In this document: positions 1-64,000 of the stretch, piece by piece
How positions within the stretch are numbered: position 1 is the stretch's first letter
Layout: every line of letters begins with the position of its first letter
Virus record (IMG/VR): IMGVR_UViG_3300027749_000056
Span: 49,623-113,622 of that record
Origin: a virus
Strand: one strand, 5' to 3'
DNA length: 64,000 bases
The notes under the pieces: generated by a model
The model's database searches: none
Seen by the model: the letters and a program-made list of their open reading frames with translations, nothing else
Told to the model about the DNA's origin: nothing
Made by a program: the position numbers and the translations under genes

Positions 1-365
1 GCTTGTCTATTGGTGATATCTTTGGCATCAACATCAATCACATTAGGATCAGATTGATTTGATCTGCTGGTAGCAGGTGCTACTTGACCAGTTTTGGGTG
101 GTGCAGTTGCTGCGCCACCAGTGGGAATTGTTGCAAGATTAGTACCCGGTGCTTTTGCTACCGCAGTTGTTTGTGGTGCTACAGCAAGATTTGTGCCTGG
201 TGCCGCCGCCTTGGGCATCATGTTTGGTGCAAATGTCACTTTGCTTGGGGCCACAGTCTGTTGTGGCATGGCCACTGTGGTTCTACCAAAGTTCACAGGA
301 TCAGTTGCCACATTCTTGAGTGGGCCTTCGTTTATATTGCGGCGTGTGATTTCATGTATCTGCAT
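1..365 (-). CDS. Putative internal head protein, C-terminus cut by window edge
   Basis: I read this frame directly. An ATG at 365 follows a GAGAAGA ribosome site and the frame stays open to base 1, giving about 121 visible residues. The N-terminus MQIHEITRRNINEG ends in I-N-E before G, which fits the (L/I)xE cleavage rule of the T4 prohead protease and resembles the capsid-targeting leaders of T4 internal proteins. The rest is rich in Ala, Pro, Thr and Gln, looks disordered, and repeats APGTNLA twice. The start overlaps the upstream gene by 14 nt, so the two are probably co-transcribed. The function is inferred only from the leader; a low-complexity structural protein is the alternative. Confidence 0.6.
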   Translation of the reverse strand, partial: MQIHEITRRNINEGPLKNVATDPVNFGRTTVAMPQQTVAPSKVTFAPNMMPKAAAPGTNLAVAPQTTAVAKAPGTNLATIPTGGAATAPPKTGQVAPATSRSNQSDPNVIDVDAKDITNRQ

Positions 366-600
366 TTGTTCTTCTCACTGATCTGGCAAATTTACCCGAG
401 TCTCTTGTACGAATAGCGTTAAGCAATTTGCGCTGCAAATTTTCAGCCTGATCAGCTGGAAACTCTGTATCAATTTGTTCTAGCAATCTAATAGCATTAG
501 CAATAAGAGTGGCCGCACGATTTTCAATCAACAGGCGGCGATCACGCTCGATGTACAGATCGTCTAATTCTTCTAGTAAACTGCGGGTGCGTTTTTGCAT
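352..600 (-). CDS. Small coiled-coil protein of unknown function
   Basis: This 82-residue protein is charged and probably helical, rich in Arg, Glu and Leu, with heptad-like spacing in its first 50 residues, so a coiled coil is likely. I chose the ATG at 600. An upstream TTG at 672 would overlap the divergent radical SAM gene, and a late-type box AATAAATA lies at 621-628, 20 nt before the ATG. It overlaps the next gene downstream by 14 nt. I do not recognise a family. The late box suggests a structural or assembly role, which is inference. Confidence 0.55.
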   Translation of the reverse strand: MQKRTRSLLEELDDLYIERDRRLLIENRAATLIANAIRLLEQIDTEFPADQAENLQRKLLNAIRTRDSGKFARSVRRTNADT

Positions 601-620
601 CTGCTCAAGGGCCTTTGGAT

Positions 621-628
621 TATTTATT
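621..628 (-). promoter_or_regulatory. Candidate late promoter box AATAAATA
   Basis: The box differs from the T4 late consensus TATAAATA by one base and lies 20 nt upstream of the ATG at 600, leaving room for a short leader. It is one of a set of such boxes in front of genes in this window. Confidence 0.45.
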
Positions 629-664
629 AATATTTTCACATTGAAGTTGGTAATTAAATACCCA

Positions 665-1708
665 ATGAACAACTGCTTTTGCGTATTACCTTGGTACAGT
701 CAAGAATTAGGACTTTGGAATACTCCATGTTGTTTGTTGCCACAAAAATACAATATTGATCAAATAAAACAAGATTTGCTCGATAACGTTCAAACTGTGG
801 CTTGCAAAAAATGCTGGGATGTAGAATCTACAGGGAACAAAAGTCGTCGTCAATTTGAGAATGAGTTTTTGGATTATAAGTTAGATAGAGATTTAGATAA
901 AATTCAGCAAGATTGTGCAGATTCAAATCACCAAACTATACTTTACCAAATAACCACTAGTAATCTATGCAATCAGGCATGTGTAAGTTGTGATAGCAAA
1001 TTTTCAACTAAATGGGCACAAGTTGAAAAACGTATGAATTTACTTCCTAGTCCCCAATATCAAATTGATCTGGACCCTGCAAATATCAACTACCATTCAG
1101 CCAAACGAATTTCCTTATTGGGCGGCGAGCCGTTGTTTGACCCAAAAACTTTCGAAATCTTGCAAAAATTAATTGACCACAACAATACTGACTGTTTTAT
1201 ATCGCTTGTAACCAATGGAAGTATCAATCTAAAAGCGCAACAAATTGACCTGTTGATGCAATTCAGTGATCTTAACATTTGCATCAGTATTGACGGCGTT
1301 GGCAGTGTGTTTGAATACATGAGATGGCCCGGGAAATGGCTAGATCTATTAGAAAACATTGAGCAGTATAAATCCATAACAAAAAATATCAGTGTAAGTT
1401 ACACAATTAGTTCATTGAACGCCATGTATTACAACAAAACTGTCAAGTGGTTTCAACAAAATAATCTAGCATACAATCACAATGTGGTTTCTGGTCCAAT
1501 TTGGCTGTCACTGAGAAATATGCCGGTTGTATTGAAACAACATTTAAAACAACACAACAATTTTATCACTGAGTATTGCAATCTAACAGGAACAGAGATT
1601 GCATTACACACGCTGGCTCAGCAAATTGCCAAACAAGACCAAGCGAAAAAAACAGACATTAGAGACCACATGCCCGAGATAGCAGCATTTATTTTTGATA
1701 ATTTATAA
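665..1708 (+). CDS. Radical SAM protein with N-terminal twitch-like segment (copy A)
   Basis: A 347-residue radical SAM enzyme. The CxxxCxxC motif (CNQACVSC, residues 102-109) would bind the [4Fe-4S] cluster that splits S-adenosylmethionine. GGEP and SIDG motifs follow. An N-terminal segment carries Cys 4/6, 22/23, 47 and 50 in the spacing of a SPASM or twitch auxiliary-cluster domain, which normally sits after the core. S-T-K-W just after the third Cys and FEYMRW further on are shared with six other copies here. The start is the ATG at 665; a longer frame back to 509 runs through the opposite gene and is rejected. It converges with copy B and overlaps its end by 20 nt. The substrate is unknown. 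Confidence 0.85.
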   Translation: MNNCFCVLPWYSQELGLWNTPCCLLPQKYNIDQIKQDLLDNVQTVACKKCWDVESTGNKSRRQFENEFLDYKLDRDLDKIQQDCADSNHQTILYQITTSNLCNQACVSCDSKFSTKWAQVEKRMNLLPSPQYQIDLDPANINYHSAKRISLLGGEPLFDPKTFEILQKLIDHNNTDCFISLVTNGSINLKAQQIDLLMQFSDLNICISIDGVGSVFEYMRWPGKWLDLLENIEQYKSITKNISVSYTISSLNAMYYNKTVKWFQQNNLAYNHNVVSGPIWLSLRNMPVVLKQHLKQHNNFITEYCNLTGTEIALHTLAQQIAKQDQAKKTDIRDHMPEIAAFIFDNL

Positions 1709-2792
1709 AGGCAGCAACTTCTGGAAAGACCGCCGCCATATTTAAGTTTCGGCGATGATCATTCTTTTGTAATTGTTCTAGGACTTTTTTCAAGTTATAT
1801 TTTTGTGTTCCTAAAATTTTCAATTGTTGTATCCAAGGCTGACAATAGTCAAGTTTGGATATTAAATACTCAATCATGGCGTCAGGCATGGATTCTAAGC
1901 CGTATATACCAAATGCTTGATGTATGTATATTTCAATGTCATCACCAAATACAGATTTTGAAAAGTGTTGTTTGTGCCAATTGCACACATCGTCAAGTCT
2001 CAAAATATTCAAAATACTAGCAGTTACAGTCAACGATAACATACTATTGTGAGGCAAGTTTTTTTGCCACCAAAACAAATTTTCTTCAACTTCATTCCAC
2101 TTGGCTGGATACCGCAAATATTCAAATTGATTGCCTATGCCATCAATGCTAAAACTTATTCGAGCAAATTTAAATTTTTCAATAAGTTCCTTGGTTGATT
2201 GATCAATGCGTTGCGTGCCATTGGTATTATACATCAATGTAATTTGACTCACATCTACATGCTCAATTAAATGTTGTAATATTTGTTTGTGAGTTAGTGT
2301 TAAAAATGGCTCGCCGCCCCACATGCGAATTTCTCGCAAGCGGGAAAGGTCAAGTGTGTGTAGTTTTGTTTTTATAAAATTGTCTATATTGGGTCTAACG
2401 TCAATGCCTTTTATCCCAAGTTCGTTCCTCCAGGTAGTGCTTAACTCTGGACCGCACGTTACACAAGCCAAATTGCATGTATAGTCAATATTGACGTCGA
2501 GATACTGAATGCTTGAATCGTATGTTTCTTTGCCATGCGTTTCGAGGTAACCCAATCGCATGCTTTTTTTGTTTGAATTTTCCTGTACAATACACTTAGC
2601 ACAGAAAGATTTTGGTAAAGTATCTTGTTGATTTTCAACACGCAGTTGAGCTAAGTTTGGATGAAAAAAATTAACTTGATCTGATGTACGAATTAACTGG
2701 TCGGCCCAACAACACACCGAGTATGATAGTGATTGTCTGTTAATTTCGGCCAGCATTAATCCATGATGTATCCTAGGGCAATATTTGCTCAT
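1689..2792 (-). CDS. Radical SAM protein with N-terminal twitch-like segment (copy B)
   Basis: A 367-residue radical SAM protein. N-terminal cysteines at 5, 27/28, 64 and 67 precede the cluster motif CNLACVTC (106-113), followed by STTW, GGEPF, SIDG and FEYLRY. The C-terminus FPEVAAFI matches that of copy A (MPEIAAFI), so the two facing genes are clear paralogues. The start at 2792 overlaps the gp41 stop by 4 nt (ATGA), so it is translated as the last gene of the primase-SGNH-helicase operon. The function is unknown beyond radical SAM chemistry. Confidence 0.85.
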   Translation of the reverse strand: MSKYCPRIHHGLMLAEINRQSLSYSVCCWADQLIRTSDQVNFFHPNLAQLRVENQQDTLPKSFCAKCIVQENSNKKSMRLGYLETHGKETYDSSIQYLDVNIDYTCNLACVTCGPELSTTWRNELGIKGIDVRPNIDNFIKTKLHTLDLSRLREIRMWGGEPFLTLTHKQILQHLIEHVDVSQITLMYNTNGTQRIDQSTKELIEKFKFARISFSIDGIGNQFEYLRYPAKWNEVEENLFWWQKNLPHNSMLSLTVTASILNILRLDDVCNWHKQHFSKSVFGDDIEIYIHQAFGIYGLESMPDAMIEYLISKLDYCQPWIQQLKILGTQKYNLKKVLEQLQKNDHRRNLNMAAVFPEVAAFINYQK

Positions 2793-4237
2793 GATGTCTT
2801 GATCTTGCCTAATAACTGTTTGAGTTTAGCGCTCTGTACATCTGCTGTGACCTTGGGTGTTTCTATGTCAAAACCTTCTCGGGCCTGTGGTCGGTCCCAA
2901 GGTGGAGCCTTGGCATCATCTGCGGCGGCTGCACTAACTTGGCTTTTTGCTTTGATCGAGTCCATGATACTTGAGCTGGGCTTTTTGCTAAACCCGTTTT
3001 CGTTATCATCCCCGCCTTCATCAGTAATGCGCATGGTTTCAATGTTGTACTCCAAATCAATCTTTTGACCAACGCCGGTCGAGCTTCGAGACTTCATACA
3101 CTGGATCTGATACTTGCCACGCTCTTTCATTGCACGACTTGTAAAAATACCAAACACATTATCTGCTGTGTTAATCTTTGAAATACCACCTGATATATGG
3201 CTGTGATCAAATTCAATTTCTTCCACCGCTGATCGATTCAACTGCGATGCTGTTACCATCAAGATACCCAGCTCTTTGGCCAAGTTGCGCAGTTCTTCAC
3301 TCACATACTTGTCCTTTACAAACAAGTCATTGGGCGAGACTTTGGCACTCACAGGCATCAGCAAGTCCAAGTAGTCAATCATTACAAAGTCTACTCGCTT
3401 GCCTGTTTGAATTTGATACTCTTTTAAATAAGCACGAATGTCATTGATGTTGCTTTGTGCAGGCAAGCCTTTTACTTGATAGTTACCTGACTTCTTGGCC
3501 ACCAGTTTGACCTTGAGTTCTGTAGTATCAATGTCCTTGCGAATGTCCTTGGTGCTCATGTTGGTCAACATAGCATCAGTTCGCAAGCTAGTAAGTTCTT
3601 CTGAAAGTTCTAGCGTGATGTATACACCACTTAGTCCTTGCTGTAGCCAGTTTAGAGCAATGTTCATCATCACAAGTGATTTGCCTGATCCTGATCCCCC
3701 GGCAAAGATATTGAGTTCACCACGACTGAATCCGCCATACAGCAGTCGATCCAGTTGCGGCCAACCTGTGCTTACTTGTCCGCCTGAGTTGAAGTATTTC
3801 TCAATGCGACTCTTGGGATCAGCAAAGTAATCTGTGCCCATGTCTTTGGTAAGCGATATTTGCACTGCATCTTTGATGAGTTTTTCAACCGGATCATATT
3901 CGCCTTTTTCAAGCAGGTCTGCGGCTTTTAAAATAGCTCGCTCTAGTTCCTGGCGTCGAGTAAATGCTTCAAACTCGCCCATGAACCAGTCAAAGTGTCC
4001 TTCATTCAAGTCCGGTACGGCTGCCAATTTAACGCCTGTGGTGGCTGAAATTTGCATGCGGTCTGGTAAGGTCTTATGGTTGTCTGAGTGTTCTTTGATA
4101 AACTCAGCCGCAGGTCTCAAACTCTTGTCAAAGTTCTGCGGGTTGTAGATGTTTTGAACACGCACATAACTCTGTGCGTCCTCCAACATCATTTCTAGAA
4201 ATAGGCGTTGGACATCAAGTCCGTAATCTTTTAGCAT
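2789..4237 (-). CDS. 41: Replicative DNA helicase, T4 gp41 type
   Basis: A DnaB-family hexameric helicase that unwinds DNA at the phage replication fork with primase gp61. Its 482 residues compare with 475 in T4. The RecA-like core shows Walker A GGSGSGKS (about 180-187), a Walker B-like stretch VMIDYLDLL, and ASQLNRS followed by HISGGISK typical of the DnaB C-terminal domain. The tail after about residue 400 is hydrophilic and low in complexity. The start overlaps the SGNH gene by 23 nt. The gp61 and gp41 genes lie in one operon with only that gene between them. Confidence 0.93.
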   Translation of the reverse strand: MLKDYGLDVQRLFLEMMLEDAQSYVRVQNIYNPQNFDKSLRPAAEFIKEHSDNHKTLPDRMQISATTGVKLAAVPDLNEGHFDWFMGEFEAFTRRQELERAILKAADLLEKGEYDPVEKLIKDAVQISLTKDMGTDYFADPKSRIEKYFNSGGQVSTGWPQLDRLLYGGFSRGELNIFAGGSGSGKSLVMMNIALNWLQQGLSGVYITLELSEELTSLRTDAMLTNMSTKDIRKDIDTTELKVKLVAKKSGNYQVKGLPAQSNINDIRAYLKEYQIQTGKRVDFVMIDYLDLLMPVSAKVSPNDLFVKDKYVSEELRNLAKELGILMVTASQLNRSAVEEIEFDHSHISGGISKINTADNVFGIFTSRAMKERGKYQIQCMKSRSSTGVGQKIDLEYNIETMRITDEGGDDNENGFSKKPSSSIMDSIKAKSQVSAAAADDAKAPPWDRPQAREGFDIETPKVTADVQSAKLKQLLGKIKTS

Positions 4238-5021
4238 GAATAAATTCCAAGTATGCAGTAAGTGTATCTAATGCTTCAGCGGGTGTTGGTGGTTGAGTGC
4301 GCTGTGTGTAACATTGTTGAAGTTTTGGTAACAACGATTTTTTGAAAAAATAGCGATTGCCTTCTGGTCCGTGATGCCCTCCTGGTGCGTCAGAGTCTGC
4401 TGGGCGGTTCACTCCAATGTTTATGTTGTAATAGGTTTTGTCAAACACAATGCATTTTTTGTGCTCTTTGCAATAGGTCGAAACTACTCGGCCAGGCTCC
4501 CAATCGTCAACGTGGTCAAAATTTCTACTGAGATTTATGATCATGTAATTAGCGTTGAAGCTATCTAGCCATTGTGTTAGTAAAAAAATTTGACGCAGTG
4601 CTTCTGTTTCAATCCATCTGCGATTGCTGTGCAGGATCAATTCTCGGTCGCCACCAAAATTTTGCATGCTAACCAGTCCACGATGTTCAGGAATCTCAAA
4701 TGGGTCAACTTGCCAGGTGCTGGTATTGAAATTGTGTCCCTGGTATAGCGTGTCTACATCCTCATCAAAAACAGTAATACGCTCCAACGGCGGAATGCCT
4801 ACAAATATCATGTCATTATACCAGTCAATTTCTTCAGACATTCCTATCAATAGCTGTTGAACAGATGCAAAACTATTTCCTATGCGTGAGCAATTCATTA
4901 CTGTGTTTGCCTCTAGTGCTTGAGCAGCCAGGCCCCAGAAACTATCTGCAGGTTTAACGTGGAAGAATGGAGCGGTATAGCTGTCACCAAATACCCAGAG
5001 TTTACTGTATTTTTTTAACAA
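4215..5021 (-). CDS. SGNH/GDSL-type hydrolase-like protein
   Basis: A 268-residue protein opening with a strand followed by FGDSY (Ser at about 14), the block I nucleophile motif of SGNH hydrolases, which cut or transfer ester-linked groups such as acetyl on glycans. GGHHGPEGN near residue 220 could supply the block V histidine. I see no signal peptide, so it would act in the cytoplasm or be packaged. It sits between primase and helicase and overlaps both (20 nt and 23 nt). It is one of four SGNH-type genes here. The substrate is unknown. Confidence 0.7.
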   Translation of the reverse strand: MLKKYSKLWVFGDSYTAPFFHVKPADSFWGLAAQALEANTVMNCSRIGNSFASVQQLLIGMSEEIDWYNDMIFVGIPPLERITVFDEDVDTLYQGHNFNTSTWQVDPFEIPEHRGLVSMQNFGGDRELILHSNRRWIETEALRQIFLLTQWLDSFNANYMIINLSRNFDHVDDWEPGRVVSTYCKEHKKCIVFDKTYYNINIGVNRPADSDAPGGHHGPEGNRYFFKKSLLPKLQQCYTQRTQPPTPAEALDTLTAYLEFIHAKRLRT

Positions 5022-5985
5022 GTTGTTTCTTCCTTAGTTCTATCTTGATCTTGCTAGTTTCTCTGGCTGCCATTATAGTTAGTAATGTGCCAATACGCCC
5101 TAGCACAATCACAGCATCATTGACATCTTTACAGCCTTCCGGCCACTCAGGTATACTTACCGCCCAACCCAACTCAACAGCACGATCAATCAATTCTACA
5201 CCTGCTAGGTCTTGATCAGGTACCACAGTTATGTCTCGACTCAAGTTACGTATCAATCTAGCTTGTGCGTCACTTATGGTATTATGCATCACAGCCACAC
5301 CACCAATGCTGAGTGCATCAAATATGCCTTCTGTAACTATCACGTTGGTCCAGTTGTTGTGTTGTAAATCTGTGCCAAACACATAGCCTGGCTGACTGTC
5401 TGAAATGAACTTGGGTTGCTTGTTGTCTAAGAACCTGCAAGTGTATCCTACAATTTTGTTATCGTAGGTGAATGGTATAACCACATGCGGGCGTGTCCAA
5501 TGAATGCCATCATTTTTTATCTGCAACATCATGGGAAAATCTTCAGGCACACGTCTACCACGCACATAATCCCAGTATTGCTTGTGACCTGGTGTTAGCA
5601 ATTCAGCATATGGTGGCAAGTCTCGTTCTTCAAATGTGATGCCGTTCAGTTGATTCCAAGCCTGTTGTCGATCTTCCAGGATGCCATGGATACTACGATG
5701 CCGCAGACTTTCAAGATTGAGCATTTCAATCTCATTATCCGGCACACCCATCCACGACAGCAGTCTACGAGCTTTGACACTTAGAGTCCTGCCCATGATA
5801 AAACTGGCTGTGTAGGCACAATTGAAACAGTGATAACTCCAGCCTGCCTCTGTGGCTTTGAGTCCGCCACGTCCTCTTGTGTCTTTAGTGCTGCCATTGT
5901 GCTGGCAGCAGACCGCATTGAAACTCGACCAACCTGATGGTGTGGGTTTTCTTTTGGCAGGTAGATACGCAAGGATGTCAAGCAT
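5002..5985 (-). CDS. 61: DNA primase, T4 gp61 type
   Basis: Makes RNA primers for lagging-strand synthesis with gp41. The 327 residues compare with 342 in T4. A zinc-binding segment has Cys 26, Cys 27 and His 29 followed by YHCFNC (Cys 53 and 56). A Toprim domain shows VTEGIFDAL (about 225) and VVPDQDLAG (about 262), whose acidic residues hold the catalytic metal. The ATG at 5985 lies exactly 6 nt after a TATACT -10, which predicts a leaderless message; the 13-nt palindrome at 5986-5998 covers that -10. Confidence 0.92.
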   Translation of the reverse strand: MLDILAYLPAKRKPTPSGWSSFNAVCCQHNGSTKDTRGRGGLKATEAGWSYHCFNCAYTASFIMGRTLSVKARRLLSWMGVPDNEIEMLNLESLRHRSIHGILEDRQQAWNQLNGITFEERDLPPYAELLTPGHKQYWDYVRGRRVPEDFPMMLQIKNDGIHWTRPHVVIPFTYDNKIVGYTCRFLDNKQPKFISDSQPGYVFGTDLQHNNWTNVIVTEGIFDALSIGGVAVMHNTISDAQARLIRNLSRDITVVPDQDLAGVELIDRAVELGWAVSIPEWPEGCKDVNDAVIVLGRIGTLLTIMAARETSKIKIELRKKQLVKKIQ

Positions 5986-5991
5986 CTATAC

Positions 5992-6020
5992 AGTATAGCA
6001 GATTAGCTGTACTAAATCAA
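5992..6020 (-). promoter_or_regulatory. Sigma70-type promoter of the primase operon
   Basis: On the minus strand this reads TTGATT, 17 bp, TATACT. The -10 lies 6 nt before the ATG at 5985, so transcription should begin at or next to the start codon. The -10 is inside a 13-nt palindrome (5986-5998) that could also be an operator. The -35 lies in the last codons of the upstream virion gene. Confidence 0.6.
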
Positions 6021-7087
6021 CGATATTGGAGGTTGGTGATATAACCAGTTGTGATCAATACTGTTGCTGCAATGGTGCCTTGGTACTGGATTGGCAAGTA
6101 ACCTGATCCGCCATTGGTGACAGTAATTGCGCCAATCTGTCCATTACCAACGGAGGTCACAATGGCTTCTGCACCTGATCCATTGCCTAAGATTTGAACT
6201 TTAGGCGGTGCCACATAACCTTGACCAGAGTTGTTTACAGTGATACCTGTGACCACTCCGTTGGTGACTTGTGCTGTAGCTGATGCACCAAACCCTTGGC
6301 TATTGTTGAATCCAGCTCGAATCAAATTGTAAAAACCCACAATATTAAAATACTGGGTGGAAGTTTCATTGAAGAATTCAAAACTTTCAGTTACATCGTA
6401 CCAAACTGATTCATAGGTGTCCGCGGCTTGAAACTTAATGGTTCCGGTATAGTGATCCAAGTCCATTTTAACTGTGGTCAAACTTTGCCCACTGGTCGGA
6501 ATATGACTTGAATAGAATTCTGTAAGTTGTGTGGTATTTACAGGCTGTGGTGTTAACGCCCAATCAGGCCAGTTTGTGGGACCAGGTTGCAGTTGTTGTG
6601 CTTTGCCGTAGATTGTGGGAATAGTTAACATCGGACTAGGCACGAATGCAGGCAACACACTATTCACGATATTGCAATCTGCTCTGGCACCCGAATTGGC
6701 ATCTACATAAGCAGCCTGCACATAGTCGCCTGCTGTGCGCTGTATGCTGTAGCTGCCTGGTTGTGCTGTGATGTTAATGGTGTCTGCATTGTCTAACACC
6801 ACTTTTACCCGGCCTAACGTGGCACTGAGTGTGACCATGGGCTTCTCAACCAGCAATTGATCGCCGGTTTGATTCATCAATCTAAACACAAAACTGCTGC
6901 CTGTAATGTTTACAGGCTTTTCCTCTTGATTGATAAATTCAAACAGTAGAACATTGTCTACGCCTTTGTTTACGGTTAATTGTTTTGCATACACTGGGTC
7001 GTACCTCGCTGTGAAATATCCACCACTGGTGTCAACTAACAAGACTTTGGTAATTTGCTGGTATAAGTAAACGGTGGTTGAATACAT
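6017..7087 (-). CDS. Virion protein with glycine-rich C-terminal repeats, fibre or baseplate type
   Basis: A 356-residue protein rich in beta-forming, Gly, Asn and Thr residues. Residues about 30-150 resemble a BppU-like N-terminal baseplate domain (alternating hydrophobic strands, LLFEFIN, FVFRLMN), which is a weak impression. Near the C-terminus two related blocks (GVVTGITVNNSGQGY and GQIGAITVTNGGSGY) repeat in the style of phage and bacterial adhesins. I prefer the ATG at 7087 with GAGGAT before it over the TTG at 7102. A late-type box lies at 7103-7110. A tail-fibre or baseplate wedge role is inference. Confidence 0.65.
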   Translation of the reverse strand: MYSTTVYLYQQITKVLLVDTSGGYFTARYDPVYAKQLTVNKGVDNVLLFEFINQEEKPVNITGSSFVFRLMNQTGDQLLVEKPMVTLSATLGRVKVVLDNADTINITAQPGSYSIQRTAGDYVQAAYVDANSGARADCNIVNSVLPAFVPSPMLTIPTIYGKAQQLQPGPTNWPDWALTPQPVNTTQLTEFYSSHIPTSGQSLTTVKMDLDHYTGTIKFQAADTYESVWYDVTESFEFFNETSTQYFNIVGFYNLIRAGFNNSQGFGASATAQVTNGVVTGITVNNSGQGYVAPPKVQILGNGSGAEAIVTSVGNGQIGAITVTNGGSGYLPIQYQGTIAATVLITTGYITNLQYR

Positions 7088-7102
7088 AGGATCCTCAAAC
7101 AA

Positions 7103-7110
7103 TATTTATG
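7103..7110 (-). promoter_or_regulatory. Candidate late promoter box CATAAATA
   Basis: A late-type box 15 nt upstream of the ATG at 7087, followed by a GAGGAT ribosome site. It overlaps the ATG of the divergent gene at 7108, so the two transcription units share this spot. Confidence 0.5.
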
Positions 7111-7485
7111 GGTAATGATATCTTTCAAAAGCTGGCGGTGAAATATCCGTTTATAACTCTGTGCGTGTATGCCAACGAAGAATACGTAGGTGTGGTGCAA
7201 AATAGAGATGATGCTGTCACAACCATCTATGATTTTGGTGCTATACTAACACAAGATCTCAAGCTAGAATATTTGGAATTAGCAGCCACTTGGTGGTGGG
7301 AAAGCAATCGTAGTATACCTATAAACATCTTCTTGCGTGGTGAATGGGATAAGTTTCGTCCTACCTTACGCACCTTTTCTAACAAAGACCTAGAAATTTT
7401 GCACGGACCAGCTTGCAGTTTGATGGACATCGCTCGCAAGAAAACCAAACGAAAATCAATCACACTTGTGCGGCGTCTTGATTGA
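7108..7485 (+). CDS. Conserved small phage protein of unknown function
   Basis: A 125-residue, mixed alpha/beta, basic protein. The segment WWWESNRSIPINIFL followed by a conserved-looking FRPTLRTF is a pattern I recall from hypothetical proteins of T4-like marine phages. No catalytic motif is evident. It lies alone on the plus strand between minus-strand operons and its 3' end overlaps the polymerase-like gene by 26 nt tail to tail. I see no strong ribosome site beyond AGGA. Confidence 0.7.
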   Translation: MGNDIFQKLAVKYPFITLCVYANEEYVGVVQNRDDAVTTIYDFGAILTQDLKLEYLELAATWWWESNRSIPINIFLRGEWDKFRPTLRTFSNKDLEILHGPACSLMDIARKKTKRKSITLVRRLD

Positions 7486-8038
7486 GCAAGTTCATGTGTA
7501 ATGCTACCAAGGCAGCGTAACTTATACTGTGCGACTTTTTGAATGTGTATCCACGCGAATCATCCCCATTCCATACTTCAGCAAACACGTCAGCCCAGGG
7601 GCGATTCTGCAAGTGTGCTTTGCCAGGGCGAATAACCGAAATAAATGCTGCCATTCTGGGAATAGAATCTGGCTGCATGGACACCATCAAGTCTGTGTAA
7701 TTTCCCACATGCACTAGCTGACTAGCCCAAGCAATATCAGTCCACAGTCTCTGCCACGGTGGCGTGGCTGCCAGCATTTCTACATAGTGTGCAGGATCAC
7801 GGATCAACTGATACACACTCATGTTCAACAGGTCTATCTTGAAGTATCCACGCTGTTCTGCTGACTCATAGTCTATGGCTGCACAGCCGTTGGGTATGTC
7901 TCGAGGAATGTCTGTGATATAGATACCTGAATTGTGTCTACGCACTTGACCTTGATGCAGTTGCCGTGCGGCAGTGTGTTGAATCAGTTTCAACACAGCC
8001 GATCTGTCCGGCACATCGATGTCAATGTCTGCGCTCAT
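7460..8038 (-). CDS. Miniature homologue of DNA polymerase III alpha (C-family palm relic)
   Basis: This 192-residue protein keeps, in order, several motifs of bacterial DnaE in much shortened form. ADIDID at residues 3-8 matches the PDFDVDF strand with two catalytic Asp. RRHNSGIYITDI (33-44) matches KHAGGVVIAPTKI. YFKIDLLNM (65-73) matches VKFDFLGL with the third catalytic Asp at 69. VIRPG (135-139) matches ALYRPG, and FKKSHSISY (166-174) matches FNKSHSAAY. The PHP, most of the fingers, the beta-binding and the OB regions are missing. Full polymerase activity is therefore unlikely; DNA binding or regulation is possible. It starts a coupled chain of small genes (ATGA overlap upstream). The homology is my reading by eye. 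Confidence 0.65.
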   Translation of the reverse strand: MSADIDIDVPDRSAVLKLIQHTAARQLHQGQVRRHNSGIYITDIPRDIPNGCAAIDYESAEQRGYFKIDLLNMSVYQLIRDPAHYVEMLAATPPWQRLWTDIAWASQLVHVGNYTDLMVSMQPDSIPRMAAFISVIRPGKAHLQNRPWADVFAEVWNGDDSRGYTFKKSHSISYAALVALHMNLLNQDAAQV

Positions 8039-8394
8039 TTAGTAGTAGTATCGCAAAGTGCAATCACCACTTGCAGTTTTTCTCGGGCCAGTTGCATTGC
8101 TGCCAAGGCATCTGCCACTGTGGGATGCTCGGCTGCCTTGGCAGCAATGCGCCATTCTTCATCACGCTTGGCTCGCGCCCAATCCAACAGGGTTTCGGCA
8201 TCTGATGAGAGAGCGATCATAGGATGTGATGAGTGAAGTTGTTGCCAGGAGTTGCCGTCATTAATTTCCAAACAGTTCATGCTGGCGCTCCATCGTACCA
8301 TGCCTGCACCGCTGGCACCTGGACTGATGTATGGATTGGTGTGCATGCCACCAGACACTTGAATGTATTTGCTGCCGCTAATATTTCTAATCAT
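8035..8394 (-). CDS. Conserved hypothetical protein with helical C-terminus
   Basis: A 119-residue protein. The first half (MIRNISGSKYIQVSGG) is Gly/Ser-rich and beta-like. The second half is helical and charged (about 65-119) and may form a coiled coil. I chose the ATG at 8394 because it overlaps the upstream stop by 4 nt and a longer frame would run through that gene. The family is not recognised. It overlaps the polymerase-like gene downstream by 4 nt. Confidence 0.65.
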   Translation of the reverse strand: MIRNISGSKYIQVSGGMHTNPYISPGASGAGMVRWSASMNCLEINDGNSWQQLHSSHPMIALSSDAETLLDWARAKRDEEWRIAAKAAEHPTVADALAAMQLAREKLQVVIALCDTTTK

Positions 8395-8759
8395 AATGCA
8401 ATTATAGCCACAAGGCCAATGTAAGTCAACTGATGTGCCATCTGATCCAGGCCTAGATGTGCCCAGAAGCTGGGATTCTGAAGGTCTCGATTGCCCCAGT
8501 TCATTTTGGCCCAATCAATGTGATAGTGAGCCACAGCGTCTATCACGCCCATCATAATGCTGGCTGGCCAATATGCAGGACCTACTACCAAGCCCACACA
8601 GGCAGCGGTACCAATACCGTGTTTGAGACTGTGTCGCATGCCCAGCCAGTGACCGTAGATGCCTTTGTGCCTGACTTCTACCATATCTTGATCCACAAAG
8701 TCAATGTACCAGTGTTTGATCTGTAGGAGTATGAGTGTTAAAAATATCACTGTTGCCAT
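8391..8759 (-). CDS. Small membrane protein, DUF3307-like
   Basis: A 122-residue protein with about four hydrophobic segments. LKH- and HWYIDFV-type motifs near the N-terminus and a later DAVAHYHIDW recall the His/Asp-bearing membrane family DUF3307 found in phages and bacteria. The function of that family is not known to me. It would sit in the host inner membrane. It is coupled to the gene downstream by ATGA and follows the zinc-finger gene with a 1-nt gap. Confidence 0.6.
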   Translation of the reverse strand: MATVIFLTLILLQIKHWYIDFVDQDMVEVRHKGIYGHWLGMRHSLKHGIGTAACVGLVVGPAYWPASIMMGVIDAVAHYHIDWAKMNWGNRDLQNPSFWAHLGLDQMAHQLTYIGLVAIIAL

Positions 8760-8760
8760 G

Positions 8761-9432
8761 TTACCACCCTGCCTTGCTCAATATGTCTTTGGCGTATTCC
8801 TGATCAGCAGGATAATTGTGAAACTTTTTCTGCCACACATCTGAGTCAATGTAAGGCCATACCATGCTGATCTGATCAGGAGTGAGTTCACCCAAGAACT
8901 TTTGCCCTGACTCTGAATTGTAAATCACCCAAGGTGATATCCTGCCTGTTGTGACTGCATAGCACATGGCTGCGGTGCTGCCATATCTCAAACAGTCCTG
9001 TGGCTGTGCTGAATTCTTCTCTGCCCAGTCCATGCCAAACTCCACTGCTCGTGCTAGTGCATCGTTCACATTCTCCACGGGCAAATGCTGTATGAGATAT
9101 TCTGTGTACAGTTGATCTGATGCCCAGCGGTCGATCTTTTTGTTGTTCTTCAACAGCCACTCAAGAAACTGTTTGGGGTTGATGGTTCTTGTGCTCACAC
9201 AATAGCGGCCAAACTTCACAAATGCGCGATAGTAAGGTGAGTCTGCAAAGTCATCAAACGTTTTAAGTTTAGCTGACCCTTGGCTCATTTCATAAAAACG
9301 TATGTAGGCTTGAAAGCCCAGTTCCACACCACGCTCTGCTCGTTCCTGTCTACGCCGTTTGGGCTCACACACATGCACTGCCAACGAAGTTTCTTTGACA
9401 AAATCTTTCTTGCAGTATTGGCACTGTGTCAT
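8761..9432 (-). CDS. Zinc-finger protein of unknown function
   Basis: A 223-residue protein starting with CQYC-KKDF and then HVC (Cys 4, Cys 7, His 20, Cys 22), a small C2H2/C2HC-type zinc finger of the kind often used to bind nucleic acid. The remaining 190 residues are mainly helical with several Trp and Tyr and no catalytic motif I can name. Similar proteins occur in other T4-like environmental phages as far as I recall, without known function. It overlaps the upstream gene by 4 nt. Confidence 0.65.
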   Translation of the reverse strand: MTQCQYCKKDFVKETSLAVHVCEPKRRRQERAERGVELGFQAYIRFYEMSQGSAKLKTFDDFADSPYYRAFVKFGRYCVSTRTINPKQFLEWLLKNNKKIDRWASDQLYTEYLIQHLPVENVNDALARAVEFGMDWAEKNSAQPQDCLRYGSTAAMCYAVTTGRISPWVIYNSESGQKFLGELTPDQISMVWPYIDSDVWQKKFHNYPADQEYAKDILSKAGW

Positions 9433-9890
9433 TTGGGATCTTCGCCAGAGTCTTTAATGTATTGTTTGATTTCTTTGTCTGACACAATCTGCATCATTAC
9501 TTCTATTTCGTCGTCTTTGTAGTGCGGATACATTGCTGTCAATGCTTTGCGTTTGGCACTGGCGCCTGGTTGTTTTTTCTTAGGAGCAATCCACGGATGT
9601 CTATATTCGCCTACCCCTGGACCAACTGTGGTAGCCAACAACCATTGCAATTTGGGATGTTTGCTGATGGCAAAAAAATGCTTGTTGAGATTTTCATTAC
9701 AAGATTGCAAATAGTATTGTTCTATATTTTTGTCTCTAGATGAATTGCCTACTTGCACAGCCGAGCTCCAACGAATCATCAAGAACGTTGAAAACTTCTT
9801 GCGTTCTTCAGGAGTGAGCTCGTCATAAAAATCTCTATTCTTGAGATCCAGTTGACACATTTCGTTGCTGATATGTAATTTATCGCTCAT
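9429..9890 (-). CDS. Possible clamp-loader small subunit (gp62-like)
   Basis: A 153-residue protein. FYDELTPEERKKFSTFLMIRW, then a CNENLNKHFF helix and HPKLQWLL, resemble the layout of the short phage clamp-loader A subunits (T4 gp62, 187 residues), which help load the sliding clamp. No ATPase motif is expected in this subunit and none is present. The partner gp44 and the clamp gp45 are not in the window, so context gives no support. It could instead be an unrelated conserved phage protein. It overlaps both neighbours by 4 nt. Confidence 0.45.
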   Translation of the reverse strand: MSDKLHISNEMCQLDLKNRDFYDELTPEERKKFSTFLMIRWSSAVQVGNSSRDKNIEQYYLQSCNENLNKHFFAISKHPKLQWLLATTVGPGVGEYRHPWIAPKKKQPGASAKRKALTAMYPHYKDDEIEVMMQIVSDKEIKQYIKDSGEDPK

Positions 9891-10183
9891 TTAGTTTTGG
9901 TCAGTTTGTAGATCATTATAACACGATTTAATTCATCTTGTAAAGTGGGATTGGTTCGGGCTGCGCGACGAATCTCGCCCCACAGCTTGTCCCCCATCAA
10001 GTGATCGTGCAAGGGTCTACCGTCCGAAGTTCTAGCATCGTATTCGATTTTGTGACCAGTCACAGGATCATATGCATAGCCCATTAACTTACGATCAGCA
10101 GGATCAGCACCAAACTCTCGAGCATACACTTCATTGCCCACACGTTCGTATATGTATGTGGCACCCGGCTTAAGGCTGCCCAT
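9887..10183 (-). CDS. Conserved hypothetical phage protein
   Basis: A 98-residue protein with LKPGATYIYERVGNEVYAREFGADP at the start and a helical end (NPTLQDELNRVIMIYKL). I recall near relatives as hypothetical proteins in T4-like marine phages. There is no catalytic motif. The start overlaps the preceding small gene by 14 nt, and its 3' end overlaps the gp62-like gene by 4 nt. Confidence 0.65.
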   Translation of the reverse strand: MGSLKPGATYIYERVGNEVYAREFGADPADRKLMGYAYDPVTGHKIEYDARTSDGRPLHDHLMGDKLWGEIRRAARTNPTLQDELNRVIMIYKLTKTK

Positions 10184-10316
10184 ATTGATAGCCGTATTGC
10201 AAATGCGCCCAACGCAAGAATCGCTCTAGTCCTTCACGGTCGTCGGGATAACTTTCCAGGTACACTCTGGCCAGTCTATTGATAATTTCGAATATTTGGG
10301 GTTCAGTATAGGGCAT
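10170..10316 (-). CDS. Small 48-residue protein
   Basis: I read this short frame directly: ATG at 10316, TAA at 10170-10172, 48 residues beginning MPYTEPQIFEIINRL and ending in a Tyr/Gln-rich tail. The ATG shares bases with the upstream TAA (TAATG), typical of translational coupling, and its end overlaps the next gene by 14 nt. It fills what would otherwise be the only gap in this tightly packed operon. It is predicted helical with RFLRW. No family recognised. Confidence 0.65.
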   Translation of the reverse strand: MPYTEPQIFEIINRLARVYLESYPDDREGLERFLRWAHLQYGYQYGQP

Positions 10317-10816
10317 TACCAGGCCTTGTTATAGTCCACAATCTCGCAATTGCGACTGACGTCTTTCACAAAATACACACAGTCAGGATCTGCCCCGTCA
10401 CTTACAGGCACAGCCAATAGTTGACCGTTCTTGAGTTTGGGTGCATACCATGATACCTCATGATACACATCTAGGATTTCAATTTCTGGAAAGCTGGGAC
10501 GGAAACTGGTCAAGGGATTGAACTGGAATACTTTGAAGCCACGGTCATTTATTGACGTTAGTGGCAACACTTCCAAGTCGCCTACATCAGGTTCACCAAT
10601 TAAAATCTGCCAGTCCATGGGCATCTTTATGGTGTGCTCTCCAATGCGTAGCACAAGTGCAGGAGCGTTAAAGCTCTCTAAAAAGATCAATGGTATAAAA
10701 TGATAGTCAGGTTCTGCTGGATTTGAATTGTCTAATATTGCAAAACGCATGTCATCTACTTCTTCAGGCAGGTGATCTAAATCGTAGGTGGCATTGTCTA
10801 GTGTAAGTATTCTCAT
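10316..10816 (-). CDS. Conserved hypothetical protein
   Basis: A 166-residue, acidic, beta-rich protein. It opens MRILTLDNATYDL and contains a hydrophobic LVLRIGEHTIKMPMDWQ centre. PMDWQILIGEPD followed by a PLTSINDRG loop looks like a compact fold, but I cannot name it. It lies between the SGNH-like gene and the small 48-residue gene, with a 9-nt gap upstream and TAATG coupling downstream. Confidence 0.6.
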   Translation of the reverse strand: MRILTLDNATYDLDHLPEEVDDMRFAILDNSNPAEPDYHFIPLIFLESFNAPALVLRIGEHTIKMPMDWQILIGEPDVGDLEVLPLTSINDRGFKVFQFNPLTSFRPSFPEIEILDVYHEVSWYAPKLKNGQLLAVPVSDGADPDCVYFVKDVSRNCEIVDYNKAW

Positions 10817-10825
10817 GTTGTCATT

Positions 10826-11518
10826 TTACTTGATTTGTGGCAGATTGTCAATGACTTTGCGATGAATATTTGCAGCCACTTGTTCTTGTGTGGCACGGTC
10901 TGTATGAAACGGCGAGTCAAATGTTGGATTGGCTCCGCTAAAGTCAATAGCAACTTTGCCAATATCCTCGGCAGCAAAACACAATGGTAAAATTCCAGCG
11001 TTAGCAATTCTGTCATGCCAGTATTCAAACAACCAATTGTCTAGTGTTTGTTGTAGATCATAATCAAACAACTCCGTCATATACTGTTTGACAGCCTGAA
11101 TTTTCTCTGGGGAGACTATGGAACGATTTTCCAATCCTTCAGCTACTGTACTCAAAATTGGAGCATTTAAATTGCCGGCCCAGGGCTCATGTGTACTAAC
11201 CATATGCGGATTAAAATATACAAAATTTTTCAACCCCATCTCAGGAAAAAATTGATTGTTTGTTCGAATTGTAATTCGACTTGCCCAGGTTGTATGATAA
11301 ACAATTGCATTAGGCCGGTGCTTTACTGCTTCTTGCAATTGAAATAATATTCCGGTGTTGCTGAATCCACCATGCGCAAAATGCAAAACTTTGTATCCAT
11401 AATGATCTTCAAGAATTTGACTAAAGTGAGCACGACTACCTACATATTTCAATTCCTCTGTGCATGCCGCACAATGACTTTCGCCACACACTGCAATGGT
11501 TATTTTATTTTCATCCAT
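10826..11518 (-). CDS. SGNH-hydrolase-like protein, GES variant
   Basis: A 230-residue protein. ITIAVCGESHCAA (about 6-18) has the place and shape of the SGNH block I, with GES instead of GDS. DSPFHTDRATQEQVAANI near the C-terminus looks like the block V D-x-x-H region followed by a helix. I chose the ATG at 11518, which overlaps the end of UvsW by 19 nt; the longer frame would lie within UvsW. It is the most divergent of four SGNH-type genes. Activity is uncertain because the oxyanion residues are not obvious. Confidence 0.5.
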   Translation of the reverse strand: MDENKITIAVCGESHCAACTEELKYVGSRAHFSQILEDHYGYKVLHFAHGGFSNTGILFQLQEAVKHRPNAIVYHTTWASRITIRTNNQFFPEMGLKNFVYFNPHMVSTHEPWAGNLNAPILSTVAEGLENRSIVSPEKIQAVKQYMTELFDYDLQQTLDNWLFEYWHDRIANAGILPLCFAAEDIGKVAIDFSGANPTFDSPFHTDRATQEQVAANIHRKVIDNLPQIK

Positions 11519-12969
11519 TCTAATTTTTCCTGAGTAAAGGGGTAGTTGGCTTCTTTGTAGAATTGTTTGCGCTTGGTCAAGTGACGCTTGGCAAATTTGC
11601 AAGTGGAAGTCACATCCCAAATTTGAACATGATCTTTGTCTTCGGCTTTTCTTATCCCACGTCCAATACTTTGGATAACGCGGACAAAACTTTTCCCGGG
11701 CTCCACAAGAACCAAATTAAAAATCCTAGGGATATTAATACCCACAGCGGCAACACCATAGGTAGCCACAATAATCTTATCAACGCTGTCAGCCACTTCG
11801 TCATATTCTTCTTGTCTTTTTGTTCCTTTTGTTGCACCGCTAACAAATACAGATTTGTCACCTAGTCTTGCAACAAGTTGTCGACCACACTCAGTTCTGT
11901 CTACTAATACAAGTGTGTTGCCTGTTTCATTCACATGGCGTATGAGTTCACTCATAGCATCTAGTCTGCCCGACTCTTCCAACAGGTATTTAAGCTCGCT
12001 TTGGTAGTTGGAGTATTCCACGTGATCTTGCAACTGCACAATGTTCACATGGCACTGCGCCAGCACCCCTTGTTGTTGTAGTTCATTGGCTGACAGTTTG
12101 CTGATAACCGGTCCAAGGCTGACCAACAGTGCTTGGCTTTCAAACTTCTCTTTGGGCACAGTACCAGTCAAACCCCAACGAATTGGCACTCTAGCCATCA
12201 CCGTGGTCAACAGTGTTTTGAGTGCATCCGCTTTGGCCATGTGTACTTCGTCTACCATCACACATACCACATCTTCAATAAAGTCCTGGATGGTGGCTTC
12301 ACCTATGCCTGCCTTGGTATTCTTCAGTAGTACATTAAGACTCTGCCAAGTGCAGATGGTGTGTGTACAACCATGTTCTTTTCTATCGCCAAAGTAAACA
12401 CCCACATCCAGGCCAAGATTCACATAATCTTTTTCTGTTTGTGTCACAAGACTCTTGTTGGGCACAATCACAATTGACCTGCCATATGGCTCGACGCTGG
12501 CACTCAAGGCTGCTGTCATTATGGTCTTGCCTGCACCTGTGGCCACTTCCTGTATGCATTGCGGATTGGTTAAGAAGTTGTTCACAATCTCCACCTGATA
12601 GTCGCGCAACAAGATAGGCTGTCCTTCAGCAGGATGTCCTTTGGGCCAAGTCTTGTGTGCAAATGTTTGTTCGGTAACTTGAGCAAACTCAAATGTAGTT
12701 GAGTAGTCTCTTTGATCATCCAATTCGATGTCGTAGTTGTAGCGTTCTAGGATGGGCATGATCTCTGGCAGGAGATTGGTATATGTGCTACCGCCCAGTT
12801 GGAAGTAACTGACTTTGCCATCCCACCTTCCCAGCCTCACTGCTGGTAGGTATCTTGCATACGGCACATCATACTTGAACGCATTGACCAGAGCCTTGCG
12901 CACATCCAAGTCAATGCCCTCTAGCTTGATGTTTACTTCATCTCGAATCTGTATGGTGCATCTTTTCAT
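11500..12969 (-). CDS. uvsW: UvsW-type DNA/RNA helicase
   Basis: A superfamily 2 helicase, 489 residues against 503 in T4, that remodels branched DNA and R-loops and helps switch from origin-dependent to recombination-dependent replication. Visible motifs are Walker A ATGAGKT (143-149), DEVH (240-243), GLTGT for motif III, and QSIGRGIRK for motif VI. The first 100 residues match the UvsW N-terminal region (RLGRWDGKVSYF). It overlaps the upstream gene by 4 nt, so both probably use the leaderless promoter at 13830-13858. Confidence 0.92.
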   Translation of the reverse strand: MKRCTIQIRDEVNIKLEGIDLDVRKALVNAFKYDVPYARYLPAVRLGRWDGKVSYFQLGGSTYTNLLPEIMPILERYNYDIELDDQRDYSTTFEFAQVTEQTFAHKTWPKGHPAEGQPILLRDYQVEIVNNFLTNPQCIQEVATGAGKTIMTAALSASVEPYGRSIVIVPNKSLVTQTEKDYVNLGLDVGVYFGDRKEHGCTHTICTWQSLNVLLKNTKAGIGEATIQDFIEDVVCVMVDEVHMAKADALKTLLTTVMARVPIRWGLTGTVPKEKFESQALLVSLGPVISKLSANELQQQGVLAQCHVNIVQLQDHVEYSNYQSELKYLLEESGRLDAMSELIRHVNETGNTLVLVDRTECGRQLVARLGDKSVFVSGATKGTKRQEEYDEVADSVDKIIVATYGVAAVGINIPRIFNLVLVEPGKSFVRVIQSIGRGIRKAEDKDHVQIWDVTSTCKFAKRHLTKRKQFYKEANYPFTQEKLEWMKIK

Positions 12970-13823
12970 TGTATGTTTACTTCAAGCACCCGTTGCTGGC
13001 GTGCTATTTGTGTTATAAGTTCGTTGGTATCACCTGCGAATTCCAAATCTGCAACAGGAAAACGCAAGGGTCGTGCTCTTGCATTATACACATTTGTTAT
13101 ATGATGAGCAAGAAAAAAATCTCGATGTTGCTCAATATATTGTTGCATTCTTGGCTCTTTAGAAATTAGATCTTGATCAAAGAAGGCCACATTGAAATCG
13201 GCACTGTAATGACTGAATGGGCGGAATGCTTCGTCACCTATATATGCATCGTTATCGTGCGCCAAGTCCTCAACTGTTTTTCCAATTTCACAATAGTTGA
13301 GATACACAGTTCCAAATTTAATTTGCGTTTCTCCCCATTGCATGAGTTGGTAAGGCTCGAGTGTTTTTGTTTTGGGCATGCCAAACCAAGTGCAAACAAG
13401 TCTTGGTTGAGCACCTTCGAGCACAATTTCACATCTATGCACAGCCAGATTCAATTCAGCCAGTGCCTGTCTCACAGCCACAGGCGCCTGTTGCCAGTAT
13501 TCTGATGTTTGTTGATCTAGCAGACCGTGAAAGCGTTCAAAAATGTTGTGCATGTAATTGAGACTGTCTTGGCTCCAATCAAACTCACGCTCAATTATGG
13601 TATCATGTTGGTTGATTGTTTTGATACATTGTTGGATCATAAGTTCGGCACGCTGGCGCTCTTCCAAACAAGAACCAAAGCCGTAAAATCGATCTGGATG
13701 GTCTAAAGGATAACTGCCGCGGGCATGCATACGCTCAACCCACAACTCAGCAAGCGGAGTTGGTCGTATTTGAAATTGTAGTTCTAGGCCTTGGCTTAGA
13801 TGTATCAGCAGGTGTTGCGGCAT
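12966..13823 (-). CDS. Unknown protein, first gene of the uvsW operon
   Basis: A 285-residue protein with many aromatic residues and acidic patches (EIGKTVEDLAHDNDAYIGDEAF). The family is not recognised. There is no transmembrane segment, signal peptide or nucleotide-binding loop. The ATG at 13823 is 6 nt from a TATACT -10, so the message is probably leaderless. It is coupled to UvsW by ATGA, which hints at a role in DNA metabolism, but that is only position. Confidence 0.7.
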   Translation of the reverse strand: MPQHLLIHLSQGLELQFQIRPTPLAELWVERMHARGSYPLDHPDRFYGFGSCLEERQRAELMIQQCIKTINQHDTIIEREFDWSQDSLNYMHNIFERFHGLLDQQTSEYWQQAPVAVRQALAELNLAVHRCEIVLEGAQPRLVCTWFGMPKTKTLEPYQLMQWGETQIKFGTVYLNYCEIGKTVEDLAHDNDAYIGDEAFRPFSHYSADFNVAFFDQDLISKEPRMQQYIEQHRDFFLAHHITNVYNARARPLRFPVADLEFAGDTNELITQIARQQRVLEVNIQ

Positions 13824-13829
13824 TATAAC

Positions 13830-13858
13830 AGTATATACTTACCGACGAAAAAAGTCAA
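13830..13858 (-). promoter_or_regulatory. Sigma70-type promoter of the uvsW operon
   Basis: Reads TTGACT, 17 bp, TATACT on the minus strand, then 6 nt to the ATG at 13823. The -35 is formed by the T-rich tail of the terminator just upstream, so one operon ends where the next begins. Confidence 0.65.
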
Positions 13859-13887
13859 AAAGACAGGTACCGTTTTACGGGTACCTG
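13845..13887 (-). terminator. Rho-independent terminator
   Basis: A perfect 8-bp stem CAGGTACC / GGTACCTG (13864-13887) with an 8-nt loop is followed, on the minus strand, by a T-rich run. It ends the small-gene operon that starts at 15301 or above. Confidence 0.75.
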
Positions 13888-13895
13888 CCATAAAG

Positions 13896-13923
13896 CCCGG
13901 GCCGGAGCCAACCAATGCCCGGG
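13896..13923. repeat. GC-rich inverted repeat CCCGGGC / GCCCGGG
   Basis: A 7-bp all-GC stem with a 14-nt loop, between the stop of the small membrane protein (13938) and the terminator. It could be an RNA stabiliser or part of a two-hairpin terminator. Confidence 0.55.
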
Positions 13924-13937
13924 GTAACCTTGGAGGG

Positions 13938-14153
13938 TTAATCTTTTGAGTTGACCGATGTCTTAAAAAGGAAGCCGCACAGGACAGTGATGCCCCAGGC
14001 CTGCAACCAGGTGACTTCTTTAACAGAAGGCACTGCATCGACCAAGCAACCATTCCACAGCATGTACACAGGCCAGCTCAGTAAGAAACTCAATAACAGA
14101 ACTCCCATAATAGCAATCACAATTGCACCAACAAACACTGCAAATTTTTCCAT
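13938..14153 (-). CDS. Small two-helix membrane protein
   Basis: A 71-residue protein with two hydrophobic segments: about residues 5-33 (VGAIVIAIMGVLLLSFLL) and about 49-63 (WLQAWGITVLCGFLF). It would lie in the host inner membrane. No family is recognised. In T4-like phages small membrane proteins in early regions can be lysis or exclusion functions, but nothing here decides that. The start directly follows the stop of the 38-residue gene, and it is the last gene before the terminator. Confidence 0.65.
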   Translation of the reverse strand: MEKFAVFVGAIVIAIMGVLLLSFLLSWPVYMLWNGCLVDAVPSVKEVTWLQAWGITVLCGFLFKTSVNSKD

Positions 14154-14154
14154 G

Positions 14155-14271
14155 TCACGCTCCGTAGTATTCTAAACATTTAACTGTGAAGCCTGCTTCA
14201 CGCTGTTCATCTGCTTCGTACTCGGTATCCACTGAGTACAAGTACAAGTCTCCATCCCATATTTCGTACAT
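14155..14271 (-). CDS. Small 38-residue acidic protein
   Basis: Read directly: GCAGGAG ribosome site, ATG at 14271, TGA at 14155-14157. The product starts MYEIWDGDLYLYSVDTEYEAD and is acidic and Tyr-rich. It lies tightly between the AAA+ ATPase gene (stop at 14273) and the small membrane gene (start at 14153), filling the only gap. The function is unknown. The strong ribosome site and snug fit are the evidence that it is real. Confidence 0.65.
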   Translation of the reverse strand: MYEIWDGDLYLYSVDTEYEADEQREAGFTVKCLEYYGA

Positions 14272-14272
14272 G

Positions 14273-15301
14273 TTAGGCTCCTGCGGGTTTCATAACAGTG
14301 GTCTCTGCCAGGCGCTTCCAGTTCAATACTGACATCTTGCGCAAGTCTGCAATCTTCAACGCCATACGCAAACTCATCTCACGCAAACGATTTTTATTCT
14401 CGTCCATGAAGGCGATGATCTCGTCTTGCACACACTCGTCAAAGTCGTAGTCTGCAAACAACACACCGTCCTTGGCAATCTGCTTGATACGCAACACCTT
14501 GTCACGCATGGTGTCAAGTGTCAAGTCCAAGTAGTGGCACCGGCTCTGCAATGCATCCAAGTGGTCCCGCAATTTTTGCGAGCGCATGGTATCAAACTTC
14601 AAGTTGGTAATAAAAATTACCGAACCCTTGAACTCAAAACTGTCCGGAATGCCTTCGCTTCGCAGAATGCGACTGTCTGACAACCAGGAGATCTTGCGCT
14701 TCTTGCCAGAGTCCAGGGCACCCTTTAGCAAGTTAAGAGCAACGTCATCCAACAGGATTGAGTCACAGTCATCAAACACCAACACACAATTGGGATCTGA
14801 ATACTTGTACAGGGTCTGGTACAGGCCAATGGGACTGGCCGAACCTTTAACAACCTCGGCCTTAAGGCGTTTGCTAGCCAGCTTGTCAAACAAACAGGCC
14901 TTGTCAATCTCTTGCTCCACACCATAGCTCTTGCCCACGCCAGGAGGGCCACTCACAATCATAGCACGGATGTCGCCGCTCACGCAGGCCTTGGTCATCT
15001 CATGCAGGATATCAAAGCGCTCACGGATACGATCCATGGCTTGCTCATCGGTCTCTGCCACCACAGTGGGCTTGAACTTTACAGTGTTTTCTTGCACATG
15101 CTCTCCTGAAGTATACTCAATGTCCGAAATGTTTTCTACCTTGATGCGGATGGCATCAGGGCAGTTGGGAAAGGTACCATCATTTTGCACGGTGACATAG
15201 CCACCTTTGGCACCAGTTTGAAACCCGCTCACCAAGTTGAACACTTGGTTTTGAACAGTTTTGTTGCGGTAAACGCCGCGAACGATACGAATTGCACTCA
15301 T
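14273..15301 (-). CDS. AAA+ ATPase
   Basis: A 342-residue ATPase with Walker A GPPGVGKS (118-125) and Walker B VLVFDDCD, then FITNLKF with a sensor-1-type Asn and a helical lid. The first 100 residues are a separate beta-rich domain. It lacks the features expected of clamp loader gp44 and looks like a stand-alone AAA+ protein that remodels a protein or nucleic-acid partner; I recall such ATPases from other T4-like phages. The ATG at 15301 follows GGAG. A strong promoter lies at 15347-15375. The upstream extension to 15364 would pass through the promoter and is rejected. Confidence 0.85.
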   Translation of the reverse strand: MSAIRIVRGVYRNKTVQNQVFNLVSGFQTGAKGGYVTVQNDGTFPNCPDAIRIKVENISDIEYTSGEHVQENTVKFKPTVVAETDEQAMDRIRERFDILHEMTKACVSGDIRAMIVSGPPGVGKSYGVEQEIDKACLFDKLASKRLKAEVVKGSASPIGLYQTLYKYSDPNCVLVFDDCDSILLDDVALNLLKGALDSGKKRKISWLSDSRILRSEGIPDSFEFKGSVIFITNLKFDTMRSQKLRDHLDALQSRCHYLDLTLDTMRDKVLRIKQIAKDGVLFADYDFDECVQDEIIAFMDENKNRLREMSLRMALKIADLRKMSVLNWKRLAETTVMKPAGA

Positions 15302-15346
15302 GGTTGGCTCCTTAGTGTGCTGTTGAACTTTGCTGTCTATGTGTGT

Positions 15347-15375
15347 ATTATAGCAAATTGGCAATTATTGGTCAA
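15347..15375 (-). promoter_or_regulatory. Early promoter, conserved 29-bp type
   Basis: TTGACC and TATAAT separated by 17 bp, with AATAAT following the -35 and TGC before the -10 (extended -10). It drives the AAA+ ATPase gene with a leader of about 40 nt. Confidence 0.8.
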
Positions 15376-15377
15376 CC

Positions 15378-15512
15378 TTATTGTTCCATTGGATCACCAA
15401 GTGCATAACTGGTAATGTATTCTATTACAAAAGTTTTACCTTGATGTGCTTGCAGGAAATTATCAAGTGCTTGGATGTTGCGAAAAAGCAACGAACTATC
15501 TACTCTATACAT
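15378..15512 (-). CDS. Small 44-residue protein
   Basis: Read directly: AGGAG ribosome site, ATG at 15512, TAA at 15378-15380. It starts MYRVDSSLLFRNIQALDNFL and ends with an acidic DPMEQ tail. It has its own early promoter (15533-15561), and the promoter of the next gene overlaps its end. The function is unknown. Promoter, ribosome site and frame together make it convincing as a small early gene. Confidence 0.75.
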   Translation of the reverse strand: MYRVDSSLLFRNIQALDNFLQAHQGKTFVIEYITSYALGDPMEQ

Positions 15513-15532
15513 GTTTAACTCCTTATGCCACT

Positions 15533-15561
15533 ATTGTAGCAGATTGCCATTTATTGGTCAA
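15533..15561 (-). promoter_or_regulatory. Early promoter, conserved 29-bp type
   Basis: TTGACC, 17 bp, TACAAT, with the same AATAA and TGC elements as its relatives. It gives a leader of about 15 nt for the 44-residue gene. It overlaps no coding sequence. Confidence 0.75.
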
Positions 15562-15580
15562 GTCCCGTTATTCTGGCAGG

Positions 15581-15994
15581 TTATGTAATACTATCGTATA
15601 CACTATTAAACACCTGCTCTGTAGGCACACCATGTTGCTCATAGCCCTCAACCACCATGTCAAAATAGCTCTGGTCGGGCAGGCTGGGTTCATTGCCGGG
15701 TTGCATAAAGTAACACTCTGCAACAACCACTCCACCACGATGCTCCACTGCAAATTGGCCACGGTTGTAGTACCATGGAAAGCCTTCCAGGCGGTCCAGG
15801 CTGTTCAAATGAAACTCATCAATGCGCCACAGCACACCGTCCACATAAGAACCCTTACACGGCACCACATCAGCGTGAATGGCAAAGCGGAAGGCATGAT
15901 CAATCAGGCGTGCGTGACCCAAGCTCAGTGCGCCACGACAGCGCGAAGCCATGCCCTCACGGTTGGTATTCATTCCATAAGCAAAGTACAGCAA
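15581..15994 (-). CDS. Gamma-glutamylcyclotransferase-like protein (GGCT/AIG2 fold)
   Basis: A 137-residue protein starting MLYFAYGMNTN, the substrate-binding loop of the GGCT family (YxxYGSN type), which releases 5-oxoproline from gamma-glutamyl amines. LDRLEGFPWYYNR contains the Glu and Tyr region seen in the family, and the length fits. Such genes are common in phages, where the substrate is unknown. It follows the small gene at 16000 with a 5-nt gap and probably shares its promoter at 16232-16260. Confidence 0.75.
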   Translation of the reverse strand: MLYFAYGMNTNREGMASRCRGALSLGHARLIDHAFRFAIHADVVPCKGSYVDGVLWRIDEFHLNSLDRLEGFPWYYNRGQFAVEHRGGVVVAECYFMQPGNEPSLPDQSYFDMVVEGYEQHGVPTEQVFNSVYDSIT

Positions 15995-15999
15995 AAGTA

Positions 16000-16206
16000 T
16001 TACCTTTTTAAGATTTCGTAAAATTGTTGATTGAGCGCATCCATCTCGCTTTGATCCACATAGAAGTCAGTGCGCGGGTCATAGTATGCGCCCTCTTTGG
16101 GGTCATAATACAACACTCGGCCAGAGAAGTTGAACGGGCCTTCTAAACCTGGACGGGCTCCGTATTTTTCACGTATGTTATCAACTTCAATAACCTTGTA
16201 CCCCAT
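16000..16206 (-). CDS. Small conserved phage protein
   Basis: A 68-residue protein starting MGYKVIEVDNIREKYGARPGLEGPF with a Tyr/Asp-rich centre (RVLYYDPKEGAYYDP). I recall similar short proteins in T4-like marine phages; the function is not known. The ATG follows an AAGGAG site about 20 nt downstream of a conserved early promoter, so it should be strongly made early in infection. Confidence 0.75.
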   Translation of the reverse strand: MGYKVIEVDNIREKYGARPGLEGPFNFSGRVLYYDPKEGAYYDPRTDFYVDQSEMDALNQQFYEILKR

Positions 16207-16231
16207 AGCGGCTCCTTGTTGCTAAGTCCTA

Positions 16232-16260
16232 ATTATAGCAAAACGGGAATTATTGGTCAA
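16232..16260 (-). promoter_or_regulatory. Early promoter, conserved 29-bp type
   Basis: TTGACC, 17 bp, TATAAT with AATAAT after the -35 and TGC before the -10. It drives the gene at 16206 and probably the GGCT-like gene. Confidence 0.8.
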
Positions 16261-16261
16261 C

Positions 16262-16969
16262 CTAAGTCCAAAGTTGTACAATTTTAGGATCACGTACCTC
16301 ATGCGGTTTGGGCTGACCGTGAAACACTATGACACAGGTTTCTGAGTCAATTGCGGCACCGGTACCCGGCATGCGAGGCACACGCATGGGAAAGTCAAAT
16401 CCACCATCGGCCACTTGCCAGCGATAACTTTTGATTCGGTCGACATCAAGGTATCTGCGATTGTTGTAGTCAATGGTGACATTTAGATAGTCTTGATCGC
16501 CTGGGTACTGCCGCACTACTTTGGTCACGTCTTCTGCTTTGAATTTTTCCCATACCTGCTGGTAGCGTTCTACATTCCACCACATGATACTGCTGTTGAT
16601 TCCCGACAACGTAGGGTTTTGTAAATATCTAAAATCTTTTATGGTCCAAAATTTTTCTGTGTCAAGGTGTGTGATCCATGTTATGTCTCCGTTGATCACA
16701 ACATCCAAATCAAAATACAGCAAATTACCCGAGTGGTGTTCAGGATTAAACAACTGCATTTTGTACCACCAGGATCGTTTAGGGCCGCTGATGCCTGCCC
16801 AATCTTCCAAACAATGCTTGATCATGTGTGGTGGCACTGATCTATCGTGTTCAGTGTAAACGTGCATTCTGCAACCGACACTCAAGTGTCGGTTTAACAT
16901 GTTGTACAGACGTTCAACATATATCCAGTCATACCCAGTTCCGTGAATAACGCAGGCACAGTCAGTCAT
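16262..16969 (-). CDS. Glycosyltransferase, GT-A type
   Basis: A 235-residue protein. LLYFDLDVVINGD contains the DxD metal and sugar-nucleotide site. WWYKMQLFNP before it and a GDQDYLN segment after it are typical of GT-A enzymes acting on surface glycans. FHGQPKPHE near the end supplies a late His. I chose the ATG at 16969, which overlaps the upstream stop (ATGA), over a longer frame inside that gene. It is the last gene of the glycan island and is paired with the GT-B-like gene upstream. The sugar is unknown. Confidence 0.8.
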   Translation of the reverse strand: MTDCACVIHGTGYDWIYVERLYNMLNRHLSVGCRMHVYTEHDRSVPPHMIKHCLEDWAGISGPKRSWWYKMQLFNPEHHSGNLLYFDLDVVINGDITWITHLDTEKFWTIKDFRYLQNPTLSGINSSIMWWNVERYQQVWEKFKAEDVTKVVRQYPGDQDYLNVTIDYNNRRYLDVDRIKSYRWQVADGGFDFPMRVPRMPGTGAAIDSETCVIVFHGQPKPHEVRDPKIVQLWT

Positions 16970-17814
16970 TTGGTCAGTGCGGGTTCTATTCTTTTTAGCC
17001 ATGTTCCTCTTTGCAATTCTTCTACAGTGTATTCGGTATGGCAAATCTGTGTGAGCCATAGTTGTCGGTCTTTTTCATAAGGCTGTTCGATGTCACTAAC
17101 CCCTACCGCCACAGGATATGCCAAACTGGTCAATTCTACCACTGGTCTTACCCCTGCTATGGCTGCCTGTATGCCCGGACCTGAATTGAGGTTGACTACA
17201 GCATGACAATCAAAGTGCATGTCATAACTGTCATATGTGTTGGCTAACTTTTGCGGTGATTCAATAATCACACCCGGCGGCAAGCTATTTAACAACAGTC
17301 TACAGCGTGGATGCGGACGTATGGTGATAGGACGGTCTGTGTTGTTTCTAAGAATACCAATTGTGTTATTGACCCAGTCAGTCATGTCAACACCAGTAAC
17401 CTGTAGACTGCGATCATGTTGTGCGGCAATCACAATATTGGGTTTGCTACCAATTTGCTTGGCCAAACTGATCTTTAGTTTGGCAGGTCGATCCCAGTCT
17501 AAATTGTCCAAGTGGCCATAGTAGCCTTGTGCAGTAATATTGTTTACTGCAATCTTCCAGGTGTTACCGCGATACAGCGCACCTACTTCAATTATGACCA
17601 CTGGCTTGCCTTGTGATCGATAGTGCTTGTATACTTCTTGGTTAGGCGCCATTCGGCCTGCCCACAACACCGACCAAATCACAGCCGCATCCGATTGCAT
17701 TGAATTCTCTTGTGTTTGTATGCCGCGGGCTTGAAAATAATCCAGCACTGCACTCATTACGGGTCTGCTGTTTTGAGCACATTGAGAAGGAAAATAGGCT
17801 ACGTTATTGATCAT
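16966..17814 (-). CDS. Capsule-type GT-B-like transferase
   Basis: A 282-residue protein. RPITIRPHPR (about 165) followed by DCHAVVNLNSGPGIQAAIAGVRPVV (about 215-240) matches the C-terminal domain of capsule and LPS transferases of the KpsS/KpsC or polysialyltransferase type: an R-x-H-P loop, then N-S with a helix that holds the nucleotide sugar. It would add sugars, possibly Kdo-like, to a surface polymer. The start is divergent from the plus-strand gene at 17826. Two further paralogues lie in this island. Confidence 0.7.
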   Translation of the reverse strand: MINNVAYFPSQCAQNSRPVMSAVLDYFQARGIQTQENSMQSDAAVIWSVLWAGRMAPNQEVYKHYRSQGKPVVIIEVGALYRGNTWKIAVNNITAQGYYGHLDNLDWDRPAKLKISLAKQIGSKPNIVIAAQHDRSLQVTGVDMTDWVNNTIGILRNNTDRPITIRPHPRCRLLLNSLPPGVIIESPQKLANTYDSYDMHFDCHAVVNLNSGPGIQAAIAGVRPVVELTSLAYPVAVGVSDIEQPYEKDRQLWLTQICHTEYTVEELQRGTWLKRIEPALTK

Positions 17815-17825
17815 AAGTATGTGAG

Positions 17826-18635
17826 ATGAAATACACTGTAATTACCACGTTTAATGCAGATGGTTATGCAAAGTACGGCCAGCGCATGATCCAACATTTT
17901 TGCAAAAACTGGCCAGTTAATCTGGTTGTATACGCAGAAGGCTGTAGCGTAAACGAAACTGCACCTAATCTTCTAGTACGTGATATTGCCGTGGTCAACC
18001 AACTAACTGCATTCAAACAACAGTGGCAGGGCGTTCCCCGAGCCAATGGCGATGTAAGTGGCGATCCAGTTAGATCAAAACGCCGGGATGCTGGCAAAGG
18101 ATTCAAATGGGACGCTGTTCGTTTTGCTCACAAGGTGTACAGCATTTTTCATTGTGCCAAACATGCTGATACTGATTGGTTGATCTGGATGGATGCAGAT
18201 ACTGTATGCCACAGTCCTATAACTGTGAAAGATTTAGAAAACCTGTGTCCAGAAACAAGTGATTTATGTTTTTTAGGGCGGCGTAGCAAATATACCGAAT
18301 GTGGACTGTATGCCATGAATCTTAGCAGACCCGGCACGAGAGATTTTTTAACTAAATTTCAAAAGTATTACGATGACGCCGAACAAGGTATTTTTACACT
18401 GGACGAATGGCATGATAGTTTTGTTTTTGATGCTGTTCGTCGGCAGACTAGTTTACACGAGTTGGACTGGAGCAGCCACCTAATCACAGGCGAAGGTCAT
18501 CCATTGATCAATTCAAAGTGGGGTGCATACTTGGACCATCTCAAAGGTGATCGCAAAACATTAGGCAGAAGCAAGCCCAAAGATTTGAAAGTAATTAGAC
18601 AAGAAAGTTATTGGACCAACTTAGATAGGTGTTAA
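17826..18635 (+). CDS. Glycosyltransferase, GT-A type
   Basis: A 269-residue protein. WLIWMDADTVCHSPI carries the DxD motif, and the N-terminal strand TVITTFNADGYAKYG is the nucleotide-binding edge. It is the only plus-strand gene in the island, with an 11-nt gap to the divergent gene. CATAAGTA 6 nt before the ATG resembles a late box with one mismatch. It ends over the next minus-strand gene by 15 nt. The sugar and acceptor are unknown. Confidence 0.8.
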   Translation: MKYTVITTFNADGYAKYGQRMIQHFCKNWPVNLVVYAEGCSVNETAPNLLVRDIAVVNQLTAFKQQWQGVPRANGDVSGDPVRSKRRDAGKGFKWDAVRFAHKVYSIFHCAKHADTDWLIWMDADTVCHSPITVKDLENLCPETSDLCFLGRRSKYTECGLYAMNLSRPGTRDFLTKFQKYYDDAEQGIFTLDEWHDSFVFDAVRRQTSLHELDWSSHLITGEGHPLINSKWGAYLDHLKGDRKTLGRSKPKDLKVIRQESYWTNLDRC

Positions 18636-19457
18636 ATCGTTGCTCCATAGATCTGGAAATTTCTTAGCCAATACTACCAGATCTGGGTCCAAGTCATTAA
18701 CTCCTATTTTGGTTGCTCGCATACCACCTTTTTTGATCACGGTGTTATAATGCCCCGACAGCATGCCTTGAGCAATTTCACTGCTTGATTTTTTTAATTT
18801 GTCTGTCCACCCCGGTCCTTCTCGCAGACTATCTATATGTGCAGCTTTCATTTTGGCATTGCCCATCAGTGTAAGATGCCAACCTGCTTCGAGGTACACA
18901 TTATTAAATGCACCCCATGTTTTCTTTTTACTCATGTACAATTTTTGTATAGGATCAGGCATGATGTCTACTCTTGTGAATCTAGTGCCAGGCCAGCGAT
19001 CATAATCCATGCGCCAATCTATAAAAGCAGTACGATTGTCTTGAGCAAAAAACATTTTGCCATGCTGATCAACCAAGGCCTTGGCTTCATCCAGTTTGCG
19101 AACATCCCAGATTTCATCAAGGTCGCTTACCATAACCCAGTCATTGTTGCTTTCGGCACGAATCATGCGAGCTTTCTGATGACGCATTTCGCGTTCAACA
19201 TAACGACTATTGTCCTTGTAATGTTCATCGCCAGACTGGAATTTACTCTTGTCAATTTTGAGATAGTGGTACACTATCTTTTTTTGTATGTCTGAAGGTA
19301 GTTGTTTGTACACTGCATCAAACTGTGCGACATGCGGCTGGCAACTAAACGTTGTGTCAGTTTCTACAATAACAAACTTGTCAACAAACTTGTTAAGATA
19401 TTGCACACGCAAGAAAAAAACATCTTGCTCATTGTAATATAAAAAACTATCAATCAT
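18621..19457 (-). CDS. Glycosyltransferase family 17-like
   Basis: A 278-residue protein. MIDSFLYYNEQDVFFLRVQYL and KFVIVETDTTFS at the start and WVMVSDLDEIWD (about 128-139) match family GT17, whose eukaryotic members add beta-1,4-GlcNAc and which is also found in giant viruses and phages. The DLDE is the expected metal site. It overlaps the FkbM methyltransferase upstream by 8 nt. The acceptor here is unknown. Confidence 0.8.
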   Translation of the reverse strand: MIDSFLYYNEQDVFFLRVQYLNKFVDKFVIVETDTTFSCQPHVAQFDAVYKQLPSDIQKKIVYHYLKIDKSKFQSGDEHYKDNSRYVEREMRHQKARMIRAESNNDWVMVSDLDEIWDVRKLDEAKALVDQHGKMFFAQDNRTAFIDWRMDYDRWPGTRFTRVDIMPDPIQKLYMSKKKTWGAFNNVYLEAGWHLTLMGNAKMKAAHIDSLREGPGWTDKLKKSSSEIAQGMLSGHYNTVIKKGGMRATKIGVNDLDPDLVVLAKKFPDLWSNDLTPI

Positions 19458-20121
19458 TGGGAATGTATATTGTATCGTCGTCTACACTGGCTACTGAATG
19501 GTATCCAAGATCATCAATTAATTTTTGATATTCGTCAACATTGTAACTGGTCATGCTTTTACGAGCACCGCCGCCAGTGAATTCGATCATTAAAGTAGGA
19601 CGGCAACGACTTATTGTTTCCTGGGCGCCTTTGAGTACTTCAAACTCCCAGCCCTCCACATCCACTTTAATAAGGTCAACATCAGTTAATTCAAACTCAT
19701 CTAATCTGCGACTAGGAATGTTATAGATAGTTGTTTGTTTACGATTAGTTCTAATAAACTCGTCGTCTACCAATTGAAAACTACCCGAATTCTTGAGTGT
19801 GCGATACGCACCTTTGAGCATGGCGTTTTGATTTGACATTGCACAATTGTGTACAGTTACATTTGAAAATTTCTTTGTATTCTCCATCAGACACTCGTAA
19901 TGATCGACCATTGGCTCAAATGCTATCACTTGTTCAAACAGTGGCGCCCAACAATGAACGCTGATACCAACGTGAGCACCAATGTCCACAACTGTGCGAT
20001 AATTTTTAACATGGGTCAGTGCCACATCTCTAGAAGCTTTGCCAAATAATAAAATATTTCCAGAATGTTTCTGAAAGTAGTCTTCAAACGGAAATTGTAA
20101 ATCGTTAATTATATGTGTCAT
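19450..20121 (-). CDS. FkbM-family methyltransferase
   Basis: A 223-residue SAM-dependent methyltransferase: VVDIGAHVGIS (44-54) is motif I, FEP (about 68-70) follows, and LIKVDVEGWEFEVLKGA is the FkbM signature. Members O-methylate sugars or polyketides; here a sugar hydroxyl is likely, given the neighbours. The ATG at 20121 lies just after the stop of the upstream gene. A longer frame to 20250 would overlap that gene and is rejected. Confidence 0.87.
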   Translation of the reverse strand: MTHIINDLQFPFEDYFQKHSGNILLFGKASRDVALTHVKNYRTVVDIGAHVGISVHCWAPLFEQVIAFEPMVDHYECLMENTKKFSNVTVHNCAMSNQNAMLKGAYRTLKNSGSFQLVDDEFIRTNRKQTTIYNIPSRRLDEFELTDVDLIKVDVEGWEFEVLKGAQETISRCRPTLMIEFTGGGARKSMTSYNVDEYQKLIDDLGYHSVASVDDDTIYIPND

Positions 20122-20125
20122 GTTG

Positions 20126-21037
20126 TTACTTATTGATCCATTTTCGCATGTGTGTCCAACATGCACCATTGCTGAGTTCTTGAAAATTCCAGTGGAACAT
20201 GGATATGCGTTCCAACCAAGACTGTCTGTCATACAATACTGGATTTTCAATTTGGGCCAGATCAGTGTTGGCGATATCTTTGCATTGGCTACGGACAGGA
20301 TCAGTTACAAATACTGGATATCCTTCTATGGCAGCACCAACCACGGAACTGGAATTGTAATTGATCACTGCCCAACAGTCAACTAAATCTTGTTCAATGG
20401 TTCTTCCCGGTTCACTGATATTTACATTTACAAGTCCCTGCAATTGTTTTACATAATTCTTACTTGACTTATCTCCCGGATGAGCACGAATCACAATTGG
20501 TCTAGAAGTATGTTTTCTTAAAGTGTTAATAGTATCTAGTGTCCACGCAACTACATCAAGTCCGGCCATACTCCAACCACCGTTACGTTGTAAGCATAGC
20601 AAAATGTGTTGTCCTGATTTCCTATAGTCTTTTACAGCAAGATTGAGATTGCGTTGTATTTGCTGCCATCTTGCAGGATCAACTTGATCATCACAGTAAA
20701 TTCCAGAATTAGGAAAAATACCATTGAAGCTGTATCGCAAATAATTTCCTGGGTTGGTACTGTTTTTGTACAAGAATAAATTGCTATCTGCTGCAACAAT
20801 GCTGCGATGTGATAGTATCGCTGAGTGACGCAACTTCAAATGCGGAGTATCTGTTAGAGCGTGTACCCAACCTTGTATCATGCCAACATCTGTTGACACA
20901 CACTCATATCCTTGCACATCAATTACTACATCGCCAGTTCTTTTTACACCTTGAGAAAAGTTGGTCAAAATCAAAGGCTTCTCAAGATTTTTATTACTTG
21001 AAGGAACCGACTTATGATATACTGCTACTGATGCCAT
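20126..21037 (-). CDS. Capsule-type GT-B-like transferase
   Basis: A 303-residue paralogue of the gene at 16966: RPIVIRAHPGD, then DCWAVINYNSSSVVGAAIEGYPVFVTD. A longer N-terminal half may bind the acceptor. Its start overlaps the GT-A gene upstream by 26 nt, repeating the GT-A plus GT-B-like pairing. Function is by analogy with capsule transferases. Confidence 0.68.
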   Translation of the reverse strand: MASVAVYHKSVPSSNKNLEKPLILTNFSQGVKRTGDVVIDVQGYECVSTDVGMIQGWVHALTDTPHLKLRHSAILSHRSIVAADSNLFLYKNSTNPGNYLRYSFNGIFPNSGIYCDDQVDPARWQQIQRNLNLAVKDYRKSGQHILLCLQRNGGWSMAGLDVVAWTLDTINTLRKHTSRPIVIRAHPGDKSSKNYVKQLQGLVNVNISEPGRTIEQDLVDCWAVINYNSSSVVGAAIEGYPVFVTDPVRSQCKDIANTDLAQIENPVLYDRQSWLERISMFHWNFQELSNGACWTHMRKWINK

Positions 21038-21773
21038 GATGCTGTAACAGCATTTCGCTGTTAAAAGGTTCTTTCGCTCCAGCCTTGTAGTGCATGATAT
21101 AAGGAGCCATTACACTGCGAGGAATAGGTGTTCTGTGTCGCTGTTCCGGATTTAGTTCCATAACTCTAGCACCTTGATTTTCCATTTCTTTGATTACTGC
21201 TCCATAAACTTCGCCATCATAAAATCTTCGTAACTCATTTCCTCTGCCGGTCACATACCAATCTTGATATTGATTCATCATGGTCTCAAACATGGCATGT
21301 CGGCGATTCAATATAAAAAAACCAGTTTCGCAACTAAAACTAAATCTAGTTTGATCAGTGTCGCTGGGCCAAGGATGCATCACACCATAATGTGTGCTCA
21401 ATATCTCTGGGGGAGAAATCAAATCCAAAAGATGTTGATTTATCTCTTGTAGTGTAACTACATCAGCGTCCAGCCAAATTAACCTATCGCAATCTATATC
21501 CCGAGCACCTGCCATGATACTGAATGCTTTTTTAGCAAAAGTGATAGTTCTAGAGGTCCAAGGTCCTGCAATGAACTCTTTATAGTCTTTTCCAAGATCT
21601 GTCCAGGGTTGATAGTGTACCGTTTTATGTTTAGGTCGATCTTGAATGCCTTCATCATACACATACAAGGGTATGCTGTTGGGCCAATACTGATTGAAAC
21701 TTTCGATGCAGGCACGCCCGCATTTTTCATAATATGCATGATCCATACTGGTAACTACTGCAAATTTAGTCAT
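21012..21773 (-). CDS. Glycosyltransferase, GT-A type
   Basis: A 253-residue protein: FAVVTSMDHAYYEKCG at the N-terminus and RLIWLDADVVTL with DxD. CETGFFILNRRH matches the acceptor loop of related enzymes. The ATG at 21773 overlaps the upstream gene by 8 nt; the frame back to 21833 is not needed. It resembles the plus-strand enzyme at 17826 in layout, so the two are probably paralogues. Confidence 0.8.
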   Translation of the reverse strand: MTKFAVVTSMDHAYYEKCGRACIESFNQYWPNSIPLYVYDEGIQDRPKHKTVHYQPWTDLGKDYKEFIAGPWTSRTITFAKKAFSIMAGARDIDCDRLIWLDADVVTLQEINQHLLDLISPPEILSTHYGVMHPWPSDTDQTRFSFSCETGFFILNRRHAMFETMMNQYQDWYVTGRGNELRRFYDGEVYGAVIKEMENQGARVMELNPEQRHRTPIPRSVMAPYIMHYKAGAKEPFNSEMLLQHHGISSSIS

Positions 21774-22527
21774 GTTCAAATAATATTCTAGCGGCTGTGC
21801 CGTCACTAAGTTCGTCGTTATGAAACTGTCCATAAGCTAAATGACAGGCCCATGCATGTAATTTATCCTGATCGGGATAATACGGCTTTTCAATTTGCGA
21901 TAGATCTTGCAATCCAACTGGTCCAGCAGCGTTAGGAGCAAGAGTAAATACAGGAACTCCTAATAATATACTTTCGGTTGCAGCATTAGAATTGAATGTG
22001 ACCAAGGCATGTGCATCTGTTAGAGCTTGTGCTAGGGTATCTGTGGTTATTCTGTCTATGCGTTTGGGAGATCGTTGTCTTACTACTACTGGTCTGTCAG
22101 TATGTTGTCGAATTATGGCAACTGTTTGTTCTATCCAAGTATTGAGATCTATCTCATAAAATTTACAAGGTTTCTCATCAGGTGCAGCCACCACAATATT
22201 GCGGCCTTGTCGCCATGGTTGAAATTTGAGTCCATGTTTTTCCCAACGGTCTCCCGGGCTATTCTGTATCTCTGTCAACTGCAAATTATTTTTTACAATG
22301 CGATGCCATTGCTTCCATCGACCGTTGCCAAAGTATCCAGTGTCTACGTAATAAAAATCTCGCTTGTCGTGCCAACAGCGTTTCATTATTTTGTGTTTTA
22401 AGATACCACGCAAAACTATAGGTTGGTCACTGGCATCATAATCAAAATCAGCGACTGGTTGTTGTCCACAGCCATACGCAAGCATGTTAATGTATTCATC
22501 CTTGCCATTTTTGCTTAAAAAAATCAT
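21766..22527 (-). CDS. Capsule-type GT-B-like transferase, altered RxHP loop
   Basis: A 253-residue third paralogue: the loop reads RPVVVRQRSPKR instead of RxHP, then DAHALVTFNSNAATESILLGVPVFTLA. Loss of the His-Pro may change the donor or the activity. The ATG at 22527 overlaps the upstream stop (ATGA). It pairs with the GT-A gene at 22524-23204. Confidence 0.65.
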   Translation of the reverse strand: MIFLSKNGKDEYINMLAYGCGQQPVADFDYDASDQPIVLRGILKHKIMKRCWHDKRDFYYVDTGYFGNGRWKQWHRIVKNNLQLTEIQNSPGDRWEKHGLKFQPWRQGRNIVVAAPDEKPCKFYEIDLNTWIEQTVAIIRQHTDRPVVVRQRSPKRIDRITTDTLAQALTDAHALVTFNSNAATESILLGVPVFTLAPNAAGPVGLQDLSQIEKPYYPDQDKLHAWACHLAYGQFHNDELSDGTAARILFEHD

Positions 22528-23204
22528 ATGCGTTGTTGACAATATTCTGTAAGCATGCGTTCCCGGTGCCACTCGTTGCCTTGTGGTGTATCAGCAAACT
22601 CGTGAAAGCATGGAGTGCCCAAGGTATAATGCAAGAGCTTGGCCGCGGGGTTTGGCCCGTATTCATCAGGCAACCAATTCCATTCTGGAGGCAATTCGCC
22701 TATGCGTTCGTCCTTTAGCCATGTGAATCTATGCAGTTCGGCGCCAGTGGACTTTTGCACGAATTCTGGTGTGAGACGTCTATTGGGATGGCTGTTGCAA
22801 TTCCACAGTATAACACTTGACCAGTTCTTGCATGGATAGTCTTCGTTTTTGGCGCCAAGGTACTTTTCGGTCCGGCTGGTTTTGTAATTATGTTTGACTA
22901 CCATGACATCTTTGTCAAGTTGCCTCAAGTTCCAAAGTTCTGCAATGTCTCCACGCACAATCATATCGCCGTCAATGAATACTGCCCAGCCTTCGTATTG
23001 CATGAGATGGGGCACAAGGAATCGTGTGTAGATAAAATGATTGCTTCCGTCTGTGTGTGTTTCGCTGTAGTCTCGAAACAAATTTAGTGCCACAGGCACA
23101 ATGGCCACAGGTTGACTGCTGTTGCGTATGATTGAATTTACACAGGTATGATATGCAATGGCTTCTCTTGGATCATACCCTACGAAAATTGGAATTGGCT
23201 TCAT
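22524..23204 (-). CDS. Glycosyltransferase, GT8-like
   Basis: A 226-residue protein: PIFVGYDPREAIAYH at the start, RFLVPHLM and WAVFIDGDMIVRGDI with a DGD metal site (78-80), the layout of GT8 and LPS galactosyl/glucosyltransferases. LLHYTLGTPCF supplies the late His of GT8-type enzymes. The ATG at 23204 overlaps the upstream stop (ATGA). Confidence 0.82.
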   Translation of the reverse strand: MKPIPIFVGYDPREAIAYHTCVNSIIRNSSQPVAIVPVALNLFRDYSETHTDGSNHFIYTRFLVPHLMQYEGWAVFIDGDMIVRGDIAELWNLRQLDKDVMVVKHNYKTSRTEKYLGAKNEDYPCKNWSSVILWNCNSHPNRRLTPEFVQKSTGAELHRFTWLKDERIGELPPEWNWLPDEYGPNPAAKLLHYTLGTPCFHEFADTPQGNEWHRERMLTEYCQQRI

Positions 23205-23962
23205 AGGCGTTCGATATCTTCTTCCACACAATCTTCGCCAAACTGTATTTCAATCAGTCGAAGTGGGCGATCAGTTTCATTGCACAGTTGATGCCATTCG
23301 TTACGGTTGATCCAACATGACTCATGTACAGTAAGATGGTCTTTAACATCTCTATCGGTACTAGAATCCAGTGTGTATACTGTGGCTTCACCTTCGGCCA
23401 CAAACCAAAACTCTGCTCGCTTGTCATGTCGTTGCATGCTCAGGCAAGTTTTAGGTGTGACTGTGAGTTCTTTCAGCTTGGTGTTGGCGCCGACTTCGTG
23501 TAGCACACGATAATACCCCCAAGCTCGTTGAGTCCGAGGCTTTTTCCAATCTTCCAAAATCCACGAGCTTGAATTTGTTTTGTTGGATCCGCCTACACCA
23601 AATGCAAATTCTAAATTGCTATCTTTAACATCCATCTCTGGAATGTTTGTGTGTGTACGATCGCCGCCATTGGCAAACACAAGGTCAGCATCAGGATAGT
23701 GTGCTCGAATCTGCTGTATAAAATGACATGCAGAACCGTCTGAATCATCAAAGGTGTAAACTTCATCTACCATGGCAAGATTGTTTATCACACACAATCT
23801 TTCTGTCCACGGCATAAACGGCCGACCTTTTTTGCGTGTGAGCCATTCATCCGAATTGAGACCCACAATCAGCATGTCGCCCAGTGTGCGTGCTGCTTTG
23901 AAATAGGCAATGTGCCCGGAGTGTAGCGGGTCAAAGCCGCCGGTGACAAGTGCAATTTTCAT
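23201..23962 (-). CDS. Nucleotidyltransferase fused to a cupin
   Basis: A 253-residue two-domain protein. Residues 1-140: GGFDPLHSGH (HxGH motif at 14-17) and a PWTERL region, as in the HldE C-terminal domain and glycerol-3-phosphate cytidylyltransferases, which activate a sugar or polyol phosphate as a nucleotide derivative. Residues about 165-253: a cupin barrel (QRHDKRAEFWFV, then EWHQLCN) like the type II phosphomannose isomerase module. The fusion could make an activated sugar for the neighbouring transferases. It heads the island; the ATG at 23962 is 20 nt after the previous stop. Confidence 0.8.
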   Translation of the reverse strand: MKIALVTGGFDPLHSGHIAYFKAARTLGDMLIVGLNSDEWLTRKKGRPFMPWTERLCVINNLAMVDEVYTFDDSDGSACHFIQQIRAHYPDADLVFANGGDRTHTNIPEMDVKDSNLEFAFGVGGSNKTNSSSWILEDWKKPRTQRAWGYYRVLHEVGANTKLKELTVTPKTCLSMQRHDKRAEFWFVAEGEATVYTLDSSTDRDVKDHLTVHESCWINRNEWHQLCNETDRPLRLIEIQFGEDCVEEDIERL

Positions 23963-23982
23963 ACTGTTATGTATCACTGTAA

Positions 23983-24186
23983 TTACAAGTGTACCGAAAA
24001 ATACCAGTATGCAATCCAACTTGCGACTAGAACAATCAACAATACAAGTTGTATTTCTTCTAGATCATTTTGCCAGGCCAATTCTTCGAGAGTCAACTGG
24101 CTGCGAACTTGTTGCCATTGCAATTCAAGTTGTTCTTGATTGTTTACAGCCTGTTGATTTTTCCAATCAAAATAGTCTTGTTTCAC
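23983..24186 (-). CDS. Small protein with C-terminal membrane anchor, GTG start
   Basis: A 67-residue protein: a Gln/Glu-rich helical stretch followed by one hydrophobic segment (VLLIVLVASWIAYWYF) at the end. I chose the GTG at 24186, because it overlaps the UvsY stop (GTGA); the frame further upstream lies inside UvsY. A tail-anchored coiled coil facing the cytoplasm is the likely topology. The function is unknown. Confidence 0.55.
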   Translation of the reverse strand: MKQDYFDWKNQQAVNNQEQLELQWQQVRSQLTLEELAWQNDLEEIQLVLLIVLVASWIAYWYFSVHL

Positions 24187-24635
24187 ACCTGGATGTCTTC
24201 CATGCCAGCAGTTCTTAGACGAACAATGTGACCCATTTGCCACTGCTTGGTATCCAGACCCTTCATGATGCCCAACCAACGATTGCGCAAGTATGCCACT
24301 TCGTTGATTATGGTTTCGTAGTCAATCACTTCGTCCTCACCATCTACATACTTTTCGGCATCTCGTGAAGTAAGCGCACGGGCATAGCCTTCCAGGTACT
24401 TTTGAAAGTGTTTTCTGCGTATCTTGCGCAGTTGGATGTTGAGATAGTTCAACACAGCTTCAATCTCTTGAAGCTGGTTGTATCTAAACTCAGTAATACC
24501 CGGGAGTGCTGTTATGTTTTTTTCAACAATGCCAGCAATGCGGCAGTCTTTTTTAGCGTCAGTTATTTCACGCTCGTAGTGTGCTATAAAATCTGGAATA
24601 GCATCAAGCCCAGCCACTACTCGACTATACCACAT
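24183..24635 (-). CDS. uvsY: Recombination mediator, UvsY type
   Basis: A 150-residue helical protein (T4 UvsY has 137) that would help load UvsX onto gp32-coated DNA. The segment YARALTSRDAEKYVDGEDEVIDY and the end NRWLGIMKGLDTKQW match what I recall of UvsY in marine T4-like phages. Its place two genes downstream of uvsX, as in such phages, supports the call. It overlaps the acidic gene upstream by one base. Confidence 0.75.
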   Translation of the reverse strand: MWYSRVVAGLDAIPDFIAHYEREITDAKKDCRIAGIVEKNITALPGITEFRYNQLQEIEAVLNYLNIQLRKIRRKHFQKYLEGYARALTSRDAEKYVDGEDEVIDYETIINEVAYLRNRWLGIMKGLDTKQWQMGHIVRLRTAGMEDIQV

Positions 24636-24892
24636 TAATTTTCCCAGTCGTCTTCGTTGTAATCCTCTTCTTCAGGATCTTCTTCGTCTTCAGCATAGTC
24701 TTTGTCGTTGTCAAGATATGCTGTGAGTGCTCGTTTGATATCAGTATCACCTTTGAAAGCGTTGCGGATATCTTCTACATCACTATCATTGTCCATTAAG
24801 ATTTGCACCACAGTCTCTGCCGCCTCGGCTCGATCAACAGTGTTTACAAACCGCTTGAGTTCGCTCCAGATTTCACTTACGATTGTTTCCAT
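24635..24892 (-). CDS. Small acidic protein between uvsX and uvsY
   Basis: An 85-residue protein with a helical N-terminus and a strongly acidic tail (EDEEDPEEEDYNEDD). Such tails often mimic DNA or contact single-strand-binding proteins. I recall a small acidic gene at this place in related phages; the function is unknown. It shares one base with UvsY (TAATG type). Confidence 0.7.
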   Translation of the reverse strand: METIVSEIWSELKRFVNTVDRAEAAETVVQILMDNDSDVEDIRNAFKGDTDIKRALTAYLDNDKDYAEDEEDPEEEDYNEDDWEN

Positions 24893-24904
24893 ATTTTTCC
24901 TTTA

Positions 24905-26002
24905 CTAATTGATCCACTTTTGAAAACTTTGCGGAAAAGCATCAAATGACAATGCTCTTCTTTTCGCAAATTCTTTTATATATTGTTTAAACTGAGTGAC
25001 TTGGTAATCATTGGTAGCTGCGTTTATACACTGTGTTACGATATCATCGTAACGGTCATATTTACAAGAATTTACAAGTTCTTTGGTTTCGTCATCTAGC
25101 ACTGATGCACTTTGGTAATCAGGATCACTGCATGGGTTAATTATAATTTTGCGATCTCCGGACCAATCTAAAAATTGTCTGAATCCTTGAATGGTGGTGT
25201 TGCTGATCACACTACAAAACTGATAGTCAAATCCAAATTCTCTTATTGTTTGTAAATTTTCCTGGAACTGATCCCATGAGTTGCCATACCGATTGAATTC
25301 ATACAAGGCTTCGATATTTTCTGCACTCACTGTCAACGTGGTTGTGCGAGGTAACTGATCTAATATTCTTCGAAATCTTGTCGGGCTAACACCCAGTCCT
25401 GTAAAAATATTTGAACGTCGAAAACCACTTACAATATCAACAAGCCCGTTATATAAAAAAGGTTCGCCGCCAGTAATTTCAATAGTGTCTGCATGTTTGT
25501 ATTGCATAACAGAATCTAAAATGCCTAAATAGGATTTACTTCCTTTGATGGCTTTTTGTCCTAATTTAGATACAACCTTGTCACTGATGTTTACTCGAAA
25601 TCTTTCTTGATCAAAATATACGCCATTATTTTCAATATCTCTCAACCAAGCAGTGCTATACTGTTTACAACAATAACTGCAAGTTAGATTACAATCACTA
25701 CCAAGAACAATATGCAATGTAGTTGGCATGCATTCAATATTAGTATGCGTTACTTGATCACTGTGCATTACCAATCGTCTACTAAGTCTTCCTTGCCTTT
25801 CTGGTTGCCAACAAGTTGCCTCGCAACTGCTGACTTGATTGCCCTCAAGCATGTTTTGCCTGTCTTGCTGAAACTCAACAATATTAAACAAATCTGTTGT
25901 TGTAGAATCTACTCGTTGCGGAGTAGCTGCACAGCAACTGGCAACTGTGCGGCGTTCGGGTTCTACCGTAAGCCACCAAAACTTTTGAGAGCAATAAGTC
26001 AA
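24905..26002 (-). CDS. Radical SAM protein with N-terminal twitch-like segment (copy C), TTG start
   Basis: A 365-residue enzyme. Cys 4, 23/24, 60 and 64 lie ahead of CNLTCSYC (104-111); STAW, TGGEPF and FNRYGNSW follow. The first codon appears to be TTG, directly after the UvsX stop. No ATG occurs before residue 51, and the cysteine segment must be included. It has a longer spacer before the core than the other copies and VSAEN where they have SIDG or SCDG, so it is the most divergent. It separates UvsX from UvsY. Confidence 0.8.
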   Translation of the reverse strand: MTYCSQKFWWLTVEPERRTVASCCAATPQRVDSTTTDLFNIVEFQQDRQNMLEGNQVSSCEATCWQPERQGRLSRRLVMHSDQVTHTNIECMPTTLHIVLGSDCNLTCSYCCKQYSTAWLRDIENNGVYFDQERFRVNISDKVVSKLGQKAIKGSKSYLGILDSVMQYKHADTIEITGGEPFLYNGLVDIVSGFRRSNIFTGLGVSPTRFRRILDQLPRTTTLTVSAENIEALYEFNRYGNSWDQFQENLQTIREFGFDYQFCSVISNTTIQGFRQFLDWSGDRKIIINPCSDPDYQSASVLDDETKELVNSCKYDRYDDIVTQCINAATNDYQVTQFKQYIKEFAKRRALSFDAFPQSFQKWIN

Positions 26003-27055
26003 TTATTCTTCAACAGCGTCTGACACTGTTTCTTCCTTGATATTTGCAAAATCTTTCATTACGGTATCAAGGCAGTTGTCATCGTTACGTTCCCATCCTT
26101 TGCGGAACTTCTTGATAATTTCGCCTTCGGTTGTGGTGAATACCAAGCTGTTGCCTTCTTTCTTGAGCAGGCCTTTTTTCTCAATCAAGTCAGTAAGTCC
26201 CGAGTACGGACTCATGCCTGTTGTGTAGGGGATCTTTACTTGCACACCTTCAAACGGTTTGGCATAGCGTGTTTTCATGACCTTGCAACCAGCACGTATG
26301 CCCATCACGTCAGTGATCTTGTTGCCGTCCTCGTCCTCTTTCAGCTTCATCTTCTTCATAGCCACAACAATTGAGCTGGCGTAAATGAAACCTTGACCGC
26401 CTGAGATCTTATCATCTGGGTCAAACATATCCTGGCTTGCGTATGTGTGGTTGGTACAAACCAAACCCACATTGTATGAACCAAACATATTCACACAGTT
26501 GCGCACCAAGGCGGTGAGAGCTTTGGGCTTACGGCCTAGATCACCCTTCATTTCGCCTGCATCAAATTGGTTCACGTCTGTGGGGGTGAGCAACATGCCC
26601 AACGAGTCAATCACAAACATAACCTTGGGACGCTCGCCATCTGGCAAGGCCTTGTAGTCACTCATGAATGTGGAGATAGTCTTTGCCACATCATCAATCA
26701 TGGCCATGCTCAATTTTAGCAATTTGCTGTCACTTGTATCCACACCAAGTGCCTTGAGCCAGTCTTCGTCCAGTGCGTTTTCACTGTCAATCAGCACCAC
26801 AAAGATACCTTGCTCTTGTGCGTTCTTCACAATATTACCTGAGCAGATATAACTTTTACCCGCACCTGAATCTCCGGCAAATACAGTGACTTTGCCCAGT
26901 GGAATGCCACGATTGAAGTCGCCTGAGATCAAGTAGTTCAGGGCATAGTTGCCTGTGGAGATCCAGTCTGTTGGATCATTAAAGCCGATTGAAAGTCCGT
27001 CAATGCTTTTGGTGATTTCCTTGCGGAACTTGCTTACATCAAATGGTTTGCCCAT
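26003..27055 (-). CDS. uvsX: UvsX recombinase (RecA/Rad51 family)
   Basis: A 350-residue strand-exchange protein (T4: 391). Walker A GDSGAGKS (61-68), a Walker B-like MFVIDSLGMLL, and GGQGFIYASS as the DNA-binding loop region. The ATG follows AAGGAA. It would form filaments on gp32-coated DNA with UvsY for recombination-dependent replication. It is co-directional with the radical SAM gene downstream and immediately abuts it. Confidence 0.93.
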   Translation of the reverse strand: MGKPFDVSKFRKEITKSIDGLSIGFNDPTDWISTGNYALNYLISGDFNRGIPLGKVTVFAGDSGAGKSYICSGNIVKNAQEQGIFVVLIDSENALDEDWLKALGVDTSDSKLLKLSMAMIDDVAKTISTFMSDYKALPDGERPKVMFVIDSLGMLLTPTDVNQFDAGEMKGDLGRKPKALTALVRNCVNMFGSYNVGLVCTNHTYASQDMFDPDDKISGGQGFIYASSIVVAMKKMKLKEDEDGNKITDVMGIRAGCKVMKTRYAKPFEGVQVKIPYTTGMSPYSGLTDLIEKKGLLKKEGNSLVFTTTEGEIIKKFRKGWERNDDNCLDTVMKDFANIKEETVSDAVEE

Positions 27056-27069
27056 GGGTTATTTCCTTT

Positions 27070-28212
27070 TTAAATTAAGTTGTATAAATTTTGAAAAATT
27101 GTTTTACTATCTAATCCTCTTCTTTGATCCAGCGTCTGCAATTTTTCTATTGCTCCTGCTAGATTTTTTTCAAATGGTTGATTCAAATAGCTCAACATAT
27201 TTCGATAGCTTTGTTCTAAGAGATACTTTGGTTGTTGATTAATTTTTTCTTGCAGCGTGTATTTCAGTGAGTGTAACACATGATCTGGCAAATGTCTAAC
27301 ATTTAGGTATAGTGGGTCAAGTAAAGCTCCGATTATGAAACTGTTGTTGTGGAATCCCAAAGATTTCAAATGATCTACACAACCAAATATGCTTTGATAA
27401 TTTAGCAAAAAATGCAACATGTTAAAAGATATCTTATGATTCAAATTTTTGATTGTTTTAAGATTTTCTTGGAAGTCTATCCAACTGCTGCCATATCTGA
27501 TGTATTCAAATTCTTGTTCTACAGTTTCAACACTCACCGTCCAATGAACGTTTTTAAATCCGCATACCAAATCAAACACCTGAGTATCTACTTTGCTAAG
27601 ATTGGTATTGATGCGCAGGTTTACATCTGGATTGACTTTTTTTAACAACACTAATAGTTCTAAATTCTCTTTCATCAGCAGTGGTTCACCACCGGCTAGA
27701 TATACATGTTTGAGTTGCGCAGCATGTTCAAACACATATTGTTTGAACTGATCAATCTGATCTGTAGTAGGGCTATGTTGAACAACTTTTAACTCACTGG
27801 CCCATTTGCTACTGAACATGGGGCCGCAGTAGACGCATGCAAAATTACAAAGATTGGTCCATCTTACGTCAATGGCTTGAAGGTCGAAATTTCCAGGAGT
27901 ATATAAAGAAGTAGGAGTGTGCTTGAGTTCTTTTATGTAGAACACACGATCGCTAATGATATTTAAACCTGTATTGCTACCTTCAAGGTCATAACAAGTA
28001 TGGCAAGTGGCCACTGGTTGTTGGTTTACAATATGATCTTGCCTGGGTCGGTTGTTATCAATCAAAATCTGCTGTATAGGTTGTTCCTTGATATTACCAA
28101 GTTTACCGGCACTACGAATACAGTTTTTCACTTCGCCATCGAAGTTATACATCATTCCAGACCATGGCATGGGACAAAAATATGAGTTGGTTAACATCTC
28201 TTTTGGAGTCAT
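27070..28212 (-). CDS. Radical SAM protein with N-terminal twitch-like segment (copy D)
   Basis: A 380-residue enzyme. YFCPMPWSGMMYNFDGEVKNC (Cys 13 and 31) and CHTC (70-73) form a clear SPASM/twitch-like half. The core has CNFACVYC (122-129), SSKW, AGGEPLL and FEYIRYGSSW. The start overlaps the SDR stop by ATGA, making it the last gene of the gp32-downstream modification cluster. The substrate is unknown. Confidence 0.88.
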   Translation of the reverse strand: MTPKEMLTNSYFCPMPWSGMMYNFDGEVKNCIRSAGKLGNIKEQPIQQILIDNNRPRQDHIVNQQPVATCHTCYDLEGSNTGLNIISDRVFYIKELKHTPTSLYTPGNFDLQAIDVRWTNLCNFACVYCGPMFSSKWASELKVVQHSPTTDQIDQFKQYVFEHAAQLKHVYLAGGEPLLMKENLELLVLLKKVNPDVNLRINTNLSKVDTQVFDLVCGFKNVHWTVSVETVEQEFEYIRYGSSWIDFQENLKTIKNLNHKISFNMLHFLLNYQSIFGCVDHLKSLGFHNNSFIIGALLDPLYLNVRHLPDHVLHSLKYTLQEKINQQPKYLLEQSYRNMLSYLNQPFEKNLAGAIEKLQTLDQRRGLDSKTIFQNLYNLI

Positions 28213-28754
28213 TGGAACACCGGGCCTAACGAAATATCAGCAACAACCAAGCTGTTGGCTTGTGCCATATCCAAAATATTTATTAGCACTCTAGCCCAGT
28301 TGTCTACATCAGCAGCCGGCGGCACAGTTTTATCTGCACTGGTAGCAATATTTCCTGGTCTAACAATCGTATATTTTATGCCAAGTCTGGCATGTCTCAA
28401 TTGTTGCACTGCATGTTCTAGTGTGACTTTTTGTGCTCGATATTCAATCATCTCAATACCCGGTAACATGCTTATTGGATCTTGAGTCATTATAGTGCTG
28501 ATCACCACAATGTGTTTGCGTAAATGTTTCCATCGCTTGCTCATTTCAAACAACAATTCTGTTTGTGCAAAACCAGCTTGAGCATTGTTTACAAATACAT
28601 CACAAGGTTCAACTTGATCACATATTTTAGGTATATTGCGTATGTTATCTCCATGCCTTTTGCTTAGGCCAATAATTTCATGCCCCTGCTCAACTAATTG
28701 TTTACTGAGGGCCAATCCAATTCCCGCAGTATGACCAGTTATTGCTATTTTCAT
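28209..28754 (-). CDS. Short-chain dehydrogenase/reductase
   Basis: A 181-residue Rossmann protein: ITGHTAGIG (5-13) binds NAD(P), VNNAQAG matches the NNAG motif, and YRAQK gives the YxxxK catalytic pair. It is shorter than usual SDRs (about 250), with the substrate loop reduced. It may oxidise or reduce a sugar or a product of the neighbouring radical SAM enzymes. It is coupled at both ends (ATGA overlaps). Confidence 0.85.
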   Translation of the reverse strand: MKIAITGHTAGIGLALSKQLVEQGHEIIGLSKRHGDNIRNIPKICDQVEPCDVFVNNAQAGFAQTELLFEMSKRWKHLRKHIVVISTIMTQDPISMLPGIEMIEYRAQKVTLEHAVQQLRHARLGIKYTIVRPGNIATSADKTVPPAADVDNWARVLINILDMAQANSLVVADISLGPVFQ

Positions 28755-29224
28755 TGTAGTAAGTGCAGTGGTTCGTTATAAAATGTAAAACTAGCAACAA
28801 TTCTAGGAATCTTGATTGCTGTTGTTCTTTCTACGCTGTGTTCAATCTGTGAATTGAACACTATTGGTGTTGGCATATCTTGTAGTTCTGCAACTAACTT
28901 GTTATCAACATACCAACGATTGGCCCACCCTTGGGTATTAATTACAGGAAAGTTCATTTTTGCCACAACTGGCAGCTGATCGATATGCCGGGGCAAATGT
29001 TTGTTAGTTTCAATTATGGTAACTGCGGCATTTCTTGGTACTAGTTTTTTGTTTTTAAAAAATTCAAACAATTCTGGCACCTGCTCAAGAACTGCAATAT
29101 GATCAATAAAATTCCATCCAAAATTTATTACTTGCAACAACTCAGTCTGAGTTTTTAAAAAATTATAAATTTTGTCAGCAATAACTTGAGTGTGATCGCA
29201 TTCCACCACAGTATAGTATTTCAC
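28751..29224 (-). CDS. Putative 2-oxoglutarate/Fe(II) oxygenase, GTG start
   Basis: A 157-residue protein. LPRHIDQ gives an HxD pair (His/Asp at about 81-83), EHSVER a distal His, and an Arg follows near ASFTFYN. This is the iron and oxoglutarate layout of the double-stranded beta-helix oxygenases, close to aspartyl hydroxylase-like proteins. It starts at a GTG that overlaps the upstream stop (GTGA). Hydroxylation of a peptide or sugar is inference. Confidence 0.55.
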   Translation of the reverse strand: MKYYTVVECDHTQVIADKIYNFLKTQTELLQVINFGWNFIDHIAVLEQVPELFEFFKNKKLVPRNAAVTIIETNKHLPRHIDQLPVVAKMNFPVINTQGWANRWYVDNKLVAELQDMPTPIVFNSQIEHSVERTTAIKIPRIVASFTFYNEPLHLLQ

Positions 29225-30105
29225 TTGATCCCCCTTAGGTCTTTTTGTTTTTGTATGTATGCATCTATTGATTGTTGATCTTTATTGTTTATACTTAAAA
29301 TCGCAGGCTCTTCAAGATATGCATAAGAATGATCAATGTCAAGTTCTTGAGCAAATGCCTGTATGTTAGGCAAATCCTCGACATTCAAACAGCTAACTGT
29401 GGTCCACAAATTTAATGTTACTGGCATGGTTTTATATACCATTAAGTTTTTATAAAAAGTGTCCCACTTGATCGGCCATCGCATGAACTCGTGTATTGGA
29501 CCAATGCCATCGCAACTTACAGTAACAGTAACGTTCACACCAGACTGTGCAATGTCCACCAATTCATACAACACCACATTGCAATTGGTATTAAGACGTA
29601 ACGTTTTAAGGTTAGGTGGCAAATTGGCCAATAGTGTTTTGTAGTTTTTGCTATAACTGGGTTCTCCCCCGTTAATATCCAAATGTCTAATGCGCTGTTG
29701 TGGAAGATTTTTAAACTGATCACTGTTGTTTACAATAGGAAAAGTTTTCCCAATTAAACTGCCAATTCTAGTGCTACAGTTTGGATTACAAGTCTGGCAA
29801 GCTGCATTACATACATTGTCTAATACTCCACCTACTTGTAAATAATCAACTTGTGTTTCTTGTTGATCTAATTTTATTGCGTATGTTCTTATACTGTCAT
29901 TACCTTGCTGTTCAATTTGACTACAACGACTACATTCAGTTGGCCAAATATCTGTTTGAAATTTAACCTTAATGTCGCTCAACCATTTGCTCAATTCTAA
30001 TTGTTCAAGATTTTCAAACTGCGGTGGGTTGACCATGTGACCGCAACGGCTTACGGTACCATTGGGATTGAATCTAACAAAATGATCAAGTCTTGGGCAA
30101 TACAT
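29221..30105 (-). CDS. Radical SAM protein with N-terminal twitch-like segment (copy E)
   Basis: At 294 residues, one of the two shortest copies here. Cys 3 and 21, then CSRC (58-61), precede CNAACQTC (99-106); CSTRI replaces the usual S-S/T-x-W. NGGEPSYSK, SCDG and HEFMRWPIKW follow. The C-terminal part of the barrel is short. The start overlaps the sulfotransferase-like gene by 20 nt. The substrate is unknown. Confidence 0.83.
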   Translation of the reverse strand: MYCPRLDHFVRFNPNGTVSRCGHMVNPPQFENLEQLELSKWLSDIKVKFQTDIWPTECSRCSQIEQQGNDSIRTYAIKLDQQETQVDYLQVGGVLDNVCNAACQTCNPNCSTRIGSLIGKTFPIVNNSDQFKNLPQQRIRHLDINGGEPSYSKNYKTLLANLPPNLKTLRLNTNCNVVLYELVDIAQSGVNVTVTVSCDGIGPIHEFMRWPIKWDTFYKNLMVYKTMPVTLNLWTTVSCLNVEDLPNIQAFAQELDIDHSYAYLEEPAILSINNKDQQSIDAYIQKQKDLRGIK

Positions 30106-30712
30106 GTGCTATGATGTCTGGATAATTACTCTTGTAATGATTAATGAGTTCTTGCCAGGTCAACAGTTTACCATCTAAGTCAAGCAAGATTTGATCTAAA
30201 TACCACCATAACTCTGCACTAGGGTCATTTTCAAGTAATTTTTTTACAAAATCTTGACTGGGTGGATCAATCAAAGCACGGTCTCGAAAATCAGTTATTT
30301 TGTCAAGCTCTTTTAAATCTCTAAATCGTATTTTAGTTGTGGGTTTGAGATACTGACTTAGATTTGCTACCCAGTGAAACTGTGGCAGATAGTGTGTGTT
30401 TAAAAATTTGTAGCGTTTGGCAAACCATAAGGCAGTTTTGACATCAAGTTCTGGATGATCTCGAAATAGATGTTGCAAATAAGTGTTGACTCCACTTACA
30501 TATCTGGCTTTTGGATTTCGGATATAAACATCTACAAAATCAAGTGACAAAATTTGTTCATTACAAAATACATCAAGATTGTTTTGTTCTTGTTGTAATC
30601 TCAAACTACTGCTTCCATTTTTTTGAATCAAATAAATCCACTGATTGTGAAGTGGCATTGCTACCACTTCACAAAGTTTAGGAAACAGCTCTTGATCAAG
30701 AGCTGTCAGCAT
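30086..30712 (-). CDS. Putative sulfotransferase
   Basis: A 208-residue protein. IYLIQKNGSSSL fits the 5' phosphosulfate-binding loop of PAPS sulfotransferases (K-x-G/A-x-S/T), and VYIRNPKARYVSG fits the 3' phosphate motif (R-x-P-x-x-R-x-x-S). The two motifs lie about 50 residues apart, as in membrane-type carbohydrate sulfotransferases. It would move sulfate onto a sugar or peptide. It overlaps gp32 by TAATG coupling, so it is made with gp32. Confidence 0.65.
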   Translation of the reverse strand: MLTALDQELFPKLCEVVAMPLHNQWIYLIQKNGSSSLRLQQEQNNLDVFCNEQILSLDFVDVYIRNPKARYVSGVNTYLQHLFRDHPELDVKTALWFAKRYKFLNTHYLPQFHWVANLSQYLKPTTKIRFRDLKELDKITDFRDRALIDPPSQDFVKKLLENDPSAELWWYLDQILLDLDGKLLTWQELINHYKSNYPDIIAHVLPKT

Positions 30713-31707
30713 TACTGCTTGTTTTGACGTGCGCGGATCATGGCCAAAATGTCTTGGGCATTACCACTAGGTTTGGCTGCTGTGACTGGCGCGGCAGCAG
30801 ACGCTGGTTCTTCATCAAACGAATCTTCAGCCGCAGGTGCTGCTGGTGCAGCCACCTTCAGTGCTGGCTTAGCAGCAGGTGCCGGAGTGTCATCAGCATC
30901 GCTGGCAGCACCACCGGGTGCGGCTACGCCTGCAGGACGAAAGTATTGACCCCAACGCTCGGTGTCGTATGGTTGTCCGTCTACTGATGCTTCAAACATC
31001 TCTTTGATCACCTTCAGTTCAACATCGCCAGGACGCTTGGGCAAGAATGTGCTTAAGTCATACAAGCCGTGAGTTTCAATTGCAGCCTGTTCAGCTTCTG
31101 TGAGTGCTGACTCTTTTCTAGCCCACTTGGAACTGTTGTAGTCAGCAAAGCCACCCTTTTGGGTCTTGGTGATACGGAAGTCCAAGCCACGCATCAAGTC
31201 AGTTGGCAATTCTTCCAGCTCAGGATCCATCAACGCACCCTTGATCAAGGTAAACAGTTGAGGTCCAATGATGAACTTGCGGATGGGATTGTCCGGAGTC
31301 TTGTCTTCGGAGATGGGATTCTCACGCACAAAACCTTGGAACAGATATGAACGTTTTTTCCAGTACTTGCGACCCATGTCCTCAAGGCTCTTGTCCTTGA
31401 ACCAAGTACGAACTTCTGCCAGTACCGGGCAAGCGTCTCCCCACATTTCCACGCAGGGTACTTGTACGAATACTTGTTTGGATTCCATTTCTCCTTTGAC
31501 GCCGTTGAATGGCAGTCGGATCATTGCTCGTTCGACCCAGAAAAATGTGTTTTTTGTGTTACCGTCAGGTAAGAAGCGTAGTGTGGCCGATTGACCTTCT
31601 TCCATATTCCAGTGTGGATAAATTGCTCGATCGCCTCCACCTTGGTTTGAGTTGCCTTTGTTTTCAGCTGCCTGTAGTCTTGCTCGGATTTCTGCTAAAG
31701 ATGCCAT
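30712..31707 (-). CDS. 32: Single-strand DNA-binding protein gp32
   Basis: A 331-residue protein (T4: 301) that coats single-stranded DNA. The N-terminal helix ASLAEIRARLQAAE is the cooperativity region; the core shows YPHWNMEEGQSATLRFLPDG and YWKKRSYLFQGFV. The zinc loop is reduced (CVEMWGDACPV). The tail after about 260 is Ala/Pro/Asp-rich with an acidic EDSFDEEP for partner proteins. The ATG follows AGGAGA. Three GTTGCCT repeats lie in the leader. Confidence 0.9.
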   Translation of the reverse strand: MASLAEIRARLQAAENKGNSNQGGGDRAIYPHWNMEEGQSATLRFLPDGNTKNTFFWVERAMIRLPFNGVKGEMESKQVFVQVPCVEMWGDACPVLAEVRTWFKDKSLEDMGRKYWKKRSYLFQGFVRENPISEDKTPDNPIRKFIIGPQLFTLIKGALMDPELEELPTDLMRGLDFRITKTQKGGFADYNSSKWARKESALTEAEQAAIETHGLYDLSTFLPKRPGDVELKVIKEMFEASVDGQPYDTERWGQYFRPAGVAAPGGAASDADDTPAPAAKPALKVAAPAAPAAEDSFDEEPASAAAPVTAAKPSGNAQDILAMIRARQNKQ

Positions 31708-31727
31708 AGTTTGTTTCTCCTAAAAAA

Positions 31728-31770
31728 GTTGCCTATGTGTTGCCTATCTAAAATTAGATCTTTGTTGCCT
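31728..31770 (-). promoter_or_regulatory. Three GTTGCCT repeats in the gp32 leader
   Basis: GTTGCCT occurs at 31728-31734, 31739-31745 and 31764-31770, starts 11 and 25 bp apart, just upstream of the gp32 ribosome site. It may be an operator or an RNA site for autoregulation, which gp32 of T4 is known to show; the link is inference. Confidence 0.4.
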
Positions 31771-31788
31771 GTGACGCACAAACAATAA

Positions 31789-31816
31789 AGCGCATACACC
31801 ATGTAGTATATGCGCT
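31789..31816 (-). terminator. Rho-independent terminator upstream of gp32
   Basis: On the minus strand a perfect 8-bp stem AGCGCATA / TATGCGCT, extendable to 11 bp with one G-U pair, is followed by a TTTATTGTTT run. It lies 14 nt after the stop of the gene at 31830 and should isolate gp32 from it. Confidence 0.7.
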
Positions 31817-31829
31817 ATTTGCCTTGGTG

Positions 31830-32837
31830 TCAAGTGTATTTATGAGCAAGTTGTTCTAAACTGATAATATCATAGGGCTTTTGCCAGAGTTGCTCATGGT
31901 TGTGAGCAAACACATCACGATTAGTAACAAACAGTTCGTGTAGTTGTTCCATGTTGGATGACAACTCTAATAGACATCGGATGTAAGCCCGAAATCTAGG
32001 TTCAGTGGCAATCTTATGTGAATCATTATGATGATCTTCTATATCATCCCACTCATAATCTATACCAACTGGTAGTTTCCATCCATCATTCACAAGAGTA
32101 CGATAAAAATGTCTTGGGCCAAAATTCATTACAAATCTTCCCTGTATCAAATGATCATATGTTTTCTCTGAATACAATATAGTGGGCCCTTTGCATAATG
32201 ACTCAACTTGTGCTGATATGTATGTATTGTCAAAATATTTTCTAGCCGGTGGTGTTGCCTGCAACCTGGTCAGATCGTTAATACCAGTCTCACTGGGCAA
32301 ACTTGTATTGTTAACATCATATCCGCCGTGATATCCAGAAACGTGTTTAATCTGATGATATAAATGTTGCTTGAGCCCCCAATTATTTGTTCCATACAAA
32401 GAAAGTATGGCACCGGGACGTCTAGTTAATTCTACAGGCCATTGATTGTAGTTGTCTGGCGATTGTTGTTTCCAACTTGACTGTTTGTCAAGATATGCAT
32501 ATTTGGTGCGATTCCAGTAAAAATCAAAATGCAAAATATTGTCTATACCAGGTATGGGTGTTTTACAAGCTGTTACTAACACCGTTGGTATAAGTTTTTG
32601 ATAATGCCGAACTATGTTAAGGCAAGATTGATCAGGTCCAGGATGAGCATGAAATAGATCATAAAAAACTAATTTTTTGACTAAGTGAGTTTTTATATAC
32701 TTTTTAATCTCTTTCGAATTAGTCCACCAAAAAGGAACCCATAGTTCAGTTGATTGGTGATTCTGAACTATGGGTAACCATTGAGGCATTGAAAAAATAA
32801 ACGGATCACCACCTGGGAATGGTGCTACCTCATGCAT
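31830..32837 (-). CDS. TEK-motif glycosyltransferase-like protein (paralogue 1)
   Basis: A 335-residue protein. TILYSEKTYDHLIQGRFVMNFGPRHFYRTLVNDGW matches, in layout, the TEK region of two other proteins here (40391 and 54556). An E-K pair followed by a fixed-spacing aromatic helix and a late L-x-x-x-G is reminiscent of the C-terminal nucleotide-sugar site of fucosyltransferase-like GT-B proteins. The N-terminal half is beta/alpha with no clear motif. It ends at the terminator 14 nt downstream. Function is tentative. Confidence 0.6.
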   Translation of the reverse strand: MHEVAPFPGGDPFIFSMPQWLPIVQNHQSTELWVPFWWTNSKEIKKYIKTHLVKKLVFYDLFHAHPGPDQSCLNIVRHYQKLIPTVLVTACKTPIPGIDNILHFDFYWNRTKYAYLDKQSSWKQQSPDNYNQWPVELTRRPGAILSLYGTNNWGLKQHLYHQIKHVSGYHGGYDVNNTSLPSETGINDLTRLQATPPARKYFDNTYISAQVESLCKGPTILYSEKTYDHLIQGRFVMNFGPRHFYRTLVNDGWKLPVGIDYEWDDIEDHHNDSHKIATEPRFRAYIRCLLELSSNMEQLHELFVTNRDVFAHNHEQLWQKPYDIISLEQLAHKYT

Positions 32838-32851
32838 GATTGCCTATTGTG

Positions 32852-35218
32852 TTACTTTAGCAAAGCCAGTGATTTTATTCTTGCTAATAGTGCAGTATCA
32901 GATTTGCTTTCGTAGTAGGCACCGGTGATAGCTGCATTGTAGTTGATCGGATCCTGTGGTGCTTCACCAATCACTGGTGCCATCGAACCTGCTACTGTGC
33001 CCATTTCATACATGCCACATTCGGCCAGGCCGTGTTCGGGGCAGTATTCTCCCTCCATGGTTGAGTTGCATGAACCTTCCACAACTGGTGCGCTCAAGTC
33101 AGGCATGGCTTCTACTGTGGCAATTGGATCTGCTTCGGGCATGAGCATGCCGGAGTTGCTTTCATCCAGCCCGGGATTTGTTTGATAATGATCGTATGTG
33201 CTTGCTACATCACGCATGAAGTCTTTATCATACGAGATCAAATTGCGAGCAGCTTTTGGTGTCATACCAATGGCAATCAGTTCATGATACACTGCACTGT
33301 AGAACTCGTTGCTGTGTCTGTCTGTTGACAGGCCTGGTTTTTCACGGGCTAAAATTTTGGCAACTTTTTCATAGGTGTACTCAGAGTTTTCATGGATACG
33401 ACTTTCGTTCACCGGAATGCCAGCATATTTCAGCATGGCGTTGAGTTCTGTGTTTTCTTCCATTCTGCCTATGGCGCGGCTGATGCCAACTTTGCGATTG
33501 TCAATCTTAGAATCTTTTTCAAATCTACCTGATTTTGGAAGTCCGCCGGCCACTGCATTAAATGCAACTCTTGCACCCTTTTGGAAACCTGTTTTATGGC
33601 TGCGATCAGCCACATCATCTACTGCTTGATTTACATAGTTGCTGAGTGTGCCGGGACTTAGTTCGTCCAACTGATCTTCTGCCATACCTTGCTCGGGTAA
33701 TTGCCCTTTAGGACCTGCCATTGGACGAGTTTTTAGTCTTTGCTTTGTATCTTGTTGATGTTGTGTTTTATAATGTGGTGATTCTGCTTGGTCAAGATCC
33801 ATCAATCTGTTAAAATCATCACCGGCACGATTTATTCCACGATTTACTCCGCGGTTAGATAAGTTAGAATATTTGTTTTCTGAACTGCCTTCCGCCATAC
33901 CTTGTTCAGGAGCAGTGCCTGGTGCCGGTTCGCCAGCAGGAGGTGCCACAGGCTGTTGTTGTTCAGCGTCAGGTGTGGTGTTCATTTGAATACCAAGTTC
34001 TTGCAATCTAGCTTGAACATCTGTGTCATCCCAACAGTTAGCACGAGGATCTTGTTCAGCCAAGTCAGACAGAATGTCAAATAATTGATCATCGCCTAAG
34101 ATATCATACAGTTGTTCTTTGGCATTGGTAGCGTCTGGACCAACAATGAGTTCTTGGCTCATGAGTTCATCTAGTTTGGCTTGTGCTTCTGGTGTATCTG
34201 GCAAGGCCCATGTGCCCTCCATGATTTGATTTGCCCAGTTTTCAAAAATTTGTGCTTCTTTCATAGCGTTTCCTCGTTGTTGTATTTTGGCCAGTGTGGG
34301 CAATGCAGCCTCAATTCTGGCATCTAATGTTTGTTCAATAAACATGGTCTTGAGATCTTCTACCAAGGCAGTTTCATCCGCAATATCTGCTGGTGTCCAT
34401 GATTCAAAATATTGACTGTAGCCGCGGCCTGTGGCCATGTGTTGTAAACTTTCACGCAGTTCCGAATAGTAGTGATGAACTGTTTCTACCAGTTCTTGTG
34501 TGATGCCTTCAAACACTCGTTGCTGACTGGCTCGGTTAAATCTGCTTAACACAGCCATTTCACTCACAATCTCATTGATGTGCTGTCCACGAATGTCGTA
34601 TGGTCTACCGCCTTGCTTCACATGTTCTAACATGGCTCTGCCACCTGACAGTTTCACAAATGGCAGTTTGAATCGTTCTCCATCCACAGTTTCAATAAAC
34701 AAACTTTCCACATAACGATAGCGTTTGTCATCTTCGCCGATCATGCGATTGTGTTTGATCACCAGTCTGGCTTCTGTTTGCTGGCCCACGTAGCTGATTC
34801 GGCGTGTGCCATAGTAGCCTTCAAATAAACCTTCTTTGATGGCAGCCATACCTTGCATGGTATGCTTGAGTTGATTGATGTCTTTGGGGCTGAATGTGTA
34901 TCTGTGCTGTGTAGCAAAGTTCTTGAGTTCGGGCAAAAACCCTGTTTCACGTTCTGAGCCAAACCAGTCCAGTTTGTCCTGGGGATTTTCCATGGTTTTG
35001 CCCAGATTGTCTCCAAAGAACAATTGCAGGTCGTTGTCATCGCCCAGCACAATTACCACTGTGCCGTAGTTTTTGCCAGATCCTGCAACCCAGTCAAACG
35101 CAAATGTTTTGGATTCCTCTGGTGAGGCATCCTGTCCTTGCCCGTCCGTGTATTTGACATCATAGTCTTTGGTTGCCAGCAAGTCAGCAACGTCTTGGGA
35201 AATGTTTTCTATAGCCAT
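32852..35218 (-). CDS. Large protein of unknown function next to the terminase
   Basis: A 788-residue protein. The first 400 residues look folded (FAFDWVAGSGKNYGTVVIVLGDDNDL, then RYRYVESLFIETVDGERFKLPF). The C-terminal half is low in complexity, with two EQGMAE repeats, many Gln/Asn and acidic residues, and a Cys cluster (CNSTMEGEYCPEHGLAEC). I recall similar large hypothetical proteins near gp17 in environmental T4-like phages; the function is unknown. A possible variant late box GCTAAATA (35226-35233) lies just upstream of the ATG. A virion or ejected role would fit. Confidence 0.65.
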   Translation of the reverse strand: MAIENISQDVADLLATKDYDVKYTDGQGQDASPEESKTFAFDWVAGSGKNYGTVVIVLGDDNDLQLFFGDNLGKTMENPQDKLDWFGSERETGFLPELKNFATQHRYTFSPKDINQLKHTMQGMAAIKEGLFEGYYGTRRISYVGQQTEARLVIKHNRMIGEDDKRYRYVESLFIETVDGERFKLPFVKLSGGRAMLEHVKQGGRPYDIRGQHINEIVSEMAVLSRFNRASQQRVFEGITQELVETVHHYYSELRESLQHMATGRGYSQYFESWTPADIADETALVEDLKTMFIEQTLDARIEAALPTLAKIQQRGNAMKEAQIFENWANQIMEGTWALPDTPEAQAKLDELMSQELIVGPDATNAKEQLYDILGDDQLFDILSDLAEQDPRANCWDDTDVQARLQELGIQMNTTPDAEQQQPVAPPAGEPAPGTAPEQGMAEGSSENKYSNLSNRGVNRGINRAGDDFNRLMDLDQAESPHYKTQHQQDTKQRLKTRPMAGPKGQLPEQGMAEDQLDELSPGTLSNYVNQAVDDVADRSHKTGFQKGARVAFNAVAGGLPKSGRFEKDSKIDNRKVGISRAIGRMEENTELNAMLKYAGIPVNESRIHENSEYTYEKVAKILAREKPGLSTDRHSNEFYSAVYHELIAIGMTPKAARNLISYDKDFMRDVASTYDHYQTNPGLDESNSGMLMPEADPIATVEAMPDLSAPVVEGSCNSTMEGEYCPEHGLAECGMYEMGTVAGSMAPVIGEAPQDPINYNAAITGAYYESKSDTALLARIKSLALLK

Positions 35219-35228
35219 AGTTTGTTAT

Positions 35229-36812
35229 TTAGCGCATCATTGATATGAATGGAAACGGCTCAACAATCATATCTCCGTGGTCTTTTAAGTGTGTATCCAA
35301 GTCTGCATGGTAGGTTTGCAACATCATTAACATGCGCACAGCTAACAAACTGGCCATTACCAAGTCGTCTGTTTCGCCTGGTTTGGCTTCGTAACTGGTA
35401 CCCATAGCCACAAACGTTTTGAGTTCGCTCACTAAGGGCCTTGAGTTGATTTTCATTCGCCCAGACTCTACTAAAATTTTGAACTTGTTACAAGCTACAA
35501 TTTTGCTTTTGTTTGTGGTTGTAAATCCTTTGCGAATTTTGCGCCCACTTGTGCCTTGTACCGAGTTGTCGCTTAGAAAATACCCAGGAATATTTTGTTC
35601 GCCATATTCTGCTATGCTGATTAGTGCAGCTTCACCAATAGTGTTGTTTTCTACTGAGTAGTAAATGCTTTTTTCATCTTGCACTACACCATGCAGTTCT
35701 TTAACAATGTCTGCTAAAATTCTAATTTGTGTGGGAATGTCAGTTTTGTTGTGCCGCCATTCAGCAATCTGATCCGTTGTTCTTGCATCAAATACTTGTA
35801 TAGCAGAAGGGTCGCCACCTGTGCCCAAGCTAGGATCTAGTGCTATTACATACATGCCATCTTTTACAGGATTTTTATACCAACGCACTTGCCCAGTTCT
35901 ACGTATGGGCTCTGCACCTTCCAAGTCCATCAGCTTGATAGGTGCTATCAATGTTTCGTCGTTGATAACAAATTCGCAATCCATTTCTCTGCGAAAACGT
36001 TCTTCGCCCAATTGGGCCAGTTGTTCTGAACCCCAGGCATCACCACGGTCAGGATGTTCGCGCCAGTATGATCTAAATGCTCGGAATCCGTTGATGCCTA
36101 GTTCTGTGGTGTTGCCATGTTCATCTTCACATTTGTTGGCACCTTTCCACAAGAATGCAAACTGATCTTCGTCTGAGTTGGGGGTTGATGTGATAATTGC
36201 CTTACCACCAGTGGCCAATGTGGGAGAAATTGAAGTCCAAAACTCTTTGGCAATGGTGGGGCGCACAAATGCAAATTCGTCAGCGTACAGCAATGAGATT
36301 GACATACCCCGGCCTGTTGTTTCTGTTGTGGTCTGACTAACAATACGACTACCATTTTCAAACTCTATCGAACCTTTGTTGTAGCTGGTAGCACCTGCTC
36401 GAATATGATTGGAGCACAGTTCATACGCATATCTAATACGTTGCATGATTTCTTGTGCGCCTGTGTATTTGTGTGCAGCAATAAGAATTGTTGAGTCTGG
36501 CACAAACATAGCATACCATAAGAGATATCCAGCTGCCGAAGTTGACTTGCCTGTTTGTCGAGGCATCAGTGATATTGAATATCTATAGTTGTGATAGGTA
36601 TGGATCAGTCGCTTCTGATAGTCAAAAGGATGATACAGCATTTTGCCGCGTGTGGGATGCTGGATAAAGAAAAAGTTATCCATGAAATACAGCGGACCAG
36701 TCACAGGATCAGCGCATAGTGCAAACTCTGTGAGTTCCTGTTCAGTGTATGTTTCGACCCTGTGTGGTGCTTTGACCAGCACTGTTTCTAAATTACTTTT
36801 TAGACCAATCAT
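35229..36812 (-). CDS. 17: Terminase large subunit, gp17
   Basis: The packaging motor that cuts concatemers and pumps DNA into proheads. It has 527 residues (T4: 610). ATPase: LMPRQTGKS (82-90) and LLYADEF (Walker B Asp-Glu, 178-179), TETTGRG between. Nuclease: VIALDPSLGTGGDPSAI with the first metal Asp. The start lies 20 nt inside the end of the SGNH gene, so the accessory gene precedes it in the operon. Partner gp16 lies about 10 kb away. Confidence 0.95.
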   Translation of the reverse strand: MIGLKSNLETVLVKAPHRVETYTEQELTEFALCADPVTGPLYFMDNFFFIQHPTRGKMLYHPFDYQKRLIHTYHNYRYSISLMPRQTGKSTSAAGYLLWYAMFVPDSTILIAAHKYTGAQEIMQRIRYAYELCSNHIRAGATSYNKGSIEFENGSRIVSQTTTETTGRGMSISLLYADEFAFVRPTIAKEFWTSISPTLATGGKAIITSTPNSDEDQFAFLWKGANKCEDEHGNTTELGINGFRAFRSYWREHPDRGDAWGSEQLAQLGEERFRREMDCEFVINDETLIAPIKLMDLEGAEPIRRTGQVRWYKNPVKDGMYVIALDPSLGTGGDPSAIQVFDARTTDQIAEWRHNKTDIPTQIRILADIVKELHGVVQDEKSIYYSVENNTIGEAALISIAEYGEQNIPGYFLSDNSVQGTSGRKIRKGFTTTNKSKIVACNKFKILVESGRMKINSRPLVSELKTFVAMGTSYEAKPGETDDLVMASLLAVRMLMMLQTYHADLDTHLKDHGDMIVEPFPFISMMR

Positions 36813-37542
36813 CTAGTATTCTTTCGGTAAATGTTGCATGACCTCTTGGTCCAGCATGCATGTAATCTCTTGCATACTCTGCTTCTTCCCTACTGCGGCT
36901 CATCCAGACATCTGCTTCGTAGCTTAAGAATAGTATGCTGAGTTGATTGCATACAGCTTCAATGGCCAGACTGTTCTTGCGATTATTTAATCGTTGATTT
37001 GCATCTACACTTAACCATTTTTTAACAAACACATCCAGGTGATTGCTCATGGGCATTACAGTATCAGTTTCTCCTGTGGTCTCATTCACCACAACTTCCA
37101 TTCGACCACGTGGCGGATTTAAAAGCACTACTAATTTTGGTTTCAATCGTGGAATCCAATAATCGGCCAATCTAAAACACTGATCTGAACTGGCGCCACC
37201 CCATCCAAAGTTGCATGCTCTTAAATTTAACGCTTGTGCCAATCTAGTTGGCCATAAATCTTTGTATGGCAATCCAATACCCATGGTAAAGCTGCAACCC
37301 AATGCCACTAAATTATCAGCCAAAGGATCAAATTCTTCTGACCTAAATCCGTCACTGTTTATTTTATAGCTAATAGTGTCTGGCTTATCCCATGCTTTTT
37401 CTTGAAAGTATGCACGATGTACAGGATCTTGCATCATACGGTCAAAACTTTCTTCAGTATCTGTAGGCCACCATTGATAAGTTTTGCCAGCAGTCAAACT
37501 GATATTACTATGCCAAGGTGGAGTAGTGACCTGTGGCATCAT
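36793..37542 (-). CDS. SGNH-type hydrolase-like protein, GCS variant
   Basis: A 249-residue protein. NLVALGCSFTMGIGL has Cys-Ser in place of Asp-Ser of block I; NFGWGGASSDQ fits block II with its Gly; ARDYMHAGPRGHATF has an Asp three residues before the first His and a G-H pair after it, as in block V. The ATG at 37542 follows AAAGGA and overlaps the radical SAM stop. The 3' end overlaps terminase by 20 nt. It is the partner of copy F in the cluster. The substrate is unknown. Confidence 0.65.
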   Translation of the reverse strand: MMPQVTTPPWHSNISLTAGKTYQWWPTDTEESFDRMMQDPVHRAYFQEKAWDKPDTISYKINSDGFRSEEFDPLADNLVALGCSFTMGIGLPYKDLWPTRLAQALNLRACNFGWGGASSDQCFRLADYWIPRLKPKLVVLLNPPRGRMEVVVNETTGETDTVMPMSNHLDVFVKKWLSVDANQRLNNRKNSLAIEAVCNQLSILFLSYEADVWMSRSREEAEYARDYMHAGPRGHATFTERILDDWSKK

Positions 37543-38684
37543 TGCATTTCCTTTGTCAGCTCTGGCCACAGATCAACAAATTTATTTTTTTTGCTCAAAG
37601 TGTTTTCAATTTTCTCATGCCATTTTAGTGTGTTTGATGGTTTGAAAAATTCTTGGTCTCGAAGATAACTATTGTCTTGTAATGTATTGCGATAAGTTTT
37701 TAGCACATCAATGGCTAGACTTTTTTTATCGCCATACTTGGTTAGAACCTGATCAATGGCTGCAACTGCACTGTGTCGTAAATTTTGATTGTGTCTTCTT
37801 ATGTCTAATTCTATTGGATGATTGAGTTCACACCAGTAGACACCTAAATTTTCTTCAATGCAAAAATCATAATATTCAACAAGATCCAATGCACAATAGA
37901 TACTGTAAGCAGGATGTGCGTTTACACGTTGTCCATCCTGTTTCATTTGCCGTATGTTTTTTACAAACTGTTCCCAGTTTGCTCGGTCTCTTACATATTC
38001 AAATTTTTCTTTGTGGGCATTGTCAAAACTGACCATCCATTCTACCTTGGGCCAAGTTTTCAATAACTGATAGATAGGATTGGTTGTGATCTCCATACTG
38101 AGATTGGTTGTGACCATTACTGACACTGTGGCAGGATTGAGATAGCTTAAAAATACCTCAAGTCCTTTTTGCAGCAAGGGTTCTCCTCCACCCAAACTAA
38201 GTCCCTGTATGTTGTGCCCTTGAGTTTGTGCTAGATCAATCAAATCTGCATGTTCATTTTTCACATGATTGATAGGAATTTTTTTAACACTTTGCCAGGC
38301 AGTAGATGTTTGGTCATTACAATACACACAGGTTAAGTTGCAAAGATTGCTCCAGTTAACCACTAGATGTTCTAATTTAAAAAAGTTAATGTCCTTGTCA
38401 ATTGCCGCTAGTGTTTCTTCACTTGCACCTCTTACGGTTCTACCACTGGTGCCTGTGGTTTCTTCCAGTCGTTTACACCAACTGCACCCTGGATGCCATT
38501 CGCCACGTGCCATTGCTTCTCGCATGCTGGTTGCTTTAGCGCCATGTATGATTTCTTGGATGGTATTTTTTTTGTTGTTGCCAATCATATCAACACAATG
38601 AAAACACGGGCTGGTTTCACCAGCTTGGTCAATGTTGAGACTAGTCCATGGTGCTGGACAAAATGTAGGACTTTTAGTTATCAT
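37539..38684 (-). CDS. Radical SAM protein with N-terminal twitch-like segment (copy F)
   Basis: A 381-residue enzyme with the clearest permuted arrangement: FCPAPWTSLNIDQAGETSPC (Cys 9 and 27), IGNNKKNTIQEIIHG and CSWC (67-70) are SPASM/twitch-like and precede CNLTCVYC (115-122), STAW, SLGGGEPLL and FEYVRDRANW. It is coupled to the SGNH gene downstream and starts over the stop of the 2OG oxygenase (ATGA). The substrate is unknown. Confidence 0.88.
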   Translation of the reverse strand: MITKSPTFCPAPWTSLNIDQAGETSPCFHCVDMIGNNKKNTIQEIIHGAKATSMREAMARGEWHPGCSWCKRLEETTGTSGRTVRGASEETLAAIDKDINFFKLEHLVVNWSNLCNLTCVYCNDQTSTAWQSVKKIPINHVKNEHADLIDLAQTQGHNIQGLSLGGGEPLLQKGLEVFLSYLNPATVSVMVTTNLSMEITTNPIYQLLKTWPKVEWMVSFDNAHKEKFEYVRDRANWEQFVKNIRQMKQDGQRVNAHPAYSIYCALDLVEYYDFCIEENLGVYWCELNHPIELDIRRHNQNLRHSAVAAIDQVLTKYGDKKSLAIDVLKTYRNTLQDNSYLRDQEFFKPSNTLKWHEKIENTLSKKNKFVDLWPELTKEMQ

Positions 38685-39244
38685 TGTTTTGATGGTGTTA
38701 ATAAGGTATAGCTACTTAGTCTAAAAGTTCCCGGAGGTACTTTGCATGACATTGCATGCCAGTGCAAATGAGTAAGTCCATTTTTCCTGGGAAAATTTAA
38801 CATTACATAACCGGTGTTTGGTATAGATAAAAATTGTTTTCTTACTTGAGTTCCATTTTTGTCATGATAAAAACAAGTTCCCAATTGTTTGTGGGCAGCA
38901 ATACAAATTATTTGCATGGCTCCTTTTAAATCACCGTCGGTGTGCATGTCACATGTAAATTCTGGCTCGTCAATCCACCATGTGGAGCCATATGATATTT
39001 CTAATTTTCTTCCAATGGCTTCTCCTACCTTGGGCCACATTTTGTTTATGTGATCATTCCACTCAGTGGTCCAGGGTACACTGTCATTTGAAATACGGCG
39101 GCGGAACCAATGTTCCTGTCCTTCTTGACGTGACCAAGGCAAATCTAGCCATGGCGTAGACAATATTTTTTCCATGAGATCGTGAGATATTATATCTGTT
39201 ATTTCAAAAAGATTGTTATATTCGTCGACTGGTGTTATTTGCAT
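38681..39244 (-). CDS. Putative 2-oxoglutarate/Fe(II) oxygenase
   Basis: A 187-residue protein. FTCDMHTDGD holds the HxD pair, THLHWHAM the distal His, and TFRLSSY the oxoglutarate-binding Arg, in the order of prolyl/aspartyl hydroxylase-like folds; the end of each strand fits a jelly-roll. I chose the ATG at 39244, 9 nt after the overlap with the upstream gene begins. It sits between two radical SAM genes (F and G). Confidence 0.65.
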   Translation of the reverse strand: MQITPVDEYNNLFEITDIISHDLMEKILSTPWLDLPWSRQEGQEHWFRRRISNDSVPWTTEWNDHINKMWPKVGEAIGRKLEISYGSTWWIDEPEFTCDMHTDGDLKGAMQIICIAAHKQLGTCFYHDKNGTQVRKQFLSIPNTGYVMLNFPRKNGLTHLHWHAMSCKVPPGTFRLSSYTLLTPSKQ

Positions 39245-40383
39245 AAAAATGCTAGTTCCGGCCATAGCCGTTGAAATTCACCAGCTTTATCTGGATGGTA
39301 TCGAGTTTCATTTTCATGTATGTGCTTGAAAAATGCTGTGTCAATTTTGCTGACTTTGTCCTCATTCAATCTATTGCGATATGTGGTCAATGCATTGTCA
39401 AAAAACTGCCGCTCAGCAGGTGTGGCAATGTTCATCTCATAAAAACGTTCAATCTCTGCTATGGCTTCACGTGCAACACCTGCGCCATGTAAGAATGGAT
39501 CAAGGTACTCAGGCTGAAACAAATTCTGCCACAGCACTGTAGTACCTGTGTCTTCAGCAAACTGCCTTAACTCACAAATGCGTGTGGCATTGTAGATGTT
39601 GTACACTGCATGTATACCGCCCCACTGTCCTTGAGTGGTCATCAGATGTTTGATCTTGGCGAGATTTTCTTTGATCAACTCCCAGCTGGCACCGTGTCGC
39701 ACATACTCCACGCGGTCACCTATATTGTCAAAGCTCATTGACCAACCTACTCGGTTACGGGTTGATAACTTTTGGAATATCTTGTTTGAATCCAAATCTA
39801 CATTTAAGTTTGTGATCAGCGTGACTATGGCATCCGTTGGTATGACATCTAGCAGTCTGTTGTTTTCTGGCAGTAACAAAGGTTCACCGCCTACAAGTGC
39901 GACTTCGTGTATGTGTTCGTAGTGTTGTTCAATAAAATCACAGACTGAATCATAGTAAGGTCTTGCACCGCTCTTAAAAGGAATGCCTTTGATCGACGCC
40001 CATTTTGAGCTGCATGACTCGCCACAGTAGTTGCAACTTAAATTACAAGTGGTATTCCAACGCACATCCACAATCACAGGATAGTGATACTGGTCTCCAG
40101 CTGTAGTATAATCAAAGTTGGGATTTACATTGTTGTGCCATTGACGCTCTGAGTCCGCACCAAAGCGTTCGGCTCGCACACAATTAGAGCAGTATTCGTG
40201 CGGCTCACCTTTGGCCAAACTGGTGCGTATGTCTGTCATGAGATTGCTATTCAATATCTGCTCAATGGTTTGTGAGTTTAAATTGCCCAGCATGTTGGGG
40301 TTGCCGGCACAACAAGTCTTTACGTCGCCACGGGGATTGATGTGTAGGCCACGCCAGGGTGCGGCACAATAAAAATTGCTCAT
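39235..40383 (-). CDS. Radical SAM protein with N-terminal twitch-like segment (copy G)
   Basis: A 382-residue enzyme: FYCAAPWRGLHINPRGDVKTCC (Cys 6, 24/25) and CSNC (65-68) precede CNLSCNYC (113-120), SSKW, VGGEPLL and VEYVRHGASW. It has the closest match to the consensus SPASM half (G-D-V-K-T-C-C). The ATG lies 7 nt after the stop of the TEK-family gene, and TGTAAATA sits 4 nt before the ATG, a late-like string that includes the upstream stop codon. The substrate is unknown. Confidence 0.88.
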   Translation of the reverse strand: MSNFYCAAPWRGLHINPRGDVKTCCAGNPNMLGNLNSQTIEQILNSNLMTDIRTSLAKGEPHEYCSNCVRAERFGADSERQWHNNVNPNFDYTTAGDQYHYPVIVDVRWNTTCNLSCNYCGESCSSKWASIKGIPFKSGARPYYDSVCDFIEQHYEHIHEVALVGGEPLLLPENNRLLDVIPTDAIVTLITNLNVDLDSNKIFQKLSTRNRVGWSMSFDNIGDRVEYVRHGASWELIKENLAKIKHLMTTQGQWGGIHAVYNIYNATRICELRQFAEDTGTTVLWQNLFQPEYLDPFLHGAGVAREAIAEIERFYEMNIATPAERQFFDNALTTYRNRLNEDKVSKIDTAFFKHIHENETRYHPDKAGEFQRLWPELAFLCK

Positions 40384-40390
40384 GCTGTAT

Positions 40391-41455
40391 TTACAGGCGG
40401 GCTAGGTCTTGTTGGAATTTTGATAAAAATTTCTGCATCCAGGGGGCAGTAAAATTTGTAGCAGCATCCTGATCGTCACCACCTGACCACTCAAAATTGT
40501 GATTTATTTTGTGAGTTTGACTGTGATAGTAATCTAATGCCACTGTTTCTGTATCAAATGTTTTGCAAATTTTTATAATAGGGTTTATATCAACAAAACT
40601 AGCATGCCTACCAAAAAAATCAGGTTCAAATCCCACATCTCTCAAAAACTTGTACCCAACATCAGCCATGTATACTGTCCAACAACTGCGACTTCTAATT
40701 GCTTTCCAAGTTTTTTCGGTTATCATGGTCATCCATCCAGATTCAGTTTCTGTCACTACAGCGATTGCAGTATTCCATGCTGGATGATCTGTTGTGAAAT
40801 CATTTGGAAAATTATCTGGGTGGGTGGCAATTGATGCTGGCCATTTGGCTATTTCATAATCAATATCTATTGGAGCAAGAGCATTGCCCAACCACCCAGC
40901 AACTTGAGTAAAATTCTTGTTATGAATATGTTCAAAGCTCATGCTAAAAACATCACAATCTGATCTTAATAGATTTTGTTCTAATAAATTATGCATTAAC
41001 CAAACACGATGTGCAGTGTTATTGCGATTTAAACAACCAATTCGTTTGTGTCGTGGTTTAGGGGTGTGATGAACATAGCCCAATTGAATGGGGTATGGAA
41101 CATAGATAAATTCTGGAACGTTGTCAAACCAATGTTGCACTCGGCTGCTTAATAATGCTATTTTTGAATTGGGAAAATAATTTTTTATTTTGTCAAGCTG
41201 CTCATGCAATTGTCGGTTGCTATATTTGACAGGATCATGTGTGCCATTGATAAACACAATCTTCCCTGTAACTCCTTGATCTTTCAGCAGTTGTAATTGC
41301 CAATGTGCATTCGCCCAAACACCAGCTGATAAAATAACTGGAGTATTGTCCAACACAACACAATTGTCAGGAAGAATTAGAGAAAGTCTCGACTGAGCTA
41401 TTGGCTCAATCATCCGTGGTGGAAGGGCGGGTTCTCTGAAATCAAATATCTTCAA
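40391..41455 (-). CDS. TEK-motif glycosyltransferase-like protein (paralogue 2)
   Basis: A 354-residue protein. VVTETESGWMTMITEKTWKAIRSRSCWTVYM, then GYKFLRDVGFEPDFFG (about 240-290), has the T-E-K plus L-x-x-x-GF layout seen in fucosyltransferase-like GT-B enzymes; IVFINGTHDP in the N-terminal half is a beta/alpha domain. It is coupled to the secreted nuclease gene (stop 41456) and to radical SAM copy G. Function is inferred from the motif only. Confidence 0.65.
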   Translation of the reverse strand: MKIFDFREPALPPRMIEPIAQSRLSLILPDNCVVLDNTPVILSAGVWANAHWQLQLLKDQGVTGKIVFINGTHDPVKYSNRQLHEQLDKIKNYFPNSKIALLSSRVQHWFDNVPEFIYVPYPIQLGYVHHTPKPRHKRIGCLNRNNTAHRVWLMHNLLEQNLLRSDCDVFSMSFEHIHNKNFTQVAGWLGNALAPIDIDYEIAKWPASIATHPDNFPNDFTTDHPAWNTAIAVVTETESGWMTMITEKTWKAIRSRSCWTVYMADVGYKFLRDVGFEPDFFGRHASFVDINPIIKICKTFDTETVALDYYHSQTHKINHNFEWSGGDDQDAATNFTAPWMQKFLSKFQQDLARL

Positions 41456-42268
41456 TTATTCAGCTCGGCCGCACTTTTGACGTTTGGCGTTGGTGAGTGC
41501 GCCAAAGTCAACTGACCATTCTGTACCGGGTGCAATTTCTTTGGCGGCGGCGGGCAGCGCAAACTTTACTCCAGCATACTCTTGTATTTGAGCTATAGGA
41601 GCACGAAATTTGGTTAGATCGTTGCCCAAGTTTACATAGGGTTTGACATGTGGAAAAATCCAACCAGCCACTTGCCCTGTGGCTTGATTGATCACCAGCT
41701 TGTAGTAGCCGTGTGGTACCACAACACCGTTACCAATTGTGGGGTCGTTGCTGTTGTACATGGCACCCACAAAGATTGTGAATGGCTGATTGTGTTGCAC
41801 AGCCCAACCACGTACGGATGTTTCTAACAGTTTCCAAATGCCGCGATTGAGTGATCCGTGTTGTGGATACATGTTGGTCATTAGGAATGACTCATACTCT
41901 ACCTGTTGACTCCAGCTCAAGTCGCCATCAGGAGCAGCATGCCCTTTGTCGTAGCCTGTGCCAGCATAGTCATCTGGTCTGGCACCACCTGGCACTGATT
42001 GATCTGCTACAAATGCATTGGTACGAGGAAAGCATCCAAGTGCATTTTGTGGCAACAGGGTGTAACTCACATACACAGGAATCTTTGCAGGAGCATCATA
42101 AGCTACCAAATATGCTTCTCTGCAGATTGGCTGTGCTGGTCTTACTGTTTGTGCCCAACCCCAAGGCGAGTGTACTTGACAGGCTTGTGCTGGCAGTGGG
42201 GCACGTTGATCCCATGCTTGAGATGACATGCTGACTATGGTCAGCAGTATGGCTAATATTTTTTTCAT
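41456..42268 (-). CDS. Secreted DNA/RNA non-specific endonuclease
   Basis: A 270-residue protein with a signal peptide (MKKILAILLTIVSMSSQA, cut after about residue 18). The NUC motif reads DKGHAAPDGD (catalytic His about 110; family consensus DRGH), followed by NMYPQHGSLNRGIWKLLE with the metal Asn. Such enzymes hydrolyse any nucleic acid outside the cytoplasm. It may degrade host or extracellular DNA in the periplasm or medium, feed nucleotides, or aid release. Four cysteines fit an oxidised protein. Confidence 0.85.
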   Translation of the reverse strand: MKKILAILLTIVSMSSQAWDQRAPLPAQACQVHSPWGWAQTVRPAQPICREAYLVAYDAPAKIPVYVSYTLLPQNALGCFPRTNAFVADQSVPGGARPDDYAGTGYDKGHAAPDGDLSWSQQVEYESFLMTNMYPQHGSLNRGIWKLLETSVRGWAVQHNQPFTIFVGAMYNSNDPTIGNGVVVPHGYYKLVINQATGQVAGWIFPHVKPYVNLGNDLTKFRAPIAQIQEYAGVKFALPAAAKEIAPGTEWSVDFGALTNAKRQKCGRAE

Positions 42269-42296
42269 TGTAGGCCTTGCAGTAATATACTACTAT

Positions 42297-42689
42297 TTAC
42301 CGTGGATAGCCAGCAAATGCTTTTACTGGACTGATTTTATCTACATCAGACATTTCTTCCGATGCTTGGGTGCCAATGCGTATGGCGTCTGAAGGTGGCA
42401 TGCCCATGCTCTTGAGCGCATCTTTGATCCAGACTTCTGCCTCAGGATCATAACTCACAACAATTTCGTTTTCACCAAACACTGACTCTTTGCCATCAAA
42501 TGGTGGCACGCCATCTCTGGCACGAGCTGCCGCACCTTTGGCACCAGCAATGGCAACACCAAAACGATATTGCAAATACGGATCTTGATTTTTTAAAGCA
42601 GGAATTTTAAAAGCTCCAGGCAGTGCTCGACCCACATCAGCAGTAAATGATCCTGTGCGACCTTCATTGAAAAATTCTCGTGCTCTCAT
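42297..42689 (-). CDS. Putative internal head protein with targeting leader (paralogue 1)
   Basis: A 130-residue protein. The N-terminus MRAREFFNEG resembles T4 capsid-targeting leaders (short, ending in x-x-E before a small residue). The C-terminus KISPVKAFAGYPR is nearly the same as that of its neighbour at 42686, so they are tandem paralogues. DGVPPFDGKESVFGENEIVVSYDPE in the middle is hydrophilic. If the leader is right, it is cut by the prohead protease and packed with DNA. FNE is not a perfect (L/I)xE. Confidence 0.6.
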   Translation of the reverse strand: MRAREFFNEGRTGSFTADVGRALPGAFKIPALKNQDPYLQYRFGVAIAGAKGAAARARDGVPPFDGKESVFGENEIVVSYDPEAEVWIKDALKSMGMPPSDAIRIGTQASEEMSDVDKISPVKAFAGYPR

Positions 42690-43069
42690 CGGGGATATCC
42701 TGCAAAGCCTTTCACAGGACTGACCTTGTGAGTGTCTGGTTGTTCTCTGCTGCGATGATCTGATACTGCGTGAATAGTTTCTGCACCAATAGTTTTCATG
42801 GCACCATGAATCATATTATCTTCTTCTTTGGTGTATGGATGTGCTGTGTTGTATTTTTCAACCCATGACGCAGGATCCATTTGATCTCTTGGAATGGCTT
42901 TTTTACTCTTGCCATCATGCATGGCAGCTGCCATCATCATGCGATTCATATGATTGATACGATCGTAGCCGCCATTGTCACGCATGGTATGGGCACCGGG
43001 CATGGCATGATCATGCCCACCAGGTATTTTACCTTTGCGATCCTCAGTCACAAACTCTTGTGCTCGCAT
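42686..43069 (-). CDS. Putative internal head protein with targeting leader (paralogue 2)
   Basis: A 127-residue protein. It starts MRAQEFVTED and ends KVSPVKGFAGYPR, as its neighbour. The middle has many His and Met (HAMPGAHTMRDNGGY, NHMNRMMMAAAMHDG), so it may bind metal. It overlaps the neighbour by 4 nt. The role as an ejected internal protein rests on the leader and the virion gene setting. Confidence 0.6.
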   Translation of the reverse strand: MRAQEFVTEDRKGKIPGGHDHAMPGAHTMRDNGGYDRINHMNRMMMAAAMHDGKSKKAIPRDQMDPASWVEKYNTAHPYTKEEDNMIHGAMKTIGAETIHAVSDHRSREQPDTHKVSPVKGFAGYPR

Positions 43070-43368
43070 TATGGGTTGCTTCCGTACCCGATCACACCTT
43101 CTTGTGCAGAACTTGCTGTGCCTAATGCAAGAGCAGTAAAATTGTTACCGGTCAAGGTCAAATAGTTGCCTGCACCTACATAAATTTCTTGAGTGGTTCC
43201 GTTAGGTACACTTACTGCATTTGCATATAGATTACCTACAGCATTAGCAGTGCCCAGAGCAGTAGCGAACACTTGATAGGTAACATTAGTGCTTTCAGAA
43301 TTGATTTGCGCTTTGTCTGTTGTCCACAACACATTACCTGCTGTGTCTTTGATTACTTGAATAGCCAT
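43069..43368 (-). CDS. Small beta-rich virion-type protein
   Basis: A 99-residue protein, Thr/Ala/Gly-rich with alternating strands (YVGAGNYLTLTGNNFTALALGTASSAQEG). It could be a head decoration or a small structural subunit. It shares one base with both neighbours in a tight chain of virion genes. No family recognised. Confidence 0.6.
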   Translation of the reverse strand: MAIQVIKDTAGNVLWTTDKAQINSESTNVTYQVFATALGTANAVGNLYANAVSVPNGTTQEIYVGAGNYLTLTGNNFTALALGTASSAQEGVIGYGSNP

Positions 43369-43541
43369 TATTTGTTATCCTTGTTGGGCTGACTGACCAC
43401 GGGTTGAAATAGTTCACGAGTTTGATACATCACTCCGGGAATTTCCACGGGTTGTTGTCTCACCGAAGGAATTGACGGAGGCACATATTCATTGGCTTTG
43501 CGTTGTGCTAGTTCGGCTGCAATTTCACTGTATGGTGTCAT
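43368..43541 (-). CDS. Small proline-rich protein
   Basis: A 57-residue protein: MTPYSEIAAELAQRKANEYVPP is a helix followed by a Pro/Gln-rich tail. I prefer the ATG at 43541 with AAGGGG before it to the frame start at 43568, which lies inside the upstream gene. No known family. Confidence 0.55.
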   Translation of the reverse strand: MTPYSEIAAELAQRKANEYVPPSIPSVRQQPVEIPGVMYQTRELFQPVVSQPNKDNK

Positions 43542-43546
43542 GATTT

Positions 43547-45790
43547 TTACCCCTTGTAGGCTCGCCATTGATTGGTCAAAGCAAATATACTTTCTTCAAC
43601 TTTTTTTTCTTTGTCAGCAACAGCTTTTTTCATTGGCTCTTTTTTGTCGCCATCTTTGTCTAAGTCGGGGAAGTCAGGCTTCTTGGCTTCTCGGATGCCG
43701 GCAATGTCACGCATGCGGCTCAGCATCTGTTCAAAACTTTCTGTCACAGACTCGTCACACTCGCATGGATCGCAATCGCAAGCTGAACATTTCTCAGCTT
43801 CGTCAAGTTCTTCCTCTTCGGCATCTTCTTTCATGGTGCGTTCCCATGGCTTGAGATTGTCTTGCTGAACACCAGCCATTTCCATCATTCTACGAAGAGC
43901 TTCATCTTCTTCGTATGTGTGTTGGCGGTCTTCTTGACTGGCCAATACTGGCACCTGTGATTGACCAGTTGACTTAGGACCGTTCAATCCATCACTATAC
44001 ATCATGGCATCTTCTGTGCCTGTTTGGTCAGTTGGCCAATCTGGATTGTTTTCAGCTAGGGCTTCGTCAATATCGCCACATCCGCAATCACTCATGCCGC
44101 AACTTGGGCATGGCTCTTCACTATGACCGTGTTCATCACCGTGGCCCATTTCTTGACCCATTTGCTCACCGCCACCCAGGCCTGCATTTTTAAGCAAACC
44201 AGCCAGCTTGAGTGCATCTTCGTCTGTGGCAGTGATGGTCAAACTCTTGCCACCTTCGGTTGAGTCGCTCATGTTCACGCTCATAGATTCAGCAATCATC
44301 TTTTCCAGTTCACGATTCATTGAATCGTAAATGCCTTGTCCAAAGCTGAAGCCACTTGATGCTGTAGGAGTTTCTGCTCCGCCTTGCTCTTTTACTTTCT
44401 TAGGCTTGTCTTCTTTTTTGTCTTTCTTTTCGTCGTACTCAATGTCCTTGGCTACTTTCTTACCGGCTTTTTCGGCCTTGGCATCTTCTGAGCCACGCTT
44501 TTTACCATGGATCCCATCTTTCTTCTTCTCGTCGTACTCAATGTCCTTGGTAACTTTCTTACCGGCCTTTTCAGCACGGTTGTCACGTTTGTTTGTAGAC
44601 TCTTCGCCCATGGCCATTTCTTCATCGCCGGATTGATTCTGCATGTAGTCATCCACAGCAGTCATCATGCCTTCAATCTTGGCCAACTTGGCTTGCACCC
44701 ATTCTGGCAAGTTGTCGTTGTCGCCTAGGATCTTTTCCAAGGCCTGTGCATGACGTACCACAGTCTTGATACTGTCTTTGGCCATGTCGCCTTCTTGATC
44801 GTATTCGCCTGGATCACGGTCATTTTCTTTTGTCATCAACTTTGAACGACCTGATGGTCCCTTGGCACCAATACTTTGTTTGGTACCCTTGGGACGTCCG
44901 CGTCCGCGTGGTCCTGCTTGTGTGTCTGCATCATCATCGGCGCCTACTGAATGCCCTTGGTCATCTGTGCGGCGTGTTACAGTACGGCCTGTATATCTTG
45001 GATCTGAGGTGCTGTGTTTGATATCGTGCTTGGCACCACGTTCAACTGACCCAACTTGAGGAACGTCTTTGCGAGGCTTCTTGTATGATGTAAACGGATT
45101 ATTATCGTCATCTTCGCCCATGTCAGCACCTTTGCGCAACGCAGCAAGATCAGGACCATCAATTCTTTTTGGGTTGCCGCCCAATGCAGCCATTTTCTTT
45201 TGCTTGGGGCTCAATGCATTTTTAATAGCTTCGGCAGCCACATCACCAATGCGCTCGTCAACTTCTTTTTTGGCGACAGCAATCTTGTCAGCAAATGACT
45301 TCTGCTTGCCTGTCATTGGAGCACCAGCTTCCATTGGGCCATAGTCTTCTGTAGCGCCAGGCTTCTTGCCTGTTTGTGGCATGCCCACTTTCTTTTGCAA
45401 ATCTTTGCGCATGGCTTCGTCGTCGCCGTGACCCAACTTTTCAAGACCTTTTCTTGCCATATCTTTGGCCAAATGACCTACCAACTTGGCTTTGTCTTTA
45501 AGACTTTCTTCAACTGTTTGTTCTTCTAGTTGACCGGCCTTCTTCATCTTCTGGAATTGTGCACCGGCAATCTTGTTGCCTTTTTCACCGCCGCCAGCTT
45601 TCTTAGCCAGTGCTTTGAAGCCTGTTGTGGCATTGTTGTGCTTGCCCATGTCACGCTCATTGAGTGCTTGTGTTAACTGACTCTTTGATTTATGCGCAGG
45701 TGCTGACTGCTCGTTCAACTGGCCATGTGTCTTGCTAGGTGTGGCACGAATCTCGTCCAGCTTTTTGTTTAAGTCGTAAAAAAATGTCAT
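43547..45790 (-). CDS. Large charged low-complexity protein with cysteine clusters
   Basis: A 747-residue, Lys/Asp/Glu-rich and Gly-rich protein, probably largely disordered. It contains a 33-residue-spaced repeat (AEKAGKKV[T/A]KDIEYDEKK) and two cysteine clusters: CPSCGMSDCGCGD and CSACDCDPCECD, likely metal-binding. The opening MTFFYDLNKKLDE could be a targeting leader (LDE), and LNE occurs at about residue 25. It lies among putative internal head proteins, so a scaffold or ejected protein is plausible. I recognise no domain. Confidence 0.65.
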   Translation of the reverse strand: MTFFYDLNKKLDEIRATPSKTHGQLNEQSAPAHKSKSQLTQALNERDMGKHNNATTGFKALAKKAGGGEKGNKIAGAQFQKMKKAGQLEEQTVEESLKDKAKLVGHLAKDMARKGLEKLGHGDDEAMRKDLQKKVGMPQTGKKPGATEDYGPMEAGAPMTGKQKSFADKIAVAKKEVDERIGDVAAEAIKNALSPKQKKMAALGGNPKRIDGPDLAALRKGADMGEDDDNNPFTSYKKPRKDVPQVGSVERGAKHDIKHSTSDPRYTGRTVTRRTDDQGHSVGADDDADTQAGPRGRGRPKGTKQSIGAKGPSGRSKLMTKENDRDPGEYDQEGDMAKDSIKTVVRHAQALEKILGDNDNLPEWVQAKLAKIEGMMTAVDDYMQNQSGDEEMAMGEESTNKRDNRAEKAGKKVTKDIEYDEKKKDGIHGKKRGSEDAKAEKAGKKVAKDIEYDEKKDKKEDKPKKVKEQGGAETPTASSGFSFGQGIYDSMNRELEKMIAESMSVNMSDSTEGGKSLTITATDEDALKLAGLLKNAGLGGGEQMGQEMGHGDEHGHSEEPCPSCGMSDCGCGDIDEALAENNPDWPTDQTGTEDAMMYSDGLNGPKSTGQSQVPVLASQEDRQHTYEEDEALRRMMEMAGVQQDNLKPWERTMKEDAEEEELDEAEKCSACDCDPCECDESVTESFEQMLSRMRDIAGIREAKKPDFPDLDKDGDKKEPMKKAVADKEKKVEESIFALTNQWRAYKG
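44431..44574 (-). repeat. Two copies of a coding repeat
   Basis: Near-identical 45-bp stretches begin at 44431 and 44530, 99 bp (33 codons) apart, and encode AEKAGKKVxKDIEYDE. They lie inside the large charged protein and suggest an internal duplication. Confidence 0.65.
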
Positions 45791-45794
45791 TTCA

Positions 45795-46403
45795 TTATCC
45801 TCTTGGGTTGGCGCCGGTTGCAGGCTTGGGTTGACGCTTGATATTGGTCATAGGGCTTTTGTTGCCCTGGGGAAGTTGGTTAGTGGTCTTGGCAGGAGGT
45901 GTCCGACCACCAGCCACTGTGAAATCACTGCGGTAAGCATTCTTCAACACAGCATGATCATATGGTCCGGCTGAGTAGTCTTTCTTGAGTGCTCGTTGTT
46001 CAGCATTGTCTGCAGGGTAATCTGTGTCTGCCAACAGGTCTTTGTTTTCAGATTCAATTTTGTCCATCTCATCAACAAGTCCATCCACGTGTGGCTGTGT
46101 TTGCATCACAATAAGATTGGGATCACCACCTAGCATTTGAAACAACTGTTTGATCTGTGGCTCAATTGCTGGATACTTGAAACTCACATCAAACATTGTC
46201 ACAGCGTCATTCTGATTGTTTGGAAAGTCTGTGAGGATCTTTTGAATAGGAGTAGTCTTGACGTCGCCCAGTTTGGCTGGGTCAAATTGATCCAGTTTTG
46301 ATTTGAGTTGACGCACAAGATCGTCCGGAATGCGACCGCACATTTTGATACGATAATCGTATGTGCGTTCACTTTCTGCTAGATATTTGGCAAATGGTTT
46401 CAT
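45795..46403 (-). CDS. Putative internal head protein with (L/I)xE leader
   Basis: A 202-residue protein. MKPFAKYLAES has the length and shape of T4 internal-protein leaders and ends in LAE, a perfect (L/I)xE cleavage site. Residues 12-120 look folded; the end is Pro/Lys/Asn-rich. A late box (46421-46428) lies 17 nt upstream of the ATG. Similar proteins occur in environmental T4-like phages without known function. Confidence 0.65.
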   Translation of the reverse strand: MKPFAKYLAESERTYDYRIKMCGRIPDDLVRQLKSKLDQFDPAKLGDVKTTPIQKILTDFPNNQNDAVTMFDVSFKYPAIEPQIKQLFQMLGGDPNLIVMQTQPHVDGLVDEMDKIESENKDLLADTDYPADNAEQRALKKDYSAGPYDHAVLKNAYRSDFTVAGGRTPPAKTTNQLPQGNKSPMTNIKRQPKPATGANPRG

Positions 46404-46420
46404 GTCAGGTTCCTGTGATA

Positions 46421-46428
46421 TATTTATT
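46421..46428 (-). promoter_or_regulatory. Candidate late promoter box AATAAATA
   Basis: One base from the T4 late consensus, 17 nt upstream of the ATG at 46403; it overlaps the gp16 stop codon. Confidence 0.5.
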
Positions 46429-46915
46429 CTTTTTGAGCGTTTTGATTCTTACCCAGAATTCTTTCCAGCAATTCATTGCGACTGAGCACATGGCCTTGGC
46501 CTTGCTGTGCAGTGGCCTCTGGATCTTTGTCCGCTTGTTGCTGATCCAATCGCATTTTTTTCATCTGCAAGTCGATCATCTTGAGTTTTTTGTCCAGCTT
46601 GGCTGTTTTGGCTGTGATAGCATGGCCTAGCATGTTGCTGGCTACACCAAATATTTCACTAGCAAATCTTGAGTCTACCTGCATGCCAAGGTCCATCAGG
46701 TCTCGGTAGCTGGCAGTAGCTAGGCCAGCTAGTTCGTCCATTTCTTGGTCAGTGGACTCCAAGCCACGCACAGCCGGCAAGGCAGCGTCTATCTTATTGA
46801 TAGCATCATCTAGTGTTTGGATGGCGGTGCGATTTTCTGCTATTGAAGGAACAGCAACATCCACTTCTTCAGTGGAGGGTGGTAAATCAAAAAGTTCTTC
46901 GAGTTTTCTCGTCAT
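46424..46915 (-). CDS. 16: Terminase small subunit, gp16
   Basis: A 163-residue protein (T4: 164) that recognises DNA and stimulates gp17. It is helical throughout: AIQTLDDAINKIDAALPAVRGLES, then a long basic coiled region (KTAKLDKKLKMIDLQMKKMRLDQQ). The size and layout match the T4-type small terminase. It lies beside gp4, away from gp17. ACTAAATA just 4 nt before its ATG is a late-like string with odd spacing. Confidence 0.75.
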   Translation of the reverse strand: MTRKLEELFDLPPSTEEVDVAVPSIAENRTAIQTLDDAINKIDAALPAVRGLESTDQEMDELAGLATASYRDLMDLGMQVDSRFASEIFGVASNMLGHAITAKTAKLDKKLKMIDLQMKKMRLDQQQADKDPEATAQQGQGHVLSRNELLERILGKNQNAQKE

Positions 46916-46929
46916 GCCATATTTAGTGG

Positions 46930-47361
46930 CTATGCTTTACCGTTCTTAAACATATCGTCTTCAGTTATTACCCTAAAAGTCAAGCCTTGATTTCTGCACC
47001 ATTTGACCGCAGCGTCCCATTTGGCGTAGTTTACGGCTACTACGGCACGGTCTCTGGGCTTTTGGCCTTCAGTGATGGCGCTTTGACCTTTGGGTTTAAT
47101 TTCAATCAACTCCGCTCGAAGTGTGTGGTCACGAGTTTTGTAAGTGATCAAAAAATCTGGCACATACGTGGTCATTTTGCCAGTTAGTGGATGCAGATAA
47201 GGAATGCGGATGCTTTCACTGGCCCATTGCATGATGTTGTCATTGGTATCGCAAAAACGCATGAATGAATGTTCCCAACCTGATCGATATCTGGGCATGC
47301 CTTGGCCCACATATTTCTTAGGGTTGATAACTTGATAGACGCCTTGTGCCCACTTGCTCAT
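46930..47361 (-). CDS. 4: Head completion protein, gp4
   Basis: A 143-residue protein (T4: 150) required to finish filled heads. YRSGWEHSFMRFCD and YVPDFLITY followed by LIEIKPK form a restriction-endonuclease-like core: the Asp of PDF and the E-x-K give a metal site, as in T4 gp4-type proteins. It is coupled to the structural gene upstream (4-nt overlap). Confidence 0.85.
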   Translation of the reverse strand: MSKWAQGVYQVINPKKYVGQGMPRYRSGWEHSFMRFCDTNDNIMQWASESIRIPYLHPLTGKMTTYVPDFLITYKTRDHTLRAELIEIKPKGQSAITEGQKPRDRAVVAVNYAKWDAAVKWCRNQGLTFRVITEDDMFKNGKA

Positions 47362-47723
47362 TGAAGCACTGTTCTGGCAGCATAGTAGTTGGGTACCGGT
47401 TGTACATTTACACCCAGTAGTGTGGCTCTGCTGCGGATATTGTTTAGATAGTAGGCCATGTTGAGATTTATTGTCATGACATCTACACCTTGAAAACTGT
47501 CTAACAGTGTAAGTGCCGGAATATTGGTTTGTTCTGCCACTTGAAACAAACTCACTGTGAAGTTGCCTGCTACTCTGGCATCTCCCATTTGTTGTTTAAA
47601 AAAACTCAACACAATATCATACTCAGCAGCAGGCACATTGGCTTCAAAGTTGTAGAATCTGTCAAACACTCGCACAGTTTGATCAAGATTGGTATTGGTG
47701 TAATTGACTGAACCTGTAGACAT
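47358..47723 (-). CDS. Virion or baseplate protein of unknown function
   Basis: A 121-residue mixed protein (VRVFDRFYNFEANVPAAEYDIVLSFF, then LLDSFQGVDVMTINLNMAYYLN). I recall a structural gene of this size at this place in marine T4-like phages. It overlaps gp4 by 4 nt and the tube-like gene by one base. Function unknown. Confidence 0.65.
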   Translation of the reverse strand: MSTGSVNYTNTNLDQTVRVFDRFYNFEANVPAAEYDIVLSFFKQQMGDARVAGNFTVSLFQVAEQTNIPALTLLDSFQGVDVMTINLNMAYYLNNIRSRATLLGVNVQPVPNYYAARTVLQ

Positions 47724-48913
47724 TATATAAGTCCTCTAAGGTCGTCACCAGTTGCTGCTGCTGAATTTATAACTCGAGTATATGCTCGTTGAGTTGACTG
47801 TACAGGAAACGCCCAACCATCAGCTTTGTTTATCACCGCTCTAACTGCATTGGCACCATTTTGACTGATAACTTGTTTGCCCAATGATATAGCTTCACTT
47901 TGCACAATAGATTGCAAATTCTTTCCTTTGAATGTGTTGTAGGCTGCGCCAGCCTTTTGTGCTGCACCAATCAAGCCTGCCACTGATCCTGATTCTAAGT
48001 CTGCCAGGATGCCTTCGCCTGTGCTTAAAAGACCACCTTGCCCAAAAATAGTTGCAGTGGATCCTGCACGTGCCAATGGACTTGGTACTTCATCATAGTG
48101 TGCTGCGTCTGGCCAACGAATATTGGTATCCGGTTTACCAAGTCCACCGTTGAGGTATTTCACAGTTTCGTAGCGTATGGTCATGGTATGTTGCATGGTT
48201 CCATTACCTTGTGAATAATCGTAAGTGTCATGGTTCCAGTTGGTGATCAATGGATTGATCAAGATGTATCTAGCATACTTGTGTTGATCAAATCCAATGA
48301 TCTGAATGTCTCTAAAGAATGGTGGCTTGCCACTTGCTGTTTGTGTGCCGTCCATGAAGTTTTCGCCAATGTATCCCCAGTCATTCACACTGCCCACACG
48401 GTTCTGTTGATAGATGTCTCGATTGTTATAGCTGAATCCATTTGTTTTGGTAGCATTTAGACCAACTGTGCCATACTCGGTTGGAGCATTTGAAATGTAT
48501 TGTTGTGCTGGATCTTTGTAGTAGTAAGAATAATACTGATACCACATTTCACGTATGTTGTCGCCGCCATCATCATGAAATGTAATGTTTACTGGTTCAT
48601 AGTTGATTTTAGTTTGTACAATTCTTTTGCGGTTGTATTGATTCAACGTAGCAACATCAATATTGTATTTGGGCAAGTCAACTGTTTTTACCGCCAAACT
48701 AAGATTAGAAATATTCTCAGGATTAAAAATTTTACTATTTTTCAATGCAGGTATCTGATTGTAGTTCAATGAAAATTGAACATGAAATAAAAACTTAAAT
48801 CTGGGTTTGAGTTCGTAGGCATTAGTGCGAAAAGTTTTACTTGCGTGAGTGTAGTCACGCAAGCTGTTTGTCGCAGTAAAGCCTTTAAGAAAGTCCTGGC
48901 CGAAGCTAGACAT
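47723..48913 (-). CDS. Second tail-tube-fold protein, possible baseplate tube initiator
   Basis: A 396-residue protein. KFLFHVQFSLN, NLSLAVKTVDLPKYNI and KTKINYEPVNITFHDD, with YQYYSYYYKD, fit the gp19-type tube fold; later it has an Ala/Gly-rich C-terminus. It is longer than the tube gene next door and could be a gp54/gp48-like tube initiator. Its position between gp19 and gp4 fits a tail protein. Confidence 0.65.
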   Translation of the reverse strand: MSSFGQDFLKGFTATNSLRDYTHASKTFRTNAYELKPRFKFLFHVQFSLNYNQIPALKNSKIFNPENISNLSLAVKTVDLPKYNIDVATLNQYNRKRIVQTKINYEPVNITFHDDGGDNIREMWYQYYSYYYKDPAQQYISNAPTEYGTVGLNATKTNGFSYNNRDIYQQNRVGSVNDWGYIGENFMDGTQTASGKPPFFRDIQIIGFDQHKYARYILINPLITNWNHDTYDYSQGNGTMQHTMTIRYETVKYLNGGLGKPDTNIRWPDAAHYDEVPSPLARAGSTATIFGQGGLLSTGEGILADLESGSVAGLIGAAQKAGAAYNTFKGKNLQSIVQSEAISLGKQVISQNGANAVRAVINKADGWAFPVQSTQRAYTRVINSAAATGDDLRGLI

Positions 48914-48923
48914 TGATTAGACC

Positions 48924-49559
48924 TTAGGGTCCTGTGCCGATACCTGTAACAACGTCGTTCACAGTACGGCCGATAACACCACCAATACCGCCACCACCTT
49001 GATTGCCTTGGTTGGCGTTGTCATAAGAGATGTTCATGGTGATTGCTACTGCTTCATTGGTACCATAGTTCATTGGACCGTAGTCTGCACTCACAATATA
49101 GCAACCATACAGTTCCCATGACTCAAGGACTACTGGCTCGTTGGCACCGTTGCCACCGTCAAGCATTTCTAACTTGGTCAAGAATTTGTAGTCAATACCA
49201 GATGCAGCTGAACTCATTTCCAAGAAGTCCATTTGTTTCTGGATTTGTTCGCCAATCAATTTGGACACATTACCTGATGCATCATCACGGATCTCAACAG
49301 CAACGTCTGCCCAGCTATGACGACCAGCCAACTTCAATGTTGAATTGTAAATTGGTAATGTGATTGCTTCAAACGTCAAGTTAGGTCGAGCAAAGCTCAC
49401 AACCTGCTTGGTTAACTCTGTTGTTGGTGTTGAAACTCCCAAATTCTCAAACATCACTCTAAAGCGATATCTAAGTTTTGGCATTAACAGACCTTGGGTG
49501 CTTGAGCTTTGATCGCTTGCAAGCGGTACTGTCATTTTGTTTAATGATGAACTTGGCAT
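48924..49559 (-). CDS. 19: Tail tube protein, gp19
   Basis: A 211-residue protein (T4: 163) that forms the inner tube. KLRYRFRVMFENLG, QVVSFARPNLTFEAITLPIYNS and VLESWELYGCYIVSADYGPMNYGTNEAVAITMNISYDNA are typical tube strands. It has AGGAG and a GATAAATA late box upstream, and lies directly after the sheath gene. Confidence 0.87.
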   Translation of the reverse strand: MPSSSLNKMTVPLASDQSSSTQGLLMPKLRYRFRVMFENLGVSTPTTELTKQVVSFARPNLTFEAITLPIYNSTLKLAGRHSWADVAVEIRDDASGNVSKLIGEQIQKQMDFLEMSSAASGIDYKFLTKLEMLDGGNGANEPVVLESWELYGCYIVSADYGPMNYGTNEAVAITMNISYDNANQGNQGGGGIGGVIGRTVNDVVTGIGTGP

Positions 49560-49578
49560 TGTATATATCTCCTAGTTT

Positions 49579-49586
49579 TATTTATC
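49579..49586 (-). promoter_or_regulatory. Late promoter box GATAAATA before tail tube
   Basis: Seven of eight bases match TATAAATA; it lies 19 nt upstream of the ATG at 49559 with AGGAG between. Confidence 0.65.
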
Positions 49587-49600
49587 TTAGACTTGAGGTC

Positions 49601-49623
49601 AAAAAATAGGGTCCTTGAACCCC
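49601..49623 (-). terminator. Weak terminator between sheath and tube
   Basis: On the minus strand a short GGGT/ACCC-based stem with a G-U pair is followed by TATTTTTTG. It lies just after the sheath stop. Weak stem, good T run. Confidence 0.4.
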
Positions 49624-49627
49624 ACTT

Positions 49628-52600
49628 TTACAGGCCTGCTGCTATGTCTCCAGTGTTCTTGATACGCAGAGGAATGTAGATGAACTCCACAGCCTTAACT
49701 GGTTCAATAGCAATATCAACCCACAATTCGTTGCGGTCAATACGAGCTGGCGTGTTGTTGCTCAAGTCGCAAACAACCAAGTAGTCATAGATAGCACGTT
49801 TGGCAATCAAATCAACCATCAAGCTGTTGCAAGTGTTGGTGATTTCGTTACGTGTGATCTGATCGTTAGGTTCGAACAGATACAATTTGCCAATTTCTTC
49901 CAGGCGTCCGCGCAAGAATGCTACCAAGCGTGCAACGTTGATACGATCCAGTGCTGTGGTAGTTGTGGTTGATGTCTTGTTACCAAAGTTGGTAATACCC
50001 ACACCCGGAATAAATGTAATTGGGTTCACATTCAAACTGTACAGCACATCGCGCAAGCCTTGGTTTACACCAATTGGCTGGAATTCACCAGTAGCGCCAT
50101 TGATATAACCAATCTGTGTGGCATTGTCTACTACACCACGTCGTGTACCAGCTGGTGCCAACCATGGATAGCTAACTTCATCACTGCGGATGATTGTTCT
50201 AACCATCATGTGACTTGGTGCTGTCACAACTGTGTTGCCACTCAAGTCTGTAGTTGTACAGCTTGGATAGAATGTTGCAGCATAGTTACTGGTGCTAGAT
50301 TGACCGTCACCTGCTACTGTGCCAACACCATTGTTGTTGGTGGCCCAGGTTGTAATGTCAGCACCTGTAGCTGGCAATCGCATTGGAGTATCGCCAACCA
50401 CAAACAGTGTGTTATTACGCTCATTGCTGAGTGCAATCATGTTAGGAATCAACTCTGGATAAGCCGGTGACGCAATCAGTGTGTACTGAGCAGTATCTTC
50501 TCTAGCGCCTTGGCTAGTATCAATACCTGACTTCATTGCAGCCACAACCATTTGACGCTGGGCCAGTCGACCAGCATACATGCTGCCGTCTTGCTTGTTG
50601 CCTGACGCTGTGAGCCAGGTGCTGGTCACAGCAGGCAATGTTGCATCTGGGAATGTGGTAGCATTAAAGTAATTGTTTTGATAGCTCTTGACATTGTAAC
50701 CTGAACGGCGTGTGTTCCACAACAGCATACCTTGCGGATATAGTGCAGAACTGGGAGCATCTAAATCCAAATAGTTGCTGGTCAGCAAACTCACAATAGT
50801 TGGTATTGGATCGCTTACAGGATTTGTTGTGCCGTTTGGCGCCCAACGAGCGTCAGCAAACAACACACCATTTTGTGTGACCTGGTCAGTGGTATTAACT
50901 GACACCCACTGATCCACTCCGCTCACAGCCTCCCAACGATACAACATGGGATAATTTTCTAAGTCGCTGGTGTCCACCCACAAATCGCCATACACTAGAG
51001 CACTTGCTGACACATCATTTTGTGTGACAGGTGCTGTGGCAGCACAGATTGGGCCGCTGGCATTGGTTTGGGTAAGATCGTAACCACGCACATCGTTGGT
51101 AACGTTTTGATAACCTCTCCAGGCGCCACCGTTTTGGATCATAATGTCAACTTGACTTGGAGTTGAATAATACCACAATCTGCCGTCAGCTGGATCTTGA
51201 TAAGGTGCAGTAGCACTAGAAGTATATTTAAACTCTGGATCGCTACAGAAGTTAGTCAACAATAGTGTTGTGTAATTGGTTACCGAAAGTCGGCAAAATG
51301 TAGTGTTAGCGGTATATCCAGCAGTTAAGATTGGTGTGCCATAGCCAATCACCGGTGACAGTGCAATAACTCCTCCTTGACTATGAGTAAACACAATATT
51401 TCCAGCTGAGTTAACACTAGCAGACACATAAGGAACATTGGCTGCACTAATGTCGGCAATGAAACTGGCAACACTGGTTCCACTTAATATAACTGTAGCG
51501 GTGTTAGCTACAGTGCTACCAGCTTGGGATGCAGATATTGTAAATCTATTGCCTGCCACAAACAAAGGATCACTGTTAGATCCTGGTGTGGTAGTTCCGG
51601 TTACTATGGTTTGACCAAAAGCTGTCTGTCTATAAAATTCATATCCTTGAGACGGTAATGGTGCTGTTTCGGCAAAGTTTGCATTGGGTTGCACCCAAAG
51701 TGTTCCAACTGGAATATTTTTGCCACCACCAGACGGATCAAAAGCATTGATTGCAGCGGTTGTGCTAAAATATGCAGGGCAGCTTTGTAACACCCACTCT
51801 CCTAATGCAGCACTATATTGTTTTAGTTGAACGGCTAGACCATTGTTTGCTGGGCTGACATTATTCCATACAGATCCAGTAGGTCTTGGGGTAGGGCCCG
51901 ATGTGTTCCAACGTGGTGCTTGATAGCTATAGGCTGACAAAAAGATTGGAGTCAAATATTCTATAGCCGAAATGCCAAGTGCAGTACACAATGCAGTGCC
52001 GCCGGCATTGGGCTGAATACTTACAATACCACCACTTGCAGTGCTACCATCGTTGGTTGCAAGATCATTGGCATAAATTACAAACTTGCCACTCACCGCC
52101 GCAGCAGTCACACCTACAATGGTTGCATTATTAACAGCAGTAACAAATCCAGCCAATGTATTGTCTGGAATAGCTGGCACAGATACTGATGTGCCGTTAA
52201 TAAAAATACTTTGTCCTGCAGTGAGTGTGGGATTGGTCACATTACCTTGGATTGTTGGATATGATGATTGCCATGCTGGACCGCCAACTGTAACCCATAC
52301 ATTGCTAGAATTTTTATACCAGCCCACGTTGAAAATAGCTTCGGCCTGTCCTAGTGATACAATAGCGTAATCACCAATGCTGCCCACTGTGGTGTTGGGT
52401 GTATAAACTGGCTGTCCAGTTGTTCCACTAGTACTTTCTGTCACATCTGAAGCATTGGTAATAAGCAACGGAGTAACTAGTTCAAATTGACCAGTAGATT
52501 GATTCCATTCTTGAATACCCCATACAGAAGTGGATGTGTCCAACCAATATGCGCCATCAGCTGGGGTTCCAGTTGGTCGTGTTAGGCTAGCTGTGAGTTC

Positions 52601-52951
52601 GGTTAAATCAATATCCACTCGCTGAACATAAGCACGATTACTAATACCCAATGAACTATACGCAGCCAACAGGCCGTATTCATTGAGTTCGTAACCATTA
52701 ATTGGGGTACCGGTTGTGGTGTTATAGAAGAATGGCACACCAAAAGTGGCTGTTAAATCACGCTGACTGGTGATTAAATATGTTTTGTTAGCATTGGCCG
52801 CTGTGGTACCAGCAGCTACTCCCACGCCAGCACCAGATACTTTGTTCTGTGCTGTTGCAATTACAAAGTATGGTACTGTGTTGACTGCTGATGGAATATA
52901 TTGACTTTCGTCAATTACTGTTACTTGTACGCCGGGTGATATGAGAGCCAT
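49628..52951 (-). CDS. 18: Tail sheath protein, gp18, with large insertions
   Basis: Forms the contractile sheath. At 1107 residues it is far longer than T4 gp18 (659). The start (ISPGVQVTVIDESQYIPS) and the C-terminal third (NVARLVAFLRGRLEEIGKLYLFEPNDQITRNEITNTCNSLMVDLI, then VDIAIEPVKAVEFIYIPLRI) are conserved sheath regions. Between about residues 110 and 700 lie repeated beta modules: two related blocks of the type FINGTSV...FV.AVNNA, and several with GDLWVD or GAYWLDT. A perfect late box lies upstream. Confidence 0.93.
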   Translation of the reverse strand: MALISPGVQVTVIDESQYIPSAVNTVPYFVIATAQNKVSGAGVGVAAGTTAANANKTYLITSQRDLTATFGVPFFYNTTTGTPINGYELNEYGLLAAYSSLGISNRAYVQRVDIDLTELTASLTRPTGTPADGAYWLDTSTSVWGIQEWNQSTGQFELVTPLLITNASDVTESTSGTTGQPVYTPNTTVGSIGDYAIVSLGQAEAIFNVGWYKNSSNVWVTVGGPAWQSSYPTIQGNVTNPTLTAGQSIFINGTSVSVPAIPDNTLAGFVTAVNNATIVGVTAAAVSGKFVIYANDLATNDGSTASGGIVSIQPNAGGTALCTALGISAIEYLTPIFLSAYSYQAPRWNTSGPTPRPTGSVWNNVSPANNGLAVQLKQYSAALGEWVLQSCPAYFSTTAAINAFDPSGGGKNIPVGTLWVQPNANFAETAPLPSQGYEFYRQTAFGQTIVTGTTTPGSNSDPLFVAGNRFTISASQAGSTVANTATVILSGTSVASFIADISAANVPYVSASVNSAGNIVFTHSQGGVIALSPVIGYGTPILTAGYTANTTFCRLSVTNYTTLLLTNFCSDPEFKYTSSATAPYQDPADGRLWYYSTPSQVDIMIQNGGAWRGYQNVTNDVRGYDLTQTNASGPICAATAPVTQNDVSASALVYGDLWVDTSDLENYPMLYRWEAVSGVDQWVSVNTTDQVTQNGVLFADARWAPNGTTNPVSDPIPTIVSLLTSNYLDLDAPSSALYPQGMLLWNTRRSGYNVKSYQNNYFNATTFPDATLPAVTSTWLTASGNKQDGSMYAGRLAQRQMVVAAMKSGIDTSQGAREDTAQYTLIASPAYPELIPNMIALSNERNNTLFVVGDTPMRLPATGADITTWATNNNGVGTVAGDGQSSTSNYAATFYPSCTTTDLSGNTVVTAPSHMMVRTIIRSDEVSYPWLAPAGTRRGVVDNATQIGYINGATGEFQPIGVNQGLRDVLYSLNVNPITFIPGVGITNFGNKTSTTTTTALDRINVARLVAFLRGRLEEIGKLYLFEPNDQITRNEITNTCNSLMVDLIAKRAIYDYLVVCDLSNNTPARIDRNELWVDIAIEPVKAVEFIYIPLRIKNTGDIAAGL

Positions 52952-52975
52952 GGTTGAATCCTTTTCAAGTTCTAA

Positions 52976-52983
52976 TATTTATA
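52976..52983 (-). promoter_or_regulatory. Late promoter TATAAATA before sheath
   Basis: A perfect copy of the T4 late consensus, 24 nt upstream of the sheath ATG at 52951. Confidence 0.75.
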
Positions 52984-53047
52984 GAGACCTTGAAAAAAAC
53001 AGCCGTTTTGAATACCTTTACCAAAGGTCCGTGCCGCTAAATACCGT

Positions 53048-53392
53048 ATGAGACCCATTTGTCAAGCCTGCCATCAACGCCCCTGTGCTGTAAACTATAT
53101 TCGTGAGGATATCACACACTATCGATCAAGGTGTGAGACTTGTGCTAGGAAAGGGCGTGGGTTAAAACCCAGAGAGCCACGCTGGAAATCAGCAGGCTAC
53201 AAGAAAAAAATGAGCTGTGATCGTTGTGGATTTCGAGCCAAGTATGCAGCACAAATTTTTGTGTATCACACAGATGGAGACCTAAACAATACTGGACTCA
53301 AGAATCTCAAATCAGTTTGTAGAAACTGTGAAGTAGAACTGTCTAAGAGCGATCTTCCATGGCGACAGGGCGATCTTGAACCAGATTTTTAA
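53048..53392 (+). CDS. Zinc-ribbon protein of unknown function
   Basis: A 114-residue, basic protein with cysteine pairs CQAC (5-8), CETC (about 34-37), CDRC (about 58-61) and CRNC (about 96-99), plus several His; it likely binds two zinc ions. The last half (HTDGDLNNTGLKNLKSVCRNC) recalls the zinc and H-x-D...N features of HNH or endonuclease VII-type nucleases. That suggests, but does not prove, nuclease action. It overlaps the next minus-strand gene by 50 nt tail to tail. Confidence 0.65.
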   Translation: MRPICQACHQRPCAVNYIREDITHYRSRCETCARKGRGLKPREPRWKSAGYKKKMSCDRCGFRAKYAAQIFVYHTDGDLNNTGLKNLKSVCRNCEVELSKSDLPWRQGDLEPDF

Positions 53393-54005
53393 CTTGCTGA
53401 TACAAGTCATCAAGGGTGCTGTTATTGTCTATCACAGCATCAAACTCAGTTCCTACCCATGCAGTTTCTGACGCATGGATGCCTAGTTTTTCTAATTTAC
53501 GCTGACTAAGAGCCCAAGTTGAATTGCCATTGGCACCACGATTGACACTCACTGCCGAGTTGTACCATGCTGGCTCAGGCCCACGCACCACACGGATCAC
53601 ACGACCGCCAGCATTCTTGATAGCTAAAATTTCGTTAGGAAAACGACAATCTGATATCACAACATCATCTTGGCTGTGACGCAGTTTGTTTTCCAAGCTG
53701 GCAATCCAGATGTCATCATGGAATCCTGCTCTACACACTTCTGTACCCCAGTATTGCAAGATCCAACGTGGTGTTAGTGTGGGCATACCCAGGCGTTCTG
53801 CCCACCACGGATCCACACGCTCGCGCCATTCACGAGCTTGTTTTGTGCGTCCTTCCAGCATGGTTCGATCCCAGCCAAACACTTGTGCCACAGCATCTTT
53901 TAGTGTCGAAGCAAAACTTTCTCTACGAAAGTGATGCAAATTTACCAGATAGTCAGCAATAGTGTCTTTGCCTGACCCAATGAATCCACAGATGCCAATG
54001 ATCAT
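53343..54005 (-). CDS. 1: Deoxynucleoside monophosphate kinase, gp1-like
   Basis: A 220-residue P-loop kinase (T4 gp1: 241) that phosphorylates dNMPs for DNA synthesis. Walker A is GFIGSGKD (7-14), then FASTLKDAVAQVFGW and WRERVDPWWAERLG; a second motif VISDCRFPNE fits the family. The ATG at 54005 overlaps the exonuclease stop (ATGA). Confidence 0.88.
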   Translation of the reverse strand: MIIGICGFIGSGKDTIADYLVNLHHFRRESFASTLKDAVAQVFGWDRTMLEGRTKQAREWRERVDPWWAERLGMPTLTPRWILQYWGTEVCRAGFHDDIWIASLENKLRHSQDDVVISDCRFPNEILAIKNAGGRVIRVVRGPEPAWYNSAVSVNRGANGNSTWALSQRKLEKLGIHASETAWVGTEFDAVIDNNSTLDDLYQQVKNLVQDRPVAMEDRS

Positions 54006-54523
54006 TTCAACTCCTGAACTTTGAGGTATTTAAGTGTATTTTGTAACATGCCAATTTGTCTGCGGCAGTCTTCTAGCGCATGGTGTGTGGTAGGAGGCAA
54101 GGGCTGGTCTGGCCACAGTGAGAACACTGTACGGCTGTCACGCACCATGTAATATTGCCAGGGCAAGGGTTTGTTGTAGCTCTTGTAAGCATGCTCCAGT
54201 ATATTCATGTCATATGTTGGACCTTGGGCCCAAATACGCTTGGCATGCCAGATCAGTCGGCCTAATCCGTCTAGAGCCTCATCCAAGGGCATGCGATCTT
54301 CTTCAGCAAATGCTTCGTCACGCACCACAGCAGGTTGTGTGGCCCACCACTCTATGGTGCCTTGCTGTATGCTACGAGTTTCTTGGCTTTCCAGTGTGAC
54401 TCTGGCGTAGAATGATTGCTCATAATAACCAGAGCCAAAAGGATCAAATGCCTGGGCGGCAATGGTAAGAATAGTAGTGTCAGGGCCTGTTCCCAAGCCC
54501 TCAAGATCAATCATCAAGTCCAT
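54002..54523 (-). CDS. DEDD-type 3'-5' exonuclease, DexA/Rv2179c-like
   Basis: A 173-residue nuclease: MIDLEGLGTGP (first Asp-Glu), TIEWWATQP and TYDMNILEHAY (Asp), then HHALEDCRRQ (His-Asp) give the four acidic metal ligands. TIEWW also occurs in T4 DexA (227 residues). It would trim DNA 3' ends during host DNA breakdown or repair. The ATG is 6 nt from a TATAAT -10, so the message is probably leaderless. Confidence 0.82.
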   Translation of the reverse strand: MDLMIDLEGLGTGPDTTILTIAAQAFDPFGSGYYEQSFYARVTLESQETRSIQQGTIEWWATQPAVVRDEAFAEEDRMPLDEALDGLGRLIWHAKRIWAQGPTYDMNILEHAYKSYNKPLPWQYYMVRDSRTVFSLWPDQPLPPTTHHALEDCRRQIGMLQNTLKYLKVQELK

Positions 54524-54529
54524 AACAAC

Positions 54530-54558
54530 ATTATAGACTAAATTTCTAAACTTGTCTA
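54530..54558 (-). promoter_or_regulatory. Sigma70-type promoter for exonuclease and kinase
   Basis: TAGACA, 17 bp, TATAAT, then 6 nt to the ATG at 54523. Its -35 covers the stop codon of the TEK-family gene. Confidence 0.6.
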
Positions 54559-55683
54559 CAGGTATTCCCAGGTAAATCCGTGATATTTTTCCACATATGG
54601 ATCACGATCAAGTATGGGAAAAAGATCTGTCAACTCTGAAAGCCCTAAACGGTATCGTTGATTAACAGAGTCTAATGCATCTCTTTGTTTTAGTGCTAGA
54701 CTTTCAACATGCCTGGCATTGTGTTCTACACTTTTTCTTATTCGATCATGATCAGGGATTCCGGATTCTACCCAAGACTTGGTGCACCTCACAACTGCAT
54801 CTATCCTTGACTGTTGAGGTAATATATGATCGTATGGTTCACTTAGTGCCCAACGAAATCCATCATATCCTTCATTTTCTAAATAACTCAATAGTCCTGG
54901 GTCAGCAGCCAAAATCCAAGGTTGGGAATTAAACGCCGTGATGTAAAATTTTTCAGTGGGATAGTGCCGAAAATAACTTGATATTTCGTTTTCATTTCGA
55001 CAACTTGTTTCCGACACTAGACGAAATAGTGTGTCGGCAAATAATTTAGGGTCGTAAGGAAATCCCTGATAGTGGGCACTTAACGAAGGGGTATCTCTAA
55101 TTGCTAGTTCAATATTGTCTGGATTGCTCAGATGCTGATCAATCCAAATTCTCAATTGTTCTTTCGAAAAGTTTGGAAACTGAGTGTGTGTAAAATCAAA
55201 ATCGCTGTCATCATGACAAAACAAACTCCAAACCATGCGGTCTTTAAGACCGGCACCAATTAATTTCCATAACAATCTTGCTCTGTTGATTCTGTAAGGC
55301 TTGCCAGTGAGAAATAAAAACTTGTCAGCTTGATTGTTCCAGTGCAAGTTTTGCTCACTGACTTTATGTACTTTAATAAGATTCCAAGTCTTCCATAAAC
55401 ACCAATCAACTTTGACCAGTTCTAAAAATGGCACTGTGGCAAAGTCACCATAACTGTGATGCATTAATCCGATTGTGTCTATTCCGTTCAGTTTGAGTTG
55501 AGTCACTAGATATTGTATCTTGCGTTCAATTTCTGGAGTCATATCGTGTGGCTCCCAGAACAACATGGCAATCATCAACTTTGCATTGTGTCCCTGGCAA
55601 GCACGTATAGTTCGATCAACGCAAGTTTCTAAATCAAAATCTGGGGAAACTACCCAATCAATGTCACGATGATAAAAATTCAT
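54556..55683 (-). CDS. TEK-motif glycosyltransferase-like protein (paralogue 3)
   Basis: A 375-residue protein. PTEKFYITAFNSQPWILAADPGLLSYLENEGYDGF (about 260-295) is the same layout as paralogue 2 (TEK, hydrophobic strand, L-x-x-x-GF/GY). The first half has LITQ-like alpha/beta units. The ATG at 55683 overlaps the gp13 stop (ATGA), so it is translationally coupled to a head-neck gene. Function tentative. Confidence 0.65.
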   Translation of the reverse strand: MNFYHRDIDWVVSPDFDLETCVDRTIRACQGHNAKLMIAMLFWEPHDMTPEIERKIQYLVTQLKLNGIDTIGLMHHSYGDFATVPFLELVKVDWCLWKTWNLIKVHKVSEQNLHWNNQADKFLFLTGKPYRINRARLLWKLIGAGLKDRMVWSLFCHDDSDFDFTHTQFPNFSKEQLRIWIDQHLSNPDNIELAIRDTPSLSAHYQGFPYDPKLFADTLFRLVSETSCRNENEISSYFRHYPTEKFYITAFNSQPWILAADPGLLSYLENEGYDGFRWALSEPYDHILPQQSRIDAVVRCTKSWVESGIPDHDRIRKSVEHNARHVESLALKQRDALDSVNQRYRLGLSELTDLFPILDRDPYVEKYHGFTWEYL

Positions 55684-56450
55684 CAACCAATCACCCAAGT
55701 CAAGGGCTGGCTGGCATCTACATAGTTAACTAACTGGCCTAACAACTCGTCTATGGCTGTCTTGGCTTCGGCTTTCATAGCAGTGCCATTTAGGGTACCA
55801 CCGCCTTGTGGTCCGGCAATAGTGCCAAACTTTTCACGGGCTTCACCAATAATCATCTTGCAGTTGGCTACCATGTAATCACGGATCCACTGTGATATTT
55901 GAAAGTCACTCAAGAGATTGATTTCTGGTTTCAAATTGTAAGTCCAAATCAGCACAGCTTCACCTGTATTCTTGGGATCGCGGATCAACTGCAATTTCTT
56001 TGTGACAGGATTGAATGTGTAGTTGAAGTATGCACCAAACATACGTCCAGCTAACTCAACATATTGACTGTAAAAATCATATGTGGCAAGACCACCAGCC
56101 ACATTGAAATTCATCAGGTAAACGTTCAAACTGGCCTGTGCAAACGGATCAAAATTGCTGGCAAACGGTCCAGTTGAGTCACCAAACGTTCTGCGAAAAC
56201 ACTGTCGCACACTCACAACTTCTTGGGGCAATGTGTAGATGTTTTCATCCCTCACCAAGGTGAAAAAACTGTAGCTTTCCTCGTAGGCATTTTGTGCTCG
56301 TTGGCGGTAAGTGCCAATTGTTTTGGTATATGCGGCTTCGTAGTGTGCTGGATCCAATTCCAAATCAATGATTTGGCTGCCCAGCTGAAGCTGTACATAC
56401 TCAATGAGATTTTGCTTGAGCTGAGATAGTGTGTCTTGCTGTTCTGCCAT
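55683..56450 (-). CDS. 13: Neck protein, gp13
   Basis: A 255-residue protein (T4: 309) that seals the head before the tail joins. The N-terminal helix-rich part, including YTKTIGTYRQRAQNAYEESYSFF and YTLPQEVVSVRQCFRR, matches what I recall of gp13 in marine T4-like phages. A late box lies 18 nt upstream of the ATG. Confidence 0.8.
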   Translation of the reverse strand: MAEQQDTLSQLKQNLIEYVQLQLGSQIIDLELDPAHYEAAYTKTIGTYRQRAQNAYEESYSFFTLVRDENIYTLPQEVVSVRQCFRRTFGDSTGPFASNFDPFAQASLNVYLMNFNVAGGLATYDFYSQYVELAGRMFGAYFNYTFNPVTKKLQLIRDPKNTGEAVLIWTYNLKPEINLLSDFQISQWIRDYMVANCKMIIGEAREKFGTIAGPQGGGTLNGTAMKAEAKTAIDELLGQLVNYVDASQPLTWVIG

Positions 56451-56468
56451 AGGGACTCCGTGTCCTTG

Positions 56469-56476
56469 TATTTATT
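56469..56476 (-). promoter_or_regulatory. Candidate late promoter box AATAAATA before gp13
   Basis: One base from consensus, 18 nt upstream of the ATG at 56450; it overlaps the stop codon of the SGNH gene. Confidence 0.55.
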
Positions 56477-57137
56477 GTTTAGATTGCATCCAGCTCTGCA
56501 ATCGGTCAGCTATGTGTTGATGCCCTAATTGATTTGGATGGCAAAAATTTGGGCGAATGTATGGATTATCCTCTACATTGTATAAACTGTCACCGTTGTG
56601 GTCAAGAGCACCAAACCAATCAGCCGCAGTTTCTTGTCCTCCAGCATAGATTTTATCGGCATTTACAAATGGCAACCAAGTAGGATACTTTACCCATCCT
56701 GAAAAATAATAATCTTCTATGCCACTGTGTTTACACCATGTTTGCAATGCACATACACTCAGACTTGATCGCATCACAGTTACTTCTTCTGTGTGAAAAT
56801 GCAACCATGTTTGCATAAACACTTTTTTGGCATCATCATTCCAATGCTGTCGAGCAGAACCGTGTATGTTAAAATCCGAGTCTTGGGGCCAATATGCTGT
56901 GCGATGCGGATTGGTTAAGAAAAAAATTGCAGTTGTTTTGTGATCTGCTCTGTGGTGTTCATCAAGATATTTTTGCAACTGTTGCAACATGTGTTCATTG
57001 CTGGTGCCACCACGGCCATAGTTATAGAACTCGTCAAACCCCATTTGTTCTTGTAAAATTTCACCGTATCGTTTTCCATCTCCGAGCTCGGCTCCCTGGG
57101 GCCAACTATCGCCAAAAGTCAACAATACTTTTTTCAC
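56472..57137 (-). CDS. SGNH/GDSL hydrolase-like protein, canonical motifs
   Basis: A 221-residue protein with the most complete SGNH set here: LLTFGDSWPQG (block I Ser), NYGRGGTSNEHM (block II/III), and CHPNQLGHQHIA (block V with HPNxxGH). I chose the GTG at 57137, giving VKKVLLTFGDSW, over a TTG at 57146; both are weak. It overlaps no upstream coding beyond the stop region of radical SAM copy H. It probably removes or adds an acyl group on a glycan; no signal peptide. Confidence 0.78.
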   Translation of the reverse strand: MKKVLLTFGDSWPQGAELGDGKRYGEILQEQMGFDEFYNYGRGGTSNEHMLQQLQKYLDEHHRADHKTTAIFFLTNPHRTAYWPQDSDFNIHGSARQHWNDDAKKVFMQTWLHFHTEEVTVMRSSLSVCALQTWCKHSGIEDYYFSGWVKYPTWLPFVNADKIYAGGQETAADWFGALDHNGDSLYNVEDNPYIRPNFCHPNQLGHQHIADRLQSWMQSKQ

Positions 57138-57138
57138 G

Positions 57139-58101
57139 TTAGTCAAACCCGCTGACTGAATTAATTTTTTTGCTCACTGCAAATAATTTTTTACCAGAAA
57201 GTTGTTTGTCAGTGGGGCAAAATTTACATTGAGGGATCATGTCATCTATATGATCTAAAAATTCTTGACCTCTCTGTTCAAACTGATCCACACTAAGTGG
57301 GAGGTAGCTATTGATCAAATCTCGATCTTGATCTGATATATTCAACGTATGCTGTTGATCGAACTCGGGAAATAGTGCAACTGGTCCGCATTTGTAGAGT
57401 TTGGCTTTTATAAAATGATAACATTTATACTGCACAAATCCGCAATATCTGTGCACCTCTTCTGGATCGTTGTTCCATAAATTGAGCCTGCCTTGAGCAT
57501 TTCTTTGTATTGCAGACTTGTAAAAAGAATTATATTCCCATACATGCACTCTCATTCCATTGCTGTCTATAAATGCATGATCTGCGCCATAAGTGGCGCT
57601 GTTGTCTACGTTGTCTGGATGATCTTTTGCATAGTAAGTGATTGTACCTTTAAGGAACTTTTGTATTTCAGCAAAACAACGTTGTCTGTCGTTTTCATTG
57701 TGTAAACTAATACCAATCCAATTTTTTTTACAAACCAACACTGGATCATTGAATTTGATCATGCGATCATACAAATCTGGAACATGATTCAACCGCGTGC
57801 CATTTGTAAGCACCTGCACTGTCTTGCCCCACAGTTGATTGATGCCATCAATCCAATCGCATATGGTAGGATTTAATAATGGTTCTCCGCCAAGAATAGT
57901 TATGCGTTGTAATTTAATATACTTGGCCCATTGTTGGTACTGCTCGGCATAATCATTCCAATTTTGCCAGCCACGAAAATTATGATTGTTGAATCGATTG
58001 CAATCAGTGCAAGTTAAATTGCAAACATTGGTTATATAAAATTCAACATTGGGAACGAAAACACGAGGATCGCCAGGATCCTCGTCTGGAATAGCATGCA
58101 T
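57139..58101 (-). CDS. Radical SAM protein with C-terminal SPASM-like region (copy H)
   Basis: A 320-residue enzyme with the usual order: CNLTCTDC (27-34), LGGEPLL, then a C-terminal cysteine region (CGFVQYKCYHF, KLYKCGP, PQCKFC). It lacks the N-terminal segment of copies A-G and the STxW string, so it belongs to another subfamily. It lies upstream of the SGNH gene. The substrate is unknown. Confidence 0.87.
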   Translation of the reverse strand: MHAIPDEDPGDPRVFVPNVEFYITNVCNLTCTDCNRFNNHNFRGWQNWNDYAEQYQQWAKYIKLQRITILGGEPLLNPTICDWIDGINQLWGKTVQVLTNGTRLNHVPDLYDRMIKFNDPVLVCKKNWIGISLHNENDRQRCFAEIQKFLKGTITYYAKDHPDNVDNSATYGADHAFIDSNGMRVHVWEYNSFYKSAIQRNAQGRLNLWNNDPEEVHRYCGFVQYKCYHFIKAKLYKCGPVALFPEFDQQHTLNISDQDRDLINSYLPLSVDQFEQRGQEFLDHIDDMIPQCKFCPTDKQLSGKKLFAVSKKINSVSGFD

Positions 58102-58109
58102 GCCAGTAT

Positions 58110-59243
58110 TTACCAGCTCTTAAGTATGATCAAGTTCTCTGTGCCACGAGCGTTCCATGCAGTTTCGGTGGCTTTGATATCTTTGAACGCTTTGCGAGCG
58201 GCTGGCTTGCCTACACCCACAATGCCTTTCAGCTGTTCTGCTGGTTTGCGCAGAGTCTTTTGTACTGTTTCTACTGTTGAGAACCCAATGACGGAGTTGT
58301 TCTTTACAGTGAATGCCTGTGTGTGGCTGTCTGCCACAAGGTGAATTAGCTTGCGTTTTTTGCTGTCATACAGCCAGGCCTCTGCCTTGTCCACAAGGCT
58401 TGCGGCTGGCAATGATTTGAGCTCGAGCTCTGCAAACTCTGCCAGCATCTTGAACTTGGCCGCACGTTTCTCTGGTGGCACTGCCTTAACCTTGCGTGGC
58501 TTGCGTTCCACTTTTTTAATCTGTACATAAGCACCGCAGTCGTTTACAACAGCTTCGCAAAACTTGATCACATTGCGCAGTTGAATTTTGGAGAGATAGC
58601 TGTAGGCTTCAACTAATTGAGCATCCTTGCCTTCCGCCACTGCTTCAAACTCTAACAGTTTGCGTTTCCAGTTGTCCAAAATTTGGCTGATCATTTGTGG
58701 TGCTACATTGAGGCCACGCATGATTGTGACAGGCTTAAAGTCTGCTGTCATTTTGGCGCCACTTAACATAAACTCGTCAAACATGCCATCCAGTTCACCA
58801 TTGCACTCTGACGCTTTTTCGCGCAGTCGGTCCTGGATGTTGGGCTTGGCCACAGCAGGCTCTTCTGTGACTTCTGCGACTTCGGCCTGCTTGCTGTCTA
58901 AAATTTCTCTCAATTGGTTTTGCAATTTGAGCTGTTCTGTGTCATGTAGTTCCAAGCCCACCATGCTCATGCGGCACAACCAACCTGTGGTCAGTCGAAT
59001 TGCCGAGTCTGGAATGCCTTTTAGCAGTCGCACATCTGCCCGGCGGTCATGTGCTTCCAAGTAATGCACAATCATGTCCCTGGCATCTTTTTTGCCGTAG
59101 AAATAGTTGTACCAGGAGAACGCTTTGCTAAGTCTGCTTATTCGATACTCAGTGGGCTGGACCTGCCAGGTTGGCTCCATGCCCAAGATGTTGGTGTCGG
59201 AACTGCGGGGGTTTAGCAGTTTGATTTTGAATGTGGTGCTCAT
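58110..59243 (-). CDS. Conserved hypothetical, Lys-rich protein
   Basis: A 377-residue protein with a helical N-terminus (RISRLSKAFSWYNYFYGKKDARDMIVHYLEAHDRR), an acidic Ala/Glu linker (about 130-150) and a basic stretch VERKPRKVKAVPPEKRAAKF that could bind nucleic acid. I recall relatives in environmental T4-like phages. No catalytic motif. The ATG follows AAGGAC, 8 nt after the stop of the gene at 59252. Confidence 0.7.
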   Translation of the reverse strand: MSTTFKIKLLNPRSSDTNILGMEPTWQVQPTEYRISRLSKAFSWYNYFYGKKDARDMIVHYLEAHDRRADVRLLKGIPDSAIRLTTGWLCRMSMVGLELHDTEQLKLQNQLREILDSKQAEVAEVTEEPAVAKPNIQDRLREKASECNGELDGMFDEFMLSGAKMTADFKPVTIMRGLNVAPQMISQILDNWKRKLLEFEAVAEGKDAQLVEAYSYLSKIQLRNVIKFCEAVVNDCGAYVQIKKVERKPRKVKAVPPEKRAAKFKMLAEFAELELKSLPAASLVDKAEAWLYDSKKRKLIHLVADSHTQAFTVKNNSVIGFSTVETVQKTLRKPAEQLKGIVGVGKPAARKAFKDIKATETAWNARGTENLIILKSW

Positions 59244-59251
59244 GTGTGTCC

Positions 59252-59542
59252 TTACTTATTTGCAGTTAAATCTCGGCAGAGGTCAAACAAACGCAGGGCA
59301 CGTTTGAGTTCAAAGTTTTTGTGATTGTACATGTATTTGCGTTTGCGTTCTGCAATGTCTAATGCCTCCATCAATTGCCATTTGGTGTTAAAATCTGACT
59401 TCATCAAAATTTTATTCATGTCAACAATGTCCAGGCTGTACTCTAGCCATTTTTCTGTAGCTTTTATTTTGTCATAAGGCACGACTGCTTTGGACTTGTT
59501 GGCAGTAGAGTACTTTGCAACAAAATTTGCTGCCTTTTGCAT
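59252..59542 (-). CDS. Small helical protein behind an early promoter
   Basis: A 96-residue, basic and helical protein starting MQKAANFVAKYSTANKSKAVV. I chose the ATG at 59542, after CAGGAG, because the predicted transcript starts near 59563, which excludes the longer frame. Family unknown. It leads the operon that includes the gene at 58110. Confidence 0.7.
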   Translation of the reverse strand: MQKAANFVAKYSTANKSKAVVPYDKIKATEKWLEYSLDIVDMNKILMKSDFNTKWQLMEALDIAERKRKYMYNHKNFELKRALRLFDLCRDLTANK

Positions 59543-59569
59543 ACAGGCTCCTGTAGTGAACAAGTGTGT

Positions 59570-59598
59570 ATTATAGCACGTTAGGCATTATTGGTCAA
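59570..59598 (-). promoter_or_regulatory. Early promoter, conserved 29-bp type
   Basis: TTGACC, 17 bp, TATAAT, with AATAAT after the -35 and TGC before the -10. It overlaps the 3' end of the gene at 59581. Confidence 0.8.
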
Positions 59599-59856
59599 TT
59601 GGGCAGAAAGTAGTACTAAAGTAAGATCTGATTCCCGGCGGAATGTGATCCAAAACGGGCGACGACCGTGCCCATTAGCCTTGCCAAAATATGCATGCCA
59701 GTCATTGTGGGGCATGAAACCCCGGGCTCCCAGTTTGGTATCGCATATTTTTTCAAGAGGAACGCCTTCCCCAAGCCAACTATCACATCGCACAGCAATC
59801 ACATGCCCGTGTTTTTTGTATTGGCGGAATCTGCGGTTGAGTTTAACTACTTTCAT
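59581..59856 (-). CDS. Small basic protein with predicted leaderless message
   Basis: A 91-residue protein starting MKVVKLNRRFRQYKKHGHVI, basic at the N-terminus, with GFMPHNDWHAYFGKA in the middle. The ATG at 59856 is 6 nt after a TATACT -10. Frame and promoter make it a credible early gene. Family unknown. Confidence 0.7.
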   Translation of the reverse strand: MKVVKLNRRFRQYKKHGHVIAVRCDSWLGEGVPLEKICDTKLGARGFMPHNDWHAYFGKANGHGRRPFWITFRRESDLTLVLLSAQLTNNA

Positions 59857-59862
59857 GCCCAA

Positions 59863-59891
59863 AGTATAACAGGTTGTGAATTATTGGTCAA
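59863..59891 (-). promoter_or_regulatory. Early promoter, conserved 29-bp type
   Basis: TTGACC, 17 bp, TATACT, with AATAAT after the -35 and TGT before the -10. It predicts a start of transcription at the ATG of the gene at 59856. The divergent gp14 late box lies 7 bp away. Confidence 0.75.
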
Positions 59892-59897
59892 CCTGCC

Positions 59898-59905
59898 CAT
59901 AAATA
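59898..59905 (+). promoter_or_regulatory. Candidate late promoter box CATAAATA before gp14
   Basis: Seven of eight bases match the late consensus, 6 nt upstream of the ATG at 59912. If used as in T4, transcription begins at about the ATG. Confidence 0.55.
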
Positions 59906-59911
59906 TACACT

Positions 59912-61270
59912 ATGCCACGCCTAAGTTTATACCGCCCAAATCGCACACGAGACTATCAATTTTTTGACCGTACCATCAGTGAAATGTACACTGTGGGCGG
60001 ATTGGATATCTATGTTCACAAGTACATGGGTCCACAAACTGGTGGTGAGGACTCTGCACTGAGTGGCAACTATGATGTCACTCAACCCATTTACGACACG
60101 CAAAGTCCCTTGAATATTCAAGACTTGCTGTTGCTAGAAAACCGTGATAGAATCTATGATCCAGACATCTACGTCATGCGTGGTGTGTATCGTGTGCAGG
60201 ATGTGGACTTTGACTTGACCCAGTTTGGATTGTTTCTGAACTCAGACACGCTGTTTGTGACCTTTCACTATAACGACATGATTGACACATTTGGTCGCAA
60301 GCTCATGAACGGTGATGTGATTGAAGTGCCAAATTTGAAAGATTACAACCCCCTAAACGCTGCCTTGCCACTGGCCTTGCCCAGATACTATGTGATCCAG
60401 GATGCTAACTTTGCGTCAGAAGGATTCAGTCAAACTTGGTTGCCACACTTATGGCGTATCAAAGCCACACCACTTACCAACGCACAAGAATACAACAACA
60501 TACTGGATAAGCCATTTGTGGCCGAGTACATTTGGGATCCGGGTGATTTCTATCCTGGTGGCAGCATTGTAAACTACGGCGATGTTTATTATCGTGCTAT
60601 TAAAAATACACCTGCTGGCACAGACATTACCAACACTGAGTTTTGGGCTCCATATACTCCGCCCACAATCTCTGACATGCAGAGTACCAGACCCAAAGAT
60701 CAACAGATCAATGATGACATACTGGCTCAGGCCAATGTGGAAGTTCCACTCAGCGGATATGACGTTGAAAAGTTTTATGTTGTGGCCACAACAGAAGATG
60801 GACAACCTGCTAACCCAACCAGTTTGTATACCATGGGCGGCACCACAGTAGATGGCACACAAGGTGGTATGAATGTTACCCCAAGAGCAGATGGTTATAC
60901 CGCAGGATATCTCACCGGTGATGGTAAAGCACCTAATGGCTTGCCTGTTACTCCGGGTGTGAGTTTTCCTCCCGACCCTGTAGCCGGAGATTACTGTTTG
61001 AGATTAGATTATAAGCCTAATAGATTGTTCCGTTTCAACGGTCGCATGTGGATCAAGATTGAAGAAAAAGTACGCACCAATTTGGACAATGGGCCCGTCA
61101 ATCAAACTCAACGCTCGGGCTTTGTGAACAATACATACACTACCAATACTACTGACTTGGGTGCTATACCACAGCGTCAAAGTTTGAGTCAGGCTCTCAA
61201 ACCCCGAGCAGACAATGGTGATCAAGGTGGCTTCTTGCCACCTAACCCACCACCACCTTTTTCAAGATAA
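59912..61270 (+). CDS. 14: Neck protein, gp14
   Basis: A 452-residue neck protein (T4: 256) that joins the head to the tail with gp13. The start (SLYRPNRTRDYQFFDRTISEMYTVGGLDIYVHKYMGP) and RDRIYDPDIYVMRGVYRVQDVDFDL match gp14 of marine T4-like phages. The C-terminal half is extended, with a PDPVAGDYCLRLD...NGRMWIKI module like those in the sheath. It starts the plus-strand neck operon gp14-gp15-Nudix. Confidence 0.83.
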   Translation: MPRLSLYRPNRTRDYQFFDRTISEMYTVGGLDIYVHKYMGPQTGGEDSALSGNYDVTQPIYDTQSPLNIQDLLLLENRDRIYDPDIYVMRGVYRVQDVDFDLTQFGLFLNSDTLFVTFHYNDMIDTFGRKLMNGDVIEVPNLKDYNPLNAALPLALPRYYVIQDANFASEGFSQTWLPHLWRIKATPLTNAQEYNNILDKPFVAEYIWDPGDFYPGGSIVNYGDVYYRAIKNTPAGTDITNTEFWAPYTPPTISDMQSTRPKDQQINDDILAQANVEVPLSGYDVEKFYVVATTEDGQPANPTSLYTMGGTTVDGTQGGMNVTPRADGYTAGYLTGDGKAPNGLPVTPGVSFPPDPVAGDYCLRLDYKPNRLFRFNGRMWIKIEEKVRTNLDNGPVNQTQRSGFVNNTYTTNTTDLGAIPQRQSLSQALKPRADNGDQGGFLPPNPPPPFSR

Positions 61271-61272
61271 AC

Positions 61273-62691
61273 ATGCAACAATTTTTTTACGACGCACAAA
61301 TACGCAGGTTCCTGCTGCAATTTACCAGAATCTTTTCAGGGTTCCAAATTGAGTACGGCAACGAAACTGATGGCGTAAACAAAGCCACTCTGTTGCGTGT
61401 GCCTGTGCGGTATGGTGATGCCAGTCGTAATGCACAAACTATCATTCAAGAAAACTCAGCCAGTGCATTGCCATCAACTCCGCTAATGACCTTTTACATC
61501 AACAATCTTGAATATGATCGTCCAAGAATACAAGATCCTACCTTTGTGGATAGATTTAGTGTGCGTCAACGCACTTATGATACAGAAACAGAAACATACG
61601 AAACCACACAAGGCAATGCATTTACTATTGAACGACTGATGCCTGTGCCATATAAACTGAGTATTACACTGGATATTTGGACATCAAACACCAATCAGAA
61701 ATTGCAGTTATTCGAGCAAATTTTGACCCTGTTCAATCCTTCGCTAGAACTACAAAGCACAGACAACTACATTGACTGGTCAAGTTTGAGTGTGATGTAT
61801 TTGGATTCATTAAGCTGGAGTTCAAGAGTCATTCCGCAGGGCACAGAAAATCCCATTGACATTGCCAGCATCAAATTCTCCATGCCTATATGGATTTCCT
61901 CTCCGGCCAAGATCAAGAAGCTGGGCGTGGTGGAACGTATCATTGCCGGCATATTTGATGCACAAGGTGATGCTGCTGATGCTATTACCAACAATGACTT
62001 ATTGCTGGGCACAAGACAAATGTTCACACCGTGGAACTACAAACTAGTTGTGATTGACAATCAAATTCAAGTGTTGTACAATCCCACAATTGTGCCCAAT
62101 GGCGGTTATGAAGATTTAGATCCCACTGCTATCGTGGCAGACTCGCCGCTGTTGTGGCCTGCTGTGATTTCAGCGTATGGCGTGTTACGCCCTGGTATCA
62201 GCCAAATTAGACTGAACCGCCCACCTATTGCGGCACCAGACACTGCTAACCCAATCATTGGAACTATTATTATCAACCCCGACGATGATAGACTGGTAAT
62301 TTTTACTCCTGATTCAGATACGGCACCACAGAACACACTGGCACCTATTGACGCCATTATAAATCCTCTTGCGAGCGGACCAAATGCCGGGTTGCCTGCA
62401 CCTGTTACAGGCGTTAGATATTTGCTAACTGAAGATACTGGCAACTGGGACAATGTGGACAATCCTAATTCTTGGGATGGCACAGGTGGTCAACCACTAA
62501 TTGCCTATGCCAATGACATCATTGAGTGGAACGGCACACGCTGGCGTGTGGTGTTTGTGAGTGCTGACGAAACTGCTGCTCAGTATGTTACAAACATAAC
62601 TACTGGTACACAATATGAATGGACTGGTGAACAATGGATAAAAAGTTATCAAGGAGTCTACCCGCCTGGAGCCTGGAGTCTAGTACTGTAA
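61273..62691 (+). CDS. 15: Tail sheath stabiliser/terminator, gp15
   Basis: A 472-residue protein (T4: 272) that caps the tail and contacts the neck. QQFFYDAQIRRFLLQFTRIFSGFQIEYGNE and VPVRYGDASRNAQTIIQENS are strong matches to gp15; VPYKLSITLDIWTSNTNQKLQLFEQILTLFNP continues the domain. The C-terminal 150 residues are an extra, with NGTRWRVVF and TGEQWIKSYQG modules. It follows gp14 with a 2-nt gap. Confidence 0.88.
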   Translation: MQQFFYDAQIRRFLLQFTRIFSGFQIEYGNETDGVNKATLLRVPVRYGDASRNAQTIIQENSASALPSTPLMTFYINNLEYDRPRIQDPTFVDRFSVRQRTYDTETETYETTQGNAFTIERLMPVPYKLSITLDIWTSNTNQKLQLFEQILTLFNPSLELQSTDNYIDWSSLSVMYLDSLSWSSRVIPQGTENPIDIASIKFSMPIWISSPAKIKKLGVVERIIAGIFDAQGDAADAITNNDLLLGTRQMFTPWNYKLVVIDNQIQVLYNPTIVPNGGYEDLDPTAIVADSPLLWPAVISAYGVLRPGISQIRLNRPPIAAPDTANPIIGTIIINPDDDRLVIFTPDSDTAPQNTLAPIDAIINPLASGPNAGLPAPVTGVRYLLTEDTGNWDNVDNPNSWDGTGGQPLIAYANDIIEWNGTRWRVVFVSADETAAQYVTNITTGTQYEWTGEQWIKSYQGVYPPGAWSLVL

Positions 62692-63113
62692 AGGCTGTGG
62701 GTGTTTGGTTTTTATCCCGGAGTACAGGCCGTTACCTGTATCTCTTGCGCAACGATGCAAAACATCCAGAAACCTGGGGACTGCCCGGAGGTAAAGTTGA
62801 ATCTGGCGAAACGCTGTTGGGTGGCATGGAAAGAGAATGTATTGAGGAACTGGGTCATTTTCCAGAATATCACAGACTTGTACCGCTAGAAAAGTTTACA
62901 TCAGCAGATGGTGTTTTTGAATATCACACTTGGGTATGTGTGTTGGATGCGGAATTTGTGCCGGTGCTGAATGACGAACACATTGGACATGCGTGGATTC
63001 AAGCTGGAGTATGGCCCAAGCCCATGCATCCTGGTTTGTGGAACACTGTGAACATTGATGCTGTTCAACAAAAACTGGTTTCTGTGGAACGCAGTGTTGA
63101 AGTATCGCAGTAA
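62634..63113 (+). CDS. Nudix hydrolase
   Basis: A 159-residue enzyme. The Nudix box GGKVESGETLLGGMERECIEELG (GX5EX7REUXEEXGU) is complete. The nucleotide or cofactor substrate is unknown; ADP-ribose, NAD or (d)NTP-type products are family options. It overlaps gp15 by 58 nt in another frame and ends just before the convergent LamG gene. The ATG at 62634 is the only good start before the core. Confidence 0.88.
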   Translation: MDKKLSRSLPAWSLESSTVKAVGVWFLSRSTGRYLYLLRNDAKHPETWGLPGGKVESGETLLGGMERECIEELGHFPEYHRLVPLEKFTSADGVFEYHTWVCVLDAEFVPVLNDEHIGHAWIQAGVWPKPMHPGLWNTVNIDAVQQKLVSVERSVEVSQ

Positions 63114-63118
63114 CAGTC

Positions 63119-63811
63119 TTAGAATGGGGTCACAGTACTGACTGCGGCATTACCCACAGCAGTAATTGTGTAGTTGTTGGCGCTGTTGTCTGTGAGTGTG
63201 GCGCTCTGGCAGATCAACAACTGAGTGCCCGACACTGCTGTGGCTTGACTGGTGGGCACACTTACCGTGGCACCTGTATAAAGACCTGTGCCTACGACCA
63301 AGCGCAGGTTTGAAATATAACCGTTGAGACTGTTGGCACCACTGTTTCGACCACCTACACCATAAGAAGCAACGGGTGCAACACCAGTGGTTGCAATAGC
63401 TTGATTTAGGACTCGTGTGCCATCGTAGTATGCACTTATTGTGCCCGACGTCCTGCTTACTGCTACCCAGTGCCAGGTACCTGTGGTAATGCTTGCGTCT
63501 GCTTGAATCAAATAAGAAGTGCCACCAAACCAGTCAAAACTCAATCCCGAGCTGGAGCCGCGTTTGAGAACTCTAAATGCTCCAGTTGTTTGTGATTCAA
63601 ACAAGTCAATTTCTGTTGACGGCACTGAGTTAAAATAAATCCAGGCTTCCCAGGTGAAGTCTCCGGCACCTGCAGCCAAGTTGGCTGAGTTGGCACCAAA
63701 TGTAATGGCATCTCCTGAGCCATCAAACACCACACTGTAATTTACTGTGACAGGACTTGTTATGGTCATTCCACCAATACCTGTTGCTCCACCTAGAAGT
63801 GTCATTCCCAT
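63119..63811 (-). CDS. LamG/concanavalin-like lectin, probable adhesin
   Basis: A 230-residue protein. NYSVVFDGSGDAITFG, GDFTWEAWIYFNSVPS and WHWVAVSRTSGTISAYYDGTRV, then NGYISNLRLVVGTGLY, are the hallmarks of LamG-like jelly-roll domains that bind sugars. The N-terminal Gly-rich stretch may fix it to the virion. It lies beside a tail-fibre gene and is likely a receptor-binding or decoration protein. Confidence 0.82.
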   Translation of the reverse strand: MGMTLLGGATGIGGMTITSPVTVNYSVVFDGSGDAITFGANSANLAAGAGDFTWEAWIYFNSVPSTEIDLFESQTTGAFRVLKRGSSSGLSFDWFGGTSYLIQADASITTGTWHWVAVSRTSGTISAYYDGTRVLNQAIATTGVAPVASYGVGGRNSGANSLNGYISNLRLVVGTGLYTGATVSVPTSQATAVSGTQLLICQSATLTDNSANNYTITAVGNAAVSTVTPF

Positions 63812-63865
63812 TTTAAATTGTATCCAGTTGTAATTACCATGTGGTGACGGTTTGTCTCAAAAAAA

Positions 63866-64000
63866 TTATAGTCTACCAACAACAATCTCAATAACGCCTG
63901 ACTCGCCGTTGAAGTTTTCAAGGGCTTTACCAATCACAGTGCCCATAGCAGGTGTGGCACATGCTTGAGCAGCACCATTGCCAGCTGACACCATCATGTC
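63866..64000 (-). CDS. Tail-fibre-type protein, C-terminus only
   Basis: Read directly: 44 residues to a TAA at 63866-63868, the 5' part lying beyond the window. The tail ACATPAMGTVIGKALENFNGESGVIEIVVGRL is typical of the conserved end of long phage fibre or peptidase-G2-like proteins (VIGKALE...GVIEVxV). It is probably the last gene of a fibre operon. Confidence 0.7.
   Translation of the reverse strand, partial: DMMVSAGNGAAQACATPAMGTVIGKALENFNGESGVIEIVVGRL

What the first reader, a model, noticed from the sequence alone, without database searches (positions are those of the whole stretch)
27070..30712. Coupled modification cluster between uvsX and gp32
Seen: sulfotransferase-like, radical SAM E, 2OG oxygenase-like, SDR and radical SAM D are read in that order with overlaps of 20, 4, 4 and 4 nt, and the first is coupled to gp32 by TAATG. 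Inference: five enzymes acting in turn on one substrate, produced with the single-strand-binding protein. No precursor peptide gene is visible, so the target may be a sugar, lipid or host molecule.
Basis: partly seen in the sequence, partly recalled or inferred. Interest (0 to 1): 0.65.

Follow-up and report, generated by a model that had tools for sequence, protein, structure and literature searches.

The report
Phage sulfation and radical-enzyme gene cassette
Large freshwater-type phages carry, between two DNA-recombination genes, a swappable block of four or five enzymes (a sulfotransferase, two radical-SAM enzymes, a reductase and often an oxygenase) that always travels together and probably decorates a sugar, so a virus appears to own a small chemical tailoring pathway that no named database phage was found to carry.

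Summary
In detail: ST, rSAM-E, OG, SDR and rSAM-D lie at the stated coordinates with overlaps of 20, 4, 4 and 4 nt, and ST starts in the TAATG of gp32. It is more than chance packing. Among IMG/VR contigs I found 171 distinct E-to-D cassettes: 169 have the SDR between, and 150 begin gp32-ST. In best-80 searches, all 55 ST, 55 SDR and 44 OG homologues sat in this cassette; none was solitary. Four genes are core; OG is optional. Catalytic residues are invariant, and the genes co-vary beyond their flanks. However, tight overlap is common in this phage (41 of 104 junctions), and the link to gp32 is positional: gp32-uvsX is a cargo slot. Among 89 relatives it was empty in 25, held other cargo in 43 and the cassette in 18, with at least 26 state changes on the flank tree. 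No INPHARED phage matched ST or rSAM-D, and 84,980 bacterial/archaeal genomes gave only two distant rSAM-D relatives. Best reading: a tailoring pathway, probably for a carbohydrate. Cellular N_Twi_rSAM relatives lie between GT2 glycosyltransferases in a Wzt-type polysaccharide export locus, and phage paralogues cluster with a carbamoyltransferase. Substrate and product are not shown.

The parts
30712..31707 (-). gp32-like single-strand DNA-binding protein; upstream border of the cargo slot and leader gene of the transcript
   Evidence: PHROG 1192 ssDNA-binding protein 221.9 bits; Pfam gp32 26.0 bits, just below cut-off 26.8
31805..31833 (-). promoter-like site TTGACA-17-TATACT about 126 nt upstream of gp32, probably the promoter of gp32 and the cassette
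   Evidence: 11 of 12 consensus; 47 of 73 relatives, with and without cassette, have a site scoring 10 or more against 4 of 73 shuffles
30086..30712 (-). ST: sulfotransferase-like enzyme (208 aa), core member
   Evidence: invariant R65, R70, G74, H107, Q111, W114 in 62 homologues; model pLDDT 92; BFVD best match A0A6J7WGY4 'Sulfotransferase family' TM 0.81; PDB best matches heparan-sulfate sulfotransferases, weak
29221..30105 (-). rSAM-E: radical SAM enzyme with N-terminal twitch-like auxiliary cluster site (294 aa), core member
   Evidence: N_Twi_rSAM 144.8 bits; invariant C99/C103/C106 and C3, C21, C58, C61, GGEP motif, in 42 homologues
28751..29224 (-). OG: 2-oxoglutarate/Fe(II) oxygenase-like protein of the Asp_Arg_Hydrox kind (157 aa, GTG start), optional member
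   Evidence: Asp_Arg_Hydrox E 0.0068, below cut-off; invariant H80xD82, H129, R141 in 18 homologues; 44 of 44 homologues lie in the cassette
28209..28754 (-). SDR: short NAD(P)-dependent reductase/epimerase-like protein (181 aa), core member
   Evidence: adh_short and Epimerase above cut-off; invariant TGxxxGIG, S86, Y105xxxK109 in 35 homologues
27070..28212 (-). rSAM-D: radical SAM enzyme of family N_Twi_rSAM (380 aa), core member
   Evidence: NF033640 235 bits, cut-off 170; invariant C122/C126/C129 and C13, C31, C70, C73 in 35 homologues; model pLDDT 88
26003..27055 (-). uvsX recombinase; downstream border of the cargo slot
   Evidence: PHROG 97 UvsX 230 bits; nearest named phages Sinorhizobium phage Phosso and Atu_ph07, 67-68%
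24905..26002 (-). rSAM-X: further N_Twi-type radical SAM gene in a second slot, between uvsX and the uvsY-position gene; not part of the cassette unit
   Evidence: N_Twi_rSAM 148.7 bits; slot holds an rSAM in 59 of 145 distinct intervals and only about 230-310 nt in 73

Best explanation
This is a mobile tailoring-pathway cassette carried as a unit in a cargo slot between gp32 and uvsX of T4-related environmental phages. Shown: four core genes (ST, rSAM-E, SDR, rSAM-D) and one optional gene (OG) in fixed order, intact catalytic residues, co-variation, and frequent gain or loss at one exact position. Inferred: it is read from the gp32 promoter during infection and acts on a carbohydrate, either a host or virion surface glycan or its nucleotide-sugar precursor. 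Proposed chemistry: the twitch radical SAM enzymes remove hydrogen from unactivated C-H positions (oxidation, dehydration or epimerisation), the NAD(P)H-dependent SDR reduces the resulting carbonyl (the logic of AprD4/AprD3 and BtrN in aminoglycoside synthesis), ST caps a hydroxyl with sulfate from host PAPS, and OG, where present, adds a further hydroxyl. The likely benefit is altering the cell surface or virion glycans against superinfection, receptor loss or host recognition.
For: Unit: 171 distinct cassettes, 169 with SDR, 166 preceded by ST, 159 followed by uvsX; all 55 ST, 55 SDR and 44 OG best-80 homologues in cassette context. Co-variation after removing flank divergence: SDR/rSAM-D r 0.67, E/D 0.54, E/SDR 0.47, ST/D 0.47, none of 500 permutations reaching any observed value. 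Activity: invariant cluster cysteines, SDR Ser-Tyr-Lys, OG HxD..H..R, ST motif residues. Slot. Transcription: conserved promoter-like site ahead of gp32 with or without cassette. Carbohydrate: cellular N_Twi_rSAM genes (371-378 bits) lie between two GT2 glycosyltransferases in three related genomes, one checked further and found next to a polysaccharide deacetylase and a Wzt_C export ATPase; a relative phage's six-gene N_Twi_rSAM cluster adjoins a NodU/CmcH-type carbamoyltransferase; the rSAM-D N-terminus aligns with the twitch of BtrN (E 0.004) and its model ranks BlsE and AprD4 among its matches; the nearest solved sulfotransferase folds act on glycans. AprD4/AprD3 as an rSAM/reductase pair: PMC5461906.
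Against: The top structural neighbours of rSAM-D are peptide or protein modifiers (SuiB, SkfB, anSME), so carbohydrate is not the only reading. The cellular glycan context comes from three closely related genomes of one order, effectively one observation. PDB matches of ST are weak (E 0.13). No glycosyltransferase is in the cassette. Co-variation can arise from linkage alone, and E and D are not strictly locked (L093: E 92%, D 53% identical). ST and rSAM-E occur alone in two phages. No substrate, product or expression data exist.
Confidence: 0.45

Rival explanations
1. Post-translational modification of a peptide or protein: the radical SAM enzymes, OG and ST modify side chains of a phage or host protein (for example a tail fibre or a precursor encoded elsewhere).
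For: Best sequence and fold matches include SkfB, SuiB and anSME; Asp_Arg_Hydrox enzymes can hydroxylate protein Asp/Asn (established knowledge of PF05118); sulfotransferases can act on tyrosine (established knowledge).
Against: No precursor gene: only about 15 nt of the slot are non-coding. An SDR has no usual role on peptides. ST solved-fold matches are glycan sulfotransferases.
Confidence: 0.2
2. Synthesis or alteration of a small diffusible metabolite (natural-product-like compound, anti-defence molecule or signal).
For: The slot's alternative cargo includes natural-product-type enzymes: AMP-binding ligase, B12-binding radical SAM, amidinotransferase-like (by eye), hexapeptide acyltransferase, Asp_Arg_Hydrox.
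Against: No scaffold-forming enzyme in the cassette; the same enzyme types are equally usual in glycan decoration.
Confidence: 0.17
3. Hypermodification of phage DNA, which would explain the position inside the recombination/replication module and the rapid turnover.
For: Position between gp32 and uvsX; 2OG-type genes beside uvsX and uvsY in cyanophages Syn9 and P-SSM4 (PMC2984593).
Against: No thymidylate synthase/dCMP hydroxymethylase family member in ten related records, some of them fragments; sulfotransferase and SDR are not parts of known phage DNA hypermodification routes (own knowledge); the slot is a general cargo site.
Confidence: 0.07
4. No shared pathway: independent accessory genes brought together by a recombination-prone site and kept together by linkage only.
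For: The slot takes unrelated cargo; internal mosaicism (E and D identities uncoupled in L093 and L013).
Against: Fixed order with no solitary homologue in 154 loci searched by ST, SDR and OG; the same overlaps kept in divergent phages; invariant catalytic residues.
Confidence: 0.08

Closest known systems
N_Twi_rSAM family (NCBIfam NF033640)
   Same: rSAM-D passes the curated cut-off; rSAM-E and rSAM-X match over most of their length below it. N-terminal twitch cysteines plus CX3CX2C are present.
   Different: A family name without an assigned reaction; the four/five-gene cassette is not part of its definition.
AprD4/AprD3 radical SAM diol dehydratase with reductase partner (aminoglycoside C3' deoxygenation)
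   Same: A radical SAM enzyme paired with an NAD(P)H-type reductase, here adjacent with a 4-nt overlap in 56 of 67 cassettes; AprD4 is among the fold matches of rSAM-D.
   Different: No family-level homology shown for the pair; substrate unknown; a sulfotransferase and a second rSAM are added.
BtrN (twitch radical SAM dehydrogenase of butirosin synthesis)
   Same: Twitch auxiliary-cluster domain aligned by profile.
   Different: In BtrN the twitch follows the core (residues 168-248); here it precedes it (residues 12-86).
Radical-SAM-rich T4-like environmental phages (T4-like SAR86-type phage with 12 rSAM genes, PMC5332604; pelagimyophage rSAM cassettes in a hypervariable region, PMC7029224)
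   Same: T4-related phages with many rSAM genes and an A-type iron-sulfur carrier; rSAM genes as variable cassettes.
   Different: The passages read do not describe the ST-E-(OG)-SDR-D cassette or the gp32-uvsX slot.
T4-like hyperplastic regions (cyanophage g15-g18 region; 2OG genes beside uvsX/uvsY in Syn9 and P-SSM4, PMC2984593)
   Same: Accessory genes inserted at fixed points between core genes.
   Different: A different site (gp32-uvsX), with a whole multi-enzyme set exchanged as a unit.

Membership tests
N_Twi_rSAM (NF033640) | Score over the curated cut-off of 170 bits | tested here: met
   rSAM-D 235.1 bits over 10-379; rSAM-E 144.8 and rSAM-X 148.7 are below it
Radical SAM superfamily | CX3CX2C cluster motif, conserved | tested here: met
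   C122/C126/C129 in rSAM-D and C99/C103/C106 in rSAM-E invariant
Twitch/SPASM radical SAM enzymes | Auxiliary-cluster cysteines | tested here: met
   C13, C31, C70, C73 (rSAM-D) and C3, C21, C58, C61 (rSAM-E) invariant; Pfam SPASM 28.1 bits over 21.5 in rSAM-D. Cluster content itself not testable here
PAPS sulfotransferase | Pfam sulfotransferase family over cut-off | tested here: not met
   Window ST has no hit; 7 of 62 homologues hit Sulfotransfer_2, best E 0.0094
PAPS sulfotransferase | Fold and PAPS-binding motifs | tested here: inconclusive
   BFVD A0A6J7WGY4 'Sulfotransferase family' TM 0.81, E 7.8e-14; K31-N-G-S-S-S and R65xP..R70..S73 in the positions of the 5' and 3' phosphate motifs; PDB matches weak, E 0.13 or more
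Short-chain dehydrogenase/reductase | Family score, TGxxxGxG and catalytic Ser-Tyr-Lys | tested here: met
   adh_short 32.8 over 26.6; T6G7..G11I12G13, S86, Y105, K109 invariant
Asp_Arg_Hydrox 2OG oxygenases (PF05118) | Score over cut-off 22.6 | tested here: not met
   16.7 bits
Asp_Arg_Hydrox 2OG oxygenases (PF05118) | HxD...H iron triad and arginine | tested here: met
   H80, D82, H129, R141 invariant in 18 homologues
RiPP biosynthetic cluster | Precursor peptide gene in or beside the cluster | tested here: not met
   Slot fully coding apart from about 15 nt between gp32 and uvsX; a precursor elsewhere in the genome is not excluded
AprD4/AprD3-type deoxygenation pair | Radical SAM dehydration of a diol followed by NAD(P)H reduction | not testable with these tools
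   Adjacency and co-variation of SDR and rSAM-D only
T4-like hyperplastic (cargo) region | Variable gene content between the same two conserved core genes | tested here: met
   89 distinct intervals: 25 empty, 43 other cargo, 18 cassette, 2 ST plus rSAM-E, 1 short

The most novel reading that the evidence does not exclude
A virus-restricted multi-step pathway in which two twitch radical SAM enzymes, an SDR and a sulfotransferase build a sulfated, radically rearranged sugar unknown in cells, exchanged between phages as a ready-made module at a gp32-uvsX cargo slot.
Probability: 0.25. Interest if true: 0.85.

Novelty: new variant of a known kind. Interest (0 to 1): 0.62.

Why it matters
Radical-SAM-rich phages have been noted before, but what the enzymes do has stayed open. 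Here is a compact, conserved and repeatedly exchanged set of four to five genes with intact active sites that can be expressed as one unit, so the question becomes directly testable. If it makes a sulfated sugar, it would be a virus-encoded tailoring pathway with no cellular counterpart found so far, a source of new enzyme chemistry, and a marker of selection on glycans in environmental phages. The gp32-uvsX slot, with its alternative cargo, also offers a place to look for further unknown phage pathways.

Tried and rejected
Overlap as proof of coupling: rejected as sole evidence, since 41 of 104 same-strand junctions in this genome overlap and 20 overlap by exactly 4 nt. Functional tie to gp32: rejected, because relatives have an empty slot or unrelated cargo. 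Named-phage homologues: none for rSAM-D or ST in INPHARED. Cellular homologues of rSAM-D: the 84,980-genome scan gave two distant matches only (28 and 36%). PAPS-supply gene: an APS-kinase-like P-loop protein follows one cassette (L221) but scores equally for other P-loop families and is not general; not used. DNA hypermodification: no thymidylate synthase family member in ten records. T4-type late promoter TATAAATA: one site in the window, none near the cassette, no more than chance. A-type iron-sulfur carrier as partner of the cassette: also present in a phage with empty slot and no N_Twi_rSAM, so not specific. PHROGs for ST: scattered weak hits, nothing consistent. Literature searches found no description of this cassette, but only open-licence papers were searched.
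Full report
OBSERVATION. The window is bases 49,623-113,622 of a 113,622-bp IMG/VR virus record. The same sequence occurs at 99-100% identity in a longer record of 147,553 bp (L012), and the same order recurs in many independent contigs, so an assembly chimera is very unlikely.

ENZYMES. rSAM-D passes NCBIfam N_Twi_rSAM (235 bits, cut-off 170); rSAM-E matches over most of its length at 145 bits. Both keep CX3CX2C and four N-terminal cysteines without exception. The rSAM-D profile aligns residues 12-86 with the twitch domain of BtrN, which there follows the core, so the domain order is permuted. SDR passes adh_short and keeps TGxxxGIG and Ser-Tyr-Lys. OG falls below the Asp_Arg_Hydrox cut-off but keeps HxD...H...R. 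ST is the weakest by sequence: no hit of its own, 7 of 62 homologues at best E 0.0094 to Sulfotransfer_2. Its model is confident (pLDDT 92), matches a viral sulfotransferase at TM 0.81, and has heparan-sulfate sulfotransferases as its best, though weak, solved matches. I take it as a sulfotransferase with about 85% confidence (judgement).

A CONSERVED UNIT. Homologues were gathered with rSAM-D, rSAM-E, uvsX, gp32, SDR, ST and OG as separate queries. Over all of them there are 171 distinct E-to-D cassettes; 169 have the SDR between, 166 are preceded by ST (150 by gp32-ST), 159 are followed by uvsX, and 65 have an OG hit (the OG share is inflated by the OG query). Among the best 80 hits each, 55 of 55 ST, 55 of 55 SDR and 44 of 44 OG homologues (distinct sequences) lie inside the cassette or at a contig edge of it. 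More distant homologues elsewhere are not excluded. Junctions are kept: E/OG -4 in 15 of 18, OG/SDR -4 in 15 of 16, E/SDR -4 in 45 of 52 without OG, SDR/D -4 in 56 of 67, ST/E -14, -19 or -20 in 69 of 74. With flank divergence removed, pairwise distances still correlate between cassette genes (r 0.22-0.67, highest SDR/rSAM-D; 0 of 500 permutations reach them). Linkage could add to this.

A CARGO SLOT. Overlap with gp32 is not a functional tie. Of 89 distinct gp32-uvsX intervals found through the flanks alone, 25 are empty (under 140 nt), 18 hold the full cassette, 2 hold ST and rSAM-E only, 43 hold other cargo and 1 is short. L187, with gp32 97% identical to the window's, is empty. On a tree of 116 gp32+uvsX pairs the cassette state changes at least 26 times (shuffled mean 38, minimum 31), and OG presence within cassettes is indistinguishable from random (10 changes; shuffled 8-12). 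Other cargo includes an Asp_Arg_Hydrox enzyme, an AMP-binding enzyme, a hexapeptide acyltransferase, radical SAM proteins with and without a B12 domain, and several families without any match. The cassette genes are AT-rich (35-40% GC against 44% genome mean; ST and OG are the two lowest of 113 genes), a bias kept across relatives for ST (36%) and rSAM-D (37%) against gp32 (49%). A promoter-like TTGACA-17-TATACT lies 126 nt upstream of gp32 in phages with and without cargo, so inserted genes are probably read from the gp32 promoter (inference).

MECHANISM. Substrate evidence is indirect. For carbohydrate: in three related genomes from one order, the cellular N_Twi_rSAM gene sits between two GT2-like genes, and in the one examined over 19 kb Pfam confirms the GT2 neighbours and adds a polysaccharide deacetylase, another GT2 and a Wzt_C export ATPase. 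In a related phage (G002) six N_Twi_rSAM genes lie between an ADI-like gene and a NodU/CmcH-type carbamoyltransferase. BtrN, BlsE and AprD4, which act on sugars or cyclitols, are among the matches, and AprD4 works with the reductase AprD3 (PMC5461906), a precedent for rSAM-D plus SDR. Against: the highest fold matches are peptide or protein modifiers. The proposed order of reactions is inference. Host identity was not established; the uvsX is closest to jumbo phages of Sinorhizobium and Agrobacterium at 67-68%.

NOVELTY. No INPHARED phage has rSAM-D or ST, and only two distant relatives of rSAM-D turned up in 84,980 bacterial and archaeal genomes. N_Twi_rSAM at E 1e-45 or better occurred in 4 of 246 genomes of one phylum, whereas 8 of 9 related phage records have a member over the cut-off, with up to 14 matches in one record. 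rSAM-rich T4-like phages and rSAM cassettes are known (PMC5332604, PMC7029224), as are hyperplastic regions (PMC2984593). The five-gene module and its slot are, as far as searched, undescribed. Hence: new variant of a known kind.

Noticed in passing
window 24636-26002: Second cargo slot between uvsX and the uvsY-position gene: about 230-310 nt in 73 of 145 distinct intervals, holding a radical SAM gene in 59. Here it holds rSAM-X.
   Followed up: partly
window 36793-40383: Second overlapping cluster beside the terminase-like gene: GDSL/SGNH-like hydrolase, radical SAM, an oxygenase-like ORF (by eye, no Pfam match), radical SAM.
   Followed up: partly
window 551-2792: Two convergent, overlapping radical SAM genes on opposite strands.
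   Followed up: no
window 23201-23962: Fusion of an HldE/RfaE domain II-like adenylyltransferase with a GMP_PMI-type cupin, suggesting sugar-nucleotide activity in the phage.
   Followed up: partly
window 31728-31747: Tandem ATAGGCAAC repeats in the gp32 leader; the only two copies in the window. Similar GGCA repeats in relatives. Possibly a gp32 autoregulatory operator.
   Followed up: partly
window 31789-31816: Strong terminator-like hairpin (12 pairs) just after the gene at 31830-32837, overlapping the -10 element of the gp32 promoter-like site.
   Followed up: no
G000:C1:42416-42718 (outside the window): A-type iron-sulfur carrier (PF01521, 60.8 bits), as in a published T4-like SAR86-type phage rich in radical SAM genes. 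Also in a relative without any N_Twi_rSAM.
   Followed up: partly
L252:5056-18001 (G002 relative phage): Cluster of six N_Twi_rSAM genes with an ADI-like gene and a NodU/CmcH-type carbamoyltransferase, a short way downstream of tail-fibre-like and (by eye) glycosyltransferase-like ORFs without Pfam match.
   Followed up: partly
L226:9002-10637 and L183:6385-7946: Slots with only ST and rSAM-E, possibly a minimal two-enzyme form.
   Followed up: no
G000:C1:2662-3285, 20855-21166, 22222-23457 (outside the window): ORFs that by eye look like ClpP, ClpS and ClpX, a phage-borne protease set; not tested by profile.
   Followed up: no
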